A stretch of DNA of 64,000 bases, from contig NZ_JACIEU010000010.1 in assembly GCF_014197035.1 (NCBI RefSeq), positions 124,001 to 188,000 on the forward strand. Reading direction: 5' to 3'. This document shows, one piece after another, positions 1 to 64,000 of the stretch. The position numbers and the translations under genes were made by a program. The DNA comes from Sphingobium scionense. Lineage in GTDB: Bacteria > Pseudomonadota > Alphaproteobacteria > Sphingomonadales > Sphingomonadaceae. Position 1 is the stretch's first letter. Every line of letters begins with the position of its first letter. The notes beneath the pieces were generated by a model that made no database searches, was not told the DNA's origin, and was given only the letters and a program-made list of their open reading frames with translations.

Positions 1-1155
1 CTCGCCAGCCTCGATCCGCACAGCAGCTTCCTCGACGCGCGCGATTTCCAGAATCTGCGCACCCAGACCGAGGGCAGCTACGGCGGCCTTGGCCTGTCGG
101 TCACGCAGGAGGATGGCGCGGTCAAGGTGATCGCCCCGACCCAGGACACGCCGGCCTGGCGCGCCGGGATCAAGGCGGGCGACTATATCACCCATATCGA
201 CGGCCAGCTCATCTATGGCGGCACGCTGGACGAGGCGGTCGACAAGATGCGCGGCGCGCCGGGTACCAGCCTCAAGCTCACCATCGTGCGCACCGGCCGC
301 GACAAGCCGATCGAGATGAGCCTCACCCGCGAGATCATCGAGATCAAGCCGGTGAAGTGGGAAGTGAAGAACAATATCGGTGTCATCAACATCGTCAGCT
401 TCTCGGCCAATACCGGCGCCGATGTCCGCTCGGCGATCCGCAGCATCGACAAGAGCCTGGGCCACAAGCCGACCGGCTATATCCTCGACCTGCGCTCCAA
501 CCCCGGCGGCCTGCTGGACGAAGCGGTGTCGACCAGCGACGTCTTCCTGGAGCGCGGCGAGATCGTGTCGCAGCGCGGCCGCAACAAGGGCGATGTCGAA
601 CGCTATTATGCCAAGCCGGGCGATGACGCGAAGGGCCTGCCGGTGATCGTGCTGGTCGATGCGGGTTCCGCCTCGGCTTCCGAAATCGTAGCCGGCGCGC
701 TGCAGGATCAGCATCGCGCGCTCGTCATGGGCGAACGCAGCTTCGGCAAGGGCTCGGTCCAGACCATGTTGCCGCTGTCGAACACCACCGCCCTCAAGCT
801 CACCACCGCGCGCTATTTCACCCCGTCGGGCCGCAGCGTGCAGGAAGGCGGCATCCAGCCGGATATCAAGGTGCCGCAGCTCAGCGACCCCGATTACAAG
901 AATCGGCCCAAGTTCCGCGAGAGCGACCTGCGCCGCCACCTGATCAACGAGATCAAGACTGACGACGCCGCGCTGGAAGAGGATAGCAAGGACGATCCGC
1001 GCTTCGCCATGTCCGCCGAGGATCTGAAGAAGAAGGGGGTCGAGGACTTCCAGCTCGACTATGCGCTCAAGACCATTTCGCGCCTTGCCGGCACGCCCGG
1101 CGCCACCATCGCCCAGGCGCAACAGGCCGCCGCGCGCAAGCCCGGCGCGAAATGA
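1..1155 (+). CDS. ctpA: S41 family C-terminal processing peptidase (CtpA-type), 5' truncated
   Basis: The reading frame is open from base 1, so the gene begins upstream of the window; a GTG at 127 is internal. It starts with LDPHSSFL, typical of the region before the PDZ domain of carboxyl-terminal processing proteases. A PDZ domain follows (about nt 60-330) with its conserved GLGLSV loop. The catalytic core carries GSASASE near nt 661-681 (serine nucleophile) and ERSFGKGSVQ near nt 733-762 (lysine general base), the Ser/Lys dyad of MEROPS family S41. These enzymes act in the periplasm and trim the C-termini of envelope proteins. The C-terminal tail is low-complexity and charged, then Ala-rich. 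dsbB follows after 73 bp. The family call is secure; the symbol is by family resemblance. Confidence 0.93.
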   Translation, partial: LASLDPHSSFLDARDFQNLRTQTEGSYGGLGLSVTQEDGAVKVIAPTQDTPAWRAGIKAGDYITHIDGQLIYGGTLDEAVDKMRGAPGTSLKLTIVRTGRDKPIEMSLTREIIEIKPVKWEVKNNIGVINIVSFSANTGADVRSAIRSIDKSLGHKPTGYILDLRSNPGGLLDEAVSTSDVFLERGEIVSQRGRNKGDVERYYAKPGDDAKGLPVIVLVDAGSASASEIVAGALQDQHRALVMGERSFGKGSVQTMLPLSNTTALKLTTARYFTPSGRSVQEGGIQPDIKVPQLSDPDYKNRPKFRESDLRRHLINEIKTDDAALEEDSKDDPRFAMSAEDLKKKGVEDFQLDYALKTISRLAGTPGATIAQAQQAAARKPGAK

Positions 1156-1228
1156 ATCGTGCCCGTTCGGATGACCGGACGGGCAAGTTCAGCATGACGA
1201 AAGGCGGACAAGGGTTTAAGCGGGCGAT

Positions 1229-1723
1229 ATGAACAGCTTGTCCCCCGCCCTGGGCCGCGCCCGCTTGGCTGCCCTGCTCGTGCCCGTGATTGCGCTGGGC
1301 ACGGCCTATGCCTCCCAATATCTGGGCGGGCTGCATCCGTGCGACATGTGCTGGTGGCAGCGTTATCCCCATATGGCGGCGATCCCGCTGGCGCTGGTCG
1401 CCTATGCCCTGCGCGGCCGCGCCTGCATGAGCGGGCTGTTCGCCGGTTTCGCCGGCATCGCCATCGGCATCAGCGGCGCCATCGGCCTGTTCCATGCCGG
1501 GGTCGAATATGGCTGGTGGGAAGGGCTGACCGCCTGCTCGACCACCCCGACCGGCGGCAACAGCGCCGATATTTTGAGCCAGATCATGGCGACGCCGATC
1601 ACCCGCTGCGATGTCGCGCCCTGGAGCCTCTTCGGCATTTCGCTGGCAGGCTATAACGGCCTCTTGTCGGGCGCGGCCGCGCTCGCCATCTTGGCCCTGC
1701 TGCTGAAAGCGAGGAAGGCATGA
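1229..1723 (+). CDS. dsbB: Disulfide bond formation protein B
   Basis: 164 aa inner-membrane protein with four predicted membrane segments. The first periplasmic loop has HPCDMCWWQR with Cys38 and Cys41, the quinone-coupled redox pair of the DsbB family. The second loop carries Cys103 and Cys127, matching the second essential pair. The known role is re-oxidation of periplasmic DsbA with electrons passed to ubiquinone. The stop overlaps the start of the following coq7-type gene (ATGA), so the two are probably translationally coupled; linking a quinone-using oxidase to a quinone-biosynthesis hydroxylase is functionally sensible. No dsbA is seen in the window. Confidence 0.93.
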   Translation: MNSLSPALGRARLAALLVPVIALGTAYASQYLGGLHPCDMCWWQRYPHMAAIPLALVAYALRGRACMSGLFAGFAGIAIGISGAIGLFHAGVEYGWWEGLTACSTTPTGGNSADILSQIMATPITRCDVAPWSLFGISLAGYNGLLSGAAALAILALLLKARKA

Positions 1724-2289
1724 GCGCCACCAGGGATTTCCCGCGTCCTGATTTTCCCAGGCCGGGACGCCGCACCAACGTCACCGACCGCGCCTCCATG
1801 GTGCGCGTCGACCAGGCAGGCGAATTCGGCGCGGTGCGCATCTATGCCGGGCAGCTTGCCGTGATGGGCGATCGCCATCCCTATGGCCGGCTGATCGCCG
1901 GCATGGCCGCGCAGGAGGAACGCCACCGTGCCGCTTTCGACGCGCTGATCGCCAAACGCGGCGTGCGCCCGACCGCTATCCACCCGATCTGGAATGTCGC
2001 CGGCTTCGCGCTGGGCGCCGTGACCGCCGCGATGGGGCCGAAGGCCGCCATGGCCTGCACCGCCGCGATCGAGACCGAGATCGACCTTCATTATGAGGAA
2101 CAGTTGCAGCAACTGGGCGAGGACGACCCGGAACTCTCTGCACTGATAAAGGATTTCCAGGCGGAGGAGGTCGAGCATCGCGACGCCGCCATCGCCCATG
2201 GCGCGGAACAGGCCCCGGCCTATCCGCTGCTGTCCGGCGCGATCCGCCTGGGTTGCCGCGCCGCCATCGCGCTCTCGAAGCGCATCTGA
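1720..2289 (+). CDS. coq7: Demethoxyubiquinone hydroxylase (COQ7 family)
   Basis: 189 aa, the usual length for bacterial COQ7/CAT5 di-iron hydroxylases. Iron ligands are recognisable: Glu35 in QAGEFGA, the first ExxH at 66-69 (EERH), Glu118/Glu120 in the third helix, and the second ExxH at 150-153 (EVEH). The family hydroxylates 2-polyprenyl-3-methyl-6-methoxy-benzoquinol, the penultimate ubiquinone step, and replaces UbiF in many alphaproteobacteria. The start overlaps the dsbB stop by 4 bp. Confidence 0.93.
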   Translation: MSATRDFPRPDFPRPGRRTNVTDRASMVRVDQAGEFGAVRIYAGQLAVMGDRHPYGRLIAGMAAQEERHRAAFDALIAKRGVRPTAIHPIWNVAGFALGAVTAAMGPKAAMACTAAIETEIDLHYEEQLQQLGEDDPELSALIKDFQAEEVEHRDAAIAHGAEQAPAYPLLSGAIRLGCRAAIALSKRI

Positions 2290-2304
2290 ACAAGGGACGG
2301 ACCG

Positions 2305-2862
2305 ATGATGAAGACCCCGTTGATCGCTCTGGCCGCCAGCCTGATGCTGGGCACCGCCGCCCCCGCGCTCGCACAGCAGGACAGCGCGCCAGCCGCCGCC
2401 AGCACCGGCTCCGAAAAGATCAATCTGGTCATCGTCTATGGCGATGATGCCTGCCCGCAGAGCGCGGGCGATGGCATCGTCGTGTGCGCGCGCAAGGGCG
2501 AGGAAGAACGCTATCGCATTCCCGAGCCACTGCGCGGCGATCCCAACAAGCCCAGCAACCAGGCCTGGGGCGAGCGGGTGAAGTCGATGGAATATGTCGG
2601 CCGCGACGGCACCGAAAGCTGCTCGCCGGTCGGCGGCGGCGGCGCCACCGGCTGCTTCGCCAAGCTGTCGCGCCTCGCCAAGGCGGAACGGCAGCAGGCC
2701 GACAATGCCAGTTGGAAGGATCTGGTCGCAGCCGAGCGCGCCAAGCGCCTGTCGACCATCGACGCTGACAGCGAAGCGATCGAAAAGCGCGTCCTGGCCG
2801 AGGAAAAGGCCGACGCCGATGCCAAGAAGGCGCAGGAGCAGGAAGTCCCGCCCCGGCCGTGA
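2305..2862 (+). CDS. Secreted protein of unknown function, first of a tandem paralogous pair
   Basis: 185 aa. A signal peptide is clear at the N-terminus: a hydrophobic stretch ending in APALAQQ, likely cleaved after ALA. The mature part shares a block with the next gene: LVIVYGDDACP here against LIVFGDDPCP there, then IVVCARK, ERYRIP, a central Trp-Gly, and a Cys-containing stretch ending in TGC. Four cysteines of this core are conserved between the two, suggesting periplasmic disulfides. The C-terminal 60 residues are a charged Lys/Glu/Ala-rich helix missing from the second copy. The start is an ATG ATG pair behind GGGACGG. I do not recognise a named domain; the family seems restricted to sphingomonads, which is inference. 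Confidence 0.75.
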   Translation: MMKTPLIALAASLMLGTAAPALAQQDSAPAAASTGSEKINLVIVYGDDACPQSAGDGIVVCARKGEEERYRIPEPLRGDPNKPSNQAWGERVKSMEYVGRDGTESCSPVGGGGATGCFAKLSRLAKAERQQADNASWKDLVAAERAKRLSTIDADSEAIEKRVLAEEKADADAKKAQEQEVPPRP

Positions 2863-2956
2863 CGGCATGGGGCGTCCTGCGACGTCTGTTCATATCGATC
2901 CCGCGCCAGTGCAGCGCGGGACGGACGGGGTGCAACCGGGGCGAATGAAGGAATTG

Positions 2957-3358
2957 ATGATGCGTCTCTCCCGCCCCCTGCTGATCGCCGGCCTGGCCGC
3001 GCTGATGCTGCCCGCCGCGCCGGCCGTCGCCCAGGACGATCCGCCGCAGAAGATCTTCAACCTCATCGTCTTTGGCGATGATCCCTGCCCGACCGGCGCG
3101 GGCGAGGAAATCGTGGTCTGCGCCCGCAAACCCGAATCCGAACGCTATCGCATCCCCAAGAAACTGCGCGAAAAGCCCGAAGAGGTGGGTGGCCCCGGCT
3201 GGGGCAGCCAGGTCGCGACGATGGAACAGACCCAGCGCCAGATCCTGCCCAACAGCTGCTCGGCCATCGGCAGCAACGGCTTCACCGGCTGCACCGCGCA
3301 GATGCTGCAACAATGGTTCGCCGAACGGCGGATGCAGCAGAGCAGCAGCACGCCCTGA
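2957..3358 (+). CDS. Secreted protein of unknown function, second tandem paralogue
   Basis: 133 aa from the chosen start. The frame is open further upstream, but the signal peptide begins MMRLSRPLLIAG and AAGGA sits at 2947-2952, so ATG 2957 (or 2960) is preferred; ATG 2945 is possible. The signal sequence ends AVAQDD. The mature protein aligns with its upstream neighbour through GDDPCP, IVVCARK, ERYRIPKKLR, a Gly-Trp-Gly turn, CSAIGS and TGC, and lacks the neighbour's charged tail. The shared core of about 80 residues with four cysteines points to a small disulfide-stabilised periplasmic domain. Function unknown. Confidence 0.72.
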   Translation: MMRLSRPLLIAGLAALMLPAAPAVAQDDPPQKIFNLIVFGDDPCPTGAGEEIVVCARKPESERYRIPKKLREKPEEVGGPGWGSQVATMEQTQRQILPNSCSAIGSNGFTGCTAQMLQQWFAERRMQQSSSTP

Positions 3359-3367
3359 ACGCTTGTC

Positions 3368-3784
3368 CTAGCGCGGATACAGCCCGTCCATATGCGCCAG
3401 GCTCTGCACGATCAGCGCCTCCAGCGCGCCCATGTCGATATCGGCCAGCCGCTTGACATAGAGGCAGCCCTTGCCGCGTCGATGCTTGCCTAATGCCATG
3501 AAATCCGCGTCGTCGAGACCGGCCAGATAGAAGACCAGTTCCGCCTTGCGCGGCGCAAAGCCGATCCGGCACATGTCGCCCTCGCGCCCGCTGTCATAGC
3601 GATAATGATAGCGGCCAAAGCCGATGATGCTCGGCCCCCACAGCCGCGGTGGCTCACCCGACAGCAGCGCCATCAACACCGTAATAGCGCGTCCATCCGC
3701 CTGTCGCTCGGCCGGTTCGACCGTGTCGAGATAGGCGGCAACGTCCGCCGCCGTCTCCATGGTCTTGTTCTCACCGGTTCCCAT
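3368..3784 (-). CDS. DUF1801 domain-containing protein
   Basis: 138 aa, with an alternative start at 3760 (METAADV). The sequence fits the DUF1801/YdhG-like fold: an N-terminal helix with AYLDTV, a central GFGRYHYRYDSGREGD strand pair, APRKAELVFYL, and a C-terminal segment around GKGCLYVKRLADID. The biochemical role of the family is not established. It is transcribed away from the riboswitch that begins about 40 bp beyond its start and converges on the secreted pair, ending 9 bp from the second stop. Confidence 0.8.
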   Translation of the reverse strand: MGTGENKTMETAADVAAYLDTVEPAERQADGRAITVLMALLSGEPPRLWGPSIIGFGRYHYRYDSGREGDMCRIGFAPRKAELVFYLAGLDDADFMALGKHRRGKGCLYVKRLADIDMGALEALIVQSLAHMDGLYPR

Positions 3785-3820
3785 CGGCTTGCCTTTCGCG
3801 GCCTGTCCGACTACAGGCTA

Positions 3821-3955
3821 GCGCGTCATCTGGGGAGTAGCCAGCCGTTCCACTGACGGGACGGGCCATATGTCAACATATTTGGCCGAGAGGCCATGGC
3901 ATATGGGACGCAGTATCTAGCTGCGTCGGGCGAGACCAATGGCATCGGCTTCCCA
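3821..3955 (+). promoter_or_regulatory. yybP-ykoY (Mn2+-sensing) riboswitch aptamer
   Basis: The 237 bp before the TMEM165-type gene carry the hallmark sequences of the yybP-ykoY class: TGGGGAGTAGCC at 3831-3842 (first conserved loop), GTCAACATA at 3872-3880 with flanking complementary segments, and GGCGAGACCA at 3929-3938 (second conserved loop). The two loops dock to form the Mn2+ site in the known structures. The class typically precedes UPF0016/TMEM165-type genes, as here. Exact aptamer ends are estimated. Confidence 0.86.
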
Positions 3956-4014
3956 GTCCGGCCGGGCGGGGAAGACGGTGGCATTGTGTCTTTTTGTCAG
4001 AGCCCGGCCCGGAC
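3956..4014 (+). promoter_or_regulatory. Stem-loop between riboswitch aptamer and start codon (candidate expression platform)
   Basis: GTCCGGCCGGGC at 3956-3967 pairs with GCCCGGCCCGGAC at 4002-4014 with a single bulged C. The loop holds GTGTCTTTTTGTC. The stem ends 8 bp before the ATG at 4022, where no ordinary Shine-Dalgarno sequence is visible, so pairing here could control ribosome access. The T-run lies in the loop and not after the stem, which argues against a classical terminator. The role is inferred. Confidence 0.5.
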
Positions 4015-4021
4015 GCTATTC

Positions 4022-4600
4022 ATGGAAGCCTTCCTCACCTCCACCGCCCTCGTCGCGCTCGCCGAAATGGGCGACAAGACGCAGCTGCTGGCCATGCTGC
4101 TCGCCACCCGCTTTCGCAAGCCGGTGCCGGTCATCCTGGGCATCTTCGTCGCCACCATCGCCAATCATTTCCTCGCCGCGCTGGTCGGCCATTCGATCGC
4201 CGGCGTGCTGACCCGGCCCTGGTTCCGCTATGCCGTGGCGGGCAGCTTCATCGCCATGGCGCTCTGGACGCTGGTGCCCGACAAGATCGATGAGGATGCG
4301 CCGCTGAAGGCCCCGTCGAAGGCCGGCGTGTTCGTGACCACGCTGGTCGCCTTCTTCCTGGTCGAGATGGGCGACAAGACCCAGGTGGCGACCGTGGCGC
4401 TGGGCGCCCAGTTCGACAATCTGCTCGCCGTCACCGCCGGCACCACCTGCGGCATGATGCTGGCCAATGTGCCCGCCGTGCTGTTCGGCGAAGCGCTGGC
4501 GAAGCGCGTGCCGATGCGCGCGCTGCAGATCGGCGCGGCACTGCTCTTCCTGCTGCTGGGCCTGTGGATGATCGCCGGATTGCAGGGCTGGATCGGGTAA
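4022..4600 (+). CDS. TMEM165/GDT1 (UPF0016) family transporter, probable Mn2+ exporter
   Basis: 192 aa with six predicted membrane helices in two homologous halves. Each half carries the family signature: ALAEMGDKTQLL near residues 11-22 and FLVEMGDKTQVA near 110-121; the acidic and Asp-Lys residues form the cation pathway in this family. Bacterial members export Mn2+ or related divalent cations. The start at 4022 is chosen over an upstream in-frame ATG at 3896 because that segment lies wholly inside the riboswitch. Its place behind a Mn2+ riboswitch supports manganese as substrate: expression should rise when Mn2+ accumulates. Confidence 0.9.
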   Translation: MEAFLTSTALVALAEMGDKTQLLAMLLATRFRKPVPVILGIFVATIANHFLAALVGHSIAGVLTRPWFRYAVAGSFIAMALWTLVPDKIDEDAPLKAPSKAGVFVTTLVAFFLVEMGDKTQVATVALGAQFDNLLAVTAGTTCGMMLANVPAVLFGEALAKRVPMRALQIGAALLFLLLGLWMIAGLQGWIG

Positions 4601-4702
4601 AATTGGAACGCCGCCGCCGGCGGGCGGTTGTCAGCGGGCGGCGGAAGTTGCAAGGGAAACGGCACGAACTTTCCCCTTTTCGAACAGCATGGGACGCGCG
4701 TG

Positions 4703-5632
4703 ATGCAGGACAATCTGGTAACCATCTTCGGCGGCGGCGGCTTTCTCGGGCGCCAGGTCGCTCAGGCGCTGATGGCGCGCGGCGCCCGCGTGCGCATCGC
4801 CCAGCGCGACCTCGCCAACTCGGTCAAGGTGAAGGCGCTCGGCAATCTGGGCCAGACCCAGTTCGTCGCGGCCAATATCCGCAAGCCCGACACCGTCGCC
4901 CGCGCCCTCCACGGCAGCGACATCGTCATCAACCTGGTCGGCATCCTCAGCGGAGATTTCGACGCCGTCCAGCATGAGGGCGCCGCCAATGTCGCCAAGG
5001 CGGCGGCCGCCGCCGGCGTCACCGCGCTGGTCCATATCTCGGCGATCGGCGCCGACGCCAACAGCCCCTCGGCCTATGGCCGGTCCAAGGCCGCAGGCGA
5101 AGCCGCCGTGCTGGCCGCCTTCCCGACCGCGACCATCATTCGCCCGTCGATCATCTTCGGCCAGGAGGACCAGTTCCTCAACCGCTTCGCCGGCGTCGCC
5201 AGCAGCGGCCCGGTCGTCCCGGTGATCGGTGCCGCGACCAAATTCCAGCCCGTCTATGTCGGCGACCTGGCCGAAGCGATCGCCAATGCGGCGCAGCAGC
5301 CCGGCGTCTACGGCGGCAAAACCTTCGAACTCGCCGGCCCGCAGGTCATGAGCATGAAGGAAATCAACGCCTGGGTCGCCAAGGCGATCGGCCGTGGCGA
5401 CAAGCCGCTGGTCGAAGTGCCCGGCGCCTTCGCCTCGCTGCTGGCGATGCTGCCCGGCGGCCCGATCACCCGCGACCAGCTCGCCATGCTGGGCCAGGAC
5501 AATGTCGCCGCCCCCGGCGCGCCGGGCCTTGAAGCGCTGGGCGTCGCCCCCACGCCGATGGCCGCCATCGCCGAACGCTGGATGGTCCCCTATCGCAGGC
5601 ATGGCCGCTTCGCCGGCCGCGCCAAGGCCTGA
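4703..5632 (+). CDS. Complex I NDUFA9 subunit family / NAD(P)-binding epimerase-like protein
   Basis: 309 aa. The N-terminus has the Rossmann motif GGGGFLG (residues 9-15) after a short strand, and VINLVGIL marks the next nucleotide-binding strand. It fits the atypical SDR group called complex I NDUFA9 subunit family, in which alphaproteobacterial members resemble the mitochondrial accessory subunit; whether the bacterial protein belongs to NADH dehydrogenase is not settled. Further in-frame upstream sequence lacks family resemblance, so ATG 4703 is preferred. A GC-rich hairpin follows at 5751. Confidence 0.85.
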   Translation: MQDNLVTIFGGGGFLGRQVAQALMARGARVRIAQRDLANSVKVKALGNLGQTQFVAANIRKPDTVARALHGSDIVINLVGILSGDFDAVQHEGAANVAKAAAAAGVTALVHISAIGADANSPSAYGRSKAAGEAAVLAAFPTATIIRPSIIFGQEDQFLNRFAGVASSGPVVPVIGAATKFQPVYVGDLAEAIANAAQQPGVYGGKTFELAGPQVMSMKEINAWVAKAIGRGDKPLVEVPGAFASLLAMLPGGPITRDQLAMLGQDNVAAPGAPGLEALGVAPTPMAAIAERWMVPYRRHGRFAGRAKA

Positions 5633-5750
5633 CCCATTCCCGCCATCGGCTCGACGGGCCGATGATCGACCGCGACCGACCGTGGCCATGCCGCTTTGCC
5701 TTTTCGCTGCACTGCGGCATGGTGCATCCCTGACATATAGGCATTGCCCG

Positions 5751-5776
5751 GCCCTCTCCCTTCGCGGGGGGAGGGC
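5751..5776. repeat. GC-rich hairpin between NDUFA9-like gene and uppP
   Basis: GCCCTCTCCC and GGGGGGAGGGC flank a short TTCGC-type loop. There is no T-run, so it is not a typical intrinsic terminator; it resembles the CCCTCCC/GGGAGGG palindromic repeats seen again near 35.3 kb. It could stabilise the upstream transcript end. Confidence 0.5.
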
Positions 5777-5816
5777 TTGGCTTATGCGCCCCCCTGCTTG
5801 AGGATCCGACATCCCC

Positions 5817-6626
5817 ATGGACATGCATTATCTGACGGTCATCCTGCTCGGCATCGTGGAGGGATTGACCGAATTTCTCCCCGTGTCCTCGACCGGCCAC
5901 TTGATCCTGGCAAGCGAACTGCTTGGCTATGATGCCTCGGTCTGGGCGATGTTCAATGTCATGATCCAGCTCGGCGCGATCCTCGCTGTCGTCGTCCTTT
6001 ACTGGCGCACCTTCTGGGCGGTGGCCATGGGCCTGCTCCGCCTCGACCCGGTCAGCATCCGCTTCGTGCGCAACCTGCTCGTCGCCTTCATCCCCGCCGT
6101 CGTCATCGGCCTTGCCCTGCACGACTATATCGACACGCTGCTCGGTTCGCCCCGCGTCGTCGCCTGCGCGCTGGTGGTCGGCGGCATCGCCATCCTGGTG
6201 ATCGAGCGCCTGATCAAGGAACAGCGCTTCCACGGCATCGCCGACATTCCGCTGGTCCGCGTGATCGGCATCGGCTTCATCCAGTGCCTCGCCATGGTGC
6301 CGGGCGTCAGCCGATCGGGCGCGACCATCATGGGCGCCCTTGCCCTGGGCGTCGAGCGTCGCACCGCCGCCGAATTCAGCTTCTTCCTCGCCATCCCGAC
6401 CATGCTCGGCGCCTCGACGCTCGAACTGCTCAAGAAGGGCGACCAGCTCACCAGCGCCCAGGTCGGCTGGGACAGCATTGCGCTCGGCTTCGTCGTCTCC
6501 TTCATCGTCGCGCTGCTGGTAATCAAATGGTTCGTTGGCCTGGTGTCGCGCCATGGCTTCGCCCCCTTCGCCTGGTATCGAATCATTGCCGGCATCGGCG
6601 CCCTGGTATGGCTCACCCTGAGATAA
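5817..6626 (+). CDS. uppP: Undecaprenyl-diphosphate phosphatase
   Basis: 269 aa, the usual length for BacA/UppP. The first signature, EGLTEFLPVSSTGHL, lies at residues 14-28 and the second, PGVSRSG, near residues 162-168; both contribute the Glu, Ser, His and Arg residues of the active site. About eight membrane helices are predicted. The enzyme recycles undecaprenyl diphosphate to the monophosphate carrier for peptidoglycan and other surface polymers, and members often give bacitracin resistance. A GAGGA lies upstream of ATG 5817, at slightly long spacing; ATG 5823 is an alternative. Confidence 0.95.
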   Translation: MDMHYLTVILLGIVEGLTEFLPVSSTGHLILASELLGYDASVWAMFNVMIQLGAILAVVVLYWRTFWAVAMGLLRLDPVSIRFVRNLLVAFIPAVVIGLALHDYIDTLLGSPRVVACALVVGGIAILVIERLIKEQRFHGIADIPLVRVIGIGFIQCLAMVPGVSRSGATIMGALALGVERRTAAEFSFFLAIPTMLGASTLELLKKGDQLTSAQVGWDSIALGFVVSFIVALLVIKWFVGLVSRHGFAPFAWYRIIAGIGALVWLTLR

Positions 6627-6791
6627 GGCCGATACGGACCTAATAATTGAAAGATAATTACATCGTCGCGACAGTCTTTTCCAATATCGCCAGATAATAG
6701 GTCAGCTTAACTGTCTTATTTGCCAGAATCCGCGTGACTCCGCGGGTTTTCCTGCTATGCGCACTGCAAACAATCGTTGCAGGGAAATGCC

Positions 6792-8243
6792 ATGGCTGAA
6801 AATCCGATGCTGAAGTTCGTGGGCAAGGAACAGGCCTATCCGGAAAAGCGCGGCGCCGACGCGCGCGCCGAGGACTTTCTGGAAATCAGCAAGTCCTTCA
6901 TCCTGGACAAGGCCGAGGAACAAGCGTCGCGCTGCTCGCAATGCGGCGTACCCTATTGCTCGACCCATTGCCCGCTGCACAATCATATCCCCGACTGGCT
7001 GCGGCTGACCGCCGAAGGGCGCCTGCGCGAAGCCTATGAGCTGTCGAACCTGACCAGCACCATGCCGGAAATCTGCGGTCGCATCTGCCCGCAGGACCGT
7101 CTGTGCGAGGGCAATTGCGTGATCGAATTTTCCGGCCACGGATCGGTCACCATCGGCTCGGTGGAAAAGTTCATCACCGACACCGCCTGGAAGGAAGGCT
7201 GGGTCGAACCGCTCGTCCCCGGCGCCGCGCGCGGCCAGTCGGTCGGCGTCATCGGTGCCGGCCCCGCTGGCCTCACCACCGCCGAATATCTGCGCGTCGC
7301 GGGCTATGAAGTGCATGTCTATGACCGGCACGACCGCGCCGGCGGCCTGCTGACCTACGGCATCCCCGGCTTCAAGCTGGAAAAGGATGTCGTCATGCGC
7401 CGCGTCCAGCGCCTCAAGGACGGCGGCATCATCTTCCACGAAGGGTTCGAAGTCGGCCGCGACGCCAGCATGGAACAGCTGCGCGCGAAGCATGACGCGA
7501 TCCTGATCGCCACCGGCGTCTACAAGGCCCGCGACATCAAGGCGCCGGGCGTCGGCGCGCCGGGCGTGGTCAAGGCGCTCGACTATCTCACCGCCTCCAA
7601 CAAGGCGGGCTTCGGCGATGCCGTGCCCGGCCATGAGGATGGCACCCTGCTCGCCACCGGCAAGAATGTCGTTGTGATCGGCGGCGGCGACACCGCGATG
7701 GACTGCGTCCGCACCGCCATCCGCCAGGGCGCCAAGTCGGTGAAGTGCCTCTATCGCCGCGACCGCGACAATATGCCCGGCTCGCAGCGCGAAGTCGCCA
7801 ATGCCGAGGAGGAAGGCGTCGAGTTCGTCTGGCTGACCGCGCCGATCGCCTTCGAGGGCACGGAACATGTCACCGGCGTCAAGGTCACCAAGATGCGCCT
7901 GGGTTCGCCCGACGCATCGGGCCGCCGCGCGCCCGAGCCCGATCCGGGCAGCGAACATACGCTGGAAGCCGATCTGGTCATCAAGGCGCTGGGCTATGAC
8001 CCCGAAGACCTGCCCCGCCTGTTCGGCGCCGACGACCTCTCGGTAACCCGCTGGGGCACGCTGCGCGTCGATCACAAGACGATGATGACCAGCATGGACG
8101 GCGTCTTCGCCGCCGGCGACATCGTGCGCGGCGCATCGCTGGTGGTCTGGGCCATCCGCGACGGCCGCGACGTGACCGACCATATGCACAAATATCTCAA
8201 GGCCAAGGCCGTCGCCGCCGCCAGCGAGCGCGTCGCCGCCTGA
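6792..8243 (+). CDS. gltD: Glutamate synthase [NADPH] small (beta) subunit
   Basis: 483 aa. The N-terminus carries CSQCGVPYC and later cysteines that build the [4Fe-4S] clusters of GltD-type proteins. GAGPAGLT marks the FAD-binding Rossmann fold and GGGDTAMDC the NADPH-binding one. Near the C-terminus, MDGVFAAGDIVRG is the second FAD contact. It supplies electrons from NADPH to the large subunit for glutamate formation from glutamine and 2-oxoglutarate. ATG 6792 has AGGGAA six bases upstream; a TTG at 6777 lacks this. The 165-bp gap before it is AT-rich compared with its surroundings and probably holds the promoter; I cannot define boxes with confidence. Confidence 0.95.
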   Translation: MAENPMLKFVGKEQAYPEKRGADARAEDFLEISKSFILDKAEEQASRCSQCGVPYCSTHCPLHNHIPDWLRLTAEGRLREAYELSNLTSTMPEICGRICPQDRLCEGNCVIEFSGHGSVTIGSVEKFITDTAWKEGWVEPLVPGAARGQSVGVIGAGPAGLTTAEYLRVAGYEVHVYDRHDRAGGLLTYGIPGFKLEKDVVMRRVQRLKDGGIIFHEGFEVGRDASMEQLRAKHDAILIATGVYKARDIKAPGVGAPGVVKALDYLTASNKAGFGDAVPGHEDGTLLATGKNVVVIGGGDTAMDCVRTAIRQGAKSVKCLYRRDRDNMPGSQREVANAEEEGVEFVWLTAPIAFEGTEHVTGVKVTKMRLGSPDASGRRAPEPDPGSEHTLEADLVIKALGYDPEDLPRLFGADDLSVTRWGTLRVDHKTMMTSMDGVFAAGDIVRGASLVVWAIRDGRDVTDHMHKYLKAKAVAAASERVAA

Positions 8244-8258
8244 GATCCCCCTTCCGTC

Positions 8259-8317
8259 CGTTCGGTTCGAGCTTGTCCAGAACGCGGCGCCAGATTTCGA
8301 CAGGCTCGAACCGAACG
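8259..8317. repeat. Palindromic intergenic repeat between gltD and gltB
   Basis: A 20-bp left arm (8259-8278) and a 20-bp right arm (8298-8317) are inverted copies with two mismatches, built around GTTCGGTTCGAGC and GCTCGAACCGAAC. A shorter relative with TTTCGAGCCTGTCGAGAAA lies at 54570-54592. This looks like a dispersed REP-type element of the genome and not a gene-specific signal. Confidence 0.7.
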
Positions 8318-8335
8318 ACAGGATTGGATAGCAAC

Positions 8336-12871
<4,536 letters not shown>

Positions 12872-13387
12872 TTACTGCGGCACTCTTGCCTCTGTCGGTT
12901 CTGCGGGAACCGGCGGAGGCAGCGCCGTCGTCGCCGCGACCGGCATCAACGCTGGTCCCGGTTCCGCCTCGCCCGCCGCGAATCGCTCGATCCGCGGCGG
13001 CAGGCGATCGACCCGAACGCTTGGCTGCGGCAGCGGCGGATCGCCCAGTGCTGCCGATTCGACCGACATATCCTCCTGCGCCAGATAATCGCGCACCGCC
13101 GAATCCTGTGATTCGCCGATCATGCCATCGGCATCGAGCCCTGCCATGTCGGCCGCCATCCGACGTTGCTCCAGCGTCGGCCCGCATCCGGTACAGGTCA
13201 CGATCGCTGGCCCCCGTTCGGCCTCGGGCAGATCCTGCGCCATCGCCATGGCGCCGCTATCAAATTCCGCCTCCAGCGCCGGCTGCCCCGGCTTTTGCGG
13301 ACTTGTGACATAGGCGCCCAGGCCCAGGCCCATGACCGCGGCGACCACCAGCGCGCCGCCCGATCCTACCCAGAAATGCAACGACAT
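12872..13387 (-). CDS. Membrane-anchored protein of unknown function
   Basis: 171 aa from ATG 13387, which has AGGGGG upstream; the frame is open 26 codons further but without a supported start. Residues 4-25 form one membrane helix (VGSGGALVVAAVMGLGLGAY), then the protein is soluble. CTGCGPT contains a CxxC pair, and the following segment QRRMAADMAGLDA is predicted helical. The C-terminus is Pro/Ala-rich. No named domain recognised; a single-span periplasmic protein with a possible redox or metal CxxC is the most that can be said. Its stop codon abuts the gltB stop with no spacer. Confidence 0.65.
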   Translation of the reverse strand: MSLHFWVGSGGALVVAAVMGLGLGAYVTSPQKPGQPALEAEFDSGAMAMAQDLPEAERGPAIVTCTGCGPTLEQRRMAADMAGLDADGMIGESQDSAVRDYLAQEDMSVESAALGDPPLPQPSVRVDRLPPRIERFAAGEAEPGPALMPVAATTALPPPVPAEPTEARVPQ

Positions 13388-13527
13388 GGGGCCAGCCCCC
13401 TTTCGCAACCGACTTTCTGCCAAACAAAGATAACGTTGATGCCGATCACTGGTTGCATGACCCAAAAGCCTTTGCTAAGGGCCGCCTCCTACCAAGACAC
13501 CGGCCCCGCCGGTTTCCCTGTTGATGT

Positions 13528-13614
13528 GCGGTCGTGGCGGAATTGGTAGACGCGCAACGTTGAGGTCGTTGTGGCCGAAAGGCCGTGGAAGTTCGAGTCT
13601 TCTCGACCGCACCA
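13528..13614 (+). tRNA. tRNA-Leu (anticodon GAG)
   Basis: Acceptor stem GCGGTCG at 13528-13534 pairs with CGACCGC at 13604-13610, followed by the encoded ACCA. The anticodon stem CAACG/CGTTG encloses loop TTGAGGT, giving anticodon GAG at 13562-13564. The long variable arm with GGCCGAAAGGCC is characteristic of tRNA-Leu. TTCGAGT forms the T-loop. It stands alone, between the CxxC membrane protein and the YdeP-type oxidoreductase. Confidence 0.95.
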
Positions 13615-13750
13615 TCATTCTCCTGACAGTAGCAGATGACGATATCACGCCCCACCGGGCGCCTCTCGTCGTGCCGGCTTGGCCTTGGTTAGCCAGCCGA
13701 ATTTTCCTATATCCGTGGCGGGGCACCGCGATGATGTGGGACAGACGACC

Positions 13751-16018
13751 ATGGACAAATCCACCGAAGACCTGATCCCCGACACGGTGGAAGGCGTATC
13801 CAGCTATGACGGCCCGGCCGGCGGCTGGGGCGCGCTGCGCGCCGTCGCCAGAACCGTTGCCGAACAGATGCGCGCCAGCCCCGACACCCGCGCCCTGCTC
13901 CAGATGAACCAGCCCGACGGGTTCGACTGTCCCGGCTGCGCCTGGCCCGACCCCAAGCACACCTCTTCGTTCGAGTTCTGCGAGAATGGCGCCAAGGCCG
14001 TCACCTGGGAAGCGACGGTCAAGCGCGTCGATCCCGATTTCTTCGCCCGCCACAGCGTCAGCGAATTGTGGGACTGGACCGACCACAAACTCGAAGATGC
14101 CGGCCGCCTGACCGAGCCGCTGCGCTATGACGCGGCGACCGACCATTTCGTGCCGATCAGCTGGGACGAGGCCTTTGCCCGCGCCGGCGCCGCCTTGCAG
14201 GCGCTCGACCATGCCGATCAGGCGGAATTCTACTGCTCGGGCCGCGCGTCGAACGAAGCCGCCTTCCTCTACCAGCTCTTCGCGCGCGAGTTCGGCACCA
14301 ACAATTTCCCCGACTGTTCGAACATGTGCCATGAAGCGACCAGTACCGGCCTCCCCAAGTCGATCGGCATCGGCAAGGGCACCGTGACGCTGGAGGATTT
14401 CGACCATGCCGATGCGATCTTCTGCATCGGCCATAATCCGGGCACCAACCATCCCCGCATGCTGAGCACGCTCGCCACCGCGTCCAAGCGCGGCGTGCCG
14501 ATCATCGTCGCCAATCCGATGCGCGAGCGCGGGCTGGAACGCTTCAAATCGCCCCAGCATCCCACCGAAATGCTCTCGCCCGGCGCCACCCCGCTCGCCT
14601 CGGCCTATCATCAGGTGCGGATCGGCGGCGACATGGCGATGCTCAAGGGGATGATGAAGGCGCTGCTGGCGATCGAGGCACAGCAGCCCGGCACGCTCGA
14701 TCACGGCTTCATCGCCCAGCATACCGAGGGCTTCGACGCCCTGCGCGCCGATATCGAAGCCACCGACTGGCCCTGGATCGAGCGCCTGTCCGGCCTCACC
14801 CGCGAGGCGATCGAGAGCATGACCCATGTCTATGCCAAGGCCGATCGGGTCATCATCTGCTATGGCATGGGCATCACCCAGCATCGCCACGGCACGCAGA
14901 ATGTGCAGGCGCTCGCGAACCTGCTGCTGCTGCGCGGCAATTTCGGCAAGCCCGGCGCCGGCATCTGCCCGCTGCGCGGCCATAGCAATGTGCAGGGCGA
15001 CCGCACCGTCGGCATCACCGAACTGCCGACCGAAGCGATGCTGCACCGGCTCGACGCCGCCTTTGCCATCCAGTCGCCGCGCAAACATGGCCATAATGCG
15101 GTCGAGGCGCTCGCCGCCATGCATGCCGGCGAATCCAAGGCGCTGATTGCGCTTGGCGGCAATCTCGCCGTTGCCATGCCCGATCCTGACGCCTGTTTCG
15201 CTGCCGTGCGCCACCTCGACCTGTCGGTCAACATCCTTACCAAATTCAACCGCACCTGCCTGCTGACCGCGCGCGAGACCCTGGTCCTGCCCTGCCTTGG
15301 CCGCACCGAACTGGATCTGCAGGCCGCCGGCCCGCAATGGGTGACGGTGGAGGACAGCATGTCGATGGTCCATGCCTCGCGCGGCAAGCTGAAGCCCCCC
15401 TCGCCCCATGTCCGGTCCGAACCGGCGATCGTCGCCGGCCTCGCCAAGGCCGCCATGCCCGCCAGCCGCACCGACTGGGACGGCATGGTCGCCGATTATG
15501 ACCGCATCCGCGACGGGATCGAGGCGGTCTATCCCGATTTCCACGATTTCAACGTCCGGGTGCGCGAACCCGGCGGTTTCCGCCTGACCATCGGCCCCAG
15601 CGAGCGGATCTGGACCACGCCCAGCGGCAAGGCGCAGTTCATCACCCATCCGGCCGCGCCGGACGAGGGCGCGCTGCCGCTGCTGCTCACCACCATCCGC
15701 AGCCATGACCAGTATAATACGACCATCTACAGCTATGATGATCGCTATCGCGGCATCCATGGCCGGCGCGACATCATCTTCGCCAACGAGGTCGACCTGG
15801 CCGAGATGGGCCTTGCCCATGGCGACAAGGTGGACCTGACGACGCCGGCCGGGCGCGAATTGCGCGGCTTCACCATCGTCAGCCATGCTATCGCCCGCGG
15901 CTCACTCGCGGCCTATTATCCCGAGGCGAACAATCTCGTCCCGCTCGACGATTTTGATCCCGCCAGCGGCACGCCCGCCTATAAATCGATTCCCGTGACG
16001 GTGTGCGCTGCCCGATGA
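13751..16018 (+). CDS. FdhF/YdeP family molybdopterin oxidoreductase
   Basis: 755 aa. The N-terminal DCPGCAWPDP motif is typical of the YdeP branch of the formate dehydrogenase H superfamily. The Mo-bisPGD-binding core includes GRASNEAAF near residues 160-170 and a following PDCSNMCHEAT segment. The C-terminal MopB-type domain carries TIRSHDQYNTT and GRRD. YdeP-type enzymes lack the N-terminal [4Fe-4S] CxxCxxxC of full formate dehydrogenases; their substrate is not established, though E. coli ydeP is linked to acid resistance. ATG 13751 is chosen over the upstream frame, which has no family match. fdhD overlaps its stop by 4 bp, consistent with maturation of this enzyme. Confidence 0.88.
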   Translation: MDKSTEDLIPDTVEGVSSYDGPAGGWGALRAVARTVAEQMRASPDTRALLQMNQPDGFDCPGCAWPDPKHTSSFEFCENGAKAVTWEATVKRVDPDFFARHSVSELWDWTDHKLEDAGRLTEPLRYDAATDHFVPISWDEAFARAGAALQALDHADQAEFYCSGRASNEAAFLYQLFAREFGTNNFPDCSNMCHEATSTGLPKSIGIGKGTVTLEDFDHADAIFCIGHNPGTNHPRMLSTLATASKRGVPIIVANPMRERGLERFKSPQHPTEMLSPGATPLASAYHQVRIGGDMAMLKGMMKALLAIEAQQPGTLDHGFIAQHTEGFDALRADIEATDWPWIERLSGLTREAIESMTHVYAKADRVIICYGMGITQHRHGTQNVQALANLLLLRGNFGKPGAGICPLRGHSNVQGDRTVGITELPTEAMLHRLDAAFAIQSPRKHGHNAVEALAAMHAGESKALIALGGNLAVAMPDPDACFAAVRHLDLSVNILTKFNRTCLLTARETLVLPCLGRTELDLQAAGPQWVTVEDSMSMVHASRGKLKPPSPHVRSEPAIVAGLAKAAMPASRTDWDGMVADYDRIRDGIEAVYPDFHDFNVRVREPGGFRLTIGPSERIWTTPSGKAQFITHPAAPDEGALPLLLTTIRSHDQYNTTIYSYDDRYRGIHGRRDIIFANEVDLAEMGLAHGDKVDLTTPAGRELRGFTIVSHAIARGSLAAYYPEANNLVPLDDFDPASGTPAYKSIPVTVCAAR

Positions 16019-16794
16019 CGGCTGACCGGCCCGTCCGCTTCACCCGCATCTCGCCGGACGGCGAGCGCGAAGACCTGACCCGCGCCGTCGCGGTCGAATG
16101 CCCGGTGGCGCTCGAATATAATGGCATCGGCTATGCCGTGCTGATGGCGACCCCGGCCGATCTCGACGATCTCGCGACCGGCTTCGCTTTGTCCGAACGG
16201 CTGATCGATCGCGCCGCCGACATCATCGACATCGACATCCATGAAGCGCCCCAGGGCCTGTTGCTGCGCATTCGGCTGCTCGCCGGGCGCCATGACCGCA
16301 TCCTCGCCCGCGTCCGTCACCGCGTCGCAGAATCCTCCTGTGGCCTGTGCGGCATAGAGAATCTGGAGCAGGCGCTTCGCCCGCTGCCGCGCATCACCAC
16401 GACCAGCCAGGCGAATGACGGCGCGCTGTTTCGTGCGCTCGACGCGCTCGACGCCCGCCAGCCGGTCAACCAGCGTACCGGCGCGCTGCATGCCGCCGCC
16501 CTCGCCGCGCCAGACGGCATGCTCCGCCTCGTGCGCGAGGATGTCGGGCGCCACAACGCGTTCGACAAGCTGATCGGCGCCATGGCCCGCGCCGGTCTCG
16601 GCTGGGACGGCGGCTTCGCCCTCCTCTCCTCGCGCTGCTCCTATGAGTTGGTGGAAAAGGCGGTCCTTGCCGACTGCCCGCTGCTGGTCACCGTCTCCGC
16701 CCCCACCAGCCTCGCCCTCGATCGCGCCGGCGATGCCGGCCTGCGCCTGGTCACCCTCGCCCGGCGCGACGCTATGCTGGCGCTCGCCGACTGA
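16015..16794 (+). CDS. fdhD: Formate dehydrogenase accessory sulfurtransferase FdhD
   Basis: 259 aa. The essential mobile loop is ESSCGLCG with Cys109 and Cys112; these receive sulfur from a cysteine desulfurase and pass it to the molybdenum cofactor of FdhF-type enzymes. REDVGRHNAFDKLIG (near residues 179-193) and SSRCSYELVEK are further family signatures. Its ATGA overlap with the molybdoenzyme gene indicates an operon and makes that enzyme the likely client. Confidence 0.93.
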   Translation: MTADRPVRFTRISPDGEREDLTRAVAVECPVALEYNGIGYAVLMATPADLDDLATGFALSERLIDRAADIIDIDIHEAPQGLLLRIRLLAGRHDRILARVRHRVAESSCGLCGIENLEQALRPLPRITTTSQANDGALFRALDALDARQPVNQRTGALHAAALAAPDGMLRLVREDVGRHNAFDKLIGAMARAGLGWDGGFALLSSRCSYELVEKAVLADCPLLVTVSAPTSLALDRAGDAGLRLVTLARRDAMLALAD

Positions 16795-17212
16795 TACCAT
16801 AGCTCATAGGGGTCGACCCATGCTGGCACCGGTCGCCCTGTATCCGGGCAAACACGCCACGCAGCGCAATTTGGGCACGGCCAAGCAAAACTTGGTTGAG
16901 CATCGCACTCTATCTTATAAGTAGAGATTGCCTGAAACGGAGCGGACTGGTCCCCGCCCGGATGACGACATCGGCACCGGACCCGCGGCTTTTGATCGGG
17001 ATGCAGCTTGCTCCGCGTCACCAACAGCTAAAGCGCACGATGCTCGGGCGACGACGCCAGCTTCGTGTTCCCCCCAACTGGAACGGGGAATGAAACGATG
17101 TGCCATCCACATAGACATTAGGGGCTGACGCCCGCCACGCTGCACGCTGCCTGTCAGCGTGCCTCCATCCGCCCGTCCACCGCCGATCATGCGCGCGGGA
17201 AAGGGGGATTGC
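16795..17212. other. Non-coding stretch upstream of the sulfur-ester cluster
   Basis: About 420 bp with no convincing gene. Three inverted repeats are visible: CCAAG-N5-CTTGG at 16881-16895; CTCTA-N9-TAGAG at 16908-16926 around the AT-rich core CTTATAAG; and GCACGCTG-N5-CAGCGTGC at 17145-17165 (approximate ends). The first two lie in the AT-richest part and are candidate promoter or operator sequences for the receptor operon downstream. No riboswitch class is recognised. Confidence 0.4.
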
Positions 17213-17377
17213 ATGCCCGTGGACCATCACGGCCGGCGCCCGTCACCGCGCCCAGCCTATTCCGTGTCGCTGCTGCAGGCGGCCGCCGCGCTCTACGGCC
17301 TCAGCGCCGTGCGCGACGATGCATTGCGCCCACAGCCCTGCGCCACGCGAAAACCAGACAAAAAATTCAGGGAGTAA
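17213..17377 (+). CDS. Small ORF immediately upstream of the TonB receptor (candidate leader peptide)
   Basis: 54 codons from ATG 17213, preceded at ideal spacing by AAGGGGGA (17201-17208), the strongest Shine-Dalgarno match in this region. An in-frame ATG at 17189 is the alternative start. The stop at 17375-17377 overlaps the GGGAGTAA that serves as ribosome site for the receptor gene 8 bp later, so translation of the two could be coupled. The middle segment SLLQAAAALYGLSAV is hydrophobic and helical; the ends are basic. No family recognised. It may be a regulatory leader or a chance ORF. Confidence 0.4.
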   Translation: MPVDHHGRRPSPRPAYSVSLLQAAAALYGLSAVRDDALRPQPCATRKPDKKFRE

Positions 17378-17385
17378 GCCTCTTC

Positions 17386-19821
17386 ATGTCCGATATTCTC
17401 GCGCCCAGCCGACCCCGGCACGGCCTTCTCTTGCGTCGTCTGCTGCTCACCGGCGTTGCTGCCGGCCTGCTGCCGACCACCGCCCACGCTGCCGACGAAC
17501 CCGCTGCCGCTGCCGCCGCTCCTGCGCCCGAAGCGGCCCTGGATGAAGGCGATTATGGCGCGCCCATCCTCGTCACCGCCCGCCGCCGCGCCGAAAAGGC
17601 GCAGGACGTGCCGGTCGCCCTCTCCGTCGTCGGTGGCGACCTGTTCGAACAGCGCGGCAACTACACCCTCGCCGCCGTGCAGCAGGTCGCGCCCAGCCTC
17701 CAGCTGTTCAGCTTCAACCCCCGCAACACCAACATCAACATTCGCGGCCTCGGCTCCAACGTCGCACTGACCAATGACGGCCTCGAAAATGGCGTCGGCG
17801 TCTATATTGACGATGTCTATTATGGCCGCGTCGGCGCCAGCCAGTTCGACCTGGTCGACCTTGAACGGATCGAGGTGCTGCGCGGGCCGCAGGGCACGCT
17901 GTTCGGCAAGAACACCACCGCCGGCGCGATCAACATCACCACCCGCCAGCCGAGCTTCGATTTCGGCGGCCAGGTGGAAGCAACGCTGGGCGATTATGGC
18001 TTCCGCCAGCTGCGCGGCACGGTCACCGGTGGCCTCACCGACTGGGCGGCGGTGCGCGTCAGTATCGCCGACACCCATCGCGATGGCTTCCTGACCAATG
18101 TCTATAACGGCAAGAAAGTCCATGATTACGATAATTTCACCGCGCGCGGCCAGTTGCTGCTGACCCAGGGTGAAGGCTTCAGCCTGCGCCTGATCGGCGA
18201 CTATTCGAAACAGACGCTCAATTGCTGCGTCCGCCTGCCCAGCACCGTCTTCACCACCTATGATGACGGCAACACGATCGCGAACAATTTCAACATCCGC
18301 GCCGCCCGTGCCGGCTACACGCCGCTGCCGACCGATCCCTTCGCTCGCAAGGTCGATGTCGACGGCCAGTTCCAGGCGAACATGAATCAGTGGGGCGTCT
18401 CGGGCAAGGCCGACTGGGATGTCGGCCCGGTCACGCTCAGCTCCATCACCGCCTATCGCGCCTGGAACTGGTATCCGCGCAACGACAGCGACGCGACCTC
18501 GCTCTCGGTCAACACGCTCAATCATCAGGAAAATAACCAGCGCCAGTTCAGCCAGGAATTTCGCGTCGCCTCCAATGGCGACACCCGCCTCTCCTATGTG
18601 CTGGGCGCCTATTATTTCTGGCAGATCATCAACGGGTCGGGCGCCGCCGGCTATGGCCCGGACGCGCCGCGCTGGCTCTTCCCCAATGCCGATCCGGTGG
18701 TCAGCAACGCCGCCCTCAATGGCTTCGTCGCCCGCTCCAGCTCCAACCCCGAGACGAAGAGCGCCGCGCTGTTCGGCCAGGCCAGCTATGCCATCATCCC
18801 CGACAGCCTCTCGCTGACGCTCGGCCTGCGCTACACCCATGAGAAGAAGCAGGGCAGCTACAGCCAGTGGTGGGCGGAAGGGAATGATCTTTCCAGCCTG
18901 ACCGCCGCCCAGCGCACCGCCGCGATCGCGCTGCGCAACAGCCTCAACCCCGTCACCAGTTACTCGACCGGCTTCACCGACAACAGCCTCTCGGGCCTTG
19001 CCACCTTGTCCTACAAGGTGACGCCCGACGTGCTGGTCTATGCCACTTATTCGCGCGGCAACAAGTCGGGCGGCCTCAACCTCACCAACATCCCGGCCGG
19101 GGTCAGCCCCGATGTCGGCGGCGAGAAGGTCGACAATTACGAAGCGGGCGTGAAGAGCCAGTTCTGGGGCGGCAAGGCGACGCTCAACGCCGCCGCCTTC
19201 TGGACCAACATCTTCGACTATCAGACCGCGATCACCGAACAGATTGTCGGCACCAACAGCACCCGCAACTATATCACCAACATTCCCGAGGCCCGCGCGC
19301 GCGGCTTCGAGCTGGACGGTGCGCTGGCGCTCAGCCGCTATGTCAACCTGAACGCCTCGCTTGCCTACACCGACGCCTATTATGTCGACTTCAAGAACGG
19401 CCCGACCCCGGTCGAGGCGCTGAACCCGACCACCGGCGGCTCGGCGGTAACCGACCTCAGCGGCAAGCCCCTGTCGGGCGTGCCCGAATGGTCGTGGAGC
19501 GCGGGCGGCGACTTCGCCATTCCGCTCGGCACCACCAAATGGGGCGACGCGCAATTCTATGGCCGCGCCGACTATAGCTGGCGCTCCTCCTACTACACCG
19601 CCGTGTCGGACAGCCGCTACTCGCTGGTGCCCAGCTACGGCGTCGCCAATGCGCGCATCGGCGTGCGGCTGGACGATGGCCTGATCGACCTGTCGCTCTG
19701 GGCCAAGAACCTGTTCGACAAGGATTATGTCGACACGCTCTCGGTCGCGAACACCGGCCTCGTCACCGCCACCGTTGGCGATCCCCGCACCATCGGCGTC
19801 ACGCTGCGCAGCAAATTCTGA
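17386..19821 (+). CDS. TonB-dependent receptor
   Basis: 811 aa. A signal peptide with an Arg-rich start and the hydrophobic stretch LLLTGVAAGLLPTTAHAAD is followed by an Ala/Pro linker and the TonB-box-like ILVTARRR. The plug domain has AQDVPVALSVV, NTNINIRGLG and the typical LRGPQGTLFGKN. The 22-strand barrel ends with the aromatic terminus LRSKF. Length is normal for sphingomonad FecA/CirA-like receptors. Upstream in-frame codons from 17209 overlap the leader region and lack signal-peptide character, so ATG 17386 is preferred. It leads a transporter, dioxygenase and sulfatase set, so the ligand is probably a sulfate ester or sulfonate and not a siderophore; this is inferred from context. 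Confidence 0.9.
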   Translation: MSDILAPSRPRHGLLLRRLLLTGVAAGLLPTTAHAADEPAAAAAAPAPEAALDEGDYGAPILVTARRRAEKAQDVPVALSVVGGDLFEQRGNYTLAAVQQVAPSLQLFSFNPRNTNINIRGLGSNVALTNDGLENGVGVYIDDVYYGRVGASQFDLVDLERIEVLRGPQGTLFGKNTTAGAINITTRQPSFDFGGQVEATLGDYGFRQLRGTVTGGLTDWAAVRVSIADTHRDGFLTNVYNGKKVHDYDNFTARGQLLLTQGEGFSLRLIGDYSKQTLNCCVRLPSTVFTTYDDGNTIANNFNIRAARAGYTPLPTDPFARKVDVDGQFQANMNQWGVSGKADWDVGPVTLSSITAYRAWNWYPRNDSDATSLSVNTLNHQENNQRQFSQEFRVASNGDTRLSYVLGAYYFWQIINGSGAAGYGPDAPRWLFPNADPVVSNAALNGFVARSSSNPETKSAALFGQASYAIIPDSLSLTLGLRYTHEKKQGSYSQWWAEGNDLSSLTAAQRTAAIALRNSLNPVTSYSTGFTDNSLSGLATLSYKVTPDVLVYATYSRGNKSGGLNLTNIPAGVSPDVGGEKVDNYEAGVKSQFWGGKATLNAAAFWTNIFDYQTAITEQIVGTNSTRNYITNIPEARARGFELDGALALSRYVNLNASLAYTDAYYVDFKNGPTPVEALNPTTGGSAVTDLSGKPLSGVPEWSWSAGGDFAIPLGTTKWGDAQFYGRADYSWRSSYYTAVSDSRYSLVPSYGVANARIGVRLDDGLIDLSLWAKNLFDKDYVDTLSVANTGLVTATVGDPRTIGVTLRSKF

Positions 19822-19843
19822 CCCCCAATACGGAGGCAAGATC

Positions 19844-21262
19844 ATGGCTACCCTTCCCTACGCAGACTATCTGGATGACCGGACCCGGCAACGGGTCCGG
19901 CCGGAAGAACCCGCCCGCGTCGGGGAGGGGGAACCCTCGCGCCTGCGCCTCACCGGCTTCGCCTCGATCGCGGTGCCGATCGCCGGCGCCGGCCTGCCGC
20001 TCGCCTTGTTCGTGCCCCAGCTTTACGCCACCCAGTTCGGCCTCTCGCTGGCGACCATCGGCTTCATCTTCCTGCTGGGCCGCATCTGGGATGTCAGCGC
20101 CGATCCGCTGGTCGGCGCGCTCAGCGACCGCACCCGCAGCCGCTTCGGCCGGCGCCGCCCGTGGATCGCCGCCGGCGGGCTGTTGTTCGGCCTGTCCTCG
20201 GCCCTGCTCTTCTTCCCGCCCGCCGCGCTGGTGACGCCCGCCTATCTCGGCGCCGCCCTCTTCTTCTTCTATCTCGGCTGGTCGATGATCGAGATCCCGG
20301 CCTCCGCCTGGGCCGGCGAGCTGTCGCGCCATTATCATGGCCGCACCCGCGTGGTCAGCTATCAGGCGCTGCTGCGCGCCATCGGCCTGCTCGCCGTGCT
20401 GGTGCTGCCGACCATCCTAGACCAGGTCGAACCGGGCAATGGCACGCTGAAGCTCCAGCTGGTCGGCGGCTTCATCATCGCCACGCTCATCCCCAGCCTG
20501 GCCCTCACCCTCTTTTCCGTGCCCGAACCGCCGGTGCCCGCCACCCCGCCGGTCCGCCAGAGCTTCTGGCGCGCCACCAGCGTCATCTTCTCCGACCGAC
20601 TGCTGCTGCGCGTCCTCGCCTCCGACGCGGTGGTCACCGCCGGCCAGTCGATCCGCGCCAGCCTGATCGTCTTCTTCGCCGTCTGGTATATGGGCCTGCC
20701 CGCCTGGGCGAGCGGCCTCTATCTGCTCCAGTTCGTCTTCGGCGTCGCCGCCGCGCCGATCTGGCTGCGCATCGGCACCCGCATCGGCAAGCGCCAGGCG
20801 GCGATCTGCGGCGAAATCGCCCAGGCCGCGATCAATATCGGCCTGCTCTTCGTTTTCCCCGGCGGCCTGCCGCTGCTGCTCGCCCTCACCATCGCCCAGG
20901 GGCTGACCCAGGGGTCGGGCAACCTCATGCTGCGCGCCATGGTTGCCGACGTGTCGGACGCCCACCGGCTGCGCACCGGCCATGACCGCACCGGCCTCTT
21001 CTTCTCGGTCTTCGCCCTCTCGGCCAAGCTCGGCCCGGCGATCGGCATCGGCATCGCTTTGCCGCTCATCGCCTGGCTCGGCTTTGCCGCCGGCCCGCAC
21101 AATGATCCCACCGCGCTCGAAGGATTGAAGACCGTCTTCGCCCTCGGTCCGGCCCTGGCCCACATCATCGCCACCCTCATCATCTGGCGCTTCCCGCTCG
21201 ACGAAGCCGCCCATGCCGAAATCCGCCGCGCCCTCGACCAGCGCGACGCGATCCCCGCCTGA
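19844..21262 (+). CDS. MFS transporter, GPH (glycoside-pentoside-hexuronide:cation) type
   Basis: 472 aa with 12 predicted membrane helices. The loop after helix 2, DVSADPLVGALSDRTRSRFG, followed by RRRPWIAAGG, is the GPH-family signature (MelB-like). GGAGG lies 8 bp before ATG 19844. It sits 22 bp after the TonB receptor and 31 bp before the dioxygenase, so it is probably the inner-membrane importer of the same substrate. GPH members usually carry sugars; the neighbours here suggest a sulfated compound, which is inference. Confidence 0.88.
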   Translation: MATLPYADYLDDRTRQRVRPEEPARVGEGEPSRLRLTGFASIAVPIAGAGLPLALFVPQLYATQFGLSLATIGFIFLLGRIWDVSADPLVGALSDRTRSRFGRRRPWIAAGGLLFGLSSALLFFPPAALVTPAYLGAALFFFYLGWSMIEIPASAWAGELSRHYHGRTRVVSYQALLRAIGLLAVLVLPTILDQVEPGNGTLKLQLVGGFIIATLIPSLALTLFSVPEPPVPATPPVRQSFWRATSVIFSDRLLLRVLASDAVVTAGQSIRASLIVFFAVWYMGLPAWASGLYLLQFVFGVAAAPIWLRIGTRIGKRQAAICGEIAQAAINIGLLFVFPGGLPLLLALTIAQGLTQGSGNLMLRAMVADVSDAHRLRTGHDRTGLFFSVFALSAKLGPAIGIGIALPLIAWLGFAAGPHNDPTALEGLKTVFALGPALAHIIATLIIWRFPLDEAAHAEIRRALDQRDAIPA

Positions 21263-21293
21263 CCGTCCACGCATAATTTCAAGGAGACCTGCC

Positions 21294-22232
21294 ATGACCA
21301 TATTGACCCAGAGCTTCCTCAACGCCGCCGATGCCGACGGTCCGCTCGATATCGTTCCCGTCGCCGGCCGCATCGGCGCGGAGATTCGCGGCGTTGCGCT
21401 GGGCGGCGACCTCGACGATGCCACCATCGCCGCGATCCGCGCCGCGCTCGTCCGTCACAAGGTGATCTTCTTCCGGCAGCAGCATCATCTCGACGATGCC
21501 GGCCAGGAAGCCTTTGCCGAACGCTTCGGCAAGCCCGTCGCCCACCCGACCGTGCCGGTCGTGCCCGGCTCCAAATATCTGCTGGAGCTGGATTCGAAGG
21601 AAGGCCGCGCCGCATCGAGCTGGCACACCGACGTCACCTTCGTTCCCGCCTATCCCGAATCCTCGATCCTGCGCGCCATCGTCATCCCGCAGGCCGGCGG
21701 CGACACGCTCTGGGCCAATACGGCGGCCGCCTATGAGGAACTGCCCGAACCGCTGCGTCAACTCGCCAACAGCCTGTGGGCGGTCCATTCCAACCTCTAC
21801 GACTATGCCTCGGTCGTCACCAACGCGAACGAGGAAGCGGTGAAGCGCTATCGCGAAGTCTTCGCCTCGACCGTCTATGAAACCGAACATCCGCTGGTCC
21901 ATGTCCATCCCGAAAGCGGCGAGCGCTCGCTGATCCTGGGCCATTTCTTCAAGCAGTTCGTCGGCCTCAGCCAGGCCGACAGCCAGCGCCTGTTCGCCAC
22001 CTTCCAGGACGCCGTGACCCGGCCGGAAAACACCGTGCGCTGGCGCTGGCAGCCGGGCGACGTCGCCATCTGGGACAATCGCGCCACCCAGCATCGCGCC
22101 ATCGCCGATTTCGGCACCCAGCATCGCCAGCTCCGCCGCGCCACCATCGCCGGCACCGTCCCGGTCTCGATCGACGGCCGCAACAGCCGCATCATCAAGA
22201 AGGAAGATGGCAAGATTGCCGAAGCCGCCTGA
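21294..22232 (+). CDS. TauD/TfdA family Fe(II)/2-oxoglutarate dioxygenase (alkylsulfatase AtsK-like)
   Basis: 312 aa. The iron triad is His111 and Asp113 in WHTDVTF and the distal His267 in TQHRAI; arginines at 278-282 are positioned to bind the 2-oxoglutarate carboxylate. WHTDVTF with the surrounding sequence is closest in style to AtsK-type alkylsulfatases, which hydroxylate the carbon next to a sulfate ester and release sulfate plus aldehyde; taurine dioxygenase activity is an alternative. AAGGAGA precedes ATG 21294. It is followed by a rho-independent terminator, so the operon probably ends here. Confidence 0.9.
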   Translation: MTILTQSFLNAADADGPLDIVPVAGRIGAEIRGVALGGDLDDATIAAIRAALVRHKVIFFRQQHHLDDAGQEAFAERFGKPVAHPTVPVVPGSKYLLELDSKEGRAASSWHTDVTFVPAYPESSILRAIVIPQAGGDTLWANTAAAYEELPEPLRQLANSLWAVHSNLYDYASVVTNANEEAVKRYREVFASTVYETEHPLVHVHPESGERSLILGHFFKQFVGLSQADSQRLFATFQDAVTRPENTVRWRWQPGDVAIWDNRATQHRAIADFGTQHRQLRRATIAGTVPVSIDGRNSRIIKKEDGKIAEAA

Positions 22233-22279
22233 GCAGGGCTTGCTCACCCCCTTACCCTGACCCTGACCTTCGGCACACT

Positions 22280-22311
22280 GGGCCGCGTTCCATTCGGACG
22301 CGGCCCCTTTT
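22280..22311 (+). terminator. Rho-independent terminator after the dioxygenase gene
   Basis: GGGCCGCGT and ACGCGGCCC form a perfect 9-bp stem around a 9-nt loop, followed by CTTTT. It lies about 50 bp past the dioxygenase stop and 14 bp before the sulfatase start, suggesting the sulfatase is separately transcribed or reached only by read-through. Confidence 0.85.
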
Positions 22312-22324
22312 CACGGAAGACCCC

Positions 22325-23959
22325 ATGAAGCTCCGCACTGTCCTTGCCAGCCTGGCGCTGGCCACCGCCCTCACCACGCCCGCGGCGGCGCAGGAAAAGC
22401 GTCCCAATTTCCTGGTGATCGTCGCCGACGACCTGGGCTATTCCGATCTCGGCGCCTTTGGCAGCGAGATATCCACCCCCAATCTCGACCGGCTCGCTTT
22501 GTCGGGCGTGCGCCTGACCGGCTTCCACACCGCGCCGACCTGCTCGCCGACCCGCTCTATGCTGTTGTCGGGCACCGACAATCATCGCGCCGGCCTTGGC
22601 ACCATGGCGGAAATGCAGGCCCCCAATCAGGTCGGCAAGCCCGGCCATGAAGGCTATCTGCGCACCGACATCGCTGCCCTGCCCGAAGTCCTGACCGCCG
22701 GCGGCTACCGCACCCTCTTTTCGGGCAAATGGCATCTCGGCCTCACACCCGAGCAGGATCCCCATGCGCGCGGTTTCCAGCACAGCTTCGCGCTGCTGCA
22801 GGGGGCGGGCAATCATTATGGCACCGACATTTCGGCCACGCCCAAGCCCGGCTTCACCACCTATCGGGAGGATGGCCGCACGCTCGAAAGCCTGCCCAAG
22901 GATTATTATTCCTCCGACGCCTTCGCCACCAAGCTGATCGACCAGATCAAGACGACGAAGGACGACAAGCCCTTCTTCGCCTATCTCGCCTTCACCGCGC
23001 CGCACTGGCCGCTGCAGGCTCCGGCCGAAACCATCGCCAAATATCAGGGCCGCTATGAGGCGGGCTATGAAGCGCTGCGCGCCGAGCGGCTCAAGAAGCA
23101 GGTCGCGCTCGGCCTGGTCCCGGCCAGCGCCGCCCAGCACCCCCTCGAAAACAGCAAGCCCTGGGCGCAGTTGACCCCGGACGAGAAGAAGACCGCGTCG
23201 CGGACGATGGAAATCTATGCCGCGATGGTCGACCGGCTCGACCAGAATGTCGGCCGGGTGATCGATGCGCTCAAGGCCAGCGGCGAGTATGACAATACCG
23301 TCATCCTCTTCCTCGCCGACAATGGCGCCGAGGGGATGGATCTGGTCCATGCCCGCAATCCCCGCTTCCGCGCCCGCGCCGAAGCCGCCGACAACAGCTA
23401 TGACAATCTCGGCAAGGACAGCAGCTATATCAGCTATGGTCCGGGCTGGGCGCAGGCGGCGACCACCCCCTCCTGGCTCTACAAGGCGTTCGCGACCGAG
23501 GGCGGCACCCGCACCACCGCCTTCCTCTCCGGCCCGGCCGTCAAGAAGCCCGGCAGCATCGCCCATGACTATCTCAATGTCATGGACGTCGCCCCCACCC
23601 TGATCGACCTTGCCGGCATCGCCCCGCCCAAGGGGACGTTCCAGGGCCGCACCGTCCAGCCGATCCGAGGCACCAGCTGGGCGCCCTGGCTTGCCGGCAC
23701 GGCGCCGACGGTCCATCCCGCCAGCGAGGCGATCGGCACCGAATTGTTCGGCTCGCGCGCGCTGCGTCAGGGCGACTGGAAGATCACGGATGCCGGCGAT
23801 GGCCAATGGCATCTGTTCAACATCGCCGCCGATCCGGGCGAAACCACGGACCTGTCCACCCGCGAACCGGCGCGCCGCGCGGCGCTGGAAAAGGCGTGGG
23901 ACGCCTATGCCAGCGATGTCGGCGTCGTCCTGCCCAACCCGCGCATCATGGTGGAATGA
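22325..23959 (+). CDS. Arylsulfatase/sulfatase (Cys-type, formylglycine-dependent)
   Basis: 544 aa, secreted: signal peptide ending TPAAAQEK. VADDLGYSDLGAF supplies the calcium-binding aspartates near the N-terminus. The sulfatase signature CSPTR is at 73-77, with Cys73 to be converted to formylglycine, so an FGE-type maturase must exist elsewhere. GKWHLGL (nt about 22725) and the later FLADNGAEG are further active-site blocks. It would cleave aryl or alkyl sulfate esters in the periplasm and release sulfate. Together with the dioxygenase it offers two routes to sulfate from esters. Confidence 0.92.
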   Translation: MKLRTVLASLALATALTTPAAAQEKRPNFLVIVADDLGYSDLGAFGSEISTPNLDRLALSGVRLTGFHTAPTCSPTRSMLLSGTDNHRAGLGTMAEMQAPNQVGKPGHEGYLRTDIAALPEVLTAGGYRTLFSGKWHLGLTPEQDPHARGFQHSFALLQGAGNHYGTDISATPKPGFTTYREDGRTLESLPKDYYSSDAFATKLIDQIKTTKDDKPFFAYLAFTAPHWPLQAPAETIAKYQGRYEAGYEALRAERLKKQVALGLVPASAAQHPLENSKPWAQLTPDEKKTASRTMEIYAAMVDRLDQNVGRVIDALKASGEYDNTVILFLADNGAEGMDLVHARNPRFRARAEAADNSYDNLGKDSSYISYGPGWAQAATTPSWLYKAFATEGGTRTTAFLSGPAVKKPGSIAHDYLNVMDVAPTLIDLAGIAPPKGTFQGRTVQPIRGTSWAPWLAGTAPTVHPASEAIGTELFGSRALRQGDWKITDAGDGQWHLFNIAADPGETTDLSTREPARRAALEKAWDAYASDVGVVLPNPRIMVE

Positions 23960-24111
23960 CCCGCGCATGAGGGGGATGGCGCACCCATCCCCCTCTTCTT
24001 CATCGCATTTTCCCCTTGCCCCGGCGGCGATCCCATGCACAAAGCTTGCCAATTGCCGCGGGCGGACCCATGTCCGCCGCACCCCGATCTGGCGGCGCAA
24101 GGATTGAAGTG

Positions 24112-24912
24112 ATGGACGATGTGACGATCCAGGACAGGGCCGCCCAGGAAAGGGCCGCCTCCGCGCGACCGCTCGCCCCGCAGGAAGTGGGCGAGGGCCT
24201 GTCCGTCATCTCGATCGCGAAAAGCTATGACAAGCGCGTCGTCCTGTCCGACGTGTCGCTGACCGTGGGCAAGGGCGAGGTCGTCGGCCTGCTCGGCCCC
24301 AATGGCGCGGGCAAGACGACCTGCTTCTATTCGGTCATGGGCCTCGTCCGTCCCGACCAGGGCCGCATCATCCTCGACGGCCAGGATATTACCGGCCTGC
24401 CCATGTATCGCCGCGCGATCCTGGGCCTGGGCTATCTGCCGCAGGAAACCTCGATCTTCCGGGGCCTGACCGTCGCCCAGAATATCGGCGCCGTGCTGGA
24501 AATGGCCGAGCCGGACAAGGCCGCCCGCGCCGCCAAGCTGGAACAGCTGCTCGACGAATTCGGCCTCACCCGTTTGCGCGATTCCGCCGCCATGGCGCTA
24601 TCGGGCGGTGAACGGCGCCGCTGCGAAATCGCCCGTGCGCTTGCCGCCGATCCCTCGATCGTGCTGCTCGACGAGCCGTTCGCCGGCATCGATCCGCTGT
24701 CGATCTCGGACATTCGCGACCTGGTGAAACAGCTCAAGACACGCGGCATCGGCGTCCTCATCACCGACCATAATGTGCGCGAGACGCTGGAAATCGTCGA
24801 CCGCGCCTGCATCATCTACAGCGGCCAGGTGCTGTTCGCCGGCAGCCCGACCGAACTGGTCGCTCACCCCGATGTCCGTCGCCTCTATCTGGGCGAGAAT
24901 TTCCAGCTCTGA
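24112..24912 (+). CDS. lptB: LPS export ABC transporter ATP-binding protein
   Basis: 266 aa. Walker A GPNGAGKTT at 62-70, Q-loop at GYLPQE, ABC signature LSGGERRR at 163-170, Walker B VLLDEPFAG, and the switch histidine in TDHNVRET, all as in LptB. The N-terminal 28 residues extend beyond the usual start; ATG 24112 has AAGGA upstream, and ATG 24070 is an alternative. LptB drives extraction of lipopolysaccharide from the inner membrane with LptF/LptG. The usual neighbours lptC and lptA are not upstream: the sulfatase is. rpoN follows after 45 bp, the common lptB-rpoN order. Confidence 0.94.
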   Translation: MDDVTIQDRAAQERAASARPLAPQEVGEGLSVISIAKSYDKRVVLSDVSLTVGKGEVVGLLGPNGAGKTTCFYSVMGLVRPDQGRIILDGQDITGLPMYRRAILGLGYLPQETSIFRGLTVAQNIGAVLEMAEPDKAARAAKLEQLLDEFGLTRLRDSAAMALSGGERRRCEIARALAADPSIVLLDEPFAGIDPLSISDIRDLVKQLKTRGIGVLITDHNVRETLEIVDRACIIYSGQVLFAGSPTELVAHPDVRRLYLGENFQL

Positions 24913-24957
24913 CATGGCCAGCCGGTACGCCCTCGCTGATGCAGGACGGCCCGGCTG

Positions 24958-26475
24958 ATGGCGCTGGGGCCACGCCTCGACATCCGCCAGAGCCAGTCTC
25001 TGGTGATGACGCCGCAGCTCCAGCAGGCGATCAAGCTGCTGGCGCTGTCCAACCTGGAAATCGAATCCTTCGTCGCGGGTGAACTGGAAAAGAACCCGCT
25101 GCTTGAACAGGGCGCCGCCGATGACGGCGGCCGTGAAGGCAGCGGCGTCGACCGTGAGGTGGAGGCGCCGACATTGGCCGCCGAAACCGGCGCCAGCGAC
25201 GATCTGATCGCCCAGGGGCTGGGCAGCGCCGACAGTCCGCTCGACGTCGATCATGGCGCGGAAACCTTCATCGACGATGGCCCGGCCGACCGCATGGCCG
25301 CGGGCAGCGGCTCTGGCTCGCTCGACATGCTCGGCGGCGGCAGCGGCTCGGGCGAAGCGGTCGATTTCGACAGTTTCGCCAATGCCGCGCCCAGCCTGCA
25401 GGAACATCTGATGGACCAGGCCCGCAGCACGCTGTCGGACATGGACCTGCTGATCGCCACCCAGTTGATCGGCCAGATCAGCGAAGCGGGCTATCTGGAG
25501 GCCAATCTGCTCCAGACCGCCCATGGCCTGGGCGTGCCGCTCTTTGCGGTGGAGGGCGTGCTGGAAGTTATCCACAGCTTCGATCCCACCGGCGTCGGCG
25601 CCCGTTCGCTCGCCGAATGCCTCGCCCTTCAGGCGAAGGAGGCGAACCGCTACGATCCCTGCATCCAGCGGCTGCTCGCCAATCTCGACCTTCTGGCCAA
25701 GGGCGCCCTGCCCCAGTTGCGCCGCATCTGCGGCGTCGATGAAGAGGATCTGGCCGACATGATCCGCGAACTGCGCGGCTATGATCCCAAGCCCGGCCTG
25801 CGCTTCGCCAGCGACAGCGCCACGCCGGTCACGCCCGACCTGTTCGTCAGCCGCACCCGCGAGGGCTGGGGCATAGAGGTCAACAGTGCCACCCTGCCGC
25901 GCGTGCTGGTCAACCGCACCTATTATGTCGAACTGGCGAGCGGCCCGCAGGACAAGGCAAGCAAGGCCTGGCTGGCCGACTGCCTTGCCAGCGCCAACTG
26001 GCTGGTCAAGGCGCTCGACCAGCGACAGAAGACGATCATCAAGGTCGCGAGCGAGATCGTCCGCCAGCAGGAGGATTTCTTCCGCAACGGCGTCGCCTAT
26101 CTGAAGCCCCTGACCCTGCGCGCGGTCGCCGACGCGATCGAGATGCATGAATCGACCGTCAGCCGCGTCACCTCGAACAAATATCTCTCCTGCCCGCGCG
26201 GCCTCTACGAACTCAAATATTTCTTCACCAGCGGTGTCGCGGCGGCGGATGGCGACGGCGCCGTCTCGGCCGAGGCGGTGAAGAGCCATATCAAGACGCT
26301 GATCGGCGCGGAGGAGGCCCATGCCATCCTCTCCGACGACACATTGGTCGACCTGCTGCGCGCCAAGGGCATGGACATCGCCCGCCGCACCGTCGCCAAA
26401 TATCGCGAATCCATGGGCATCGGCTCCTCGGTCCAGCGCCGCCGGCAAAAGGCGCTCAAGGGCAAGGCTGCCTGA
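24958..26475 (+). CDS. rpoN: RNA polymerase sigma-54 factor
   Basis: 505 aa. Region I is Gln/Leu-rich (SQSLVMTPQLQQAIKLL), followed by an acidic region II and the core-binding domain. The C-terminus contains the helix-turn-helix around HESTVSRVTSNKY and the RpoN box ARRTVAKYRE at about 475-484, which reads the -24 element. It directs nitrogen-assimilation and other promoters activated by AAA+ proteins; a consensus -24/-12 site lies before glnK in this window. One DnaA-box sequence occurs inside the gene at 25568-25576. Confidence 0.96.
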   Translation: MALGPRLDIRQSQSLVMTPQLQQAIKLLALSNLEIESFVAGELEKNPLLEQGAADDGGREGSGVDREVEAPTLAAETGASDDLIAQGLGSADSPLDVDHGAETFIDDGPADRMAAGSGSGSLDMLGGGSGSGEAVDFDSFANAAPSLQEHLMDQARSTLSDMDLLIATQLIGQISEAGYLEANLLQTAHGLGVPLFAVEGVLEVIHSFDPTGVGARSLAECLALQAKEANRYDPCIQRLLANLDLLAKGALPQLRRICGVDEEDLADMIRELRGYDPKPGLRFASDSATPVTPDLFVSRTREGWGIEVNSATLPRVLVNRTYYVELASGPQDKASKAWLADCLASANWLVKALDQRQKTIIKVASEIVRQQEDFFRNGVAYLKPLTLRAVADAIEMHESTVSRVTSNKYLSCPRGLYELKYFFTSGVAAADGDGAVSAEAVKSHIKTLIGAEEAHAILSDDTLVDLLRAKGMDIARRTVAKYRESMGIGSSVQRRRQKALKGKAA

Positions 26476-26476
26476 G

Positions 26477-26607
26477 CCTGTCCTACAGCGGCCCTTTCCT
26501 CTATCATCGGGACCGGCTTCGCTTCACTTTTCGATAGGATCAAGCCAGCGCAAGATAATGTCACGATGTGCGGGAAATATGCGAAGTTAAGCGGCGCAAA
26601 TCCTATT
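26477..26607 (+). repeat. Structured intergenic element, copy 1 (downstream of rpoN)
   Basis: It begins two bases after the rpoN stop with CCTGTCCTACAG and ends with AAATCCTATT. The 29-bp core at 26566-26594 and the terminal 10 bp at 26598-26607 are identical to copy 2 at 54006-54034 and 54038-54047. CGCAAGAT (26549-26556) is also shared. The middle includes complementary CTATC and GATAG. An 11-codon ORF at 26558-26590 reads MSRCAGNMRS. No known RNA family or transposon is recognised. Confidence 0.7.
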
Positions 26608-26682
26608 CCGCTGCCTTGACCCCGGCCGTCGCGGCGGCAAAAGCGGCGGCGTAAATCATCAGACCAAGGATCGCCCGCCGCC

Positions 26683-27534
26683 ATGTCCGTCGCCTATCTC
26701 AACGGCCAGTATCTGCCGCTCGAAGACGTCCGCATCTCCCCGCTCGATCGCGGCTTCCTGTTCGCCGACGGCATTTATGAAGTGGCGGCCGTGATCGATG
26801 GCCGGCTGGTCGACAGCGCCAGCCATCTCGCCCGGCTGGAACGCTCCTGCACCGAAATCGGCATCGCCCTGCCGCTGACCTTGGACGAGATCGAGGCGGC
26901 ACAAAAGGCACTCGTCGCCCATAACGGCCTTGGCGAGGGCCTCGTCTATCTGCAGATCACCCGCGGCGCCGATGTCACCCGCGACTTCATCCCGCCCGCC
27001 GGGCTGCAGCCGACGCTGTTCATGTTCGTCCAGGACAAGAGCTTCCTCGACGTGCCCGCCGCCAAAACCGGTGTCGCGGTCGCCACCATGGCCGACCTGC
27101 GCTGGGCGCGGCGCGACATCAAGAGCGTCGGCCTGCTCGCCCAGGCGATGGCCAAGATGGCGGCCAAGGAAGCCGGCGCGCAGGAAGCCTGGATGATCGA
27201 GGATGGCTTCATCACCGAAGGCGCCTCCTCCACCGCCTTCATCGTCACCGACGAAGGCATCGTCACCCGCCCCTACAGCCAGTCGGTGCTGGCCGGCTGT
27301 ACCGGCGCGGCGCTGACGGCCCTTGCGGAAGAAAGCGGCATCGCCGTCATCCGCCGCCCCTTCACCCTCGCCGAGGCGCTCGCGGCCAAGGAAGCCTTCA
27401 TGACCAGCGCCTCGACATTCTGTCTTTCGATCGTCAGGATCGACGGCCAGCCGGTCGGTGACGGCACCCCCGGCCCGGTCGCGACCCGGCTGCGCGAACT
27501 CTATATCGACTTCGCCCGCCGCACTGCGGTGTGA
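26683..27534 (+). CDS. Class IV aminotransferase, D-amino acid aminotransferase type
   Basis: 283 aa, the usual size for fold type IV PLP enzymes. DRGFLFADGIYEV (residues 22-34) is the conserved N-terminal active-site block and the PLP lysine is in RRDIKSVGLL near residue 148. TEGASSTAF (near 180) binds the cofactor phosphate. The best family match is D-amino acid aminotransferase, which makes D-glutamate or D-alanine from keto acids; branched-chain aminotransferase or 4-amino-4-deoxychorismate lyase are related alternatives. Only a weak Shine-Dalgarno sequence is visible before the ATG. Confidence 0.85.
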   Translation: MSVAYLNGQYLPLEDVRISPLDRGFLFADGIYEVAAVIDGRLVDSASHLARLERSCTEIGIALPLTLDEIEAAQKALVAHNGLGEGLVYLQITRGADVTRDFIPPAGLQPTLFMFVQDKSFLDVPAAKTGVAVATMADLRWARRDIKSVGLLAQAMAKMAAKEAGAQEAWMIEDGFITEGASSTAFIVTDEGIVTRPYSQSVLAGCTGAALTALAEESGIAVIRRPFTLAEALAAKEAFMTSASTFCLSIVRIDGQPVGDGTPGPVATRLRELYIDFARRTAV

Positions 27535-27755
27535 CCTGCGGCGAAATGACTCCATTTCGGATCGAATAGGACGAACAGGGCGCCTGCACCCAGCCGGCGC
27601 CCCGTTCTCTTCCACCCTCCGGCCGATAACCGTGCCGCGTGACGGCCATCACGACAGACCCGTGCAATTGCGCCATTATGGAGTCAGCCCAGGCTGCACT
27701 CGGCGGGCAAGCGACTAAGCTTTGGAACATAACAGGCACGGGAGATTACGTGGTG

Positions 27756-28748
27756 ATGGCCGATCCCTTCTCGACCGATCATGATAGTCCCTTCGCCGCG
27801 CCAGACGATCGGCGTGGGCTTCTGATCGTGGCGGACGGGGCATGGATCGACGATGCCGATAGCTTGGCGAATGCCGCCGGCCTGCGCCTGCTCGGCACCG
27901 TGCCGCTCGATCAGGCCGCCGCCCGGCTCGACATGCAGGTCGGGTGCGACGTCGTCCTGCTGCTCTGCCGCCAGCCCGATCCGTTGCTTGAACGGCTGAT
28001 CGTCCAGGTCGAAACCATCGCGATCCAGAGCCGCATGGCGGTCGTGCTGCTCGCGGGGATCGATACGCTCGACATGGCCTATGCCTGCATGCGCAGTCCG
28101 CAGACCCAATTGCTGTGCAACCCCGACACTGGCGACATCGCTGCCGCCCTGATCGCCGCCGCACACAGCGATGCCCTGCCCCATAATCTGCACGATGCCA
28201 CCCACGAAAGCGACGGCAACCGGCTACAACGGCTGAGCGAGGAGGTCAGTCGCCTCGCCCGCACGATCGAGGCCTTGACCGATCGCCCGCGCCCCGCGCG
28301 CCCCTCGTTCGAAATGCCGGCCCGCATCGCCGATCGCCAGGGCAGCTATGCCGCCATGCCCGCCATGGCCCCGATCGGCGCGACAACCACCGTGCTGGAT
28401 GCCTCCCCCGTTACAGCCGCCCAGGTGCGCGACCTGCTGCGCGCGCGCCGGCTGCGCGCCGATTTCCTGCCCGGTGACCTGTTCGCCGATCCGGCGTGGG
28501 ACATGATGCTCGACCTGCTCGCCGCGCGACTGGAACAGGCCCATGTTTCGGTATCCAGCCTGTGTATTGCCTCGGCCGTGCCGCCGACCACGGCGCTGCG
28601 CTGGATTCGCACGCTCACCGACAAGGCCCTGGTCGAACGCCGCGCCGATCCGCATGACGGCCGCCGCATCTTCATCGCGCTGGCCGATGACGCGGCCGAA
28701 CAACTGACCCGCTGGTTCGGCGCCAGCCGTCGCTATCTGAATGCCTGA
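27756..28748 (+). CDS. Receiver-like/winged-helix (MarR-type) DNA-binding protein
   Basis: 330 aa from ATG 27756; GTG 27750 is an equal candidate because GGGAG sits at better spacing from it. Residues about 20-130 alternate strands and helices as in a response-regulator receiver (GLLIVADGAW, VVLLLCRQPD, MAVVLLAG), but the phosphoacceptor aspartate and its partners are not obvious, so it may be a pseudo-receiver. A heptad-like helix (RLQRLSEEVSRLARTIEAL) links to a MarR-type winged helix whose wing is KALVERRADPHDGRR. It is probably a transcriptional regulator of unknown targets. No sensor kinase is adjacent. Confidence 0.7.
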   Translation: MADPFSTDHDSPFAAPDDRRGLLIVADGAWIDDADSLANAAGLRLLGTVPLDQAAARLDMQVGCDVVLLLCRQPDPLLERLIVQVETIAIQSRMAVVLLAGIDTLDMAYACMRSPQTQLLCNPDTGDIAAALIAAAHSDALPHNLHDATHESDGNRLQRLSEEVSRLARTIEALTDRPRPARPSFEMPARIADRQGSYAAMPAMAPIGATTTVLDASPVTAAQVRDLLRARRLRADFLPGDLFADPAWDMMLDLLAARLEQAHVSVSSLCIASAVPPTTALRWIRTLTDKALVERRADPHDGRRIFIALADDAAEQLTRWFGASRRYLNA

Positions 28749-28762
28749 TTCTATTGCCAGCC

Positions 28763-28963
28763 TTATTCGCTGATCAGCGTCAACGCACTGAACGTCAGGA
28801 TAAGCCCCATGGCGTAGGCCAGATATTTGGTTTGTCGCCAGCGATCGCGGTCTGCCAGCCAGCGCTCATCATCGACCGGCCCGTCCGACCGCTCGAACTC
28901 CGCATTCTGTGATGCAACATAGTCGACGATCCGGGTCCAGATATTCGATTTCCGTTTCATCAT
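28763..28963 (-). CDS. Small single-span membrane protein
   Basis: 66 aa. The start is ATG ATG behind GGAGCAGGG. The N-terminal half is soluble and charged; one membrane helix lies at about 46-63 (YLAYAMGLILTFSALTLIS), leaving a very short C-terminus. Composition and the ribosome site support a real gene. No family recognised. It converges on the winged-helix regulator, ending 15 bp past its stop. Confidence 0.6.
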   Translation of the reverse strand: MMKRKSNIWTRIVDYVASQNAEFERSDGPVDDERWLADRDRWRQTKYLAYAMGLILTFSALTLISE

Positions 28964-29117
28964 CCCTGCTCCGCCAGTGGATCAGATAGGGCAAATATGG
29001 GGCATGGGGTCAAGGCGCTGCCGCCAAAGCCACGGCTTTTTCTCGAACCAACGCCATGGCCCGAAAACCGATCTTGACCGCTGCCCAAAATCCCCTAGAA
29101 GCGCCCGCACCCCATGG

Positions 29118-29193
29118 GGGCGATTAGCTCAGTTGGTAGAGCGTCTCGTTTACACCGAGAATGTCGGCGGTTCGAGCCCGTCATCGCCCACCA
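29118..29193 (+). tRNA. tRNA-Val (anticodon UAC)
   Basis: Acceptor GGGCGAT at 29118-29124 pairs with ATCGCCC at 29183-29189, followed by ACCA. The D-arm GCTCAGTTGGTAGAGC and T-loop TTCGAGC are canonical. Anticodon stem TCTCG/CGAGA holds loop TTTACAC, giving anticodon TAC at 29151-29153. 76 nt with encoded CCA. Confidence 0.96.
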
Positions 29194-29240
29194 GTTTTGC
29201 GGTTTGAGAAAATGTCCGGGGGACATTTTCCCGCAAAACT
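29193..29240. repeat. Two-tier palindrome directly downstream of tRNA-Val
   Basis: Outer arms AGTTTTGCGG (29193-29202) and CCGCAAAACT (29231-29240) are perfect, and inside them AAAATGTCC (29209-29217) pairs with GGACATTTT (29221-29229) around GGG. The outer left arm begins with the last base of the tRNA. It could act as terminator or tRNA 3' processing signal; no T-run follows on the plus strand. Confidence 0.65.
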
Positions 29241-29340
29241 ACCGAGCGACAGCCGGTCTGGCCACCCCGGCAAAACCAGCCCCACTCCGCACCCGTAACA
29301 TTCATCCTGCAGCAAGCATGGTTCCGGCATCCTGCCTGCC

Positions 29341-29520
29341 ATGCCGATCAGCTTCTTCCTTGGCGGCTCCGTCGCGCCGATCCTGCTGATGCTGTCGCCC
29401 TTCGCGGTGATGGCGGTCGGCAATTGCGCCGACTGGCAACCCACGACGAAGACGGTCAACCTCACCAAGGCATCCGACCGTGCTGCAGGCTGCACCCAGC
29501 CCCGCTTTGCGTTGATGTAA
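29341..29520 (+). CDS. Possible small secreted protein (low support)
   Basis: 59 codons from ATG to a TAA at 29518-29520. The first 28 residues look like a signal peptide (VAPILLMLSPFAVMAV), with a short mature part containing two cysteines. There is no good ribosome-binding site, and nothing else in the 29241-29573 gap looks coding. It may be a genuine small gene or a chance ORF in GC-rich DNA. Confidence 0.3.
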   Translation: MPISFFLGGSVAPILLMLSPFAVMAVGNCADWQPTTKTVNLTKASDRAAGCTQPRFALM

Positions 29521-29573
29521 TCACGCGCAACGGATATTGCGGCGCAGCGCCGCCGCTGCTAATTCCGCCTCCC

Positions 29574-29801
29574 ATGATCCAGCCGCCCGAAATCATCCGA
29601 GTCACCAAGTCCCGCGTCTCCTGCGACGGTTCGGGTGACATTCCCGCCGCCCTTGGCCATCCGCGCGTCTTCCTGGAAATCGACGAGCATGGCTATGTCG
29701 ATTGCGGCTATTGTGATCGCCGCTTCGTGCTGGCTGGCGGCGTCGCCGACAATGCCGATCTCGGCAACAAGCCGGACATCGCTTCGGGCGCCAGCCTTTA
29801 A
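29574..29801 (+). CDS. Zinc-finger protein (zf-CHCC, NDUFS6-like)
   Basis: 75 aa from ATG 29574. The zf-CHCC pattern is complete: Cys in VSCDGSG, His in LGHPRVFLEI, then CGYC. The fold is shared with the zinc domain of mitochondrial complex I subunit NDUFS6; alphaproteobacterial homologues are small standalone proteins thought to associate with complex I. The frame is open upstream, but that segment overlaps unrelated sequence. It precedes tldD by 44 bp. Confidence 0.85.
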   Translation: MIQPPEIIRVTKSRVSCDGSGDIPAALGHPRVFLEIDEHGYVDCGYCDRRFVLAGGVADNADLGNKPDIASGASL

Positions 29802-29845
29802 AATTTCCATTGGGCATCCGTCATGCCGCGCCTATATCGGGCGGC

Positions 29846-31288
29846 ATGACCGATCTCGCTTCGCAATTCACTGATGCCCGCGGCCTGCTTTATCGTCCGG
29901 GCCTGCTCGATCCCGATGGCGCCCGGCGCCTGACCGCCGATGCCCTCAAGGCCTGCGACGATGGCGAGCTATACCTCCAGTATCGCGCCAGCGAGAGCTT
30001 CGGCTTCGACGACGGCCGCCTCAAGACCGCCGACTATTCGACCGATGCCGGCTTCGGCCTGCGCGGCGTTTCGGGCGAGATGACCGGCTTTGCCCATGCC
30101 AACGATCTCAGCGAAGCGGCAATCCGCAAGGCGGCGCAGACGCTGACCCTGCTCGATCCGGCCAAGGGCCAGCCCGCCCCGCCGCCCCAGCGCACCAATC
30201 GCCACCTATATACCGACGCCAATCCGCTGGAGCTGGTGCCCTTCGCCGAGAAGGTGACCCTGTGCGCCGCGATCGATGCCGCCGCCCGCGCCCGCGACCC
30301 GCGCGTCGCCCAGGTCTCGGTCAGCCTCGCCGGCAGCTGGTCGGCGATCGAAATCGTCCGCGCCGACGGCTTCACCGCCAGCGACATCCGCCCGCTCGTC
30401 CGCCTCAACGTCTCGGTCATCCTCGAAGAAAATGGCCGGCGCGAAACCGGCGTGTTCGGCATTGGCGGCCGCTATCTCTACGATCAGGTGATGGACCCCA
30501 GCATCTGGAACCGCGCCATCGACGAGGCGCTGGCCCAGGCGCAGGTCAATCTCCGCTCGGTCGCCGCGCCTGCCGGCGAAATGACCGTGCTGCTCGGCCC
30601 CGGCTGGCCGGGCGTGCTGGTCCATGAAGCGATCGGCCATGGCCTGGAAGGCGATTTCAACCGCAAGGGCACCAGCGCCTTTTCCGGCCGCATCGGCCAG
30701 CGCGTCGCCGCGCCGGGCGTCACCGTGGTCGACGATGGCAGCATCCTCGATCGCCGCGGATCGCTGTCGATCGACGATGAAGGCACGCCGACCCAGGAAA
30801 ATATCCTGATCGAGGATGGCATCCTCAAGGGCTATATGCAGGATCGCCTCAACGCCCGGCTGATGGGCGTCGCGCCGACCGGCAATGGCCGCCGCGAATC
30901 CTATGCCCATGCGCCGATGCCGCGCATGACCAACACTTTCATCAAGGGCGGTCAGGACGATCCGGAAGAGCTGCTGTCGCGCGTCAAGTCGGGCATCTTC
31001 GCCAAGAGCTTCGGCGGCGGCCAGGTCGACATCGTCTCGGGCAAGTTCGTCTTCTCCTGCACCGAAGCCTATAAGGTCGAGAACGGCAAGATCGGCGATC
31101 CGATCAAGGGCGCGACCCTGATCGGCGACGGCCCGACCGCGCTGACCAAGGTGATCGGCATCGGCCATGACTGGGCACTCGACGAAGGTATCGGCATGTG
31201 CGGCAAGGGCGGGCAGAGCGTGCCCGCCGGCGTCGGCCAGCCGACGCTGCTGATGGATGGCCTTACCGTCGGCGGCACCGCCGCCTGA
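29846..31288 (+). CDS. tldD: Metalloprotease TldD
   Basis: 480 aa. The zinc motif HEAIGH at 260-265 and the following GLEGDF, plus SAFSGRIG, match TldD (PmbA/TldA superfamily). With TldE it forms a heterodimer that degrades unfolded peptides and matures certain modified peptides such as microcins; tldE is not in the window. ATG 29846 is preferred over 29810 because it gives the normal TldD N-terminus. Confidence 0.93.
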   Translation: MTDLASQFTDARGLLYRPGLLDPDGARRLTADALKACDDGELYLQYRASESFGFDDGRLKTADYSTDAGFGLRGVSGEMTGFAHANDLSEAAIRKAAQTLTLLDPAKGQPAPPPQRTNRHLYTDANPLELVPFAEKVTLCAAIDAAARARDPRVAQVSVSLAGSWSAIEIVRADGFTASDIRPLVRLNVSVILEENGRRETGVFGIGGRYLYDQVMDPSIWNRAIDEALAQAQVNLRSVAAPAGEMTVLLGPGWPGVLVHEAIGHGLEGDFNRKGTSAFSGRIGQRVAAPGVTVVDDGSILDRRGSLSIDDEGTPTQENILIEDGILKGYMQDRLNARLMGVAPTGNGRRESYAHAPMPRMTNTFIKGGQDDPEELLSRVKSGIFAKSFGGGQVDIVSGKFVFSCTEAYKVENGKIGDPIKGATLIGDGPTALTKVIGIGHDWALDEGIGMCGKGGQSVPAGVGQPTLLMDGLTVGGTAA

Positions 31289-31383
31289 CCCGCGTCATCC
31301 CGTGGCAGCGCGGCGACCTGACGCAACGCTGCCACGGGCCGAGGAACCTCCGGCCTTTTCCAGCACTTGTTAAGGTCATGAAC

Positions 31384-31953
31384 ATGCTGACCGACAGCCA
31401 TGACGCCGTGACCGCCGACTGGGCGGCGGCCCTGCTCGACTTCTGGTTCAACCAGGTGGGCGAAACGGGCTGGTACAGCCATGATCCGGCGCTCGACCAG
31501 CATTGCATCGACCGTTTCGCCGTTCTGTGGAGCGAAAAGCGGACGCTTCCGCCGGAAAACTTCCTCGACCGCGCCGACGATGCGCTGGCCGCGGTGCTGC
31601 TGTTCGACCAGCTGCCCCGCAACATGTTCCGCGCTCAGGCCCAGGCCTTTGCCACCGACCCGATCGCCCGTGAGGTGGCGCGCGGCGCCATTGCTCTGGG
31701 CTATGACATCCAGATCGGCGGCGCCGGCCGGCTCTTCTTCTACATGCCCTTCCAGCATAGCGAGGATCTGGCCGATCAGGAATTGTCGCTCACCCTGTTC
31801 GAAGGGGCCGGCGACGCCCGGTCGCTCGATTTTGCCCGCCAGCATCATGCAACCATCGCGCGCTTCGGCCGTTTCCCCCATCGCAACGCTGCCCTTGGCC
31901 GCACTACCCTGCCCGCCGAGGCAGCAGCGGTTGCCGAAGGATCGCAATGGTAG
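31384..31953 (+). CDS. DUF924 family protein
   Basis: 189 aa from ATG 31384, which has AAGG eight bases upstream; ATG 31378 is possible. The family core is present: an N-terminal LLDFWFNQVG, FLDRADDALAAVLLFDQLPRN, FFYMPFQHSEDL and HHATIARFGRFPHRN. The family is all-helical and may be TPR-like; its function is unknown. A 7-bp hairpin (31962-31980) lies just past the stop. Confidence 0.85.
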   Translation: MLTDSHDAVTADWAAALLDFWFNQVGETGWYSHDPALDQHCIDRFAVLWSEKRTLPPENFLDRADDALAAVLLFDQLPRNMFRAQAQAFATDPIAREVARGAIALGYDIQIGGAGRLFFYMPFQHSEDLADQELSLTLFEGAGDARSLDFARQHHATIARFGRFPHRNAALGRTTLPAEAAAVAEGSQW

Positions 31954-31961
31954 GCGAGAAC

Positions 31962-32077
31962 ATGCCTATTTTTTAGGCATGGCTGTGCATCTGCACATTT
32001 TTTCGGCGCCGCAACAATCTCCCCTAGTGGAAATCCCGCGTTAATGCGTCATTAGAAAATTGGCACGCCTCTTGCTG
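31962..32077 (+). promoter_or_regulatory. Sigma-54 promoter and upstream palindromes before glnK-amtB
   Basis: TTGGCACGCCTCTTGCTG at 32060-32077 matches the -24/-12 consensus TGGCAC-N5-TTGCT exactly. Transcription should start about 12 bp downstream, within 25 bp of glnK. Upstream are ATGCCTA-N5-TAGGCAT (31962-31980) and TGTGCATCTGCACA (31984-31997); TGCAC half-sites recall NtrC binding sequences, but spacing is not canonical. The arrangement implies nitrogen-limited activation through RpoN and probably NtrC. Confidence 0.88.
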
Positions 32078-32109
32078 GTATGTCGCCGCACACCAAATAA
32101 GGGGGCGAC

Positions 32110-32448
32110 ATGAAACTTGTCATGGCTATCATCAAGCCGTTCAAGCTTGACGATGTCCGCGAGGCTCTTTCCTCGCTTGGCATCGCCGGTATGACGGTCA
32201 GCGAAGTGAAGGGCTTTGGTCGCCAGAAGGGCCAGACCGAAATCTATCGCGGCGCCGAATATTCCACCAACATGGTTCCCAAGATCAAGATCGAGGTGGT
32301 CTGCGACGACGACCTCGCGCCGCGCGTGGTGGAAGCGACGCAGGCCGCCGCCAATTCGGGCGCCATCGGCGATGGCAAGATCTTCGTCCTCGATGTCGGC
32401 CAGGCCGTGCGCATCCGCACCGGCGAGACCGGCGAAACCGCGCTGTAA
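32110..32448 (+). CDS. glnK: Nitrogen regulatory protein P-II (GlnK)
   Basis: 112 aa. MKLVMAIIKPFKLDDVREAL is the canonical start. The T-loop carries Tyr51 in YRGAEY, the uridylylation site, and GDGKIFVLDV completes the signature. P-II trimers sense 2-oxoglutarate and ATP/ADP. The name glnK over glnB rests on the operon with amtB 13 bp downstream; GlnK blocks AmtB when ammonium is high. AGGGGGCG is the ribosome site. Confidence 0.95.
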   Translation: MKLVMAIIKPFKLDDVREALSSLGIAGMTVSEVKGFGRQKGQTEIYRGAEYSTNMVPKIKIEVVCDDDLAPRVVEATQAAANSGAIGDGKIFVLDVGQAVRIRTGETGETAL

Positions 32449-32461
32449 GAAGGGGGGAATA

Positions 32462-33808
32462 ATGACCTTTTCGAAGAAACTCTGCGGCGCGCTGGGGGCC
32501 ACCGGCCTTTCGCTGTTCGCCGCACTGCCCGCCTGGGCACAGGACGCGGCCGCGCCGGCCGCGACCGTGGACAAGGGCGACGTCGCCTGGATGATGACCT
32601 CCACCATCCTGGTGCTGGCGATGATCCTGCCGGGCCTGGCCCTGTTCTACGGCGGTCTCGTCCGCAGCAAGAACATGCTGTCGGTGATGACGCAGATCGG
32701 CGCCGCCGCCTGCCTCGCCATGCTGATCTGGGTCATGTACGGCTATTCGATGGCCTTCGGCCCCGATTATACCAGCGGCCTCTCCAACTTCATCTCGACC
32801 TTCGACAAGGCGTTCCTGAAGGGCATCACGCCCGCTTCGCAGGCCGCGACCTTCACCGCCGGCGTCGAGATCCCTGAATATGTCTTCGTCTCCTTCCAGA
32901 TGACCTTCGCCGCGATCACGGTCGCGCTGGTGCTGGGTTCGGTGGTCGAACGCATCAAATTCTCGGCCGTGATGGTGTTTGCCGCCGTCTGGCTGACGAT
33001 CGTCTATTTCCCGATCGCGCACATGGTCTGGGCCGCTTCGGGCTATTTCTTCAAGGCCGGCGCGCTCGATTTCGCGGGCGGCACCGTGGTCCACATCAAC
33101 GCCGGCGTCTCGGCGCTGGTGGCCTGCATCATCCTGGGCAAGCGTATCGGCTATCCCAAGGAACCGATGGCCCCGCACAGCCTGACGCTGACCGCCGTCG
33201 GCACCGGCCTGCTGTGGGTCGGCTGGTTCGGCTTCAACGCCGGTTCGGCACTCGAAGCCAATGGCTCGGCCGCCCTCGCCATGATCAACACCTTCGTCGC
33301 CACCGCATCGGCCGGTCTGTTCTGGATGCTGGCTGAAAAGGTCAATGGCCACAAGGCATCGGCTCTGGGCTTCTGCTCGGGCATCATCGCCGGCCTCGTC
33401 GCCATCACCCCGGCCGCCGGCAACTCCGGTCCGTTCGGTGCGATCGTCCTGGGCGCTGTTGCCTCGATCGTCTGCTTCTATGCCGTCACCGTGCTCAAGC
33501 CCAAGCTTGGCTATGACGACAGCCTGGACGCCTTCGGCATCCACGGCATCGGCGGCATGATCGGCGCCATCGGCACTGCGATCGTCTATTCGCCGGCCCT
33601 CGGCGGCCCCGGCGCGGCGGACTATGAAATCGGCGCCAAGCTGCTCGTCCAGATCGAAGCGGTCGTCGTGACCATCATCTGGGCCTCGATCGGCACCGCC
33701 ATCGCCATCTTCATCGCCAAGGCCATCACCGGCCTGCGGGTCAGCCAGGAGGTCGAATATGAAGGCCTCGACCTCGGCGAGCATGGCGAGCGCGCCTACA
33801 ATTACTGA
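32462..33808 (+). CDS. amtB: Ammonium transporter
   Basis: 448 aa. A cleaved signal sequence (LFAALPAWAQD) is followed by 11 predicted helices. The channel twin histidines are His211 (GTVVHINAG) and His361 (FGIHGIGG). FYGGLVRSKN and DDSLDAFGIHG are family signatures. It imports ammonium and is gated by GlnK. It shares the sigma-54 transcript and ends at a strong terminator. Confidence 0.96.
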   Translation: MTFSKKLCGALGATGLSLFAALPAWAQDAAAPAATVDKGDVAWMMTSTILVLAMILPGLALFYGGLVRSKNMLSVMTQIGAAACLAMLIWVMYGYSMAFGPDYTSGLSNFISTFDKAFLKGITPASQAATFTAGVEIPEYVFVSFQMTFAAITVALVLGSVVERIKFSAVMVFAAVWLTIVYFPIAHMVWAASGYFFKAGALDFAGGTVVHINAGVSALVACIILGKRIGYPKEPMAPHSLTLTAVGTGLLWVGWFGFNAGSALEANGSAALAMINTFVATASAGLFWMLAEKVNGHKASALGFCSGIIAGLVAITPAAGNSGPFGAIVLGAVASIVCFYAVTVLKPKLGYDDSLDAFGIHGIGGMIGAIGTAIVYSPALGGPGAADYEIGAKLLVQIEAVVVTIIWASIGTAIAIFIAKAITGLRVSQEVEYEGLDLGEHGERAYNY

Positions 33809-33880
33809 GATTGGCAGGGCGGCCCATCCCACGGGCCAGGGCCGCCCGCCTCACCTTGTTCCTCCTGCGAACATGCCTTG

Positions 33881-33911
33881 GGGCCGGTGTGAAAACACCG
33901 GCCCTATTTTT
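33881..33911 (+). terminator. Rho-independent terminator of glnK-amtB
   Basis: GGGCCGGTGT (33881-33890), GAAA loop, ACACCGGCCC (33895-33904), then TATTTTT. Stem of 10 perfect GC-rich base pairs. The T-run merges with a consensus DnaA box at 33910-33918. Confidence 0.92.
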
Positions 33912-33995
33912 ATCCACAGGGCAGGCAGCGGGTCGAGTTCAATGGGCCAGGTACGACCATTTGCAGACATGCTTCATCCAGCGCATGATAGGCTC

Positions 33996-34319
33996 ATGCC
34001 GGTTGCCCTTATCATCCCGCCATTGTTTACAATTGGCCTTGGCATGTTGCTGGGCGGGGTTTTTGGGCCAGCTTACCCTTTGCGGTGGTGGATACTGCGC
34101 CTGGGGCTCATCCCAATGCTTTGCTTCGGGGCGGCCGCCTATATTGCCGTTTATCCGACGCCAATTCCCACGAATTACGATCCAAATGTTCACGGAAATC
34201 CCGGCCGTAGCGATTTCGCCGCCATGTTGGTCTGGGGATTTGTTTTTCCCAGTGCATATCTCTTGGCAGCTGTACCAGTCTCGCTCGCCTATGCCATTTG
34301 GCGTCGACGTAAACCTTAG
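33996..34319 (+). CDS. Orphan membrane protein of unknown function
   Basis: 107 aa with three predicted membrane helices (residues about 3-22, 31-49 and 75-97) and a polar loop containing PIPTNYDPN. Third-position GC is visibly lower than in neighbouring genes (many AAT, TTT, CCA and CTT codons), suggesting recent acquisition or relaxed selection. ATG 33996 has only a weak ribosome site; in-frame ATGs at 33942 and 33969 are alternatives. No family recognised. Confidence 0.55.
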   Translation: MPVALIIPPLFTIGLGMLLGGVFGPAYPLRWWILRLGLIPMLCFGAAAYIAVYPTPIPTNYDPNVHGNPGRSDFAAMLVWGFVFPSAYLLAAVPVSLAYAIWRRRKP

Positions 34320-34343
34320 CGGACGTTCCGCTCACCACCCCAA

Positions 34344-35333
34344 TCAAACAGTCGGTCGCGTCCACAACCCGGCAGCCCGCGCCACCCCCGCCGGCCAGCG
34401 CCGCGCCCGGCCCGGCACCTGCCGGCCCGCGCGGATCACCCAGCCCAGCTTCTCGCGCCCCGGCGTCACCACGCGATGGTCCCAGGCATGCTCGCCCCGC
34501 CGCGCCACTTCGCGCGCGATGTCGCCATAGATGCCCGCCGCCGCCAGCACCGCCCAGGCCGCCCGTGCCGGCAGCGCGCCAGTGCCATGGCGCGCACTAT
34601 CCTCATAGGCGGCCGCCATGTCGGCCAGCCGCCGGCCCAATATCGCCAGCTGCGGCCGCAGCCAGGGCTTCATATGCTCGCCGGGCGGCATGTCCATTTC
34701 CACCAGCCATTCGACCGGCAGGTAACAGCGATCGGCCAGTTCATCCTCGCTGATGTCGCGGGCGATATTGGCGAGCTGGAAGGCGATGCCCAGGTCGCAG
34801 GCGCGGTCCAGCGTCGCCTCGTCATCGGGATCGACGCCCATCAGCACCGCCATCATGCAGCCGACGGCGCCCGCGACATGATAGCAATAGCGCAGCATGT
34901 CCGCCTCACTGCGCGGCCGCCAGTCGCGCGCGTCGAGCGCAAATCCCTCCAGCAGGTCATGGGCATAGCGGTGCGGGATCGCGCATTCGCGCATGACGAC
35001 GCCAAAGCCGTCAAAGGCCGGGTCGCCGGTCGGCTCGCCACGCAGCGCCGCATCGGTCAGCACCCGCAGCGTCGACAGCCGCGCCTGCCCGTCGGCGACG
35101 CCGGTCATCGTCCCGCCATGGTCCTGCCCATCGGCGATATCGTCGCATTTGCGGCACCAGGCATAGAGCAGCCAGGCCCGCTCGCGCGTCTCCCGGTCGA
35201 ACAGCTTCGACGCCATGGCAAAACTCCTGGACCCTCGCGCGATGCTGTCGCGGGCATGGGCGACCAGGGCGGGGCGATTCCATTCTCCCCTCCCGCCTGC
35301 GGGAGGGGCCGGGGGAGGGCCTGTTAAGTCCAT
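34344..35333 (-). CDS. crtB: Phytoene/squalene synthase family protein, probable phytoene synthase
   Basis: 329 aa. The two Asp-rich motifs binding Mg-diphosphate are CDDIAD in the first third and ARDISEDE in the middle, with YCYHVAGAVG and FQLANIARDI as family landmarks. With crtI and crtY upstream on the same strand, phytoene synthase (two geranylgeranyl diphosphates to phytoene) is far more likely than squalene synthase. The start is uncertain: the first codons from ATG 35333 (DLTGPPPAPPAGGRGE) are encoded by a palindromic repeat, and family resemblance begins only at RDSIARGSRSF. Confidence 0.9.
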   Translation of the reverse strand: MDLTGPPPAPPAGGRGEWNRPALVAHARDSIARGSRSFAMASKLFDRETRERAWLLYAWCRKCDDIADGQDHGGTMTGVADGQARLSTLRVLTDAALRGEPTGDPAFDGFGVVMRECAIPHRYAHDLLEGFALDARDWRPRSEADMLRYCYHVAGAVGCMMAVLMGVDPDDEATLDRACDLGIAFQLANIARDISEDELADRCYLPVEWLVEMDMPPGEHMKPWLRPQLAILGRRLADMAAAYEDSARHGTGALPARAAWAVLAAAGIYGDIAREVARRGEHAWDHRVVTPGREKLGWVIRAGRQVPGRARRWPAGVARAAGLWTRPTV

Positions 35334-35378
35334 GAAGCGGACATGCCCTCCCCTCACCCCTCCCGCAAGCGGGAGGGG
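35287..35378. repeat. Paired palindromic repeat (REP/BIME-like) at the 5' end of crtB
   Basis: Two hairpins with identical arms CCCCTCCCGC/GCGGGAGGGG occur at 35287-35308 and 35357-35378. Between them GGGGGAGGGC (35311-35320) and GCCCTCCCC (35345-35353) are also complementary, so the unit can fold into a nested structure or cruciform. Part of it is translated as the crtB N-terminus. Confidence 0.8.
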
Positions 35379-35387
35379 AATATTATT

Positions 35388-35972
35388 TCAGAGCCGCGCG
35401 GCCTTCATCGCGAAGATCGTCTCATGCGGCTGATAGGCAGCCATCTGGTCCAGCAGCCCTTCGATGCTGTCATCATGGATCATGATGCCGGCATGCTGCG
35501 GCCGGATGAAGCCGGCTTCCACCATCTGCCGGTTGAAGCCGATCAGCTGGTCATAGAAGCCCGCGACATTGAGCAGGCCGACCGGCTTGTTATGATAGCC
35601 CAGCTGCGCCCAGCTGATCGCTTCCCACAGCTCGTCCATCGTGCCGACGCCGCCCGGAATAGTGACGAAGCCGTCCGACAGGTCGGTGAAGAACTGCTTG
35701 CGCTGGTGCATGGTCTGGACGACGTGCAATTCAGTGCAGCCGCGATGCGCCACTTCGGCGCCGACCAGCGCCTCGGGGATCACGCCGATCACCTCGCCGC
35801 CCGCCTCCAGCGCCGCGTCCGCCACCGCGCCCATCAGGCCCAGCCGTCCGCCGCCATAGACGACGCCGATGCCGCGCTGTGCCAAAGTGCGGCCGACATG
35901 GCGCGCCGCGTCGATATAGGTGAGGTCGGCCGGCGTCGCCGAACCGCAATAAACAGCCAGTCTTTTCATCAT
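35388..35972 (-). CDS. LOG family protein (TIGR00730; nucleoside 5'-monophosphate phosphoribohydrolase type)
   Basis: 194 aa. GGGRLGLMG near residues 40-48 and PGGVGTMDE at 106-114 are the two LOG signatures that bind the nucleotide phosphate and hold the catalytic glutamate. Known members release nucleobases (including cytokinins) from 5'-monophosphates; bacterial physiology is poorly defined. It lies between crtI (28 bp upstream) and crtB in the same orientation, so it is probably co-transcribed with the carotenoid genes. Confidence 0.9.
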   Translation of the reverse strand: MMKRLAVYCGSATPADLTYIDAARHVGRTLAQRGIGVVYGGGRLGLMGAVADAALEAGGEVIGVIPEALVGAEVAHRGCTELHVVQTMHQRKQFFTDLSDGFVTIPGGVGTMDELWEAISWAQLGYHNKPVGLLNVAGFYDQLIGFNRQMVEAGFIRPQHAGIMIHDDSIEGLLDQMAAYQPHETIFAMKAARL

Positions 35973-36000
35973 CTTCCAGTCCCGAAGCGCCGCGCGCTCC

Positions 36001-37482
36001 TCAAGCCATGTCCTGCAGCATCAGCGCCGCGGTCGCCTTGGCGCTGCCCACCACGCCGGGGATGCCCGCGCCCGGATGGGTGCCGGCCCCTACCAGATAA
36101 AGGTTGGGAATGACATCGTCGCGATTATGGGCGCGGAACCAGGCGCTCTGGGTCAACAGCGGCTCCAGGCTGAACCCGCTCCCCAGATGGGCATTGAGGT
36201 CGCGGCCGAAGTCGCTCGGCGCATAATGGAACTGGGTCACGATGCGTGATCGTATGTCGGGGATAAGCCGATGCTGGATCTCGTCCAGGATACGCTCGGC
36301 ATAGGCCGGGCCAAACCGGTCCCAGTCGATCGGCAACTTGCCCATGTGCGGCACCGGCGCGAGTGCATAGAAGGTCGAATAGCCCTCCGGCGCCATCGAC
36401 GGATCGGTCACGGTCGGGTGATGCAGATAGAGCGAGAAATCCGCCGGCAGCACGCCATGGCTGTAGATATCGGTCAGCAGCCCCTCATAGCGCGGACCGA
36501 ACAGGATCATATGGTGGGGAATGCCCGGCCAGCTGCCCTTGATGCCGAAATGCAGCACGAACAGGCTGGGCGACCATTTCTTGTGCTGCAGCTTTTCCGC
36601 CTGCTTGCGCCCGCGCGGATGATGACCCAGCAAGTCGCGATAGCTGTGCATCAGGTCGCCATTGCTGGCGATCGCATCGGCCTCCCCGCGCCAGCCCGAC
36701 GCGGTGCGCACCGCCACTGCCCGGTCGCCATGGGTCTCGATCTCGACCACCGCGTCGCCCAGCCGCAGCACGCCGCCCAGCCGCTCGAAATGGGTCGCCA
36801 TGCCCTGCACCAGCCGGTTGGTCCCGCCCTTGGCGAACCACACCCCGCCATCCTTCTCCAGCTTGTGGATCAGGGCATAGATGCCGCTGGTGGTCATCGG
36901 ATTGCCGCCGACCAGCAGGCTGTGGAAGGACAGGGCCTGGCGCAGGCGCTCATCCTTCACATGGCTCGACACGATCGAATAGACTGACCGCCAGGCCTGA
37001 TATTTGGCGAGACTCGGCCCCGCCCGCACCATCGAGGCAAAGTCGAGAAAGGCGACCGAGCCGAGCTTGCGATAGCCTTCCTCATAGACGCCGTCGGCAT
37101 AGGCTAGAAACCGCTCATAGCCCGCGACATCCTCGGGATTGAGCTTGGCGATCTGCGCGCGCAGCGCCACTTCATCGTTGGAATAGTCGAAATTGGTGCC
37201 GTCGCGCCAGTTGAGCCGGTAGAAGGGCGACACCGGCACCAGGCTGACATCCTGCGCCATGTCGTTCCCCGACAGGCGCCACAGTTCGGCCAGGCAGGCG
37301 GGATCGGTGATGACCGTCGGCCCCGCGTCAAAGGTAAAGCCGTCCTTCTCCCACATATAGGCGCGGCCACCGGGCCGGTCGCGCGCCTCGATCAGGGTGG
37401 TCGCCACCCCGGCCGACTGCAGACGGATGGCCAGCGCCAGGCCGCCAAAGCCCGCGCCAATGACAATCGCTTTCCGCTCCAT
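36001..37482 (-). CDS. crtI: Phytoene desaturase
   Basis: 493 aa. The FAD-binding start is VIGAGFGGLALAIRL with GAGFGG at 9-14, then ARDRPGGRAY and the substrate-proximal FDAGPTVITDP. The C-terminus has the CrtI signature GAGTHPGAGIPGVVGSAK. It introduces double bonds into phytoene to give lycopene. Its ATG overlaps the crtY stop by 4 bp, so translation is coupled. Confidence 0.95.
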   Translation of the reverse strand: MERKAIVIGAGFGGLALAIRLQSAGVATTLIEARDRPGGRAYMWEKDGFTFDAGPTVITDPACLAELWRLSGNDMAQDVSLVPVSPFYRLNWRDGTNFDYSNDEVALRAQIAKLNPEDVAGYERFLAYADGVYEEGYRKLGSVAFLDFASMVRAGPSLAKYQAWRSVYSIVSSHVKDERLRQALSFHSLLVGGNPMTTSGIYALIHKLEKDGGVWFAKGGTNRLVQGMATHFERLGGVLRLGDAVVEIETHGDRAVAVRTASGWRGEADAIASNGDLMHSYRDLLGHHPRGRKQAEKLQHKKWSPSLFVLHFGIKGSWPGIPHHMILFGPRYEGLLTDIYSHGVLPADFSLYLHHPTVTDPSMAPEGYSTFYALAPVPHMGKLPIDWDRFGPAYAERILDEIQHRLIPDIRSRIVTQFHYAPSDFGRDLNAHLGSGFSLEPLLTQSAWFRAHNRDDVIPNLYLVGAGTHPGAGIPGVVGSAKATAALMLQDMA

Positions 37483-38630
37483 CAGGCGGGTGGGTTCAAC
37501 AATGCGTGCATGGCGTCCCTTATGCGCACCGGCGGGCGCCCGCACAAGATGCGGATGCGATCGGCGATGGTCGATCGTCCGGCATAGAAGCGCTGGATCA
37601 GCCCCGGCCGCAACCGATAGAAGCGGGCAAAGATGCGCCAGCGCTGGGCCGGCACCGCAGCGCCGAAGAGCATCCGGCCAAGCAGCCGATAATAAAACCC
37701 CTGTTTCCAGTGCGCCGCAGCATAGGCCCGCGTCGCCGCTGGCACCCCCTTCAAGGGCTGCTCCACCAGCCAGGCCGCGAATCGTACCGCATCGGGCAGC
37801 GAATAGCCGGTCATCGGCTGGAACAGCCCGGCCTTCACCCCGGCCCGCGCGACCGGGTCATCGGCTGGCCAGTAACGGTCGAAATCGCCGCCATGGACCA
37901 CCGGCAGCACCCCGCTCTCGCTGTGGATAATTTCCTCCACCTGCCAGCCCTGCGCCTGCGCATAGGCCGCAATTCGTTCCGCGATTCCGGTCGCGTCCAG
38001 TTCCGGCCCGTCGCTATAATAGGTATCCTCGACAAAGATCGTCCAGGCGTCGCGCGGCAACAGATAGACGAAGCGATAGCCGTCGATCTGCTCGACCGTG
38101 GCATCCATGATCACCGGCCGCTCGACCCCGTGCGGCTGCGCCAGCCGCAGCGTCTGCCCGACGAATTTCTGCCAGCCACAGCGCAGCGCCGACAGGTCGC
38201 CCGCGCCCCGCGCATCGATCACCGCCCGCGCGGCGATTCGCCGCCCATCGGCCAGCCGCACCCGATCCGGCGCGACCTCGTCCACCGCCGCGCCGGTCAG
38301 CAGCCGATCGCCCAGCGCCGAACGGACATGCGCATCGAAACGGGGGGAGGCGATGCTGTTATAGGGCGTATCGAGCTGTCGCCCATAACCGGGAAAGCGC
38401 ACTTCATGCCCCTGCGACCAGCGGCGGCTGACCAGCGGATCGACCAGCCAGCGATCGCGCGTATCGACATCGCCATCGAAGAAGGACCAGATATGGTTGC
38501 CCCCCACATGATCGGCCTGCTCGATCAGCAATAGGCGCGTGCCCGGCCGCCGCTCGGCAAAGGCAAGCGCGATCAGCCCCCCGGCAAGGCCGCCGCCAAC
38601 AATTGCAAGATCACAGTCCAGATCAACCAC
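37482..38630 (-). CDS. crtY: Lycopene beta-cyclase
   Basis: 382 aa. N-terminal dinucleotide-binding motif AIVGGGLAGGL, then LLIEQADHVGGNHIWSFFD, both typical of bacterial CrtY. It cyclises lycopene to beta-carotene, the precursor of sphingomonad xanthophylls such as nostoxanthin; hydroxylase and ketolase genes are not in the window. It is first in the minus-strand operon crtY-crtI-LOG-crtB. A TGTGGATAA DnaA-box sequence lies inside at 37922-37930. Confidence 0.94.
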   Translation of the reverse strand: MVDLDCDLAIVGGGLAGGLIALAFAERRPGTRLLLIEQADHVGGNHIWSFFDGDVDTRDRWLVDPLVSRRWSQGHEVRFPGYGRQLDTPYNSIASPRFDAHVRSALGDRLLTGAAVDEVAPDRVRLADGRRIAARAVIDARGAGDLSALRCGWQKFVGQTLRLAQPHGVERPVIMDATVEQIDGYRFVYLLPRDAWTIFVEDTYYSDGPELDATGIAERIAAYAQAQGWQVEEIIHSESGVLPVVHGGDFDRYWPADDPVARAGVKAGLFQPMTGYSLPDAVRFAAWLVEQPLKGVPAATRAYAAAHWKQGFYYRLLGRMLFGAAVPAQRWRIFARFYRLRPGLIQRFYAGRSTIADRIRILCGRPPVRIRDAMHALLNPPA

Positions 38631-38691
38631 CCACCCCTGTTAGCGATGGCGGTAACGAAGGCAAAGCACGATGGTCGATAATGGCCTTGAC

Positions 38692-39219
38692 CTAACCCTG
38701 CCCGAACATCAGGCCCGAAGGCGGCGTTTCATGCGTCCACCGCTCTCGCTGGGTGACGACCTGCGCCACGGCCCGGTCCCAATAGGCGGGATTGTTGGCC
38801 AGCATCCTGATGTCGAAACTGTTCGCTCCACGGAACTCCAGCACCTCGACCCCCTGCTCGCCGGGGACATAGGTGTAGGGGACATTCGCGCCGACGAAGA
38901 AGCCGTCGCCCGCACCCAGTTCCTCCGTGCCGATGCGCAGCGATCCGGCCAGGATGAAATAGAGGCAGTCGACATCATGGCTATGGCGCGGCAGCGGAAA
39001 GCCGCTGCGGAACCAGGCATGGGTGAGGCTGAGGCCCGGCATGGCGAAGAGCAGCTTCACCCGCGTGCCTTCCAGCATGCCGGCCTCGACCGCGGCGATT
39101 GATCCTGCCATCTCGATCGGCGTCGGCGGCACCGTCGCCATCAGGCCGCTTTCCTCGAAATCGGTGGCGTCCTTCGCACGGAACAGGGCGAAGCGGGGCG
39201 CGGCTACAGGGTCGGTCAT
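38692..39219 (-). CDS. Cupin domain-containing protein
   Basis: 175 aa from ATG 39219, with GGAAGGAT upstream. The cupin core is PRHSHDVDCLYFILAG (metal-binding histidines) and PYTYVPGEQGVEVLEFRG. The role is unknown; metal-dependent dioxygenase/isomerase or ligand sensor are options. It is divergent from the EthD-like gene across a 185-bp spacer and sits at the edge of the catabolic island, so membership is plausible. Confidence 0.8.
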   Translation of the reverse strand: MTDPVAAPRFALFRAKDATDFEESGLMATVPPTPIEMAGSIAAVEAGMLEGTRVKLLFAMPGLSLTHAWFRSGFPLPRHSHDVDCLYFILAGSLRIGTEELGAGDGFFVGANVPYTYVPGEQGVEVLEFRGANSFDIRMLANNPAYWDRAVAQVVTQRERWTHETPPSGLMFGQG

Positions 39220-39404
39220 CACCCATCCTTCCGGCATGATTGCGGCGTCAGGATGCGGAGCGCTGCCGACAGGGTCAATTCGTGCCCGCTTCTCAATGCC
39301 CCGGCGATCATTGGCCGGCGGCTCTGGCATCCCCCGGGCATCCATGCTGGATTGCCGCCGCATAATGGGCCGGGACCAGCCGGCCGGGCAGCCGGGGACG
39401 AGGA

Positions 39405-40187
39405 ATGAGCCTGTATACCACCATCCATCTGCACAATGTCGCGGCCGGCCGGGCGGAGGATTATGCGCGCTGGTTCGACGGCGCGCATCAGCAGGATCTC
39501 GCCCGGTTGCGCGGCTTTCGTTCGGCCGATCGCTACGAGGTGACGCCGCAACAGATCATGCCCGACATTCCCCAGCCCTGGCGTTTCCTGTCGGTCTATG
39601 AATTCGATTATGCCGCGCCGGAGATCGACCTGCCCGCGCTCGCGCCCTTGCTGGCGCAGGCGCGCGACGCGGGGCTGATCGACGACAGCGACGAAAGCGA
39701 GCGCATTCACAGCTATGCGATGTATTCGGACTGGGTCGCCAGCCCCAATCACCGGGCCGACCAGCCCTTTTCCGGGGTCTCGATCATCCTCGCCAATTTT
39801 GTCGCCGGGCGGGAGGCGGAATATCATCATTGGTACGACACGGTCCATGGCCCCGAAGTGACGCGCGTGCCAGGCAAGGTGGCGATGAAGCGCGGCCGGC
39901 TGTCGCCGCTCCAGGTCGAACCGCGGCGCTATTGTCCCGGCAGCGACCTGGTCTTCTGCGCCCAGCAGACCGACGACCTGCTGTTCACGGTCAAGGATTT
40001 CAGCGCGCGCGCGCGCGGCGTCAGCCCCAGCGGCGTCGCCTTCCAACCGCGCTCCTCGGCGGGTTCCTTCGCCCGCACGGTCCATTATTTCGCCAGGGCC
40101 AGCGGCACCCGCTTCTGGCCTGGCGGCATCGCCTATGATGGCGACCTGTCCGTCTATCCGGCCGATTTCGCGCGGCCGGCGGGCTGA
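39405..40187 (+). CDS. Tandem dimeric alpha/beta-barrel (EthD/ABM-like) protein
   Basis: 260 aa. Two ferredoxin-like halves are visible: the first with YARWFDGAHQQDLARLRGF and a later FLSVYEFD, the second with YHHWYDTVHGPEVTRVPG. The W-(Y/F)-D-x-x-H pattern is repeated in both, as in EthD-type proteins. Internal duplication in one chain may mimic a dimer. Function unknown; similar proteins occur beside degradative P450 and SDR genes. ACGAGGA precedes ATG 39405. It opens the plus-strand part of the island. Confidence 0.75.
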   Translation: MSLYTTIHLHNVAAGRAEDYARWFDGAHQQDLARLRGFRSADRYEVTPQQIMPDIPQPWRFLSVYEFDYAAPEIDLPALAPLLAQARDAGLIDDSDESERIHSYAMYSDWVASPNHRADQPFSGVSIILANFVAGREAEYHHWYDTVHGPEVTRVPGKVAMKRGRLSPLQVEPRRYCPGSDLVFCAQQTDDLLFTVKDFSARARGVSPSGVAFQPRSSAGSFARTVHYFARASGTRFWPGGIAYDGDLSVYPADFARPAG

Positions 40188-40287
40188 ACCGGGGAACCAT
40201 CGCAAGCGCGATGCGGCATGGCCTTGCCGGGCCGAAGATCCCGTGCGCTATTAGCATGAAGTTTGAAAAGAACAGGTGGAGCGAGAG

Positions 40288-41025
40288 GTGAGCAAGGTCA
40301 TCGTCATTACCGGTGCGGGCGACGGGCTGGGACGCGCATTGGCGCGGCGGTTCGTGCGCGACGGCGAAACCGTCATCCTGCTGGGCCGCACCCTGGCGAA
40401 GGTCGAGGCGGTCGCGCAGGAACTGGGCGAACCCCATTTTGCCGTCGCATGCGATGTCGGGAACCCCGACTCTGTTCGCGCCGCCTTTGCCGCGATTGCA
40501 CAGCGCCACCCCAGGATCGACGTGCTGATCAACAATGCCGCGATCTACGAACCATTCACCCTGGCCGAGGTGCGCGACGAGCAGATCGCAGCATCGCTCG
40601 CTACCAATGTCGCAGGCCCGATCTATTGCGCGCGCGAGGCGCTGCCGCTGCTGCGCGGTGGCGGCCATATCATCAACGTCACCAGCGAATCCGTGCCGCT
40701 GAAAATGCCGATGCTGTGGCTCTATGCCGGCGGTAAGGCGGGCCTCGAACTGATGTCGGACATGTGGGCGCGCGAACTGGAGCCCGAGGGCGTGCGCGTC
40801 ACCGTGGTCCAGGCGGGCATGATGATGGACGAGACCAAGACCGGCAGCAGCTGGCCGATGGACGTGTCGATCCGCTTCGCCCAGGAAAATGCCAAGGTCG
40901 GCCTCAACCTGCGCGAGCGCGGCATCAGCCATTATAATTCGGTGACCGACGTGTTCCGCGCCGTGCTCGACATGCCGGCGGACCTCCACATCGGATCGGT
41001 CGCCCTGAGCGCGCGCAAGCGCTGA
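40288..41025 (+). CDS. SDR family oxidoreductase
   Basis: 245 aa from GTG 40288 with GGAG seven bases upstream; an in-frame GTG at 40276 has no ribosome site. TGAGDGLG is the cofactor glycine motif and NNAA the structural motif. The catalytic Ser is in VTSES and the Tyr/Lys pair in YAGGK. The N-terminal half favours NAD(P) alcohol dehydrogenases. It lies 64 bp before an aldehyde dehydrogenase, so sequential alcohol to aldehyde to acid oxidation is likely. Confidence 0.88.
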   Translation: MSKVIVITGAGDGLGRALARRFVRDGETVILLGRTLAKVEAVAQELGEPHFAVACDVGNPDSVRAAFAAIAQRHPRIDVLINNAAIYEPFTLAEVRDEQIAASLATNVAGPIYCAREALPLLRGGGHIINVTSESVPLKMPMLWLYAGGKAGLELMSDMWARELEPEGVRVTVVQAGMMMDETKTGSSWPMDVSIRFAQENAKVGLNLRERGISHYNSVTDVFRAVLDMPADLHIGSVALSARKR

Positions 41026-41034
41026 CCGGGCGAC

Positions 41035-41078
41035 TTATCCCCAACGTCGACAAAAGTTATCCACAGAAGTTATCCACA
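41035..41078 (+). promoter_or_regulatory. DnaA-box triplet upstream of the aldehyde dehydrogenase gene
   Basis: TTATCCCCA (41035-41043, one mismatch), then exact TTATCCACA at 41057-41065 and 41070-41078, the last two 13 bp apart in direct orientation. The last box ends 11 bp before the ATG, next to the ribosome site AGGAAGG. DnaA could bind here as replication-related titrator or as a transcription regulator. Confidence 0.7.
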
Positions 41079-41089
41079 GGAAGGCGATC

Positions 41090-42559
41090 ATGGCCACTCT
41101 TCCCGAAGCCAAGCTCTATATCGACGGCGTGCTGCGCGGTGCCGAAGGCGGCAAGACCTTTGACGTGATCGGCCCCTGGACCGGCGAACCGGTCGGCGTC
41201 GCCGCCGATGCCTCAGCCGCCGATGTCGAGGCCGCGATCGTCGCCGCCCGCCGCGCCTTTGACGAAACCGACTGGTCGACCAATGTCGACCTGCGCGTCG
41301 CGCTGGTGACGAAGCTGCGCGACCTGTTCCAGGCGAACAAGGAACGGCTGTCGGACCTCGCCCGGCATGAGGCCGGCGCCGCGCTGGGGGCTGTCGGCCG
41401 TGCCCATGTCGACATGGCGCTCGACGGCTGGGACGATTATCTCGCCGTCTTCCCCCAGCTCAAATGGGACAAGGATTATGGCGGCCGCACCGGCTATGGC
41501 TTTGAAAGCCTGCGCAAGGCGGTCTATGAACCGGTCGGCGTGGTCGCGGCGATCACCCCCTGGAACGTGCCGCTCTATGTGAATGTCGGCAAGGTGGTGG
41601 CCGCACTGCTGGCGGGCTGCACCGTGATCCTGAAGCCCGCGCCCAACACGCCGGGCATGGGCGCGATCTTCGGCGAACTGGCGGCGGAGGCGGGCTTCCC
41701 TGCCGGCGTCATCAACGTCGTGTTCGGCAGCGATCCGGCGCTGGCCGGCGAGATGCTGGTCACCGATCCGCGCGTCGATCTCATTTCCTTCACCGGCTCG
41801 ACCGGCGTCGGCAAGCGCATCATGGAACAGGGCGCCGCCACGCTGAAGCGCGTCTTCCTGGAACTGGGTGGCAAGTCGGCCAAGATCGTGCTCGACGATT
41901 CCGCCAATTTCGCGATGGACGTCGCCCAGACCATGCTGGTCTTCCATGCCGGCCAGGGCTGCGCCGTGCATTCGCGCCTGCTGGTGCCGCGCAGCCGCTA
42001 TGAGGAGGCGAAGGCGATCCTCAAGCACGCCTATGCCAGCTTCGGCGATAATTGGGGCGATTTCGACAATCCCCAGCACATCATGGGGCCGGTCATTTCG
42101 CAGCGGCAGCGTGACCGGGTGCTGTCCTATGTCGAAATCGGCCAGGCCGAGGGTGCGACCCTGCTGGCCGGTGGCAAGGCGCGGCCGGACAAGGGCGGTG
42201 GCTATTTCATCGAGCCGACCTGCTTCGCCGACGTCACCAACGACATGCGCATCGCCCAGGAAGAGATTTTCGGACCGGTGCTGGTGGTCATCCCGTTCGA
42301 GGATGATGCCGACGCGGTGCGCATCGCCAATGAAAGCAGCTATGGCCTGTCGGGCGGCGTCAGTTCGGGCAATCTTGACCGGGCGATCAATGTCGCCAAG
42401 CAGATTCGCAGCGGTTCGATCAGCGTCAATGGCGGCATGTGCATCGCCGGCGACTTGCCTTTCGGTGGCTACAAGGCCAGTGGTGTTGGCCGCGAATGGG
42501 GCCTCGAAGGGATCGAGGAGTTCCTGGAGACCAAGCTGATTGCCTGGCGCGCGGCCTGA
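41090..42559 (+). CDS. Aldehyde dehydrogenase family protein
   Basis: 489 aa. TPWNVP (residues 156-161), FTGSTGVGK, catalytic Glu258 in FLELGGKSA and nucleophile Cys291 in GQGCAVHS place it in the NAD(P)-dependent aldehyde dehydrogenase superfamily. EEIFGPV and the C-terminal PFGGYKASGVGREWG are conserved. It would oxidise the aldehyde made by the preceding SDR. Upstream sits the DnaA-box triplet, and TetR follows. Confidence 0.95.
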   Translation: MATLPEAKLYIDGVLRGAEGGKTFDVIGPWTGEPVGVAADASAADVEAAIVAARRAFDETDWSTNVDLRVALVTKLRDLFQANKERLSDLARHEAGAALGAVGRAHVDMALDGWDDYLAVFPQLKWDKDYGGRTGYGFESLRKAVYEPVGVVAAITPWNVPLYVNVGKVVAALLAGCTVILKPAPNTPGMGAIFGELAAEAGFPAGVINVVFGSDPALAGEMLVTDPRVDLISFTGSTGVGKRIMEQGAATLKRVFLELGGKSAKIVLDDSANFAMDVAQTMLVFHAGQGCAVHSRLLVPRSRYEEAKAILKHAYASFGDNWGDFDNPQHIMGPVISQRQRDRVLSYVEIGQAEGATLLAGGKARPDKGGGYFIEPTCFADVTNDMRIAQEEIFGPVLVVIPFEDDADAVRIANESSYGLSGGVSSGNLDRAINVAKQIRSGSISVNGGMCIAGDLPFGGYKASGVGREWGLEGIEEFLETKLIAWRAA

Positions 42560-42590
42560 ACCGCGCGACAGGGCATGGATAGGACGGGTT

Positions 42591-43325
42591 TTGACGGCAA
42601 AGGCATCGATCGCGGCGGAAGGGCCGTCGGAACCCAAGGGCCGGGGACGGACCACCAAGGCGCTGAGCCATAATCTCAATGGCCAGCGGCTGGGTCGCAA
42701 GGGGCGCGATACACGTGAGCGCATCCTGGCGGCGACCAATGAACTGCTGGCCGGGCCGGTCGATGTCGAGCTGTCGCTAAGCGCCGTCGCGCGCCAGGCC
42801 TCGCTCGGCATGACGTCGCTCTATAATTATTTCTCAGACCTCACCGAATTGCTGCTCGCCGTGCTGGAGCCGGTAATGGCGACGGCGGAGGCCGACTATG
42901 TCGGCCTGCTGCGGACCCGATGGAGCGAGGAGGAACTGGGCGAGAGGGCGCTGGCCTTCGTCACCGCCTATCATGGCTTCTGGGTCAAGCATTCGCGCCT
43001 GCTCCATTTGCGCAACAATATGGCCGATCGTCAGAATGAACGGATGATGCTGCATCGCGTCCATGCCGCCCAGCCGGTGATGCGGCTGCTGGTCGACCAG
43101 ATGGATGGCGGCACCGAGGCGGCCGGATCGCCGGTGTTCAGCATGGGCACCGCGCTGATGACCGGGCTGGAGCGTGTCGTCACCGTCACCACCGACATGG
43201 CGCTGCAGAATATCCTCCATTCCCCGCATCCGCTGGCGCGCACCCATTTGCTGCGGGCCGAAGCGCGGCTGATGGAACTGGGCATCCGCGACTATCGCGC
43301 GATGCTCCGCGACGCGCGCGCCTGA
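42591..43325 (+). CDS. TetR/AcrR family transcriptional regulator
   Basis: 244 aa from TTG 42591, which has AGGACGGG in front; no ATG gives a better N-terminus. The first 40 residues are a basic extension (KGRGRTTKAL). The DNA-binding domain is DTRERILAATNELL...LSLSAVARQASLGMTSLYNYF, of TetR type. The ligand-binding domain ends SPHPLARTHLLRAEARL. It is the only clear regulator in the island and probably represses catabolic genes until the substrate or CoA-ester appears. Confidence 0.88.
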   Translation: MTAKASIAAEGPSEPKGRGRTTKALSHNLNGQRLGRKGRDTRERILAATNELLAGPVDVELSLSAVARQASLGMTSLYNYFSDLTELLLAVLEPVMATAEADYVGLLRTRWSEEELGERALAFVTAYHGFWVKHSRLLHLRNNMADRQNERMMLHRVHAAQPVMRLLVDQMDGGTEAAGSPVFSMGTALMTGLERVVTVTTDMALQNILHSPHPLARTHLLRAEARLMELGIRDYRAMLRDARA

Positions 43326-43342
43326 GACCGGCGCGGGTCGAC

Positions 43343-43427
43343 TTATCCACAGGCTTATCGACAGAAGTTATCCACAGCTTTTCCCACACCCCTCTGTGGG
43401 AAAAGCTGTGGATAAGTCTGTGGACAG
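43343..43427. promoter_or_regulatory. Cluster of five DnaA-type boxes with a perfect 21-bp inverted repeat
   Basis: Exact TTATCCACA at 43343-43351 and 43368-43376, TTATCGACA at 43355-43363, TGTGGATAA at 43407-43415 (opposite strand) and a degenerate TGTGGACAG at 43419-43427. Arms at 43368-43388 and 43395-43415 are perfect 21-bp inverted copies around a 6-bp spacer, with a box at the outer end of each arm. It sits in a convergent intergenic region just past the TetR gene. Confidence 0.8.
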
Positions 43428-43453
43428 ATGAAGGCGCTTAGCCTGTGTTGGAA

Positions 43454-43574
43454 AATCCGGCCGTAGCCGGATTGCGCCGCACCAGCCCACACCCCCACCC
43501 GGCCGCCCATCAGGGTACCATGTCTGGGCGGCCGGGTGGGGGTGTGGGCTGGTGCCGATGCGCCGGAGGCGCAT
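43454..43574. repeat. Hairpin array including a perfect 31-bp inverted repeat
   Basis: Three hairpins follow the DnaA boxes. AATCCGGC-CGTA-GCCGGATT at 43454-43473 is perfect. Arms at 43479-43509 and 43525-43555 are perfect 31-bp inverted copies around a 15-bp loop containing GGTACC, with CCCACACCCCCACCCGG in the left arm. ATGCGCC-GGA-GGCGCAT at 43558-43574 is followed by TTCTCC. No T-run follows the large hairpin. They may end converging transcripts, block fork passage or be a dispersed repeat. Confidence 0.8.
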
Positions 43575-43590
43575 TTCTCCAAACGGACTT

Positions 43591-44397
43591 TTATTCCTTC
43601 TTGCCGCCAATGCCCTTCAGATAGCGTTCCATCCCCTCCAGATAGGCGGGGTTCAGCATCAGCGCGCTATTGGCCATGCGCTCGACATGGCGGCCCATGG
43701 ACGGACCGACTTCGGCGGCCAGTTCGATCGCGATCTTGGCGGCGCCCATCTGCTCGCCATTCTGCTTGGTGAGGTGGCGACAGAAGGCGAGGGCAGCGTC
43801 CTCGAAACCCTCGTCCGGCATCACGTCATGCACCAGGCCCATGATGAGTGCGCGGTCGGCATCGGCCTTCTGGTTGCCCATGATCAGCCAGCGCGCCCAG
43901 TGCGGGCCACAGATGCGGGTCAGGCGGCTGACCCCGTTGGAGGCCGGCAGCACGCCGAACAGTCCTTCGGGGAAGGAGAAGGCCGCCGACTTGGCCGCCA
44001 GGCGGAAATCGCAGGACAGCGCCATTTCCAGCCCGCCGCCGACGCAGGTGGCGTGGATGGCGCAGACGATCGGCTTTTCCACATGCTCCATCTCGTCATA
44101 GATGCGCTGCATGCCGTTGAGCTGGAGCCGGTGATTTTCGCGGATGCCGCTGGGCGTGCGGGGATATTCCCTGGGCGACCCGCCGCTTTTCATGTCCGCG
44201 CCCGAACAGAAATAGCGGCCGGTCGACCGGATCAGCATCACCTTGAGGTCGGGCGTGTCGCGGAAGCGGATCAGCGCCGCCTCGAACAGCGCCATCGTTT
44301 CGGCCGACAGGGCATTGAGCTTGTCCGGCCGGTTCAGCGTGGCAATCAATATGCCATCCTGAACTTCGGTCAGCAGATGGGGAGCGTCGTCCGACAT
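43591..44397 (-). CDS. Enoyl-CoA hydratase/isomerase family protein
   Basis: 268 aa. LNRPDKLNALS, the oxyanion-hole segment YFCSGADMK and ATCVGGGLEMALSCD, and FPEGLFGVLPASNGVSRL are family landmarks. It probably hydrates or isomerises an enoyl-CoA from the fused acyl-CoA dehydrogenase, whose stop is 10 bp upstream of this start. Distal gene of the minus-strand operon. Confidence 0.92.
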   Translation of the reverse strand: MSDDAPHLLTEVQDGILIATLNRPDKLNALSAETMALFEAALIRFRDTPDLKVMLIRSTGRYFCSGADMKSGGSPREYPRTPSGIRENHRLQLNGMQRIYDEMEHVEKPIVCAIHATCVGGGLEMALSCDFRLAAKSAAFSFPEGLFGVLPASNGVSRLTRICGPHWARWLIMGNQKADADRALIMGLVHDVMPDEGFEDAALAFCRHLTKQNGEQMGAAKIAIELAAEVGPSMGRHVERMANSALMLNPAYLEGMERYLKGIGGKKE

Positions 44398-44407
44398 GCG
44401 ATCTTCC

Positions 44408-46618
44408 TCAGGCGCGGGTGCGCGGCAGGCCCAGGCCCTTTTCCGCGATCATGCTGCGATGGACCTCGCTGGTGCCGCCATAGATGGTTGCGCCCTGGGC
44501 GTGGCGATAGAACATGTTGATCTCCTCCGCCGGCCCCTTGCGCTTGGAGAGCGAGGCCGGGGCGGTGAGGTCGAGCAGGTCGCGCGCGTCGGTCAGGAAT
44601 TTCTCCGAACTGAACATCTTGGCCATCGGGCCATAGGCCAGGTTCGGCTTGTTCTCCATGCTCACCCACTGCGCGCGGAAGGCGATGAGTTCCGACGCCC
44701 ACAGATTGGCGGCGGTGCGGGCGAGCCGCGCCTGAGCGCCGCCATCCTCGATCAGCGGCCTGCCCCTGTGGATAACTTCCCGGCACAACGCCTCGCCGGC
44801 GTGCAGCATCTTGCGCTGATATTTGGCGAAGCCGCCGCCATGTTCCAGTTCCAGGCTGGCGCTCATGGTGCGCACGCCGCCGTCGATCGTGCCCAGCCGC
44901 CAGCTGTCGGGGATGCGCACGCCATCATAGAAGGTGATGTTGGTGCGCTCGTCCTGGAAGGTGTGGACCGGTTGCACCGTCACGCCATCGGCCTTCAGCG
45001 GCACGATGAACATGGTTAGGCCCTTGTGCTTGGCTACGTCCGGGTTGGTGCGGCAGAGCATCAGCACATAGCTGGAAAGATTGGCGCCCGATGTGAACAT
45101 CTTGGTGCCGTCGATCCGCCAGCTGCCATCCGCCTCCTGCGTCGCGCGGCATTGCGCGGCGAACACGTCGGAACCCGAGCCGGGTTCGGAATAGCCAAGC
45201 GAGCAGATCACCTCGCCGCGCATGATTTCCGGCAGCACCGCCTGCTTCAATTCCTCGGTGCCGAAGCGGTGGATGATGAGCGACACCATCTGCGTCACAT
45301 TGGCCGCGGGGTTGTTATAGCCCTGCTCCTCGAACGCATCCATCGCCGCCGTCTTTTCATAGGCGGACAGGCCCCGGCCACCCACATCCTTGGGCAGGCC
45401 GAGATAGAGGAGATTCTGTGCCGCCAGCTTGCGGTTGAGTGCGGGGTTATAGCCCTCCCAGCTATAGTGGAAGGTCGCCCGCATCTCCGGCGTCACATTG
45501 GCGGCGAAGAAGGCGTTGATCTCGTCCTTGATCGCCTGCGCCGCCTCGCCCAGGTCGAAATCGACCGGCATCGGCCCGGCATCGGGCAGCGATGCGGCCT
45601 CATCGGCGTAGAGCCGGCGCCCGGCCTCGTCGAGCCAGCGCTGCGGATCGCCGCCGATCAGCGGCCAGGCCTTGGCCCGCAGATTATAGAGGAAGATGTC
45701 ATATTCGGTGGTGAGGCCATAGCCGCCGAAGGTGTGGAGCGATTGCGCCACCGCCTTGGCCGCGCTCTGCGCATTCCACCAGGCCGCGATCGAGATCGCG
45801 CCTCCAGCTTCGGGCGCGCCGTCGGCCAGGTCGCGGATCGCCTTCCAAACCAGGAATTTGCCGCCGTCAATCTCGCAGAGAATGTCGGCCAGCGGATGGG
45901 AAATGGCCTGGAACTGGCCGATATACTGGTCGAACTGCTTGCGCTCGCAGGCATAGGCAGCGGCAAGCTTCAGCGCCTCGCGACCGATACCGGCCAGACC
46001 GGCGGCGATCAGCAGCTTCCATTCCTCGATCCCGGCGGCGAAGGTCGCCAGCGCCTCGGCTCCCGATGCCAGCACCGTGCGGGAATGCACCGACAGGTCG
46101 ATCTCCGCGATCGGGGTGGAGGCGAGATTGTCCTCCGCCTTGCGCGCGTCTGCCGGCACGGTGACGAGGATGATGTCGTCGCCTGACCGGGCCAGCACCG
46201 CTTCGGCCACCAGACCGCCGCCAACCCACTGGACGGGCGTGCCCGCCACATCCTCGAAGGCGAAACCTACAACCGCATCGCCCGCCAGCACCCGGCCGAG
46301 CAGATCAGCGGTGGTTTCACCGCCCAGTTGCGCCAGCAAGCGCGCCGTCACCAGCACTTCGGCCAGCGGCCCTGATGCCAGCGTCCGGCCTGCTTCCTCC
46401 ATCAGGATGGTCGCGTCGAAGAGGCCGAGGCCAAGGCCACCCGCCTCTTCGGGTACGCGGATCGACAGCGCCCCCAGCTCCGCCAGCCCCTGCCACAGGG
46501 CCGGGTCGAATCCGGTCGGTTCGGCCGCGCGCACGCGCGCCATGCTGCTATGCTCGTCCAGGAAGCGCGCGAACATGTCGCGCATCATGTCCTGATCGTC
46601 GGTCAGGTCGAAATTCAT
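44408..46618 (-). CDS. Fused double acyl-CoA dehydrogenase
   Basis: 736 aa, about twice a normal subunit. The first domain runs from NFDLTDDQDMM to about residue 370 and ends with the C-terminal ACAD landmarks LHTFGGYGLTTEYD and WPLIGGDPQRW. The second begins near ALNRKLAAQNLLYLGLP and includes GYSEPGSGSD, DGTKMFTSGAN and a terminal YGGTSEVHRSMIAEKGLG. Two-chain alpha2beta2 FadE pairs act on steroid or cyclic CoA esters; here the pair is a single polypeptide. ATG 46618 is chosen because family similarity starts there. A DnaA-box sequence lies at 44767-44775. Confidence 0.9.
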   Translation of the reverse strand: MNFDLTDDQDMMRDMFARFLDEHSSMARVRAAEPTGFDPALWQGLAELGALSIRVPEEAGGLGLGLFDATILMEEAGRTLASGPLAEVLVTARLLAQLGGETTADLLGRVLAGDAVVGFAFEDVAGTPVQWVGGGLVAEAVLARSGDDIILVTVPADARKAEDNLASTPIAEIDLSVHSRTVLASGAEALATFAAGIEEWKLLIAAGLAGIGREALKLAAAYACERKQFDQYIGQFQAISHPLADILCEIDGGKFLVWKAIRDLADGAPEAGGAISIAAWWNAQSAAKAVAQSLHTFGGYGLTTEYDIFLYNLRAKAWPLIGGDPQRWLDEAGRRLYADEAASLPDAGPMPVDFDLGEAAQAIKDEINAFFAANVTPEMRATFHYSWEGYNPALNRKLAAQNLLYLGLPKDVGGRGLSAYEKTAAMDAFEEQGYNNPAANVTQMVSLIIHRFGTEELKQAVLPEIMRGEVICSLGYSEPGSGSDVFAAQCRATQEADGSWRIDGTKMFTSGANLSSYVLMLCRTNPDVAKHKGLTMFIVPLKADGVTVQPVHTFQDERTNITFYDGVRIPDSWRLGTIDGGVRTMSASLELEHGGGFAKYQRKMLHAGEALCREVIHRGRPLIEDGGAQARLARTAANLWASELIAFRAQWVSMENKPNLAYGPMAKMFSSEKFLTDARDLLDLTAPASLSKRKGPAEEINMFYRHAQGATIYGGTSEVHRSMIAEKGLGLPRTRA

Positions 46619-46623
46619 GGGGT

Positions 46624-47457
46624 TCAGGCCTCGGCGGGCGCCGAACGCCGCATCATGACGCTCAGGTCCACCTGGCCGGTGGCGACGCCGCCCATGAAGC
46701 CGCCATCGACCGGGAAGACCACGCCGTTGACGATGGAGGCGAGGTCGCTGTTCAGCAGCACGATGCCGCTCGCCTGCTCGGCCGGCGTGGAATAGCGGCC
46801 CATCGGCTCGGCGGCGGCGGCGACAACATCCTTGCCGGACGCGGCCTCGAACGTCGCCATCATCGGCGTCTGGGTGGGCGAAGGCAGGGTGCAATTGATG
46901 CGGATGCCCTTCTTGATGAGATGCGCGCCCATATACTGGGTCCAGACGATCACATTCTCCTTGGAGAAGCTGTAGCCTTCCTTGACCACATCATCGAGAT
47001 GCGCCTCGCACCAGGCGACGGCGGCATCATAGCCCTTGGTGGTGACGAATTCCATGTTGGTCGGGATGCGACGGCTCCAACCCAGCCCTCCGGTGGAGGC
47101 GATGCTGGCGATCGCGCCGCCCGGCCCCATCAGCGGCAAAACCTGTTCGGTCAGGTGGCGCAGGCCGATGAAGTTCACCTTCATGACGTCGAGCGGCGGG
47201 AAGGACTGCGGCAGGCCGGCGCAGTTGAACAGCGCATCGACCTTGCCGCCGATGCCGGCCACCGCCGCCTCGATCGAGGCCGGATCGCGCAGGTCGACAT
47301 TGGTGAAGGAGGCGAGCGGCAGGCTGCTGTCCTTGAAGTCCAGGCCATGGACCTCGGCGCCCAGCTCCAGCAGCAGCTTGGCGGTCGCCTCCCCCATGCC
47401 GGAGAAGCAGCCGCTCACGATCACGCGCTTGCCCTTATAGCCCAAAATGTCGCTCAT
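46624..47457 (-). CDS. SDR family oxidoreductase (3-alpha-HSD/coniferyl-alcohol dehydrogenase-like)
   Basis: 277 aa from ATG 47457 behind CCAGGAGAG. IVSGCFSGMGEAT is the cofactor motif and FNCAG the structural one. The catalytic residues are Ser in SIASTGG and Tyr/Lys in GYSFSKEN. The GLDFK acidic residue after the second strand favours NAD. The style resembles 3-alpha-hydroxysteroid and coniferyl-alcohol dehydrogenases. Six bases separate its stop from the fused dehydrogenase start. Confidence 0.87.
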   Translation of the reverse strand: MSDILGYKGKRVIVSGCFSGMGEATAKLLLELGAEVHGLDFKDSSLPLASFTNVDLRDPASIEAAVAGIGGKVDALFNCAGLPQSFPPLDVMKVNFIGLRHLTEQVLPLMGPGGAIASIASTGGLGWSRRIPTNMEFVTTKGYDAAVAWCEAHLDDVVKEGYSFSKENVIVWTQYMGAHLIKKGIRINCTLPSPTQTPMMATFEAASGKDVVAAAAEPMGRYSTPAEQASGIVLLNSDLASIVNGVVFPVDGGFMGGVATGQVDLSVMMRRSAPAEA

Positions 47458-47479
47458 CTCGCTCTCCTGGAATCTCTGA

Positions 47480-47710
47480 TTATGCCTTGGCCTTGGGCGG
47501 CCAGCTGATGCTGCCATCATCTTCTTCGACGAAGATGATGCGTTCGGGGCAGGCGCGCGCGCCGCGCTTGGCGGTCTGCTGTTCACCGTCTGCCACGTCG
47601 AAACCCCCGGTCGCGATATAGCCGTCCTCGTCCAGCGGATACATGTCCTCGGACACGGCGGCGCAGCGGGCATTGCCCACGCAGCCTGATTTTTCGATGC
47701 GGATCTTCAT
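47480..47710 (-). CDS. [3Fe-4S] ferredoxin (P450-associated type)
   Basis: 76 aa from ATG 47710 with GAGAGGG in front. Cysteines follow the single-cluster pattern: CVGNARC (spacing five) and, after the loop, CPE. This Cx5C...CP type transfers electrons to bacterial P450s. The adjacent divergent P450 is its likely partner. No ferredoxin reductase gene is seen in the window, so the reductase must be encoded elsewhere. Confidence 0.88.
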   Translation of the reverse strand: MKIRIEKSGCVGNARCAAVSEDMYPLDEDGYIATGGFDVADGEQQTAKRGARACPERIIFVEEDDGSISWPPKAKA

Positions 47711-47946
47711 CGGCCCTCTCCGGCTATTCTGACCTTCCTTAGAAAGGAGATTGCCCAGCCGATCAACGTGGCCTGCGGCACAATCGCCATCGCGATACGG
47801 CAGCGGGGACGCGGATCGTCGGTGCGTTATCTGGCGGCGGCGCCCCCTGCCCCTTTGCCTTTGCCGGGCCGCCGGGCAAAACGGGTCCGACAAGAAGGGA
47901 CGCGCCCTGCGCGCGCTCGCCCACGCAGGGACAGACGGAGAGAATT

Positions 47947-49200
47947 ATGGCCCACGCCACCTTGAGCGCCGCCGCGCCGCAGCCGGCCCATGTGCCCGAC
48001 GCGCTCGTCTATGATTTCGATATCCACGCCGATCCCGGCCTGCTCGCCGATCCGCATGCCCGCATCCTCGACATGCTCAAAAATGCCCCGCCGGTCTTCT
48101 GGACGCCGCGCAATGGCGGCGGCTGGGTCGCGCTGACCCACGCGGCCAATTATGAGGCGTCGCGCGATACCGAGACCTATTCCAGCGAATTCGTGCCGGC
48201 CGACAAGATGAAGGCGCTGCTCGCCTCATTGCCGCCGGGCGCACCGCATATCCCGCAGCCGATCCCGATCACGCTCGACCCGCCCGAGCACACCAAATAT
48301 CGCCAGCCGCTGCAGAAGGTCTTCTCGCCCAAGACGATCGCGGCCCTGAAGGACAGCATCCGCGAACTGGCGGGCGAACTGATCGACGCGATCAAGGCCG
48401 ATGGCCAGTGCGAGTTCATGAGCACGGTGGCCGAGCCGCTGCCGGTGCAGGTCTTCCTCAAGATGCTGGGCCTGCCGCTCGACCGGCTGCCGGAATATCG
48501 CCAGATTGTGAAGGAGCATATGGAAGCGATCGATACCGATCGCGAAGGATCGATGCGCCGCCTGCAGCGCATTGCCGCGGCGATGCGCGACACCGTGCTC
48601 GACCGGAAGGACAATCCGAAGGATGACATCATCTCCATGCTGTGGAAGCTGGAGGTGGACGGCCAGCCGAGCACGCTTGCCGACATGGAAAATTACGGCG
48701 TGCTGCTGTTCATCGCGGGCCTCGACACGGTGATGAACGGCATGGGTCTCGCCATGCGCGGCCTCGCGCTCGACCTGCCGTTGCAGGACAAGCTGCGTGC
48801 CGAGCCGAAACTGGTGGCGGAAGCCGCCGAGGAAATGCTGCGTCGCTTCACCTTCACCGTGCCGATGCGGGTCATCAAGAAGCCGGCGGAGCTGGCCGGG
48901 GCCAAGCTGATGCCGGGCGACATGCTCAAGCTGTTCCTGCCCGCCGCCGATCTCGACGCGAAGGAGTTCCCGCAGCCAGACAGCTATGATCTCGATCGCG
49001 AGAACAATGTTCACATTGCCTTTGGCGTTGGTCCGCATCGCTGCCTCGGCTCGCACCTCGCCCGCATCGAGCTGCAGGTTCTCTATGAGGAGATGCTGGC
49101 GCGCATGCCGCAGTTCCGGCTCGATCCTGCCAAGCCCACAGTCTTCCACGGCGGCCATGTGATCGGCATAGAGACGCTCAATCTGGTCTGGGACGCCTGA
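47947..49200 (+). CDS. Cytochrome P450 (CYP101/CYP111-like)
   Basis: 417 aa soluble P450. I-helix AGLDT at 257-261 in FIAGLDTVMN, ExxR at 296-299, and heme loop FGVGPHRCLG with thiolate Cys366. DPPEHTKYRQ near residue 111 is the usual B/C-helix block. The I-helix and C-terminal TLNLVWDA resemble P450cam-like terpenoid hydroxylases, so a cyclic terpenoid-type substrate is plausible. A 236-bp divergent promoter region precedes it, with TCCTT-AGA-AAGGA at 47736-47748 as a possible operator. Confidence 0.93.
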   Translation: MAHATLSAAAPQPAHVPDALVYDFDIHADPGLLADPHARILDMLKNAPPVFWTPRNGGGWVALTHAANYEASRDTETYSSEFVPADKMKALLASLPPGAPHIPQPIPITLDPPEHTKYRQPLQKVFSPKTIAALKDSIRELAGELIDAIKADGQCEFMSTVAEPLPVQVFLKMLGLPLDRLPEYRQIVKEHMEAIDTDREGSMRRLQRIAAAMRDTVLDRKDNPKDDIISMLWKLEVDGQPSTLADMENYGVLLFIAGLDTVMNGMGLAMRGLALDLPLQDKLRAEPKLVAEAAEEMLRRFTFTVPMRVIKKPAELAGAKLMPGDMLKLFLPAADLDAKEFPQPDSYDLDRENNVHIAFGVGPHRCLGSHLARIELQVLYEEMLARMPQFRLDPAKPTVFHGGHVIGIETLNLVWDA

Positions 49201-49604
49201 TGGTCTGGCAACGTTCGCGCCCGCGCCTCGACCGGGAAAATCGTGCCTTCTGGACCGGCGGGGCGGAGGGGAAGCTCAACATCACCCGCTGCGACGACTG
49301 CGGCCAGTTCACCCATCCCCCGCGCGAAATCTGCCGCCATTGCCAGTCGGAACATGTCGGCCCGCATGCGGTCGCCGGCACCGGCGCGGTCGATACCTAT
49401 ACGATCAACTATCAGGCCTGGGCCAAGGATATGGAGGTGCCCTTCGTCATCGCCCGTGTCCGGCTCGACGATGTGCCGGGGGTCTATCTCACCACCAATA
49501 TCGTCAATTGCCCGGTCGATGCCGTCGACATGGATGACCGCGTCCGCGTCACCTTCGAGGAGCAGGACGGCATCTGGTTCCCCCTGTTCGAGAAGGTCGC
49601 ATGA
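49200..49604 (+). CDS. DUF35 (zinc ribbon plus OB-fold) protein
   Basis: 134 aa. The zinc ribbon is CDDCGQFTHPPREICRHC (two CxxC pairs), then an OB-fold with TYTINYQAW. DUF35 partners bind thiolase-like proteins; with Ltp2 they form a retro-aldolase in steroid side-chain breakdown. Its ATG overlaps the P450 stop, and the thiolase-like gene overlaps its own stop. Confidence 0.9.
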   Translation: MVWQRSRPRLDRENRAFWTGGAEGKLNITRCDDCGQFTHPPREICRHCQSEHVGPHAVAGTGAVDTYTINYQAWAKDMEVPFVIARVRLDDVPGVYLTTNIVNCPVDAVDMDDRVRVTFEEQDGIWFPLFEKVA

Positions 49605-50767
49605 GCATGGCGCGCGAAGCCTATATTACCGGCATCGGCATGTCGGAGGTCGGCGTGCGGCTGACCCGGTCGCCGCTGGGCCTGACGCTGGACGCCGTGC
49701 GCGAGGCGATTGCCGACGCGGGCCTGACGCTCGACCAGATTGACGGCGTCGCCACCTATCCCGGCAAGATGTCGACCTTCCTCGGCTTCTCGCCGGTCAG
49801 TGCCGACGATGTGATCGAGATATTGGGCCTCAACACGCGCTGGCATATCGGCGCGGCGGAGGCGACGGCGCAGCTGGGCGCGATCGCCGAGGCGGCGATG
49901 GCGGTGAAGGCCGGCCTTGCCCGCCATGTCCTGTGTTTCCGCACCGTCTATGAAGCGGCGGCGCTGGCCCGCCCCGAGGAATTCCCGCCGATGGAACGGC
50001 GCAAGGATGTGTCGGGCAATTCGCAATGGGTCTCGCCCTTCGGCGCCTTCTCGGCCGCCAACTGGACCGCGCAATTCGCGATGCGCCACATGAAGCGCTA
50101 TGGCCTGACCCGCGAACAGCTCGCCCAGGTGGCGCTGAACGATCATGCCAATGCGGCGCGCAACCCGCGCGCGATCGTCAAGAAGCCGCTGACCATGGAC
50201 GACTATATGGCGGCGCGGATGATCAGTTCGCCCTTCTGCCTCTATGATTGCGACCGCTTCACCGATGCATCGACCGTGCTGATCGTGTCGGCGGGCGATG
50301 CGCTGGATGAGGTGAAGACGACACCGGTCCGCATCGCCGCCAGCGCCGGATCAGTCGAGCGCTACAGCTGGGATCAGGCCGAATGGGCGAGCGCCTATCC
50401 GACCGGGCGCGACCTGTGGAAGAACACGGACTATAGCGCCAAGGATGTCGATACCGTCCAATTCTATGACGGCTTCGCCTTCCAGCCGATCACCTGGCTC
50501 GAAGGGCTGGGCTTCTGCGATGTCGGCGAGGGCGGCCAGTTCCTCGAAGGCGGCAAGCGCATCGCGCTCGACGGCGAACTGCCGATGAACACCGGCGGCG
50601 GCCAGCTTGGCTGGGGGCGTCTGCACGGCTTCGGCTTTGCCTATGAATCGGTGGTGCAGTTGCGCGGCGAAGGCGGTGCGCGCCAGATCGCTGGCGACCC
50701 GAAGGTGGCCGTGGCGACATCGGGTGGCGGCCCGATGGCGGCGGCGCTGCTGCTGGCCAGGGACTGA
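49601..50767 (+). CDS. Thiolase-fold lipid-transfer protein (Ltp2-like, possible aldolase)
   Basis: 388 aa, thiolase superfamily. The N-terminus ITGIGMSEVG and later GGGQLGWGRLHG are typical of SCP-x/Ltp proteins. No convincing thiolase Cys is seen at the usual nucleophile position, while VQFYDGFAF holds a Tyr that matches an Ltp2 catalytic tyrosine region. This favours a retro-aldol CoA-ester lyase with the preceding DUF35 partner over true thiolysis. Ends 5 bp before the DUF2889 gene. Confidence 0.85.
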   Translation: MSMAREAYITGIGMSEVGVRLTRSPLGLTLDAVREAIADAGLTLDQIDGVATYPGKMSTFLGFSPVSADDVIEILGLNTRWHIGAAEATAQLGAIAEAAMAVKAGLARHVLCFRTVYEAAALARPEEFPPMERRKDVSGNSQWVSPFGAFSAANWTAQFAMRHMKRYGLTREQLAQVALNDHANAARNPRAIVKKPLTMDDYMAARMISSPFCLYDCDRFTDASTVLIVSAGDALDEVKTTPVRIAASAGSVERYSWDQAEWASAYPTGRDLWKNTDYSAKDVDTVQFYDGFAFQPITWLEGLGFCDVGEGGQFLEGGKRIALDGELPMNTGGGQLGWGRLHGFGFAYESVVQLRGEGGARQIAGDPKVAVATSGGGPMAAALLLARD

Positions 50768-50772
50768 CACGC

Positions 50773-51522
50773 ATGGACAGCGGGATGCTCGACCTGCTGC
50801 CCGGCTTTCGCCGTCGCTTCCTGGTGACGCCGCTGCCCGGCCGGGTGACGGCCGCGGTCGAGGATGATTATCATTCGATGGCGGTCATCCTTCACCATGA
50901 CGGCGCGCGCATCACCGACGTCGAATCGATCATGGAGCGGGTGCCCTGGACCACTTGTCCGGGCGCGCCCGCCGTGCTTCAGGCGACCTTCACCGGGGTC
51001 GCGCTCGCCAATGTTGCGGCGCGCGGCGAGAAGAAGGCGAACTGCACTCATTTGCATGATCTGGCCGTGCTGGCCGCGGCCCATGCCGACGACGAGGCGC
51101 CGACCCGCTACGAGATTCTCGCCTGCGATCCGGTCGAGGAGGATCTGGCCGTGGCTGAGATTCGCCGCGACGGCATGCCGCTGCTGCAATGGGCGCATCG
51201 CCGCCATGTCATGGTCGCGCCGGCCGAGATGGCCGGCCAGTCGCTGATGAAGCTGCGGCCGTGGATCGATGCGCTGGACCAGCCAGAGCGGGAGGCCGCC
51301 CGGCTGCTGCAATGGGGCACGATCCTCGCCAATGGCCGGCTCATTCCGATGGAGCGGCAATCGACCGCGACCCGCGTCCCGCCCAACTGCTTCACCTTCC
51401 AGCCGGAAAATGCGGTCAAGGCGCAGCGTGTCGGCCGGGTGGTCGACTTTACCGCCGAACCTTTGGTGCCGCTCGACCATTTTGACGGCGCCGCCTATGA
51501 CCGGCCGCGCGACGCAGGATAG
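50773..51522 (+). CDS. DUF2889 domain-containing protein
   Basis: 249 aa. The DUF2889 landmarks are present: RRRFLVTPLPGRVTAAVEDDYHSM, ITDVESIMERVPWTTCPGA, and CTHLHDLAVLAAAHA with a Cys-x-x-Leu-His pattern that could bind metal or ligand. The C-terminal half has an alpha/beta region ending NCFTFQPENAVKAQR. Function not established, but it is embedded in the catabolic operon. Overlapping signals suggest co-translation with its neighbours. Confidence 0.85.
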   Translation: MDSGMLDLLPGFRRRFLVTPLPGRVTAAVEDDYHSMAVILHHDGARITDVESIMERVPWTTCPGAPAVLQATFTGVALANVAARGEKKANCTHLHDLAVLAAAHADDEAPTRYEILACDPVEEDLAVAEIRRDGMPLLQWAHRRHVMVAPAEMAGQSLMKLRPWIDALDQPEREAARLLQWGTILANGRLIPMERQSTATRVPPNCFTFQPENAVKAQRVGRVVDFTAEPLVPLDHFDGAAYDRPRDAG

Positions 51523-51535
51523 AGGAAACGGGACG

Positions 51536-52504
51536 ATGGACGAGGCGCGGAAACTGGTAGCTCCCGAATTGCGCGCGGCGCTCGACCTCTTCCCGCCGCT
51601 CGACCTGAGCGATCAGAATATCGCCGCCTTCCGCCAGCCCTTTGCCACCCGCCCGGCCGAGCCCATGCCCGAAGCGCTGGCCGCCGTGCAGCGCGAAGAA
51701 GTCTTCCTGCCCGGCGCGCCCGGATCGCCCGATGTGCGCTGCCTGCTCTATCGCCCGACGGAGACCGTTGGCGACGCGCTGCGGCCGGCCTATCTCCATA
51801 TTCATGGCGGCGGCTTCGTGCTGGGCATGGCCGACATGAGCGACCTGTCCAATCGGGCCTGGGTGGCGCAACTGGGCTGTGTCGTCCTGTCGGTCGATTA
51901 TCGGCTGGCGCCCGAGACGCCGTTTCCCGGTGCGCGCGACGATTGCCATGTCGCGCTCGCCTGGCTGCATGACCAGGCCGAGGCGCTGGGCATCGACCGC
52001 AGCCGTATCGCGATCGGCGGCGAGAGCGCGGGCGGCGGCCATGCCGTGGCGCTGGCGATCCATGCCCGCGACCAGGGCACCTATCCGATCTGCTTCATGC
52101 TGCTCGATGCGCCGATGCTCGACGATCGCACCGGCAGCAGCGCGCCGCTCCACCCCGTCACTGGCCGGTTCGTCTGGACGCCGGTGCAGAATCGCTATGG
52201 CTGGGGGGCACTGCTCGGGCAGGAAGCCGGGACCGACCATGTCCCGACCGACGCCGTGCCGGCCCGCTGCCCCGACCTGTCCGGCCTGCCGCCTGCCTTC
52301 ATCAGCGTCGGCGCGCTCGACTTGTTTCTGGAGGAGGATATCGACTTCGCCCGCCGGCTGATGGCGCTGGGCATCGCGGTCGAACTCCATGTCACGCCCG
52401 GCGCCTATCATGGCTTCGGCCTTGCCGGCCCCGATACGCCGCAGATGCAGGCGCTCCAGACGATGCGCCTTGCCGCCCTCCGCCGCGCCCTGGCCGCGCA
52501 ATAA
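51536..52504 (+). CDS. Alpha/beta hydrolase (hormone-sensitive lipase family)
   Basis: 322 aa. HIHGGGFVLG is the oxyanion-hole motif, the nucleophile is in GGESAGGG, the acid in ALDLFLEEDIDF, and the base in GAYHGFG. DYRLAPETPFPGA is typical of HSL-type esterases. It probably hydrolyses an ester or lactone of the catabolised compound. AGAGGAAACGG precedes ATG 51536. Last gene of the plus-strand catabolic run. Confidence 0.92.
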   Translation: MDEARKLVAPELRAALDLFPPLDLSDQNIAAFRQPFATRPAEPMPEALAAVQREEVFLPGAPGSPDVRCLLYRPTETVGDALRPAYLHIHGGGFVLGMADMSDLSNRAWVAQLGCVVLSVDYRLAPETPFPGARDDCHVALAWLHDQAEALGIDRSRIAIGGESAGGGHAVALAIHARDQGTYPICFMLLDAPMLDDRTGSSAPLHPVTGRFVWTPVQNRYGWGALLGQEAGTDHVPTDAVPARCPDLSGLPPAFISVGALDLFLEEDIDFARRLMALGIAVELHVTPGAYHGFGLAGPDTPQMQALQTMRLAALRRALAAQ

Positions 52505-52570
52505 GCCCCGGCCTCTACGCACCGCCAGCCCCCTCCCCAACGATGAGAGCGTCTTGTCCAACTCATTCAC

Positions 52571-52592
52571 ATAGTATAGGGGGGTATCCTAT
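52571..52592 (+). promoter_or_regulatory. Candidate DmeR operator over the dmeR start codon
   Basis: ATAG-TATA, six consecutive G, then TATC-CTAT: an inverted repeat flanking a G-tract, the architecture bound by RcnR/FrmR-type repressors. The last two bases belong to the ATG at 52591, so binding would block translation start or promoter clearance. Confidence 0.8.
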
Positions 52593-52863
52593 GCACATCA
52601 TCGCGGATCAGGACAAATTGCTGGCGCGGGTGCGCCGCATCGCGGGGCAGGTCAACGCCGTCGAGCGCCAGTTGGCGGGCGATGCGGGCTGCTCGGAAAC
52701 ACTCCAGCTGGTCGCCTCGGTGCGTGGCGCGGTCGGCAGCCTGATGGAGGAACTGATCGAGCAGCATATGCGCGAGCATGTCGCCCGCCCCGGCCTGACC
52801 GACGAAGCGCGCACGGCCGCCACCGAAGAAATGCTGGCGCTGATCCGCCGCTACGGGAAATGA
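52591..52863 (+). CDS. dmeR: Metal-sensing repressor, RcnR/CsoR family (DmeR)
   Basis: 90 aa helical repressor. The residues in the RcnR metal positions are His2, Cys34, His59 and His63, a shift of one from E. coli RcnR (His3, Cys35, His60, His64), so Ni2+/Co2+ sensing is expected and copper or formaldehyde sensing is unlikely. Metal binding should release the operator and induce the exporter. Stop overlaps the exporter start (ATGA). The pairing with a DmeF-type CDF transporter gives the name. Confidence 0.88.
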   Translation: MHIIADQDKLLARVRRIAGQVNAVERQLAGDAGCSETLQLVASVRGAVGSLMEELIEQHMREHVARPGLTDEARTAATEEMLALIRRYGK

Positions 52864-53885
52864 CCATGCACGACGATCACGCCCATGGGCACCATCATCA
52901 TGGCGCGGGCTGCAACCATGAGCATGCGCATCATCCCGCCCCGCCGCCGCCGCCGACCGACAAGGATGGCGAGGAACGCCATTATTTCGACCATATCTAT
53001 TTGAGCGCAGGGCATGACAAAAATGCCAGGCGCACCCTGTGGGTCGTCTGGCTGACTGCCGCGACCATGGTGGTGGAGATCGCCTTCGGCTGGATCACCG
53101 GGTCGATGGCGCTGCTGGCCGACGGCTTCCACATGGCGACCCATGCCGGCGCGCTGGCCGTGGCCGCGGCGGCCTACAGCTATGCCAGGCGCCATGCCCG
53201 CAACCCGCGCTACACCTTCGGCACCGGCAAGGTCGGCGACCTGTCCGGCTTCGCCTCTGCGCTCCTGCTGCTGCTGACCGCGCTCTTCATCGCGATCGAG
53301 TCCGGCATGCGCCTGTTCGAGCCGGTGCAGGTCGCCTTTGGCGAGGCGACCCTGGTCGCGGTGGTCGGTCTTGCCATCAATCTGGTGAGCGCCCTGCTGC
53401 TCGGCCACGACCATAGCCATGATCATTCGCATGGCCATGCCCATGACGATCATGACCATGGTCCCGACCAGAAGGGCGGCCATGCCGACAACAACCTGCG
53501 CGCCGCCTATGTCCATGTGCTGACCGATGCGCTGACGTCGGTGCTGGCGATCGCTGCGCTTCTCGCCGGTCGCTATCTGGGCTGGTGGTGGCTCGATCCG
53601 GCGGTCGGCCTCCTGGGCGCAGTGGTCATCGCCCGCTGGGCCTGGGGCCTGATGAAGGACACCGCCGCCATCCTGCTCGACACCGCCGAACCCGCATTAA
53701 TGGCCAGGGTGCGCGGAATGGTCGAAGCCGAAGGCGCCACCATCCGCGATCTCCATGTTTGGCGTATCGGCCCGCACGCCCATGCCGCGATCATCAGCCT
53801 CGCCCCCGGCGCCGACGGCGCCAGGGTCCGCGAACGGGTCCGCAGCCTGCCGCGCATGGAGCATGTCACGGTGGAGTGCGGCTAA
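52860..53885 (+). CDS. dmeF: CDF family cobalt/nickel efflux transporter DmeF
   Basis: 341 aa. The N-terminus is extremely His-rich (DDHAHGHHHH and following), with a second His-rich loop (HDHSHDHSHGHAHDDHDH near residue 182) between helices. Six membrane helices; metal-site residues include HxxxD in ADGFHMATH and HVLTD. A cytoplasmic domain ends HVTVECG. DmeF exports Co2+ and Ni2+ in exchange for protons. Translation is coupled to dmeR. Confidence 0.92.
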   Translation: MTMHDDHAHGHHHHGAGCNHEHAHHPAPPPPPTDKDGEERHYFDHIYLSAGHDKNARRTLWVVWLTAATMVVEIAFGWITGSMALLADGFHMATHAGALAVAAAAYSYARRHARNPRYTFGTGKVGDLSGFASALLLLLTALFIAIESGMRLFEPVQVAFGEATLVAVVGLAINLVSALLLGHDHSHDHSHGHAHDDHDHGPDQKGGHADNNLRAAYVHVLTDALTSVLAIAALLAGRYLGWWWLDPAVGLLGAVVIARWAWGLMKDTAAILLDTAEPALMARVRGMVEAEGATIRDLHVWRIGPHAHAAIISLAPGADGARVRERVRSLPRMEHVTVECG

Positions 53886-53894
53886 ACCCCCGCA

Positions 53895-54047
53895 CCTGTC
53901 CTACAGAGCCGGGCCTATGTTAGGCTGCGCCCGGCTCTTTCCTATCGTCCGGCGCACCCATCTCCTTCGCAAGATGATTTCCTACAGGAGCAAGGAAATG
54001 TCGAAATGTGCGGGAAATATGCGAAGTTAAGCGGACGAAATCCTATT
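53895..54047 (+). repeat. Structured intergenic element, copy 2 (downstream of dmeF)
   Basis: Begins with CCTGTCCTACAG (53895-53906) 10 bp after the dmeF stop and ends with AAATCCTATT (54038-54047), one base before the stop of the convergent gene. The 29-bp core at 54006-54034 equals that of copy 1. Relative to copy 1 it has an insertion between 53976 and 53996 containing TCCTACAGGA, which pairs within itself, and the terminator hairpin. An 11-codon ORF at 53998-54030 reads MSKCAGNMRS behind CAGGAG. Confidence 0.7.
53905..53940 (+). terminator. Terminator-like hairpin after dmeF
   Basis: AGAGCCGGGC (53905-53914) and GCCCGGCTCT (53929-53938) form a perfect 10-bp stem, with CCTA/TAGG pairing inside the loop; TT follows. 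It is embedded in the second copy of the repeated element and has no counterpart in copy 1. Confidence 0.75.
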
Positions 54048-54048
54048 T

Positions 54049-54477
54049 TCAGGCGGGCTTCAACGCATCCATGATCTGGCGCACCGGGGTCAGGTCATAG
54101 CCAGCCGCCTCGGCCTGCGCCGCCAGCACATTGGCATTGTCGCCCGCCCGCGCCCGGGTCAGTGCCCACAGCAAGGTGCTACGCGTGCCCGACCGGCAAT
54201 AGGCCAGGATCTTGCCCTCGCCCGCCTGCTCGATCGCGGCGGCCATGCCGTCGAGCTGCCAGGGCGCGAAGCCGCCATGGGCGACCGGCACGGCGGCATA
54301 GGCGACACCGGCATCGATCGCCGCCGCCTCGACCGCAGCGCCGTTGGTCTGCCCCGGCTCCTCGTCATCGGGGCGGTTGTTGATGATCATGGTCACGCCC
54401 AGCGCCTTGGCGGTCTCCACCTGATCGACGCTGATCTGGGGCGAGACATAGAGGCGGTCGGTCAGCTGGCGGAACAT
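54049..54477 (-). CDS. TIGR01244/DUF442 family phosphatase- or sulfurtransferase-like protein
   Basis: 142 aa from ATG 54477, behind GAAGGAGA. The PTP-like active-site loop is AYCRSGTRST (Cx5R with the nucleophile Cys near residue 97). The N-terminus LYVSPQISV and VTMIINNRPDDEEPGQ are typical of the DUF442 group, which is often fused to or next to beta-lactamase-fold persulfide dioxygenases. It may handle sulfane sulfur or phosphoesters. Its stop overlaps the edge of repeat copy 2. Confidence 0.85.
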   Translation of the reverse strand: MFRQLTDRLYVSPQISVDQVETAKALGVTMIINNRPDDEEPGQTNGAAVEAAAIDAGVAYAAVPVAHGGFAPWQLDGMAAAIEQAGEGKILAYCRSGTRSTLLWALTRARAGDNANVLAAQAEAAGYDLTPVRQIMDALKPA

Positions 54478-54569
54478 GGGCAAATCTCCTTCGCCCCCGC
54501 CATGCGCCCGCCCGCCGCAGGATTCAAGCGTCTGAACGCCCACCCGGCATTGATGCCCCTTCATCCGTT

Positions 54570-54592
54570 CGTTTCGAGCCTGTCGAGAAACG
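54570..54592. repeat. Short palindromic repeat upstream of the DUF442 gene
   Basis: CGTTTC and GAAACG flank GAGCCTGTCGA; related in sequence to the palindrome at 8259-8317 (shared TTCGAGCCTGTCGAGA type core). It lies between recQ (minus) stop and the DUF442 gene start. Dispersed repeat, not gene specific. Confidence 0.55.
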
Positions 54593-54610
54593 GGGCCACA
54601 AGCTCAGCCG

Positions 54611-56383
54611 CTACAGATAGGGCCGGATCGCCGCCAGGAAGGCATCGCCATAGGCGTCCAGCTTCTTCTGCCCGACGCCACTGACCGTGCCCAGTTCATG
54701 GATGGTCGCGGGCCGCTGCTCCGCCATTTCCCGCAGCGTCGAATCATGGAAGATAACATAGGGCGGCACCCCCGCGTCCTGCGCCAGTTCGCGGCGACAG
54801 GTGCGCAGCGCGTCGAACAGCGGATCGCCGACCGGATTGGCGTCGCTGCCATTGCGAGCGTTGCGCTTCTTCCGCTCGCGCCGGGGCGGCACCAGGATGC
54901 GCACCTCCTCCTCGCCACGCAGGATCGGCCGGGCATTGGGGCCGAGCATCAGCCCGCCATGCTCGGTCGTCTCCAGCGCGTCGCGCACCAGCAGCGCGCG
55001 CGACACCGGCCGCAGCAAGGCCGTCTCGTCGCCATCGACGATCGCATAGACGGAGATCCTGTCATGCCCGCGCTCGCGAATCTTGTCGGTCACCGCCCCG
55101 CTCAGCACCGCCTCGATATGCCCCGCGCCGAAACTCTGGCCGGTGCGATAGACCGCCGACAGATATTTGCGCGCGGTCTCGGTTGCGTCGACGCTGGCCG
55201 GCGGGGTCAGGCAATTGTCGCAATTGCCGCAGGTCGGCGACGGGTCTTCCCCGAAGTGCCGCAGCAATATCGCGCGACGGCAGGTCGCGGTCTCCACCAG
55301 CGCGCCCAGCGCCGCGATCCGCGCCCGCTCGCCCTGCTGGCGCGCCGGTTCCAGCTCCATGATGCGCTGGCGGGCGCGGGCGAAATCCTCCGCCCCCCAG
55401 AAGAGATGCGCCACCGCCGGTTCACCATCGCGGCCGGCGCGACCCGATTCCTGATAATAGCCCTCGATCGACTTGGGCAGGCCGGCATGGGCGACGAAGC
55501 GCACGTCGGGCTTGTCGATCCCCATGCCAAAGGCGACGGTGGCGACCATCACCATATCCTCGCTGGCGATAAAGGCGGCCTGGTTGGCGGCGCGCTGGGC
55601 CGGGTCCATGCCGGCATGATAGGCACGCACCGCCCGGCCACCGCGCCCCAGCGTCTCGGCCAGCTTCTCGGTCGCCGCGCGGGTCGGCGCATAGACCACG
55701 CCCGGCCCCGGATTGGCGGCGAGCAGGTCGGCCAGTTGACGCGTCAGCCCGTCGCGCGGATGGACGGCATAGCGGATATTCGGCCGGTCGAAGCCCGAGA
55801 TAATCAGGCCATCCTCGGGAATGCCGAGCTGGACCAATATATCCTTGCGGGTATGCGCGTCCGCCGTCGCCGTCAGCGCCAGCCGCGGGACATCGGGAAA
55901 TTCATCGAGCAGCGGCCGCAGCAACCGATAGTCGGGGCGGAAATCATGTCCCCATTCGGACACGCAATGCGCTTCGTCGATCGCGAACAGCGCAACCTTC
56001 GCCGAGCGCAGCAGATTGCGGAACCCCTCACCGCTCGCCCGTTCCGGCGCGACATAGAGCAGGTCCAGCTCGCCATTGCGCAGCCGATCCTGCGTCTCGC
56101 GCCAGTCGGCATCGACGCTGGTCAGGCTGGCGGCGCGGATGCCCACGGCGGTCGCCGCGCGCAGCTGGTCATGCATCAACGCGATCAGCGGCGATACCAC
56201 CACGCAACAGCCATCGAGCGCCACGGCCGGCAGCTGGTAGCAGAGCGACTTGCCCGCGCCGGTCGGCATGATCGCCAGGGTCGGCTGCCCGGCCATGACA
56301 CGGCCGACCACCTGTTCCTGCACCCCGCGGAAAGTCGTGAAGCCGAAAATATCATGGAGCAGCGTGGGAATGTCGCGGGGCAT
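54611..56383 (-). CDS. recQ: ATP-dependent DNA helicase RecQ
   Basis: 590 aa. Walker A MPTGAGKS near residues 39-46, DEAHC Walker B, and the SF2 motifs including TATAD and QESGRAGRDG. The RQC zinc site follows (Cys residues around CRRAILLRHFG and CGNCDNC). A C-terminal HRDC domain ends the protein. It unwinds DNA 3' to 5' in recombination and fork repair. Confidence 0.95.
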   Translation of the reverse strand: MPRDIPTLLHDIFGFTTFRGVQEQVVGRVMAGQPTLAIMPTGAGKSLCYQLPAVALDGCCVVVSPLIALMHDQLRAATAVGIRAASLTSVDADWRETQDRLRNGELDLLYVAPERASGEGFRNLLRSAKVALFAIDEAHCVSEWGHDFRPDYRLLRPLLDEFPDVPRLALTATADAHTRKDILVQLGIPEDGLIISGFDRPNIRYAVHPRDGLTRQLADLLAANPGPGVVYAPTRAATEKLAETLGRGGRAVRAYHAGMDPAQRAANQAAFIASEDMVMVATVAFGMGIDKPDVRFVAHAGLPKSIEGYYQESGRAGRDGEPAVAHLFWGAEDFARARQRIMELEPARQQGERARIAALGALVETATCRRAILLRHFGEDPSPTCGNCDNCLTPPASVDATETARKYLSAVYRTGQSFGAGHIEAVLSGAVTDKIRERGHDRISVYAIVDGDETALLRPVSRALLVRDALETTEHGGLMLGPNARPILRGEEEVRILVPPRRERKKRNARNGSDANPVGDPLFDALRTCRRELAQDAGVPPYVIFHDSTLREMAEQRPATIHELGTVSGVGQKKLDAYGDAFLAAIRPYL

Positions 56384-56476
56384 CCAGCGGCCTTAGCGAC
56401 TCAAGACCAACGGTGCCAGTGGCGCGAAGTGCCGGTTTGAGAATGCGCCATCCAGCGCATTCCGGCACCAGCTCCC

Positions 56477-56797
56477 TTAACCCACCGGATCGAGCAGACA
56501 GCCCCAGCCCGGCTTGAACCGCGCAGTGCGCGACGCCAGCAGCGGCACATGGGCCTCTACCGCCCGCTCCTCCGGCTTGTCGGTCAGCCGCACCATCGCC
56601 ATGCCCGGCTCCTTGTCGCCCTGGCAGCTTCCCATGGCACGCCCTTCGACATAGCGGCAGGAACAGGTCAGCCGCGCGCCATAGGCCGAGCCGAGCTGCG
56701 CGCGGGCACGCAGCGTCGACCAGTTCCACGCCAGCGCCGCCAGCAACGCGAAGAGGATCAGTCCGGCGACGATCCACCATTTACCACGAACCGCCAT
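56477..56797 (-). CDS. Single-span membrane protein of unknown function
   Basis: 106 aa from ATG 56797, with AAGAAGGACC upstream. One membrane helix at about 8-25 (WIVAGLILFALLAALAW), then a periplasmic domain with CSCRYVEGRAMGSCQGD, three cysteines that may form disulfides or bind metal. No family recognised. It is divergent from the serine hydrolase, whose start is 38 bp away, so the two may share a promoter region. Confidence 0.65.
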   Translation of the reverse strand: MAVRGKWWIVAGLILFALLAALAWNWSTLRARAQLGSAYGARLTCSCRYVEGRAMGSCQGDKEPGMAMVRLTDKPEERAVEAHVPLLASRTARFKPGWGCLLDPVG

Positions 56798-56835
56798 GGT
56801 CCTTCTTCCCGCCTCCATGCTAAGGGCGCCGGCTT

Positions 56836-57960
56836 ATGCAGATCGAGAAGCGAATCGTAAAGCGCCTTGCCATGGGTGCCGGACTGGTGGCGCTCGTCCT
56901 CGCCGGCACGCTGGCGGGGCGCGCCGCCCATGCGCCCGAGCCCGTCTATAGCGTAGACACCGACGCGGTGGTCAGCGCCAGCGCGCTGCGCGGCGCGATC
57001 GATCCGCTGTTCGACGACAAGGCAATGGGCGAAACCCGCGCCCTGCTGGTCATGCGCGACGGCAAGGTGATTGCCGAGCGCTATGCCCCCGGCATCACCC
57101 CCGACACGAAATTGCTGTCCTGGTCGATGGCCAAGAGCGTGACCGGGGTGCTGGTCGGGCTGATGGTGTCGGACGGGCGGCTGGCGCTCGATTCGCCGGT
57201 GCCGGTCGCGGCCTGGAGCCAGCCGGGCGATCCGCGCGGCCGCATCACCCTGCGCCAGTTGCTGTCGATGACCTCGGGCCTCGACCATGCCGAGGATGAC
57301 GAGCCGATCACCGAGGGCGATACCGTGCGCATGCTGTTCATGGACGGCGCGCAGGACATGGCGGCCTATGCCGAATCCAAGCCACTCGCGCATAATCCCG
57401 GCGAGACATTTTCCTACTCCACCGGCAGCACGATGATCCTGTCGGACCTGATGACCCGGATGCTGACCAACAGCAACCATCCCGACGTGCGCCGCCGGGC
57501 AATGCAGATGTTCATCGACGGCCGGCTGAAGGCGCCGGGCAAGCTGTCCAGCCTGACCCCGGAATATGACGCCAACGGCACGCTGATCGGCGGGTCGATC
57601 ATGCACATGACCGCGCGCGACTATGGCCGCTTCGGCGAATTGCTGCGCAACCATGGCCGCTCGCCCAACGGCCATCAGATCGTACCGGAAAAATGGGTCG
57701 ACTATATGCGCGCGCCCTCGCCCCGGAACGCGGCCTATGGCGCCCATCTCTGGCTCAACCGCGACGCCCGCGAGAGCGCGCTGATGCCCGGCCTCGCCTC
57801 GGCCAGCCTGTTCGGCTGCGTCGGCCATAATGGCCAATATATATTGGTCGCGCCCGGTCAGCGGCTGACGATCGTGCGGATCGGCATGTCGCCGGAGAAG
57901 GAACAGCGCAGCGCCGTGAAGGCGCAGCTTGCCCGGCTGATCGGCCTCTTCCCCGGTTAA
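56836..57960 (+). CDS. Serine hydrolase, beta-lactamase class C-like
   Basis: 374 aa with an N-terminal hydrophobic signal/anchor. The catalytic S-x-x-K is SMAK at 97-100, the second motif has Tyr in YSTG, and the third is HNGQ replacing KTG. This matches penicillin-binding-protein-like esterases/peptidases and not necessarily a beta-lactamase. Three bases of its stop overlap the convergent PhzF stop. Confidence 0.87.
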   Translation: MQIEKRIVKRLAMGAGLVALVLAGTLAGRAAHAPEPVYSVDTDAVVSASALRGAIDPLFDDKAMGETRALLVMRDGKVIAERYAPGITPDTKLLSWSMAKSVTGVLVGLMVSDGRLALDSPVPVAAWSQPGDPRGRITLRQLLSMTSGLDHAEDDEPITEGDTVRMLFMDGAQDMAAYAESKPLAHNPGETFSYSTGSTMILSDLMTRMLTNSNHPDVRRRAMQMFIDGRLKAPGKLSSLTPEYDANGTLIGGSIMHMTARDYGRFGELLRNHGRSPNGHQIVPEKWVDYMRAPSPRNAAYGAHLWLNRDARESALMPGLASASLFGCVGHNGQYILVAPGQRLTIVRIGMSPEKEQRSAVKAQLARLIGLFPG

Positions 57961-58742
57961 AGGGTGAAGGTGCCTTCGATGACCGTGCGACATGCGCCGG
58001 TCATCACCACCCGGTCGCCCTCCAGCCGGCAGCCGAGCCGCCCGCCCCGCGCCGAAGCTTGGATTGCGCTGATCGCATCCTTGCCGAGCCGCTCCGCCCA
58101 ATAGGGCGTCAGCAGGCCATGGGCCGATCCGGTCACCGGATCCTCGTCGATTCCGCCGCCGGGCACGAAGACGCGGCTGATGATGTCGCTGTCGTCGCCC
58201 GGCGCGGTCGCCATCAGCAGAGTGTCGCCCAACTTGCGCAGGGTCGCGAAATCAGGCTCCAGCGCGCGGATCGCCGCAGCATCACGATAGACGAAGATCG
58301 CATAGCCGCCATCGCGCCACCGGGTTTCGACGATGTCGCCGCCCATCCCCGCCGCCAGCTCCGGCAGAGGCTTGGGTTCGCTGGTCCAGGCCGGCAGCGA
58401 CAGTTCATAGCCCTCGCCCGCGCGGCTCACGGTCAGCACCCCGGCATGGCGCGTGCGAAAGCGGATGGTATCACCCTGCATCAGCACATGCCCGCTCGCC
58501 AGCGTGGCATGGCCGCACAGCTTCACCTCGACCGCCGGGGTGAACCAGCGCAGCGCATAATCGGCGTCCGCATCGCCCGGCGTCGGCACGGTGAAGGCGG
58601 TTTCCGACAGATTGTTTTCTGCGGCGATCGCCTGCAGCACCGCATCGTCCAGCCAGGCGTCGAGCGGCATCACCGCTGCCGGATTGCCGGTGAAGGGCGC
58701 GTCGGCAAAGGCGTCGACCTGGGTGAAGCGAAGGCGGGTCAT
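57957..58742 (-). CDS. PhzF family phenazine biosynthesis-like isomerase
   Basis: 261 aa from ATG 58742, with AGGAGT upstream. NLSETAF carries the catalytic Glu of the PhzF/DapF fold, and CGHATLASGH plus DEDPVTGSAHG are the paired active-site strands. The family does isomerisation on small carboxylic acids. No phenazine genes are nearby, so the phenazine name is only by family. Confidence 0.9.
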   Translation of the reverse strand: MTRLRFTQVDAFADAPFTGNPAAVMPLDAWLDDAVLQAIAAENNLSETAFTVPTPGDADADYALRWFTPAVEVKLCGHATLASGHVLMQGDTIRFRTRHAGVLTVSRAGEGYELSLPAWTSEPKPLPELAAGMGGDIVETRWRDGGYAIFVYRDAAAIRALEPDFATLRKLGDTLLMATAPGDDSDIISRVFVPGGGIDEDPVTGSAHGLLTPYWAERLGKDAISAIQASARGGRLGCRLEGDRVVMTGACRTVIEGTFTL

Positions 58743-58845
58743 GGACGATACTCCTGATGGATCGACGCCTTCATGCCGGGCGCGCACCACCCCCGACAGG
58801 GCCGGACGCGGGGAATTGGTCCCTTAGCAGGCACGTTTAAAATCC

Positions 58846-58942
58846 CGTTCGGGCTGCGCGAAGTCGAAGCCATCGACTGAGCGGAGCGAAGTACCCTCCC
58901 GTCGGTCGGGTGAGCCCTTCGACTTCGCTCAGGGCGAACGGT
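58846..58942. repeat. Long palindromic intergenic repeat
   Basis: Arms CCGTTCGGGCTG and CAGGGCGAACGG at the ends, with GCGAAGTCGAAG and CTTCGACTTCGC just inside. The spacer contains a tandem-like GAGCGGAGCGAAGTA. This type of sequence is common between sphingomonad genes. Between PhzF and the SLC13 gene. Confidence 0.7.
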
Positions 58943-58958
58943 GATCGGCGGCGCAACG

Positions 58959-60740
58959 CTAGCCCAAAATGACCAGCGCCGTGCATACGGCACCGCCGAC
59001 GATCAGGTTGAGCGGCACGCCGATGCGCACGAAATCGGCGAAGCGATAATCGCCCGCGGCATAGACCAGCGCGTTGGTCTGATAGCCGATCGGCGTCGCA
59101 AAACAGGCCGATGCCCCGATCATCAGCGCGATCACCAGCGGACGTGGATCGGTGCCCAGTTGATGCGCCAGCGCGATGGTGAGCGGGGTCAGCAGCGCCG
59201 CGACCGCATTGTTGCTGAGCAGTTCGGACAGGATCAGCGCGGCGAAATAGACGATGAAGACCAGGCTCCATTGCGGCGCGACCTGCATCAGCGGCGTGAT
59301 CCAGCCCACCATCAGCGCGACGCTGCCCGCCTGTTCCAGCGCAAGCCCCACCGCCAGCATGGCAAAGATCAGGATCAGCACATCGCCGTCGATCGCCGCC
59401 CAGGCCTCCTCCGCGTCGATGCAGCGGGTGACCAGAATCACGCCGACGGCGATGAAGGCACCCAGGCCGATGCCGATCACGTCCAGCGCAGACAGGATCA
59501 CCACCGCCGCCATCGCCAGGATCGCGATCCATGCCTTGCGCGGGCGGAAGGCGCGGGTGCGGCTGATGTCGACGCCGATCAGGTTGGGATTGTCTTTCAG
59601 CGAACGCATCGCATCGTCGCTGCCCGCCACCAGCAGCCGGTCGGCGCCCCGCACCCGTGTATCGGCCAGATCCGGCCCCGGCAGATGCCGCGCGCGATGG
59701 ATGCCGATCAGGCGGACGCGCAACGCGTGGAGGAAGGGAATGTCGATCAGCCGCTCGCCGATCGAGGGATGGCTGGGCGCGACCATCGCCTCGATCACCG
59801 TGCCCTCGCGCGCGGAGGTTTCGGAATCGGCCGCGATGCCCAGTTCGAAATCGCCCGACTCGCGCAGCGTCATGATCGCCGTGCCATCGGCGCGAACGAT
59901 CAACCGGTCACCGACATGCAGTTCCTCCTGCGCCAGGTCGTGGCGCCGTATCTCGCCCGCGCGCTTGAGCCCGATCAGCGTCACCGACCGGCCCAGCACC
60001 GACAGGTCGCCAATCTCGCGGCCGATCAGATCGCTATCCGGCGTCACCACCAGTTCGGTCAGATATTCCTGGACATTGCCGCCATGTTCCCCGCCGATCG
60101 AGGGCGGGTCGCTGGGCAGCAGGAAGCTGAGACTGACGAGGGTCAGGATACCGGCCGCAACGCCGGCCAGGCCATAGGGGGTGATGTCGAAAATGCCGAA
60201 CGGCACCATGCCCTGATCGGCCGCGATGCCCGCGACGATCAAATTGGTCGACGTGCCGATCAACGTGATGCAGCCGCCCAGCACGGCGATCGCGTTCATC
60301 GGGATGAGCAACTTCTTCACCGGATAGCCGGTCGCCTGCGCCAGGCGGAACATGATCGGGATCAACAGCACGACGACCGGCGTGTTGTTGAGGAAAGCGG
60401 ACAGCAGCACGGTGCCCAGCGTGACTTCGGCGAGCGCCAGCCGGGGCCGCTTTTGCGCCCGCACCATCACCAGTTCGGCGATGCGGTTGATCGTGCCGGT
60501 GCGAATGAGCGCCCCCGACAGCACGAACATCGCGCCGACAGTCAGCGGCGCACTATTGGAGAAGACCGAAAAGAGCGATTTCTCGTCGAGCAGCCCCAGC
60601 AGCGCGAAAGCACAAGCGCCCAGCACCGACACGACGGTCGGCGAATAACGTTCGCGCACGAAGGCGACGAACATACAGGCCAGGATCAGGAGACTGATTT
60701 CCGCGCGGTAGATGCCCAGCAACGCGGTGATGAAATGCAT
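58959..60740 (-). CDS. SLC13/DASS family permease with TrkA-C domains
   Basis: 593 aa. Two clusters of membrane helices flank a central soluble part (about residues 205-370) made of two TrkA-C-type domains (LIGREIGDLSVLGRSV and PSIGERLIDIPFLHALRVRL). SNSAPLTVGAMFVLSG, LNNTPVVVLLIP and GTSTNLIVAG near the start, and LLSNNAVAALLTPL late, match the divalent-anion symporter fold. Substrate is probably a dicarboxylate, sulfate or related anion. No partner genes nearby. Confidence 0.9.
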   Translation of the reverse strand: MHFITALLGIYRAEISLLILACMFVAFVRERYSPTVVSVLGACAFALLGLLDEKSLFSVFSNSAPLTVGAMFVLSGALIRTGTINRIAELVMVRAQKRPRLALAEVTLGTVLLSAFLNNTPVVVLLIPIMFRLAQATGYPVKKLLIPMNAIAVLGGCITLIGTSTNLIVAGIAADQGMVPFGIFDITPYGLAGVAAGILTLVSLSFLLPSDPPSIGGEHGGNVQEYLTELVVTPDSDLIGREIGDLSVLGRSVTLIGLKRAGEIRRHDLAQEELHVGDRLIVRADGTAIMTLRESGDFELGIAADSETSAREGTVIEAMVAPSHPSIGERLIDIPFLHALRVRLIGIHRARHLPGPDLADTRVRGADRLLVAGSDDAMRSLKDNPNLIGVDISRTRAFRPRKAWIAILAMAAVVILSALDVIGIGLGAFIAVGVILVTRCIDAEEAWAAIDGDVLILIFAMLAVGLALEQAGSVALMVGWITPLMQVAPQWSLVFIVYFAALILSELLSNNAVAALLTPLTIALAHQLGTDPRPLVIALMIGASACFATPIGYQTNALVYAAGDYRFADFVRIGVPLNLIVGGAVCTALVILG

Positions 60741-60797
60741 CTGGTCATTGCCCCCGTTGATCGCGTGATCGCGTCTCTGACGGAGGTGAAACGAAAT

Positions 60798-60825
60798 GGG
60801 CCAGCCATGGTTGCATGGCTGGCCC
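60798..60825. repeat. 12-bp perfect hairpin upstream of the SLC13 gene
   Basis: GGGCCAGCCATG and CATGGCTGGCCC enclose GTTG. It lies in the 263-bp gap between the SLC13 start and the aroC stop. The rest of that gap has no ORF of note. It may end aroC transcripts. Confidence 0.65.
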
Positions 60826-61003
60826 GTGTCGCGGCGTCAGGGGACGTTTTGACCGTCAAACCGCGCTTGGCGCGCTGACGCTCCCCAGGCTTACGCTCTG
60901 CCGCTCACCCTCCCGCGGGTGACATCTGTCATCCTAGCGTAATATGGGCGAGTCGTCTCTTGTCATTTGCACATTCGGCGCGCGATTGGCGCAGTTCGGC
61001 GCG

Positions 61004-62077
61004 TCAGTCGGCGCCACACTGGGCGCGGTGCAGCAGCTTCTGGTCTGCCAGCACCAGCGCCATCATCGCTTCGACCACCGGCACGCCGCGAATGCCGACA
61101 CAGGGGTCATGGCGCCCCTTGGTGATGATGTCCGACGCATCGCCTTCGCGCGTCACCGTTTCGACCGGGATCAGGATCGAACTGGTCGGCTTGAAGGCGA
61201 TCCGCACCTTGACCGGCTGGCCGGTGGAAATCCCCCCGGCAATGCCGCCGGCATGGTTGGCGAGAAAGACCGGGCCATCGTTGCCGGGCCGCATCGGATC
61301 GGCATTCTGTTCGCCACGCAGCCGGGCGGCCGCGAAGCCATCGCCAATCTCCACGCCCTTGACCGCGTTGATGCTCATCATCGCGCTCGCCAGTTCGCTG
61401 TCGAGTTTGGCATAGAGCGGCGCGCCCCAGCCGGCCGGCACGCCCGATGCGACGCATTCGACCACCGCGCCGAGCGAAGAGCCATCCTTGCGCGCACCAT
61501 CGACCAGCGCTTCCCAACGCACGGCGGCTGCAGCGTCCGGGCAGAAGAAGGGGTTCTGGCCGATCTGCGAAGCGTCGAAATTGCCATAGTCGATCGCGTC
61601 GCCGCCAATCTCGCTCACATAGGCGAAGATATCGACTTCCGGGATGACCAGCCGCGCGACCGCGCCAGCCGCCACCCGGCTGGCGGTCTCGCGCGCCGAG
61701 GACCGCCCGCCGCCGCGATAATCGCGAAAGCCATATTTGGCGTCATAGGCATAGTCGGCATGGCCGGGGCGATAGGCCTTGGCGACCTCCGAATAATCCT
61801 TCGATCTCTGATCGGTGTTCTCGATCATCAGGCTGATCGGCGTGCCGGTGGTCTTGCCATCGAACACACCCGACAGGATGCGCACCTCATCGGCCTCGCG
61901 CCGCTGGGTCGTGAACTTCGACGTGCCCGGCTTGCGCAGGTCGAGCCAGGGCTGGATGTCCGCCTCGCTCAGCTCAAGCCCCGGAGGGCAGCCATCCACC
62001 ATCGCACCGATGGCCGGACCATGGCTTTCACCCCAGGTCGAAAAGCGGAATACGCGACCGAAACTGTTGAAGCTCAT
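61004..62077 (-). CDS. aroC: Chorismate synthase
   Basis: 357 aa. The FMN-binding landmarks are [18 protein letters not shown] near the N-terminus, [19 protein letters not shown] in the middle, and [15 protein letters not shown] late. The enzyme converts EPSP to chorismate at the end of the shikimate pathway using reduced FMN. It follows fabI on the same strand with 27 bp between. Confidence 0.96.
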
Positions 62078-62104
62078 ATCTATCCCAATCCGGTCGCGTC
62101 GTTC

Positions 62105-62911
62105 TTACTTGTCCAGCGCGATATCGGGCGCGTCCTCGGCCTTCATGCCAATGACATTATAGCCCGCATCGACATGGTGGATCTCGCCGGTCACGCCCGA
62201 GGCCAGGTCCGACAGGAGATAGAGGCCGGCGCCGCCGACATCGTCGATGGTGACGTTGCGACGCAGCGGCGAGTTCAGCTCGTTCCACTTGAGGATATAG
62301 CGGAAATCGCCAATGCCGCTGGCCGCCAGCGTCTTGATCGGACCGGCCGAGATCGCATTGACGCGGATATTTTCCGGGCCGAGGTCCATCGCCAGATATT
62401 TGACGCTGGTTTCCAGCGCTGCCTTGGCCACGCCCATGACGTTATAATGCGGGATGACCTTTTCCGCACCATAATAGCTCAGCGTCAGCAGGCTGCCGCC
62501 TTCCTTCATCAGCTTGCGCGCGCGCGCCGCAACGGCCACGAAGCTGTAGACCGAGATGTTCATGGTCATCAGGAAATTGTCGAGACTGGTGTCGGCATAG
62601 AGGCCGCGCAGTTCATTCTTGTCGGAAAAGCCGATCGCATGGACGACAAAATCCAGCTTGCCCCAGCGCGCCTCGATCTCGGCAAAGGCCTCGTCCAGCT
62701 TCGCCATGTCGGATACGTCGCAATCGATCAGAAAGTCCGAGCCCAGTTGCTCGGCCAGCGGCTTCACGCGCTTGGCCAGCGCCTCGCCCTGATAGGAGAA
62801 GGCCAGTTCCGCGCCCTGCGCATGCAATTGCTGCGAAATACCCCAAGCCAGCGACTTTTCGTTCGCCAGCCCCATGATCAGCCCGCGCTTTCCCGCCATC
62901 AAGCCTGTCAT
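62105..62911 (-). CDS. fabI: Enoyl-[acyl-carrier-protein] reductase FabI
   Basis: 268 aa. Catalytic residues align in number with E. coli FabI: Tyr146, Tyr156 and Lys163. GLANEKSLAWGIS is the NADH-binding N-terminus, and SAGPIKTLAASGIG the flexible substrate loop. It reduces enoyl-ACP in fatty acid elongation and is the triclosan target. Its ATG overlaps the YihY stop (ATGA), so the two are coupled. Confidence 0.96.
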   Translation of the reverse strand: MTGLMAGKRGLIMGLANEKSLAWGISQQLHAQGAELAFSYQGEALAKRVKPLAEQLGSDFLIDCDVSDMAKLDEAFAEIEARWGKLDFVVHAIGFSDKNELRGLYADTSLDNFLMTMNISVYSFVAVAARARKLMKEGGSLLTLSYYGAEKVIPHYNVMGVAKAALETSVKYLAMDLGPENIRVNAISAGPIKTLAASGIGDFRYILKWNELNSPLRRNVTIDDVGGAGLYLLSDLASGVTGEIHHVDAGYNVIGMKAEDAPDIALDK

Positions 62912-63831
62912 ATCGTCGTTCCGTTCCCTTTATCCTGCACGGTGCCGGCCGCTTCGTCTTCCGGAAATTCCGCCAGTGCCGCATTCAATTCGGCGCCAAT
63001 TACCACGCCAAGCCCAACGAGGAAGAAAAAAATGAGGGTGATCATGACACCGGCCAGACTGCCATAGGTCCGGTCATAGCCGCCAAGCATCGACAAGGTG
63101 ATCGGCAGCAACAGGGTGACGGCATACCACCACAGCGCGGTGGCGATCGCGCCGGGCCATTTGGGGAAGCGCTTGTCGCGATAAACCGATGGCGTCAGCG
63201 ACACATAAAGCGAATGGAGCGCCACGCACAGGATGGCCATCGGCACCAGCTTCGCCGAGGAAACCCAGGCGATCGCCTCATCGGCGAAGGGTAGCAGCCG
63301 GTGGAGCAACTGATCGACAGCGGTAATCGCCACCTGGAGCGAAAAGGCAAACATCACTGCCAGCACGCTGACCAGGGTTATGCCCACTGCCGCCAGGCGA
63401 TAACGCCAGAAGGGCTTGGTGCTCTTCGTGCCATAGGCGCGGCGCAATATGTCGCGGATCGTCTCGATCAGGCTGCCCACCGTCCACAGGCCGACCAAAC
63501 CGCCGAACCAGAGCAGATGGCCGGAACGCGCCTGCAACACGTCGCTGATCGGCTGGCGCACCACATCGGCCACGCCACGCGGCACGGTATAGAGAAAGGC
63601 ATTGACCGCCGACAGCCCGTCCGACGTGCGGCCAAAGACGCTGGCGACCGCGGCCGCGACGATGAAGAAGGGGAACAACGTCATCAACGAGAGATAGGCC
63701 AGGTTCCCCGCATGGATGAACCCGTCGCTGTAGACGCCGACGGCCACCCGCTTGGCGATCTCGAAGCTGCGCGATCCAGGCCGGACCCGATCGATCTGGC
63801 GATGAAGCTTTTCCTGTGCCTGCGCCGCCAT
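62908..63831 (-). CDS. YihY/virulence factor BrkB family membrane protein
   Basis: 307 aa from ATG 63831; the frame is open further but without family resemblance. Six predicted membrane helices, with FIHAGNLAYLSLMTLFPFFI and YGSLAGVMITLIFFFLVG as landmarks. The family is often annotated as ribonuclease BN by historical error; function remains unclear. Overlaps fabI by 4 bp. Confidence 0.9.
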   Translation of the reverse strand: MAAQAQEKLHRQIDRVRPGSRSFEIAKRVAVGVYSDGFIHAGNLAYLSLMTLFPFFIVAAAVASVFGRTSDGLSAVNAFLYTVPRGVADVVRQPISDVLQARSGHLLWFGGLVGLWTVGSLIETIRDILRRAYGTKSTKPFWRYRLAAVGITLVSVLAVMFAFSLQVAITAVDQLLHRLLPFADEAIAWVSSAKLVPMAILCVALHSLYVSLTPSVYRDKRFPKWPGAIATALWWYAVTLLLPITLSMLGGYDRTYGSLAGVMITLIFFFLVGLGVVIGAELNAALAEFPEDEAAGTVQDKGNGTTI

Positions 63832-63887
63832 GTGGCGGCGCGACTCAGGGCTGTAGGGGGAGGGCAGCGGCACCCTTGCCGAACGTC

Positions 63888-64000
63888 CTAGACGCCCAGA
63901 TGGGTCCGGACCGCCCGACCATCCTGCCAATCCTCGACCAGATGGAGGATCACCGGATCATCGGCGGGCACATCGATCAGCAGCGTCACCAACTGGTCGC
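63888..64000 (-). CDS. C-terminus of an unidentified gene (runs off the window)
   Basis: The minus strand is open from the window edge to a TAG at 63888-63890, giving 37 residues that end LVEDWQDGRAVRTHLGV. The pattern E-x-W...T-H-L near a C-terminus resembles antibiotic-biosynthesis-monooxygenase-type folds, but this is too short to be sure. The coding frame is supported by composition only. Confidence 0.4.
   Translation of the reverse strand, partial: DQLVTLLIDVPADDPVILHLVEDWQDGRAVRTHLGV

Follow-up and report, generated by a model that had tools for sequence, protein, structure and literature searches.

A conserved DnaA-box cluster in Sphingobium scionense as a probable node of an origin-centred titration array

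The titration of DnaA as a timer of replication has been argued over for decades. At datA, an IHF site between the boxes is essential and the hydrolysis of DnaA-bound ATP is stimulated; DARS, with a core of three DnaA boxes, releases ADP from DnaA. In E. coli, datA, DARS1 and DARS2 are described as short stretches with several boxes, whose relative distance from oriC is conserved (PMC4585315, PMC5295017). Experimental support for titration was formerly lacking, according to Olivi et al. (2025, PMC12371093), and E. coli data are now offered there, titration being argued from single-molecule tracking. The same authors describe an origin-proximal region of high DnaA-box density in E. coli and Salmonella, which exceeds permuted-motif controls and is taken to titrate DnaA; E. 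coli genomes have about 900 degenerate motifs each, which peak close to oriC in most strains and favour the lagging strand. In B. subtilis, the deletion of all six oriC-proximal DnaA-box clusters advances initiation (Okumura et al. 2012, as cited in one passage of PMC5295017), and hence free DnaA seems to matter there; another passage of this review plays such clusters down.

We examined a window of 64,000 nucleotides from Sphingobium scionense (genome G000), in which three exact and two imperfect DnaA boxes form a cluster at 43343-43427, in the gap that separates two convergent genes (Table 1). As in the case of the E. coli and Salmonella region, the Sphingobium boxes accumulate around oriC. 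Unlike in E. coli, the array uses one exact word, present about 45 times, shows no strand bias (in G050) and is restricted to one branch of one genus of Alphaproteobacteria. Like B. subtilis, Sphingobium has several box clusters outside oriC, but, in contrast to the six B. subtilis clusters, these are accompanied by many lone, often intragenic boxes. The cluster is also, like datA and DARS, a short stretch with several DnaA boxes; unlike in datA, no IHF-like site was found in it within one mismatch of the consensus, and it belongs to a dispersed set with many lone sites inside genes; the comparison with the DARS core covered the number of exact boxes, which is three here. In our best reading, the array would resemble the titration arrays argued for in E. 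coli and B. subtilis but would have evolved newly within one genus; the datA and DARS readings are weaker than titration. Among the literature matches listed, in a search whose scope excluded preprints and most subscription papers, no title concerned DnaA-box arrays in Sphingobium.

The cluster is probably a DnaA titration site, forming a dense node of an array of exact boxes centred on the origin. Forks leaving oriC would reach and copy this array soon after the round of replication begins, and the high-affinity sites near the origin would thereby double early; the doubled sites would bind free DnaA, the level of DnaA at oriC would fall, and a second start would be discouraged until enough new DnaA had been made. 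DnaA would be expected to bind these boxes in the cell and its free pool to be limited in this way, although 45 sites may be few beside the DnaA copy number.

Table 1. Boxes, repeat arms and genes in the window, with the second dense box group (positions are those of the window unless a contig or locus is named).
Feature	Position	Strand	Remarks
Exact DnaA box in sigma-54 (rpoN) gene	25568..25576	+	orthologous exact box in G021, G050
Exact DnaA box, intergenic	33910..33918	+	exact in G021; TTATCCACC in G050
Exact DnaA box in lycopene cyclase (crtY-like) gene	37922..37930	-	exact in G021, G050
13.9-kb block bearing the cluster	38667..52561		syntenic in four relatives; inside carotenoid region in G000
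Exact DnaA box, intergenic, upstream of aldehyde dehydrogenase gene	41057..41065	+	exact in 1/4 relatives (G050)
Exact DnaA box, ends 12 bp before aldehyde dehydrogenase ATG (41090)	41070..41078	+	exact in 4/4 relatives
Gene upstream of cluster, TetR-like by eye	42540..43325	+	no Pfam family at E<=0.001
Exact DnaA box 1, TTATCCACA	43343..43351	+	exact in 4/4 relatives
Weak box, TTATCGACA	43355..43363	+	identical in G021, G016, G029; TTATCAACG in G050
Exact DnaA box 2, TTATCCACA	43368..43376	+	exact in 4/4 relatives
Left arm of perfect 21-nt inverted repeat	43368..43388		inner pairing fails at >=1 position in 4/4 relatives
Right arm of perfect 21-nt inverted repeat	43395..43415		6 nt between arms
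Exact DnaA box 3, TGTGGATAA	43407..43415	-	exact in 4/4 relatives
Weak box, TGTGGACAG	43419..43427	-	TGTGG alone common to all five genomes
Enoyl-CoA hydratase gene, convergent with TetR-like gene	43591..44397	-	PF00378
Exact DnaA box in acyl-CoA dehydrogenase gene	44767..44775	-	exact in 4/4 relatives
GH115 node	L050:10648-10958 (G000:C27:40648-40958)		four boxes all exact in G021, G050

The layout described in an earlier note on this DNA, with three boxes in direct and then two in opposite orientation, was confirmed, two of the five having mismatches, as were a perfect 21-bp inverted repeat within the cluster and all nine positions listed for TTATCCACA in the window. The earlier note expected this word to be rare in DNA of 64% GC, and a mean of 0.10 copies was obtained by dinucleotide-preserving shuffling, none of 100 shuffles reaching nine. 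By its own terms, an equal density of the 9-mer throughout the genome would refute its reading; no such equality was found, and G000 has 45 copies in 5.96 Mb (102 contigs) compared with 22 of the reversed word, and the window, which makes up 1.1% of the genome, holds nine of the 45. The identification of the 9-mers as DnaA boxes is thus borne out by the sequence, the words being non-random, clustered and conserved.

Both the cluster and the excess of boxes belong to the same few genomes. A DNA search with the cluster (query 43310-43475) found it in five of 94 genomes of the genus, namely G000 and its relatives G016, G021, G029 and G050, and the exact word occurs 45, 46, 54, 48 and 44 times in these, respectively, and 5-24 times (median 11) in the other 89; this count includes incomplete genomes, with completeness of 90% or more and contamination of 5% or less in 83 of the 94. 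The same five genomes therefore have both the cluster and 44-54 exact boxes. The synteny of the locus, raised as a check in the earlier note, holds in the four relatives, where the block at 38.67-52.56 kb is syntenic and the three exact boxes are kept. In an alignment of the five genomes, these three boxes, which lie within 73 bp, are invariant, and the two weak boxes are less conserved; across the 13.9-kb block, the boxes at 41070, 43343, 43368, 43407 and 44767 are exact in every relative (20/20).

A protein search with the TetR-like gene found it in 17 of 81 genus genomes, and no TTWTNCACA was present at the 12 such loci outside the five genomes (about 3.7 kb each). A DNA search of plasmid records gave 26 records, none of which covers 80% of 42540-44400; the best, from Sphingobium sp. 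V4, has 81% identity over 77% and lacks TTWTNCACA throughout the 4,464 bases read there. A wider contig search gave seven more distant loci, at 70-79% identity.

The expansion is limited to one of the eight words of the consensus, and the other seven are not expanded as a set. The full consensus TTWTNCACA occurs 88, 84, 100, 96 and 92 times in G000, G050, G021, G016 and G029, and 67, 63, 32, 34 and 33 times in five other genomes (G068, G069, G082, G092 and G079). With the exact word subtracted, the seven sister words number 43, 40, 46, 50 and 44 in the former, and 52, 50, 23, 28 and 26 in the latter.

Another dense group, of four exact boxes, lies at C15:63585-63693 in G000, between hemE and a ppsR-type kinase/pyrophosphorylase gene, beyond which come maf-like, aroE, coaE and dnaQ genes; an AT-rich stretch (25 A/T in 30) stands beside them. 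The position of hemE next to a ppsR-type gene is what we take to be that of the alphaproteobacterial oriC, as in Caulobacter, and we infer that this box group is oriC. The four boxes recur with the same spacings in G050, G021, G029 and G016. The cluster lies 165 kb from this presumed oriC in G050 (measured across the end of the contig, on the assumption that the chromosome is circular), 166 kb in G029, 168 kb in G016 and 246 kb in G021; its description as far from any origin gene is right locally but fails for the four relatives at this larger scale. A second origin at the cluster itself was ruled out, as there are no origin genes there and no comparably AT-rich stretch (at most 20 A/T in 30 bp near the cluster, compared with 25 at oriC).

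The distribution around oriC was mapped in two of the five box-rich genomes, G050 (one contig of 4,506,188 bases, taken as circular) and G021 (the largest contig; its small contigs, which hold two exact boxes and two reversed words, were left out). Of the 40 exact boxes that G050 has outside oriC, 35 are at most 0.8 Mb away from it (14.2 expected), and of the 48 in G021, 43 are at most 0.9 Mb away (17.0 expected), these limits having been chosen after the positions were seen. A limit-free test in which box groups are counted once gives KS p = 1e-6 for G050 and 1.6e-8 for G021. The seven sister words are flat around oriC in G050 (15/40 within 0.8 Mb, 14.2 expected, KS p 0.76), and the exact word differs from them (Fisher p 6.5e-6). 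The reversed word, the sole permuted composition control, is mildly biased towards the origin, with 9/13 within 0.8 Mb in G050 (4.6 expected, KS p 0.04) and 10/14 within 0.9 Mb in G021 (5.0 expected), and some of the gradient may therefore be due to base composition. Still, in the 1.6 Mb around oriC in G050 there are 35 exact copies and 9 reversed ones, a density about four times as high. The exact boxes in G050 have no leading or lagging preference (21 v 19). A second dense node, with four exact boxes in 311 bp, lies inside a GH115 glycoside hydrolase gene, 120 kb from oriC in G021 and 159 kb in G050, on the arm opposite the cluster.

We then considered whether the boxes are retained beyond what the alignments alone would give. 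The 45 boxes with 400-bp flanks were aligned to G050 and G021; orthologous regions were sought separately for unmatched boxes, and lost boxes were thus counted, those without alignment being left out (3/45 in G050 and 1/45 in G021). In G050, 33 of the 42 alignable boxes are exact, where the other 9-mers in these alignments predict 20.4 (P 2e-5); in G021 the figure is 40 of 44, with 26.4 expected, a value not reached in any of 200,000 simulations. The excess in G050 holds without oriC (29/38, 18.3 expected, P 1.7e-4) and is weaker when one box is taken per locus (19/28, 12.6 expected, P 0.009); beyond 0.8 Mb, 3/6 are exact (2.2 expected).

A dispersed repeat carrying the box was ruled out by the weak preferences outside the 9-mer at 44 G050 sites, where G follows in 33/44, C or G precedes in 36/44 and A stands two before in 22/44. 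Outgroups were queried for 13 of the 45 boxes, and nine aligned, four of these being oriC boxes, some of which are exact in outgroups too. For the acyl-CoA dehydrogenase box, the outgroup loci L183 and L185 read GGGAGATACGCCACAAGGGCA and the window reads GGGAAGTTATCCACAGGGGCA, several box bases being different; for the aroE box, G068 reads CGCTAATCCATAATT and G000 reads CACTTATCCACAATT; and at the hemE box, the outgroups differ at several box bases. These comparisons support a gain of the three boxes by base substitution, and most of the remaining boxes were presumably gained separately in the same way. The outgroup alignments of boxes 41057 and 41070 have many gaps. In all four relatives, an exact box lies at 41035, 22 bp before 41057, where the window has TTATCCCCA (the alignment being gapped in three of them). 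Different genomes thus keep different members of a three-box group at 41035-41078, upstream of the aldehyde dehydrogenase gene, and the pattern at 41035 and 41057 is a sign of box turnover with retention.

DnaA was also compared across the genus. One dnaA was found in each of the 14 genomes searched (at 1,001.5 kb in G050, a location elsewhere than the cluster, which rules out the cluster as the dnaA promoter), and an exact box stands at one of the 14 dnaA loci read, in a genome outside the lineage. In domain IV, three positions that hold L, A and R in 31/31 other congeners read carry I, S and K in the box-rich five, and a fourth, which is I or V in those 31, is T; the stretch read has four more lineage-specific residues at other sites. 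The 31 comparison proteins are 24 of the best-scoring other loci plus seven more, from 89 genomes, with L266 (one of 37 loci) left out. The I-S pair aligns with the L-A directly before a lysine in the E. coli domain IV structure (1j1v), a position that we take to be L413-A414-K415, with the lysine as a DNA contact. B. subtilis DnaA has L-S there, and S is thus tolerated elsewhere. Against nine other genomes, 25 columns are lineage-specific, 17 before residue 251 and eight after residue 413; since such residues also occur outside the DNA-binding domain, general divergence may account for some of the changes.

A causal link between the DnaA changes and the gain of boxes would be in keeping with these observations. 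More tentatively than the titration role of the cluster itself, we propose as a real possibility that one Sphingobium branch has rebuilt its replication control, by changing the DNA-binding domain of DnaA and by separately gaining, through base substitution, some 35 high-affinity boxes that lie mostly in genes and no more than about 0.8 Mb from oriC; these would form a new titration array, with the cluster and the GH115 node as its densest points. As the five genomes share ancestry, the box count, the cluster and the DnaA changes may be a single phylogenetic event. A genus with one array-rich branch and box-poor sisters would make titration testable by comparison and by few deletions, tests that are harder with the hundreds of motifs of E. 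coli. If the DnaA change is linked, box affinity and box number could be studied as a coevolving pair, and, if control was indeed rebuilt, the branch would serve as a natural experiment in the evolution of initiator titration.

Other explanations of the cluster account for parts of this evidence. The earlier note read it as a new DnaA-binding regulatory locus, and this stands insofar as the boxes are DnaA boxes by sequence; a stand-alone locus of the datA or DARS type is not supported, since the cluster is one part of a large box set centred on oriC and no IHF-like site was found in it. A locus arranging DnaA for ATP hydrolysis (datA) or ADP exchange (DARS), rather than a mere sink, would suit several boxes in a short intergenic stretch, three one way and two the other and some 12-13 bp apart, and the distance from oriC in the four relatives fits an early-copied site. 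We nevertheless think it unlikely, because no IHF-like site lies in the cluster within one mismatch of the IHF consensus (from which that of Sphingobium may differ; the window has nine such matches, 8.7 being expected by chance, the nearest at 34,342, 9 kb off), because the two weak boxes needed to complete the array are less conserved, and because a catalytic complex leaves the many lone boxes unexplained. It is quite unlikely that the cluster is a hairpin ending the two genes that converge on it, a two-way terminator acting as RNA or DNA with the boxes as a by-product. As RNA, all five versions of the 21-nt repeat do form stable folds (-25.4 to -35.5 kcal/mol, z -5.6 to -10.6), and the cluster may for this reason have a minor hairpin role. 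However, the stem is perfect in G000 only: there is at least one inner mismatch in each of G021, G016 and G029 and several in G050, these pairs being lost without compensating changes while the 9-mer boxes at the ends stay exact. The palindrome was thus ruled out as a conserved unit, and the inverted repeat, proposed earlier as part of the design of the locus, is not upheld as such. In addition, no U-tract terminator was found in 43200-43700 and no Rfam family in 42500-44500, the exact boxes inside genes elsewhere are left unexplained, and the neighbouring 31-bp repeat (43479-43555) would be a longer hairpin, though one that is missing in G029 and G050.

A role of DnaA as a transcription regulator of the flanking fatty-acid and aldehyde genes could draw on the box just before the aldehyde dehydrogenase start, conserved in all relatives (Table 1). 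The cluster itself lies between 3′ ends, with no sigma-70-like promoter found in 43200-43700, and 32 of the 45 G000 boxes fall in reading frames (according to a rough gene finder that puts two or more oriC boxes in the wrong place), which makes such a role very unlikely. Dispersed sites away from the terminus are also the pattern of Noc and SlmA, and the words could merely resemble DnaA boxes while serving another protein that marks the origin half, such as a segregation or nucleoid-occlusion factor. This has little chance of being right, since the four boxes at the hemE/ppsR origin itself consist of this word, which matches the DnaA consensus perfectly, and since the DNA-binding domain of DnaA has changed in the same lineage. 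Equally improbable, and already disfavoured, is a pattern without function, made by base composition and shared ancestry: it would account for the lean of the reversed word towards the origin in G050 and G021, but the counts are about twice those of the richest congener and four to five times the median, a single one of eight consensus words is affected, and conservation exceeds that of matched 9-mers. Titration by an origin-centred array is the reading that we prefer over these.

The density of boxes in the window has a further, local component. In G021 and G050, the carotenoid-gene region that surrounds the 13.9-kb block in G000 is found across oriC from the block: window positions 8.9-38.7 and 52.6-64 kb (gapped) correspond to 553-595 kb of G050, and 27.1-38.7 and 52.6-64 kb (gapped) to 284-369 kb of G021, in both cases far from the place of the block. 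Because the block is inserted there in G000, the nine boxes join two chromosome regions, and the box density of the window is partly due to this rearrangement; G000 being a draft, the position of the block may be an assembly error. The junctions are at 38667 and 52561, and at the latter G021 and G050 have an exact DnaA box that is degenerate in G000. Near 40-46 kb, the GC skew goes from about -0.1 to about zero without staying positive afterwards, which coincides with the moved block. A strong negative GC skew, down to -0.15, extends over about 10 kb at 14000-24000.

The 31-bp inverted repeat adjoining the cluster is perfect, with 15 nt between its arms. Stretches resembling it occur on plasmid records of Sphingomonas sanguinis and Sphingopyxis, and these, together with its absence from the same locus in G029 and G050, make it look like a REP-type dispersed element. 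Elsewhere in G050, two exact boxes start 10 bp apart (L125, G050:C1:1893208-1893226), a pair ruled out as the dnaA promoter by the location of dnaA elsewhere; pairs with this spacing also occur in at least nine other congeners, and in G068 one lies near a cupin DUF985 gene.
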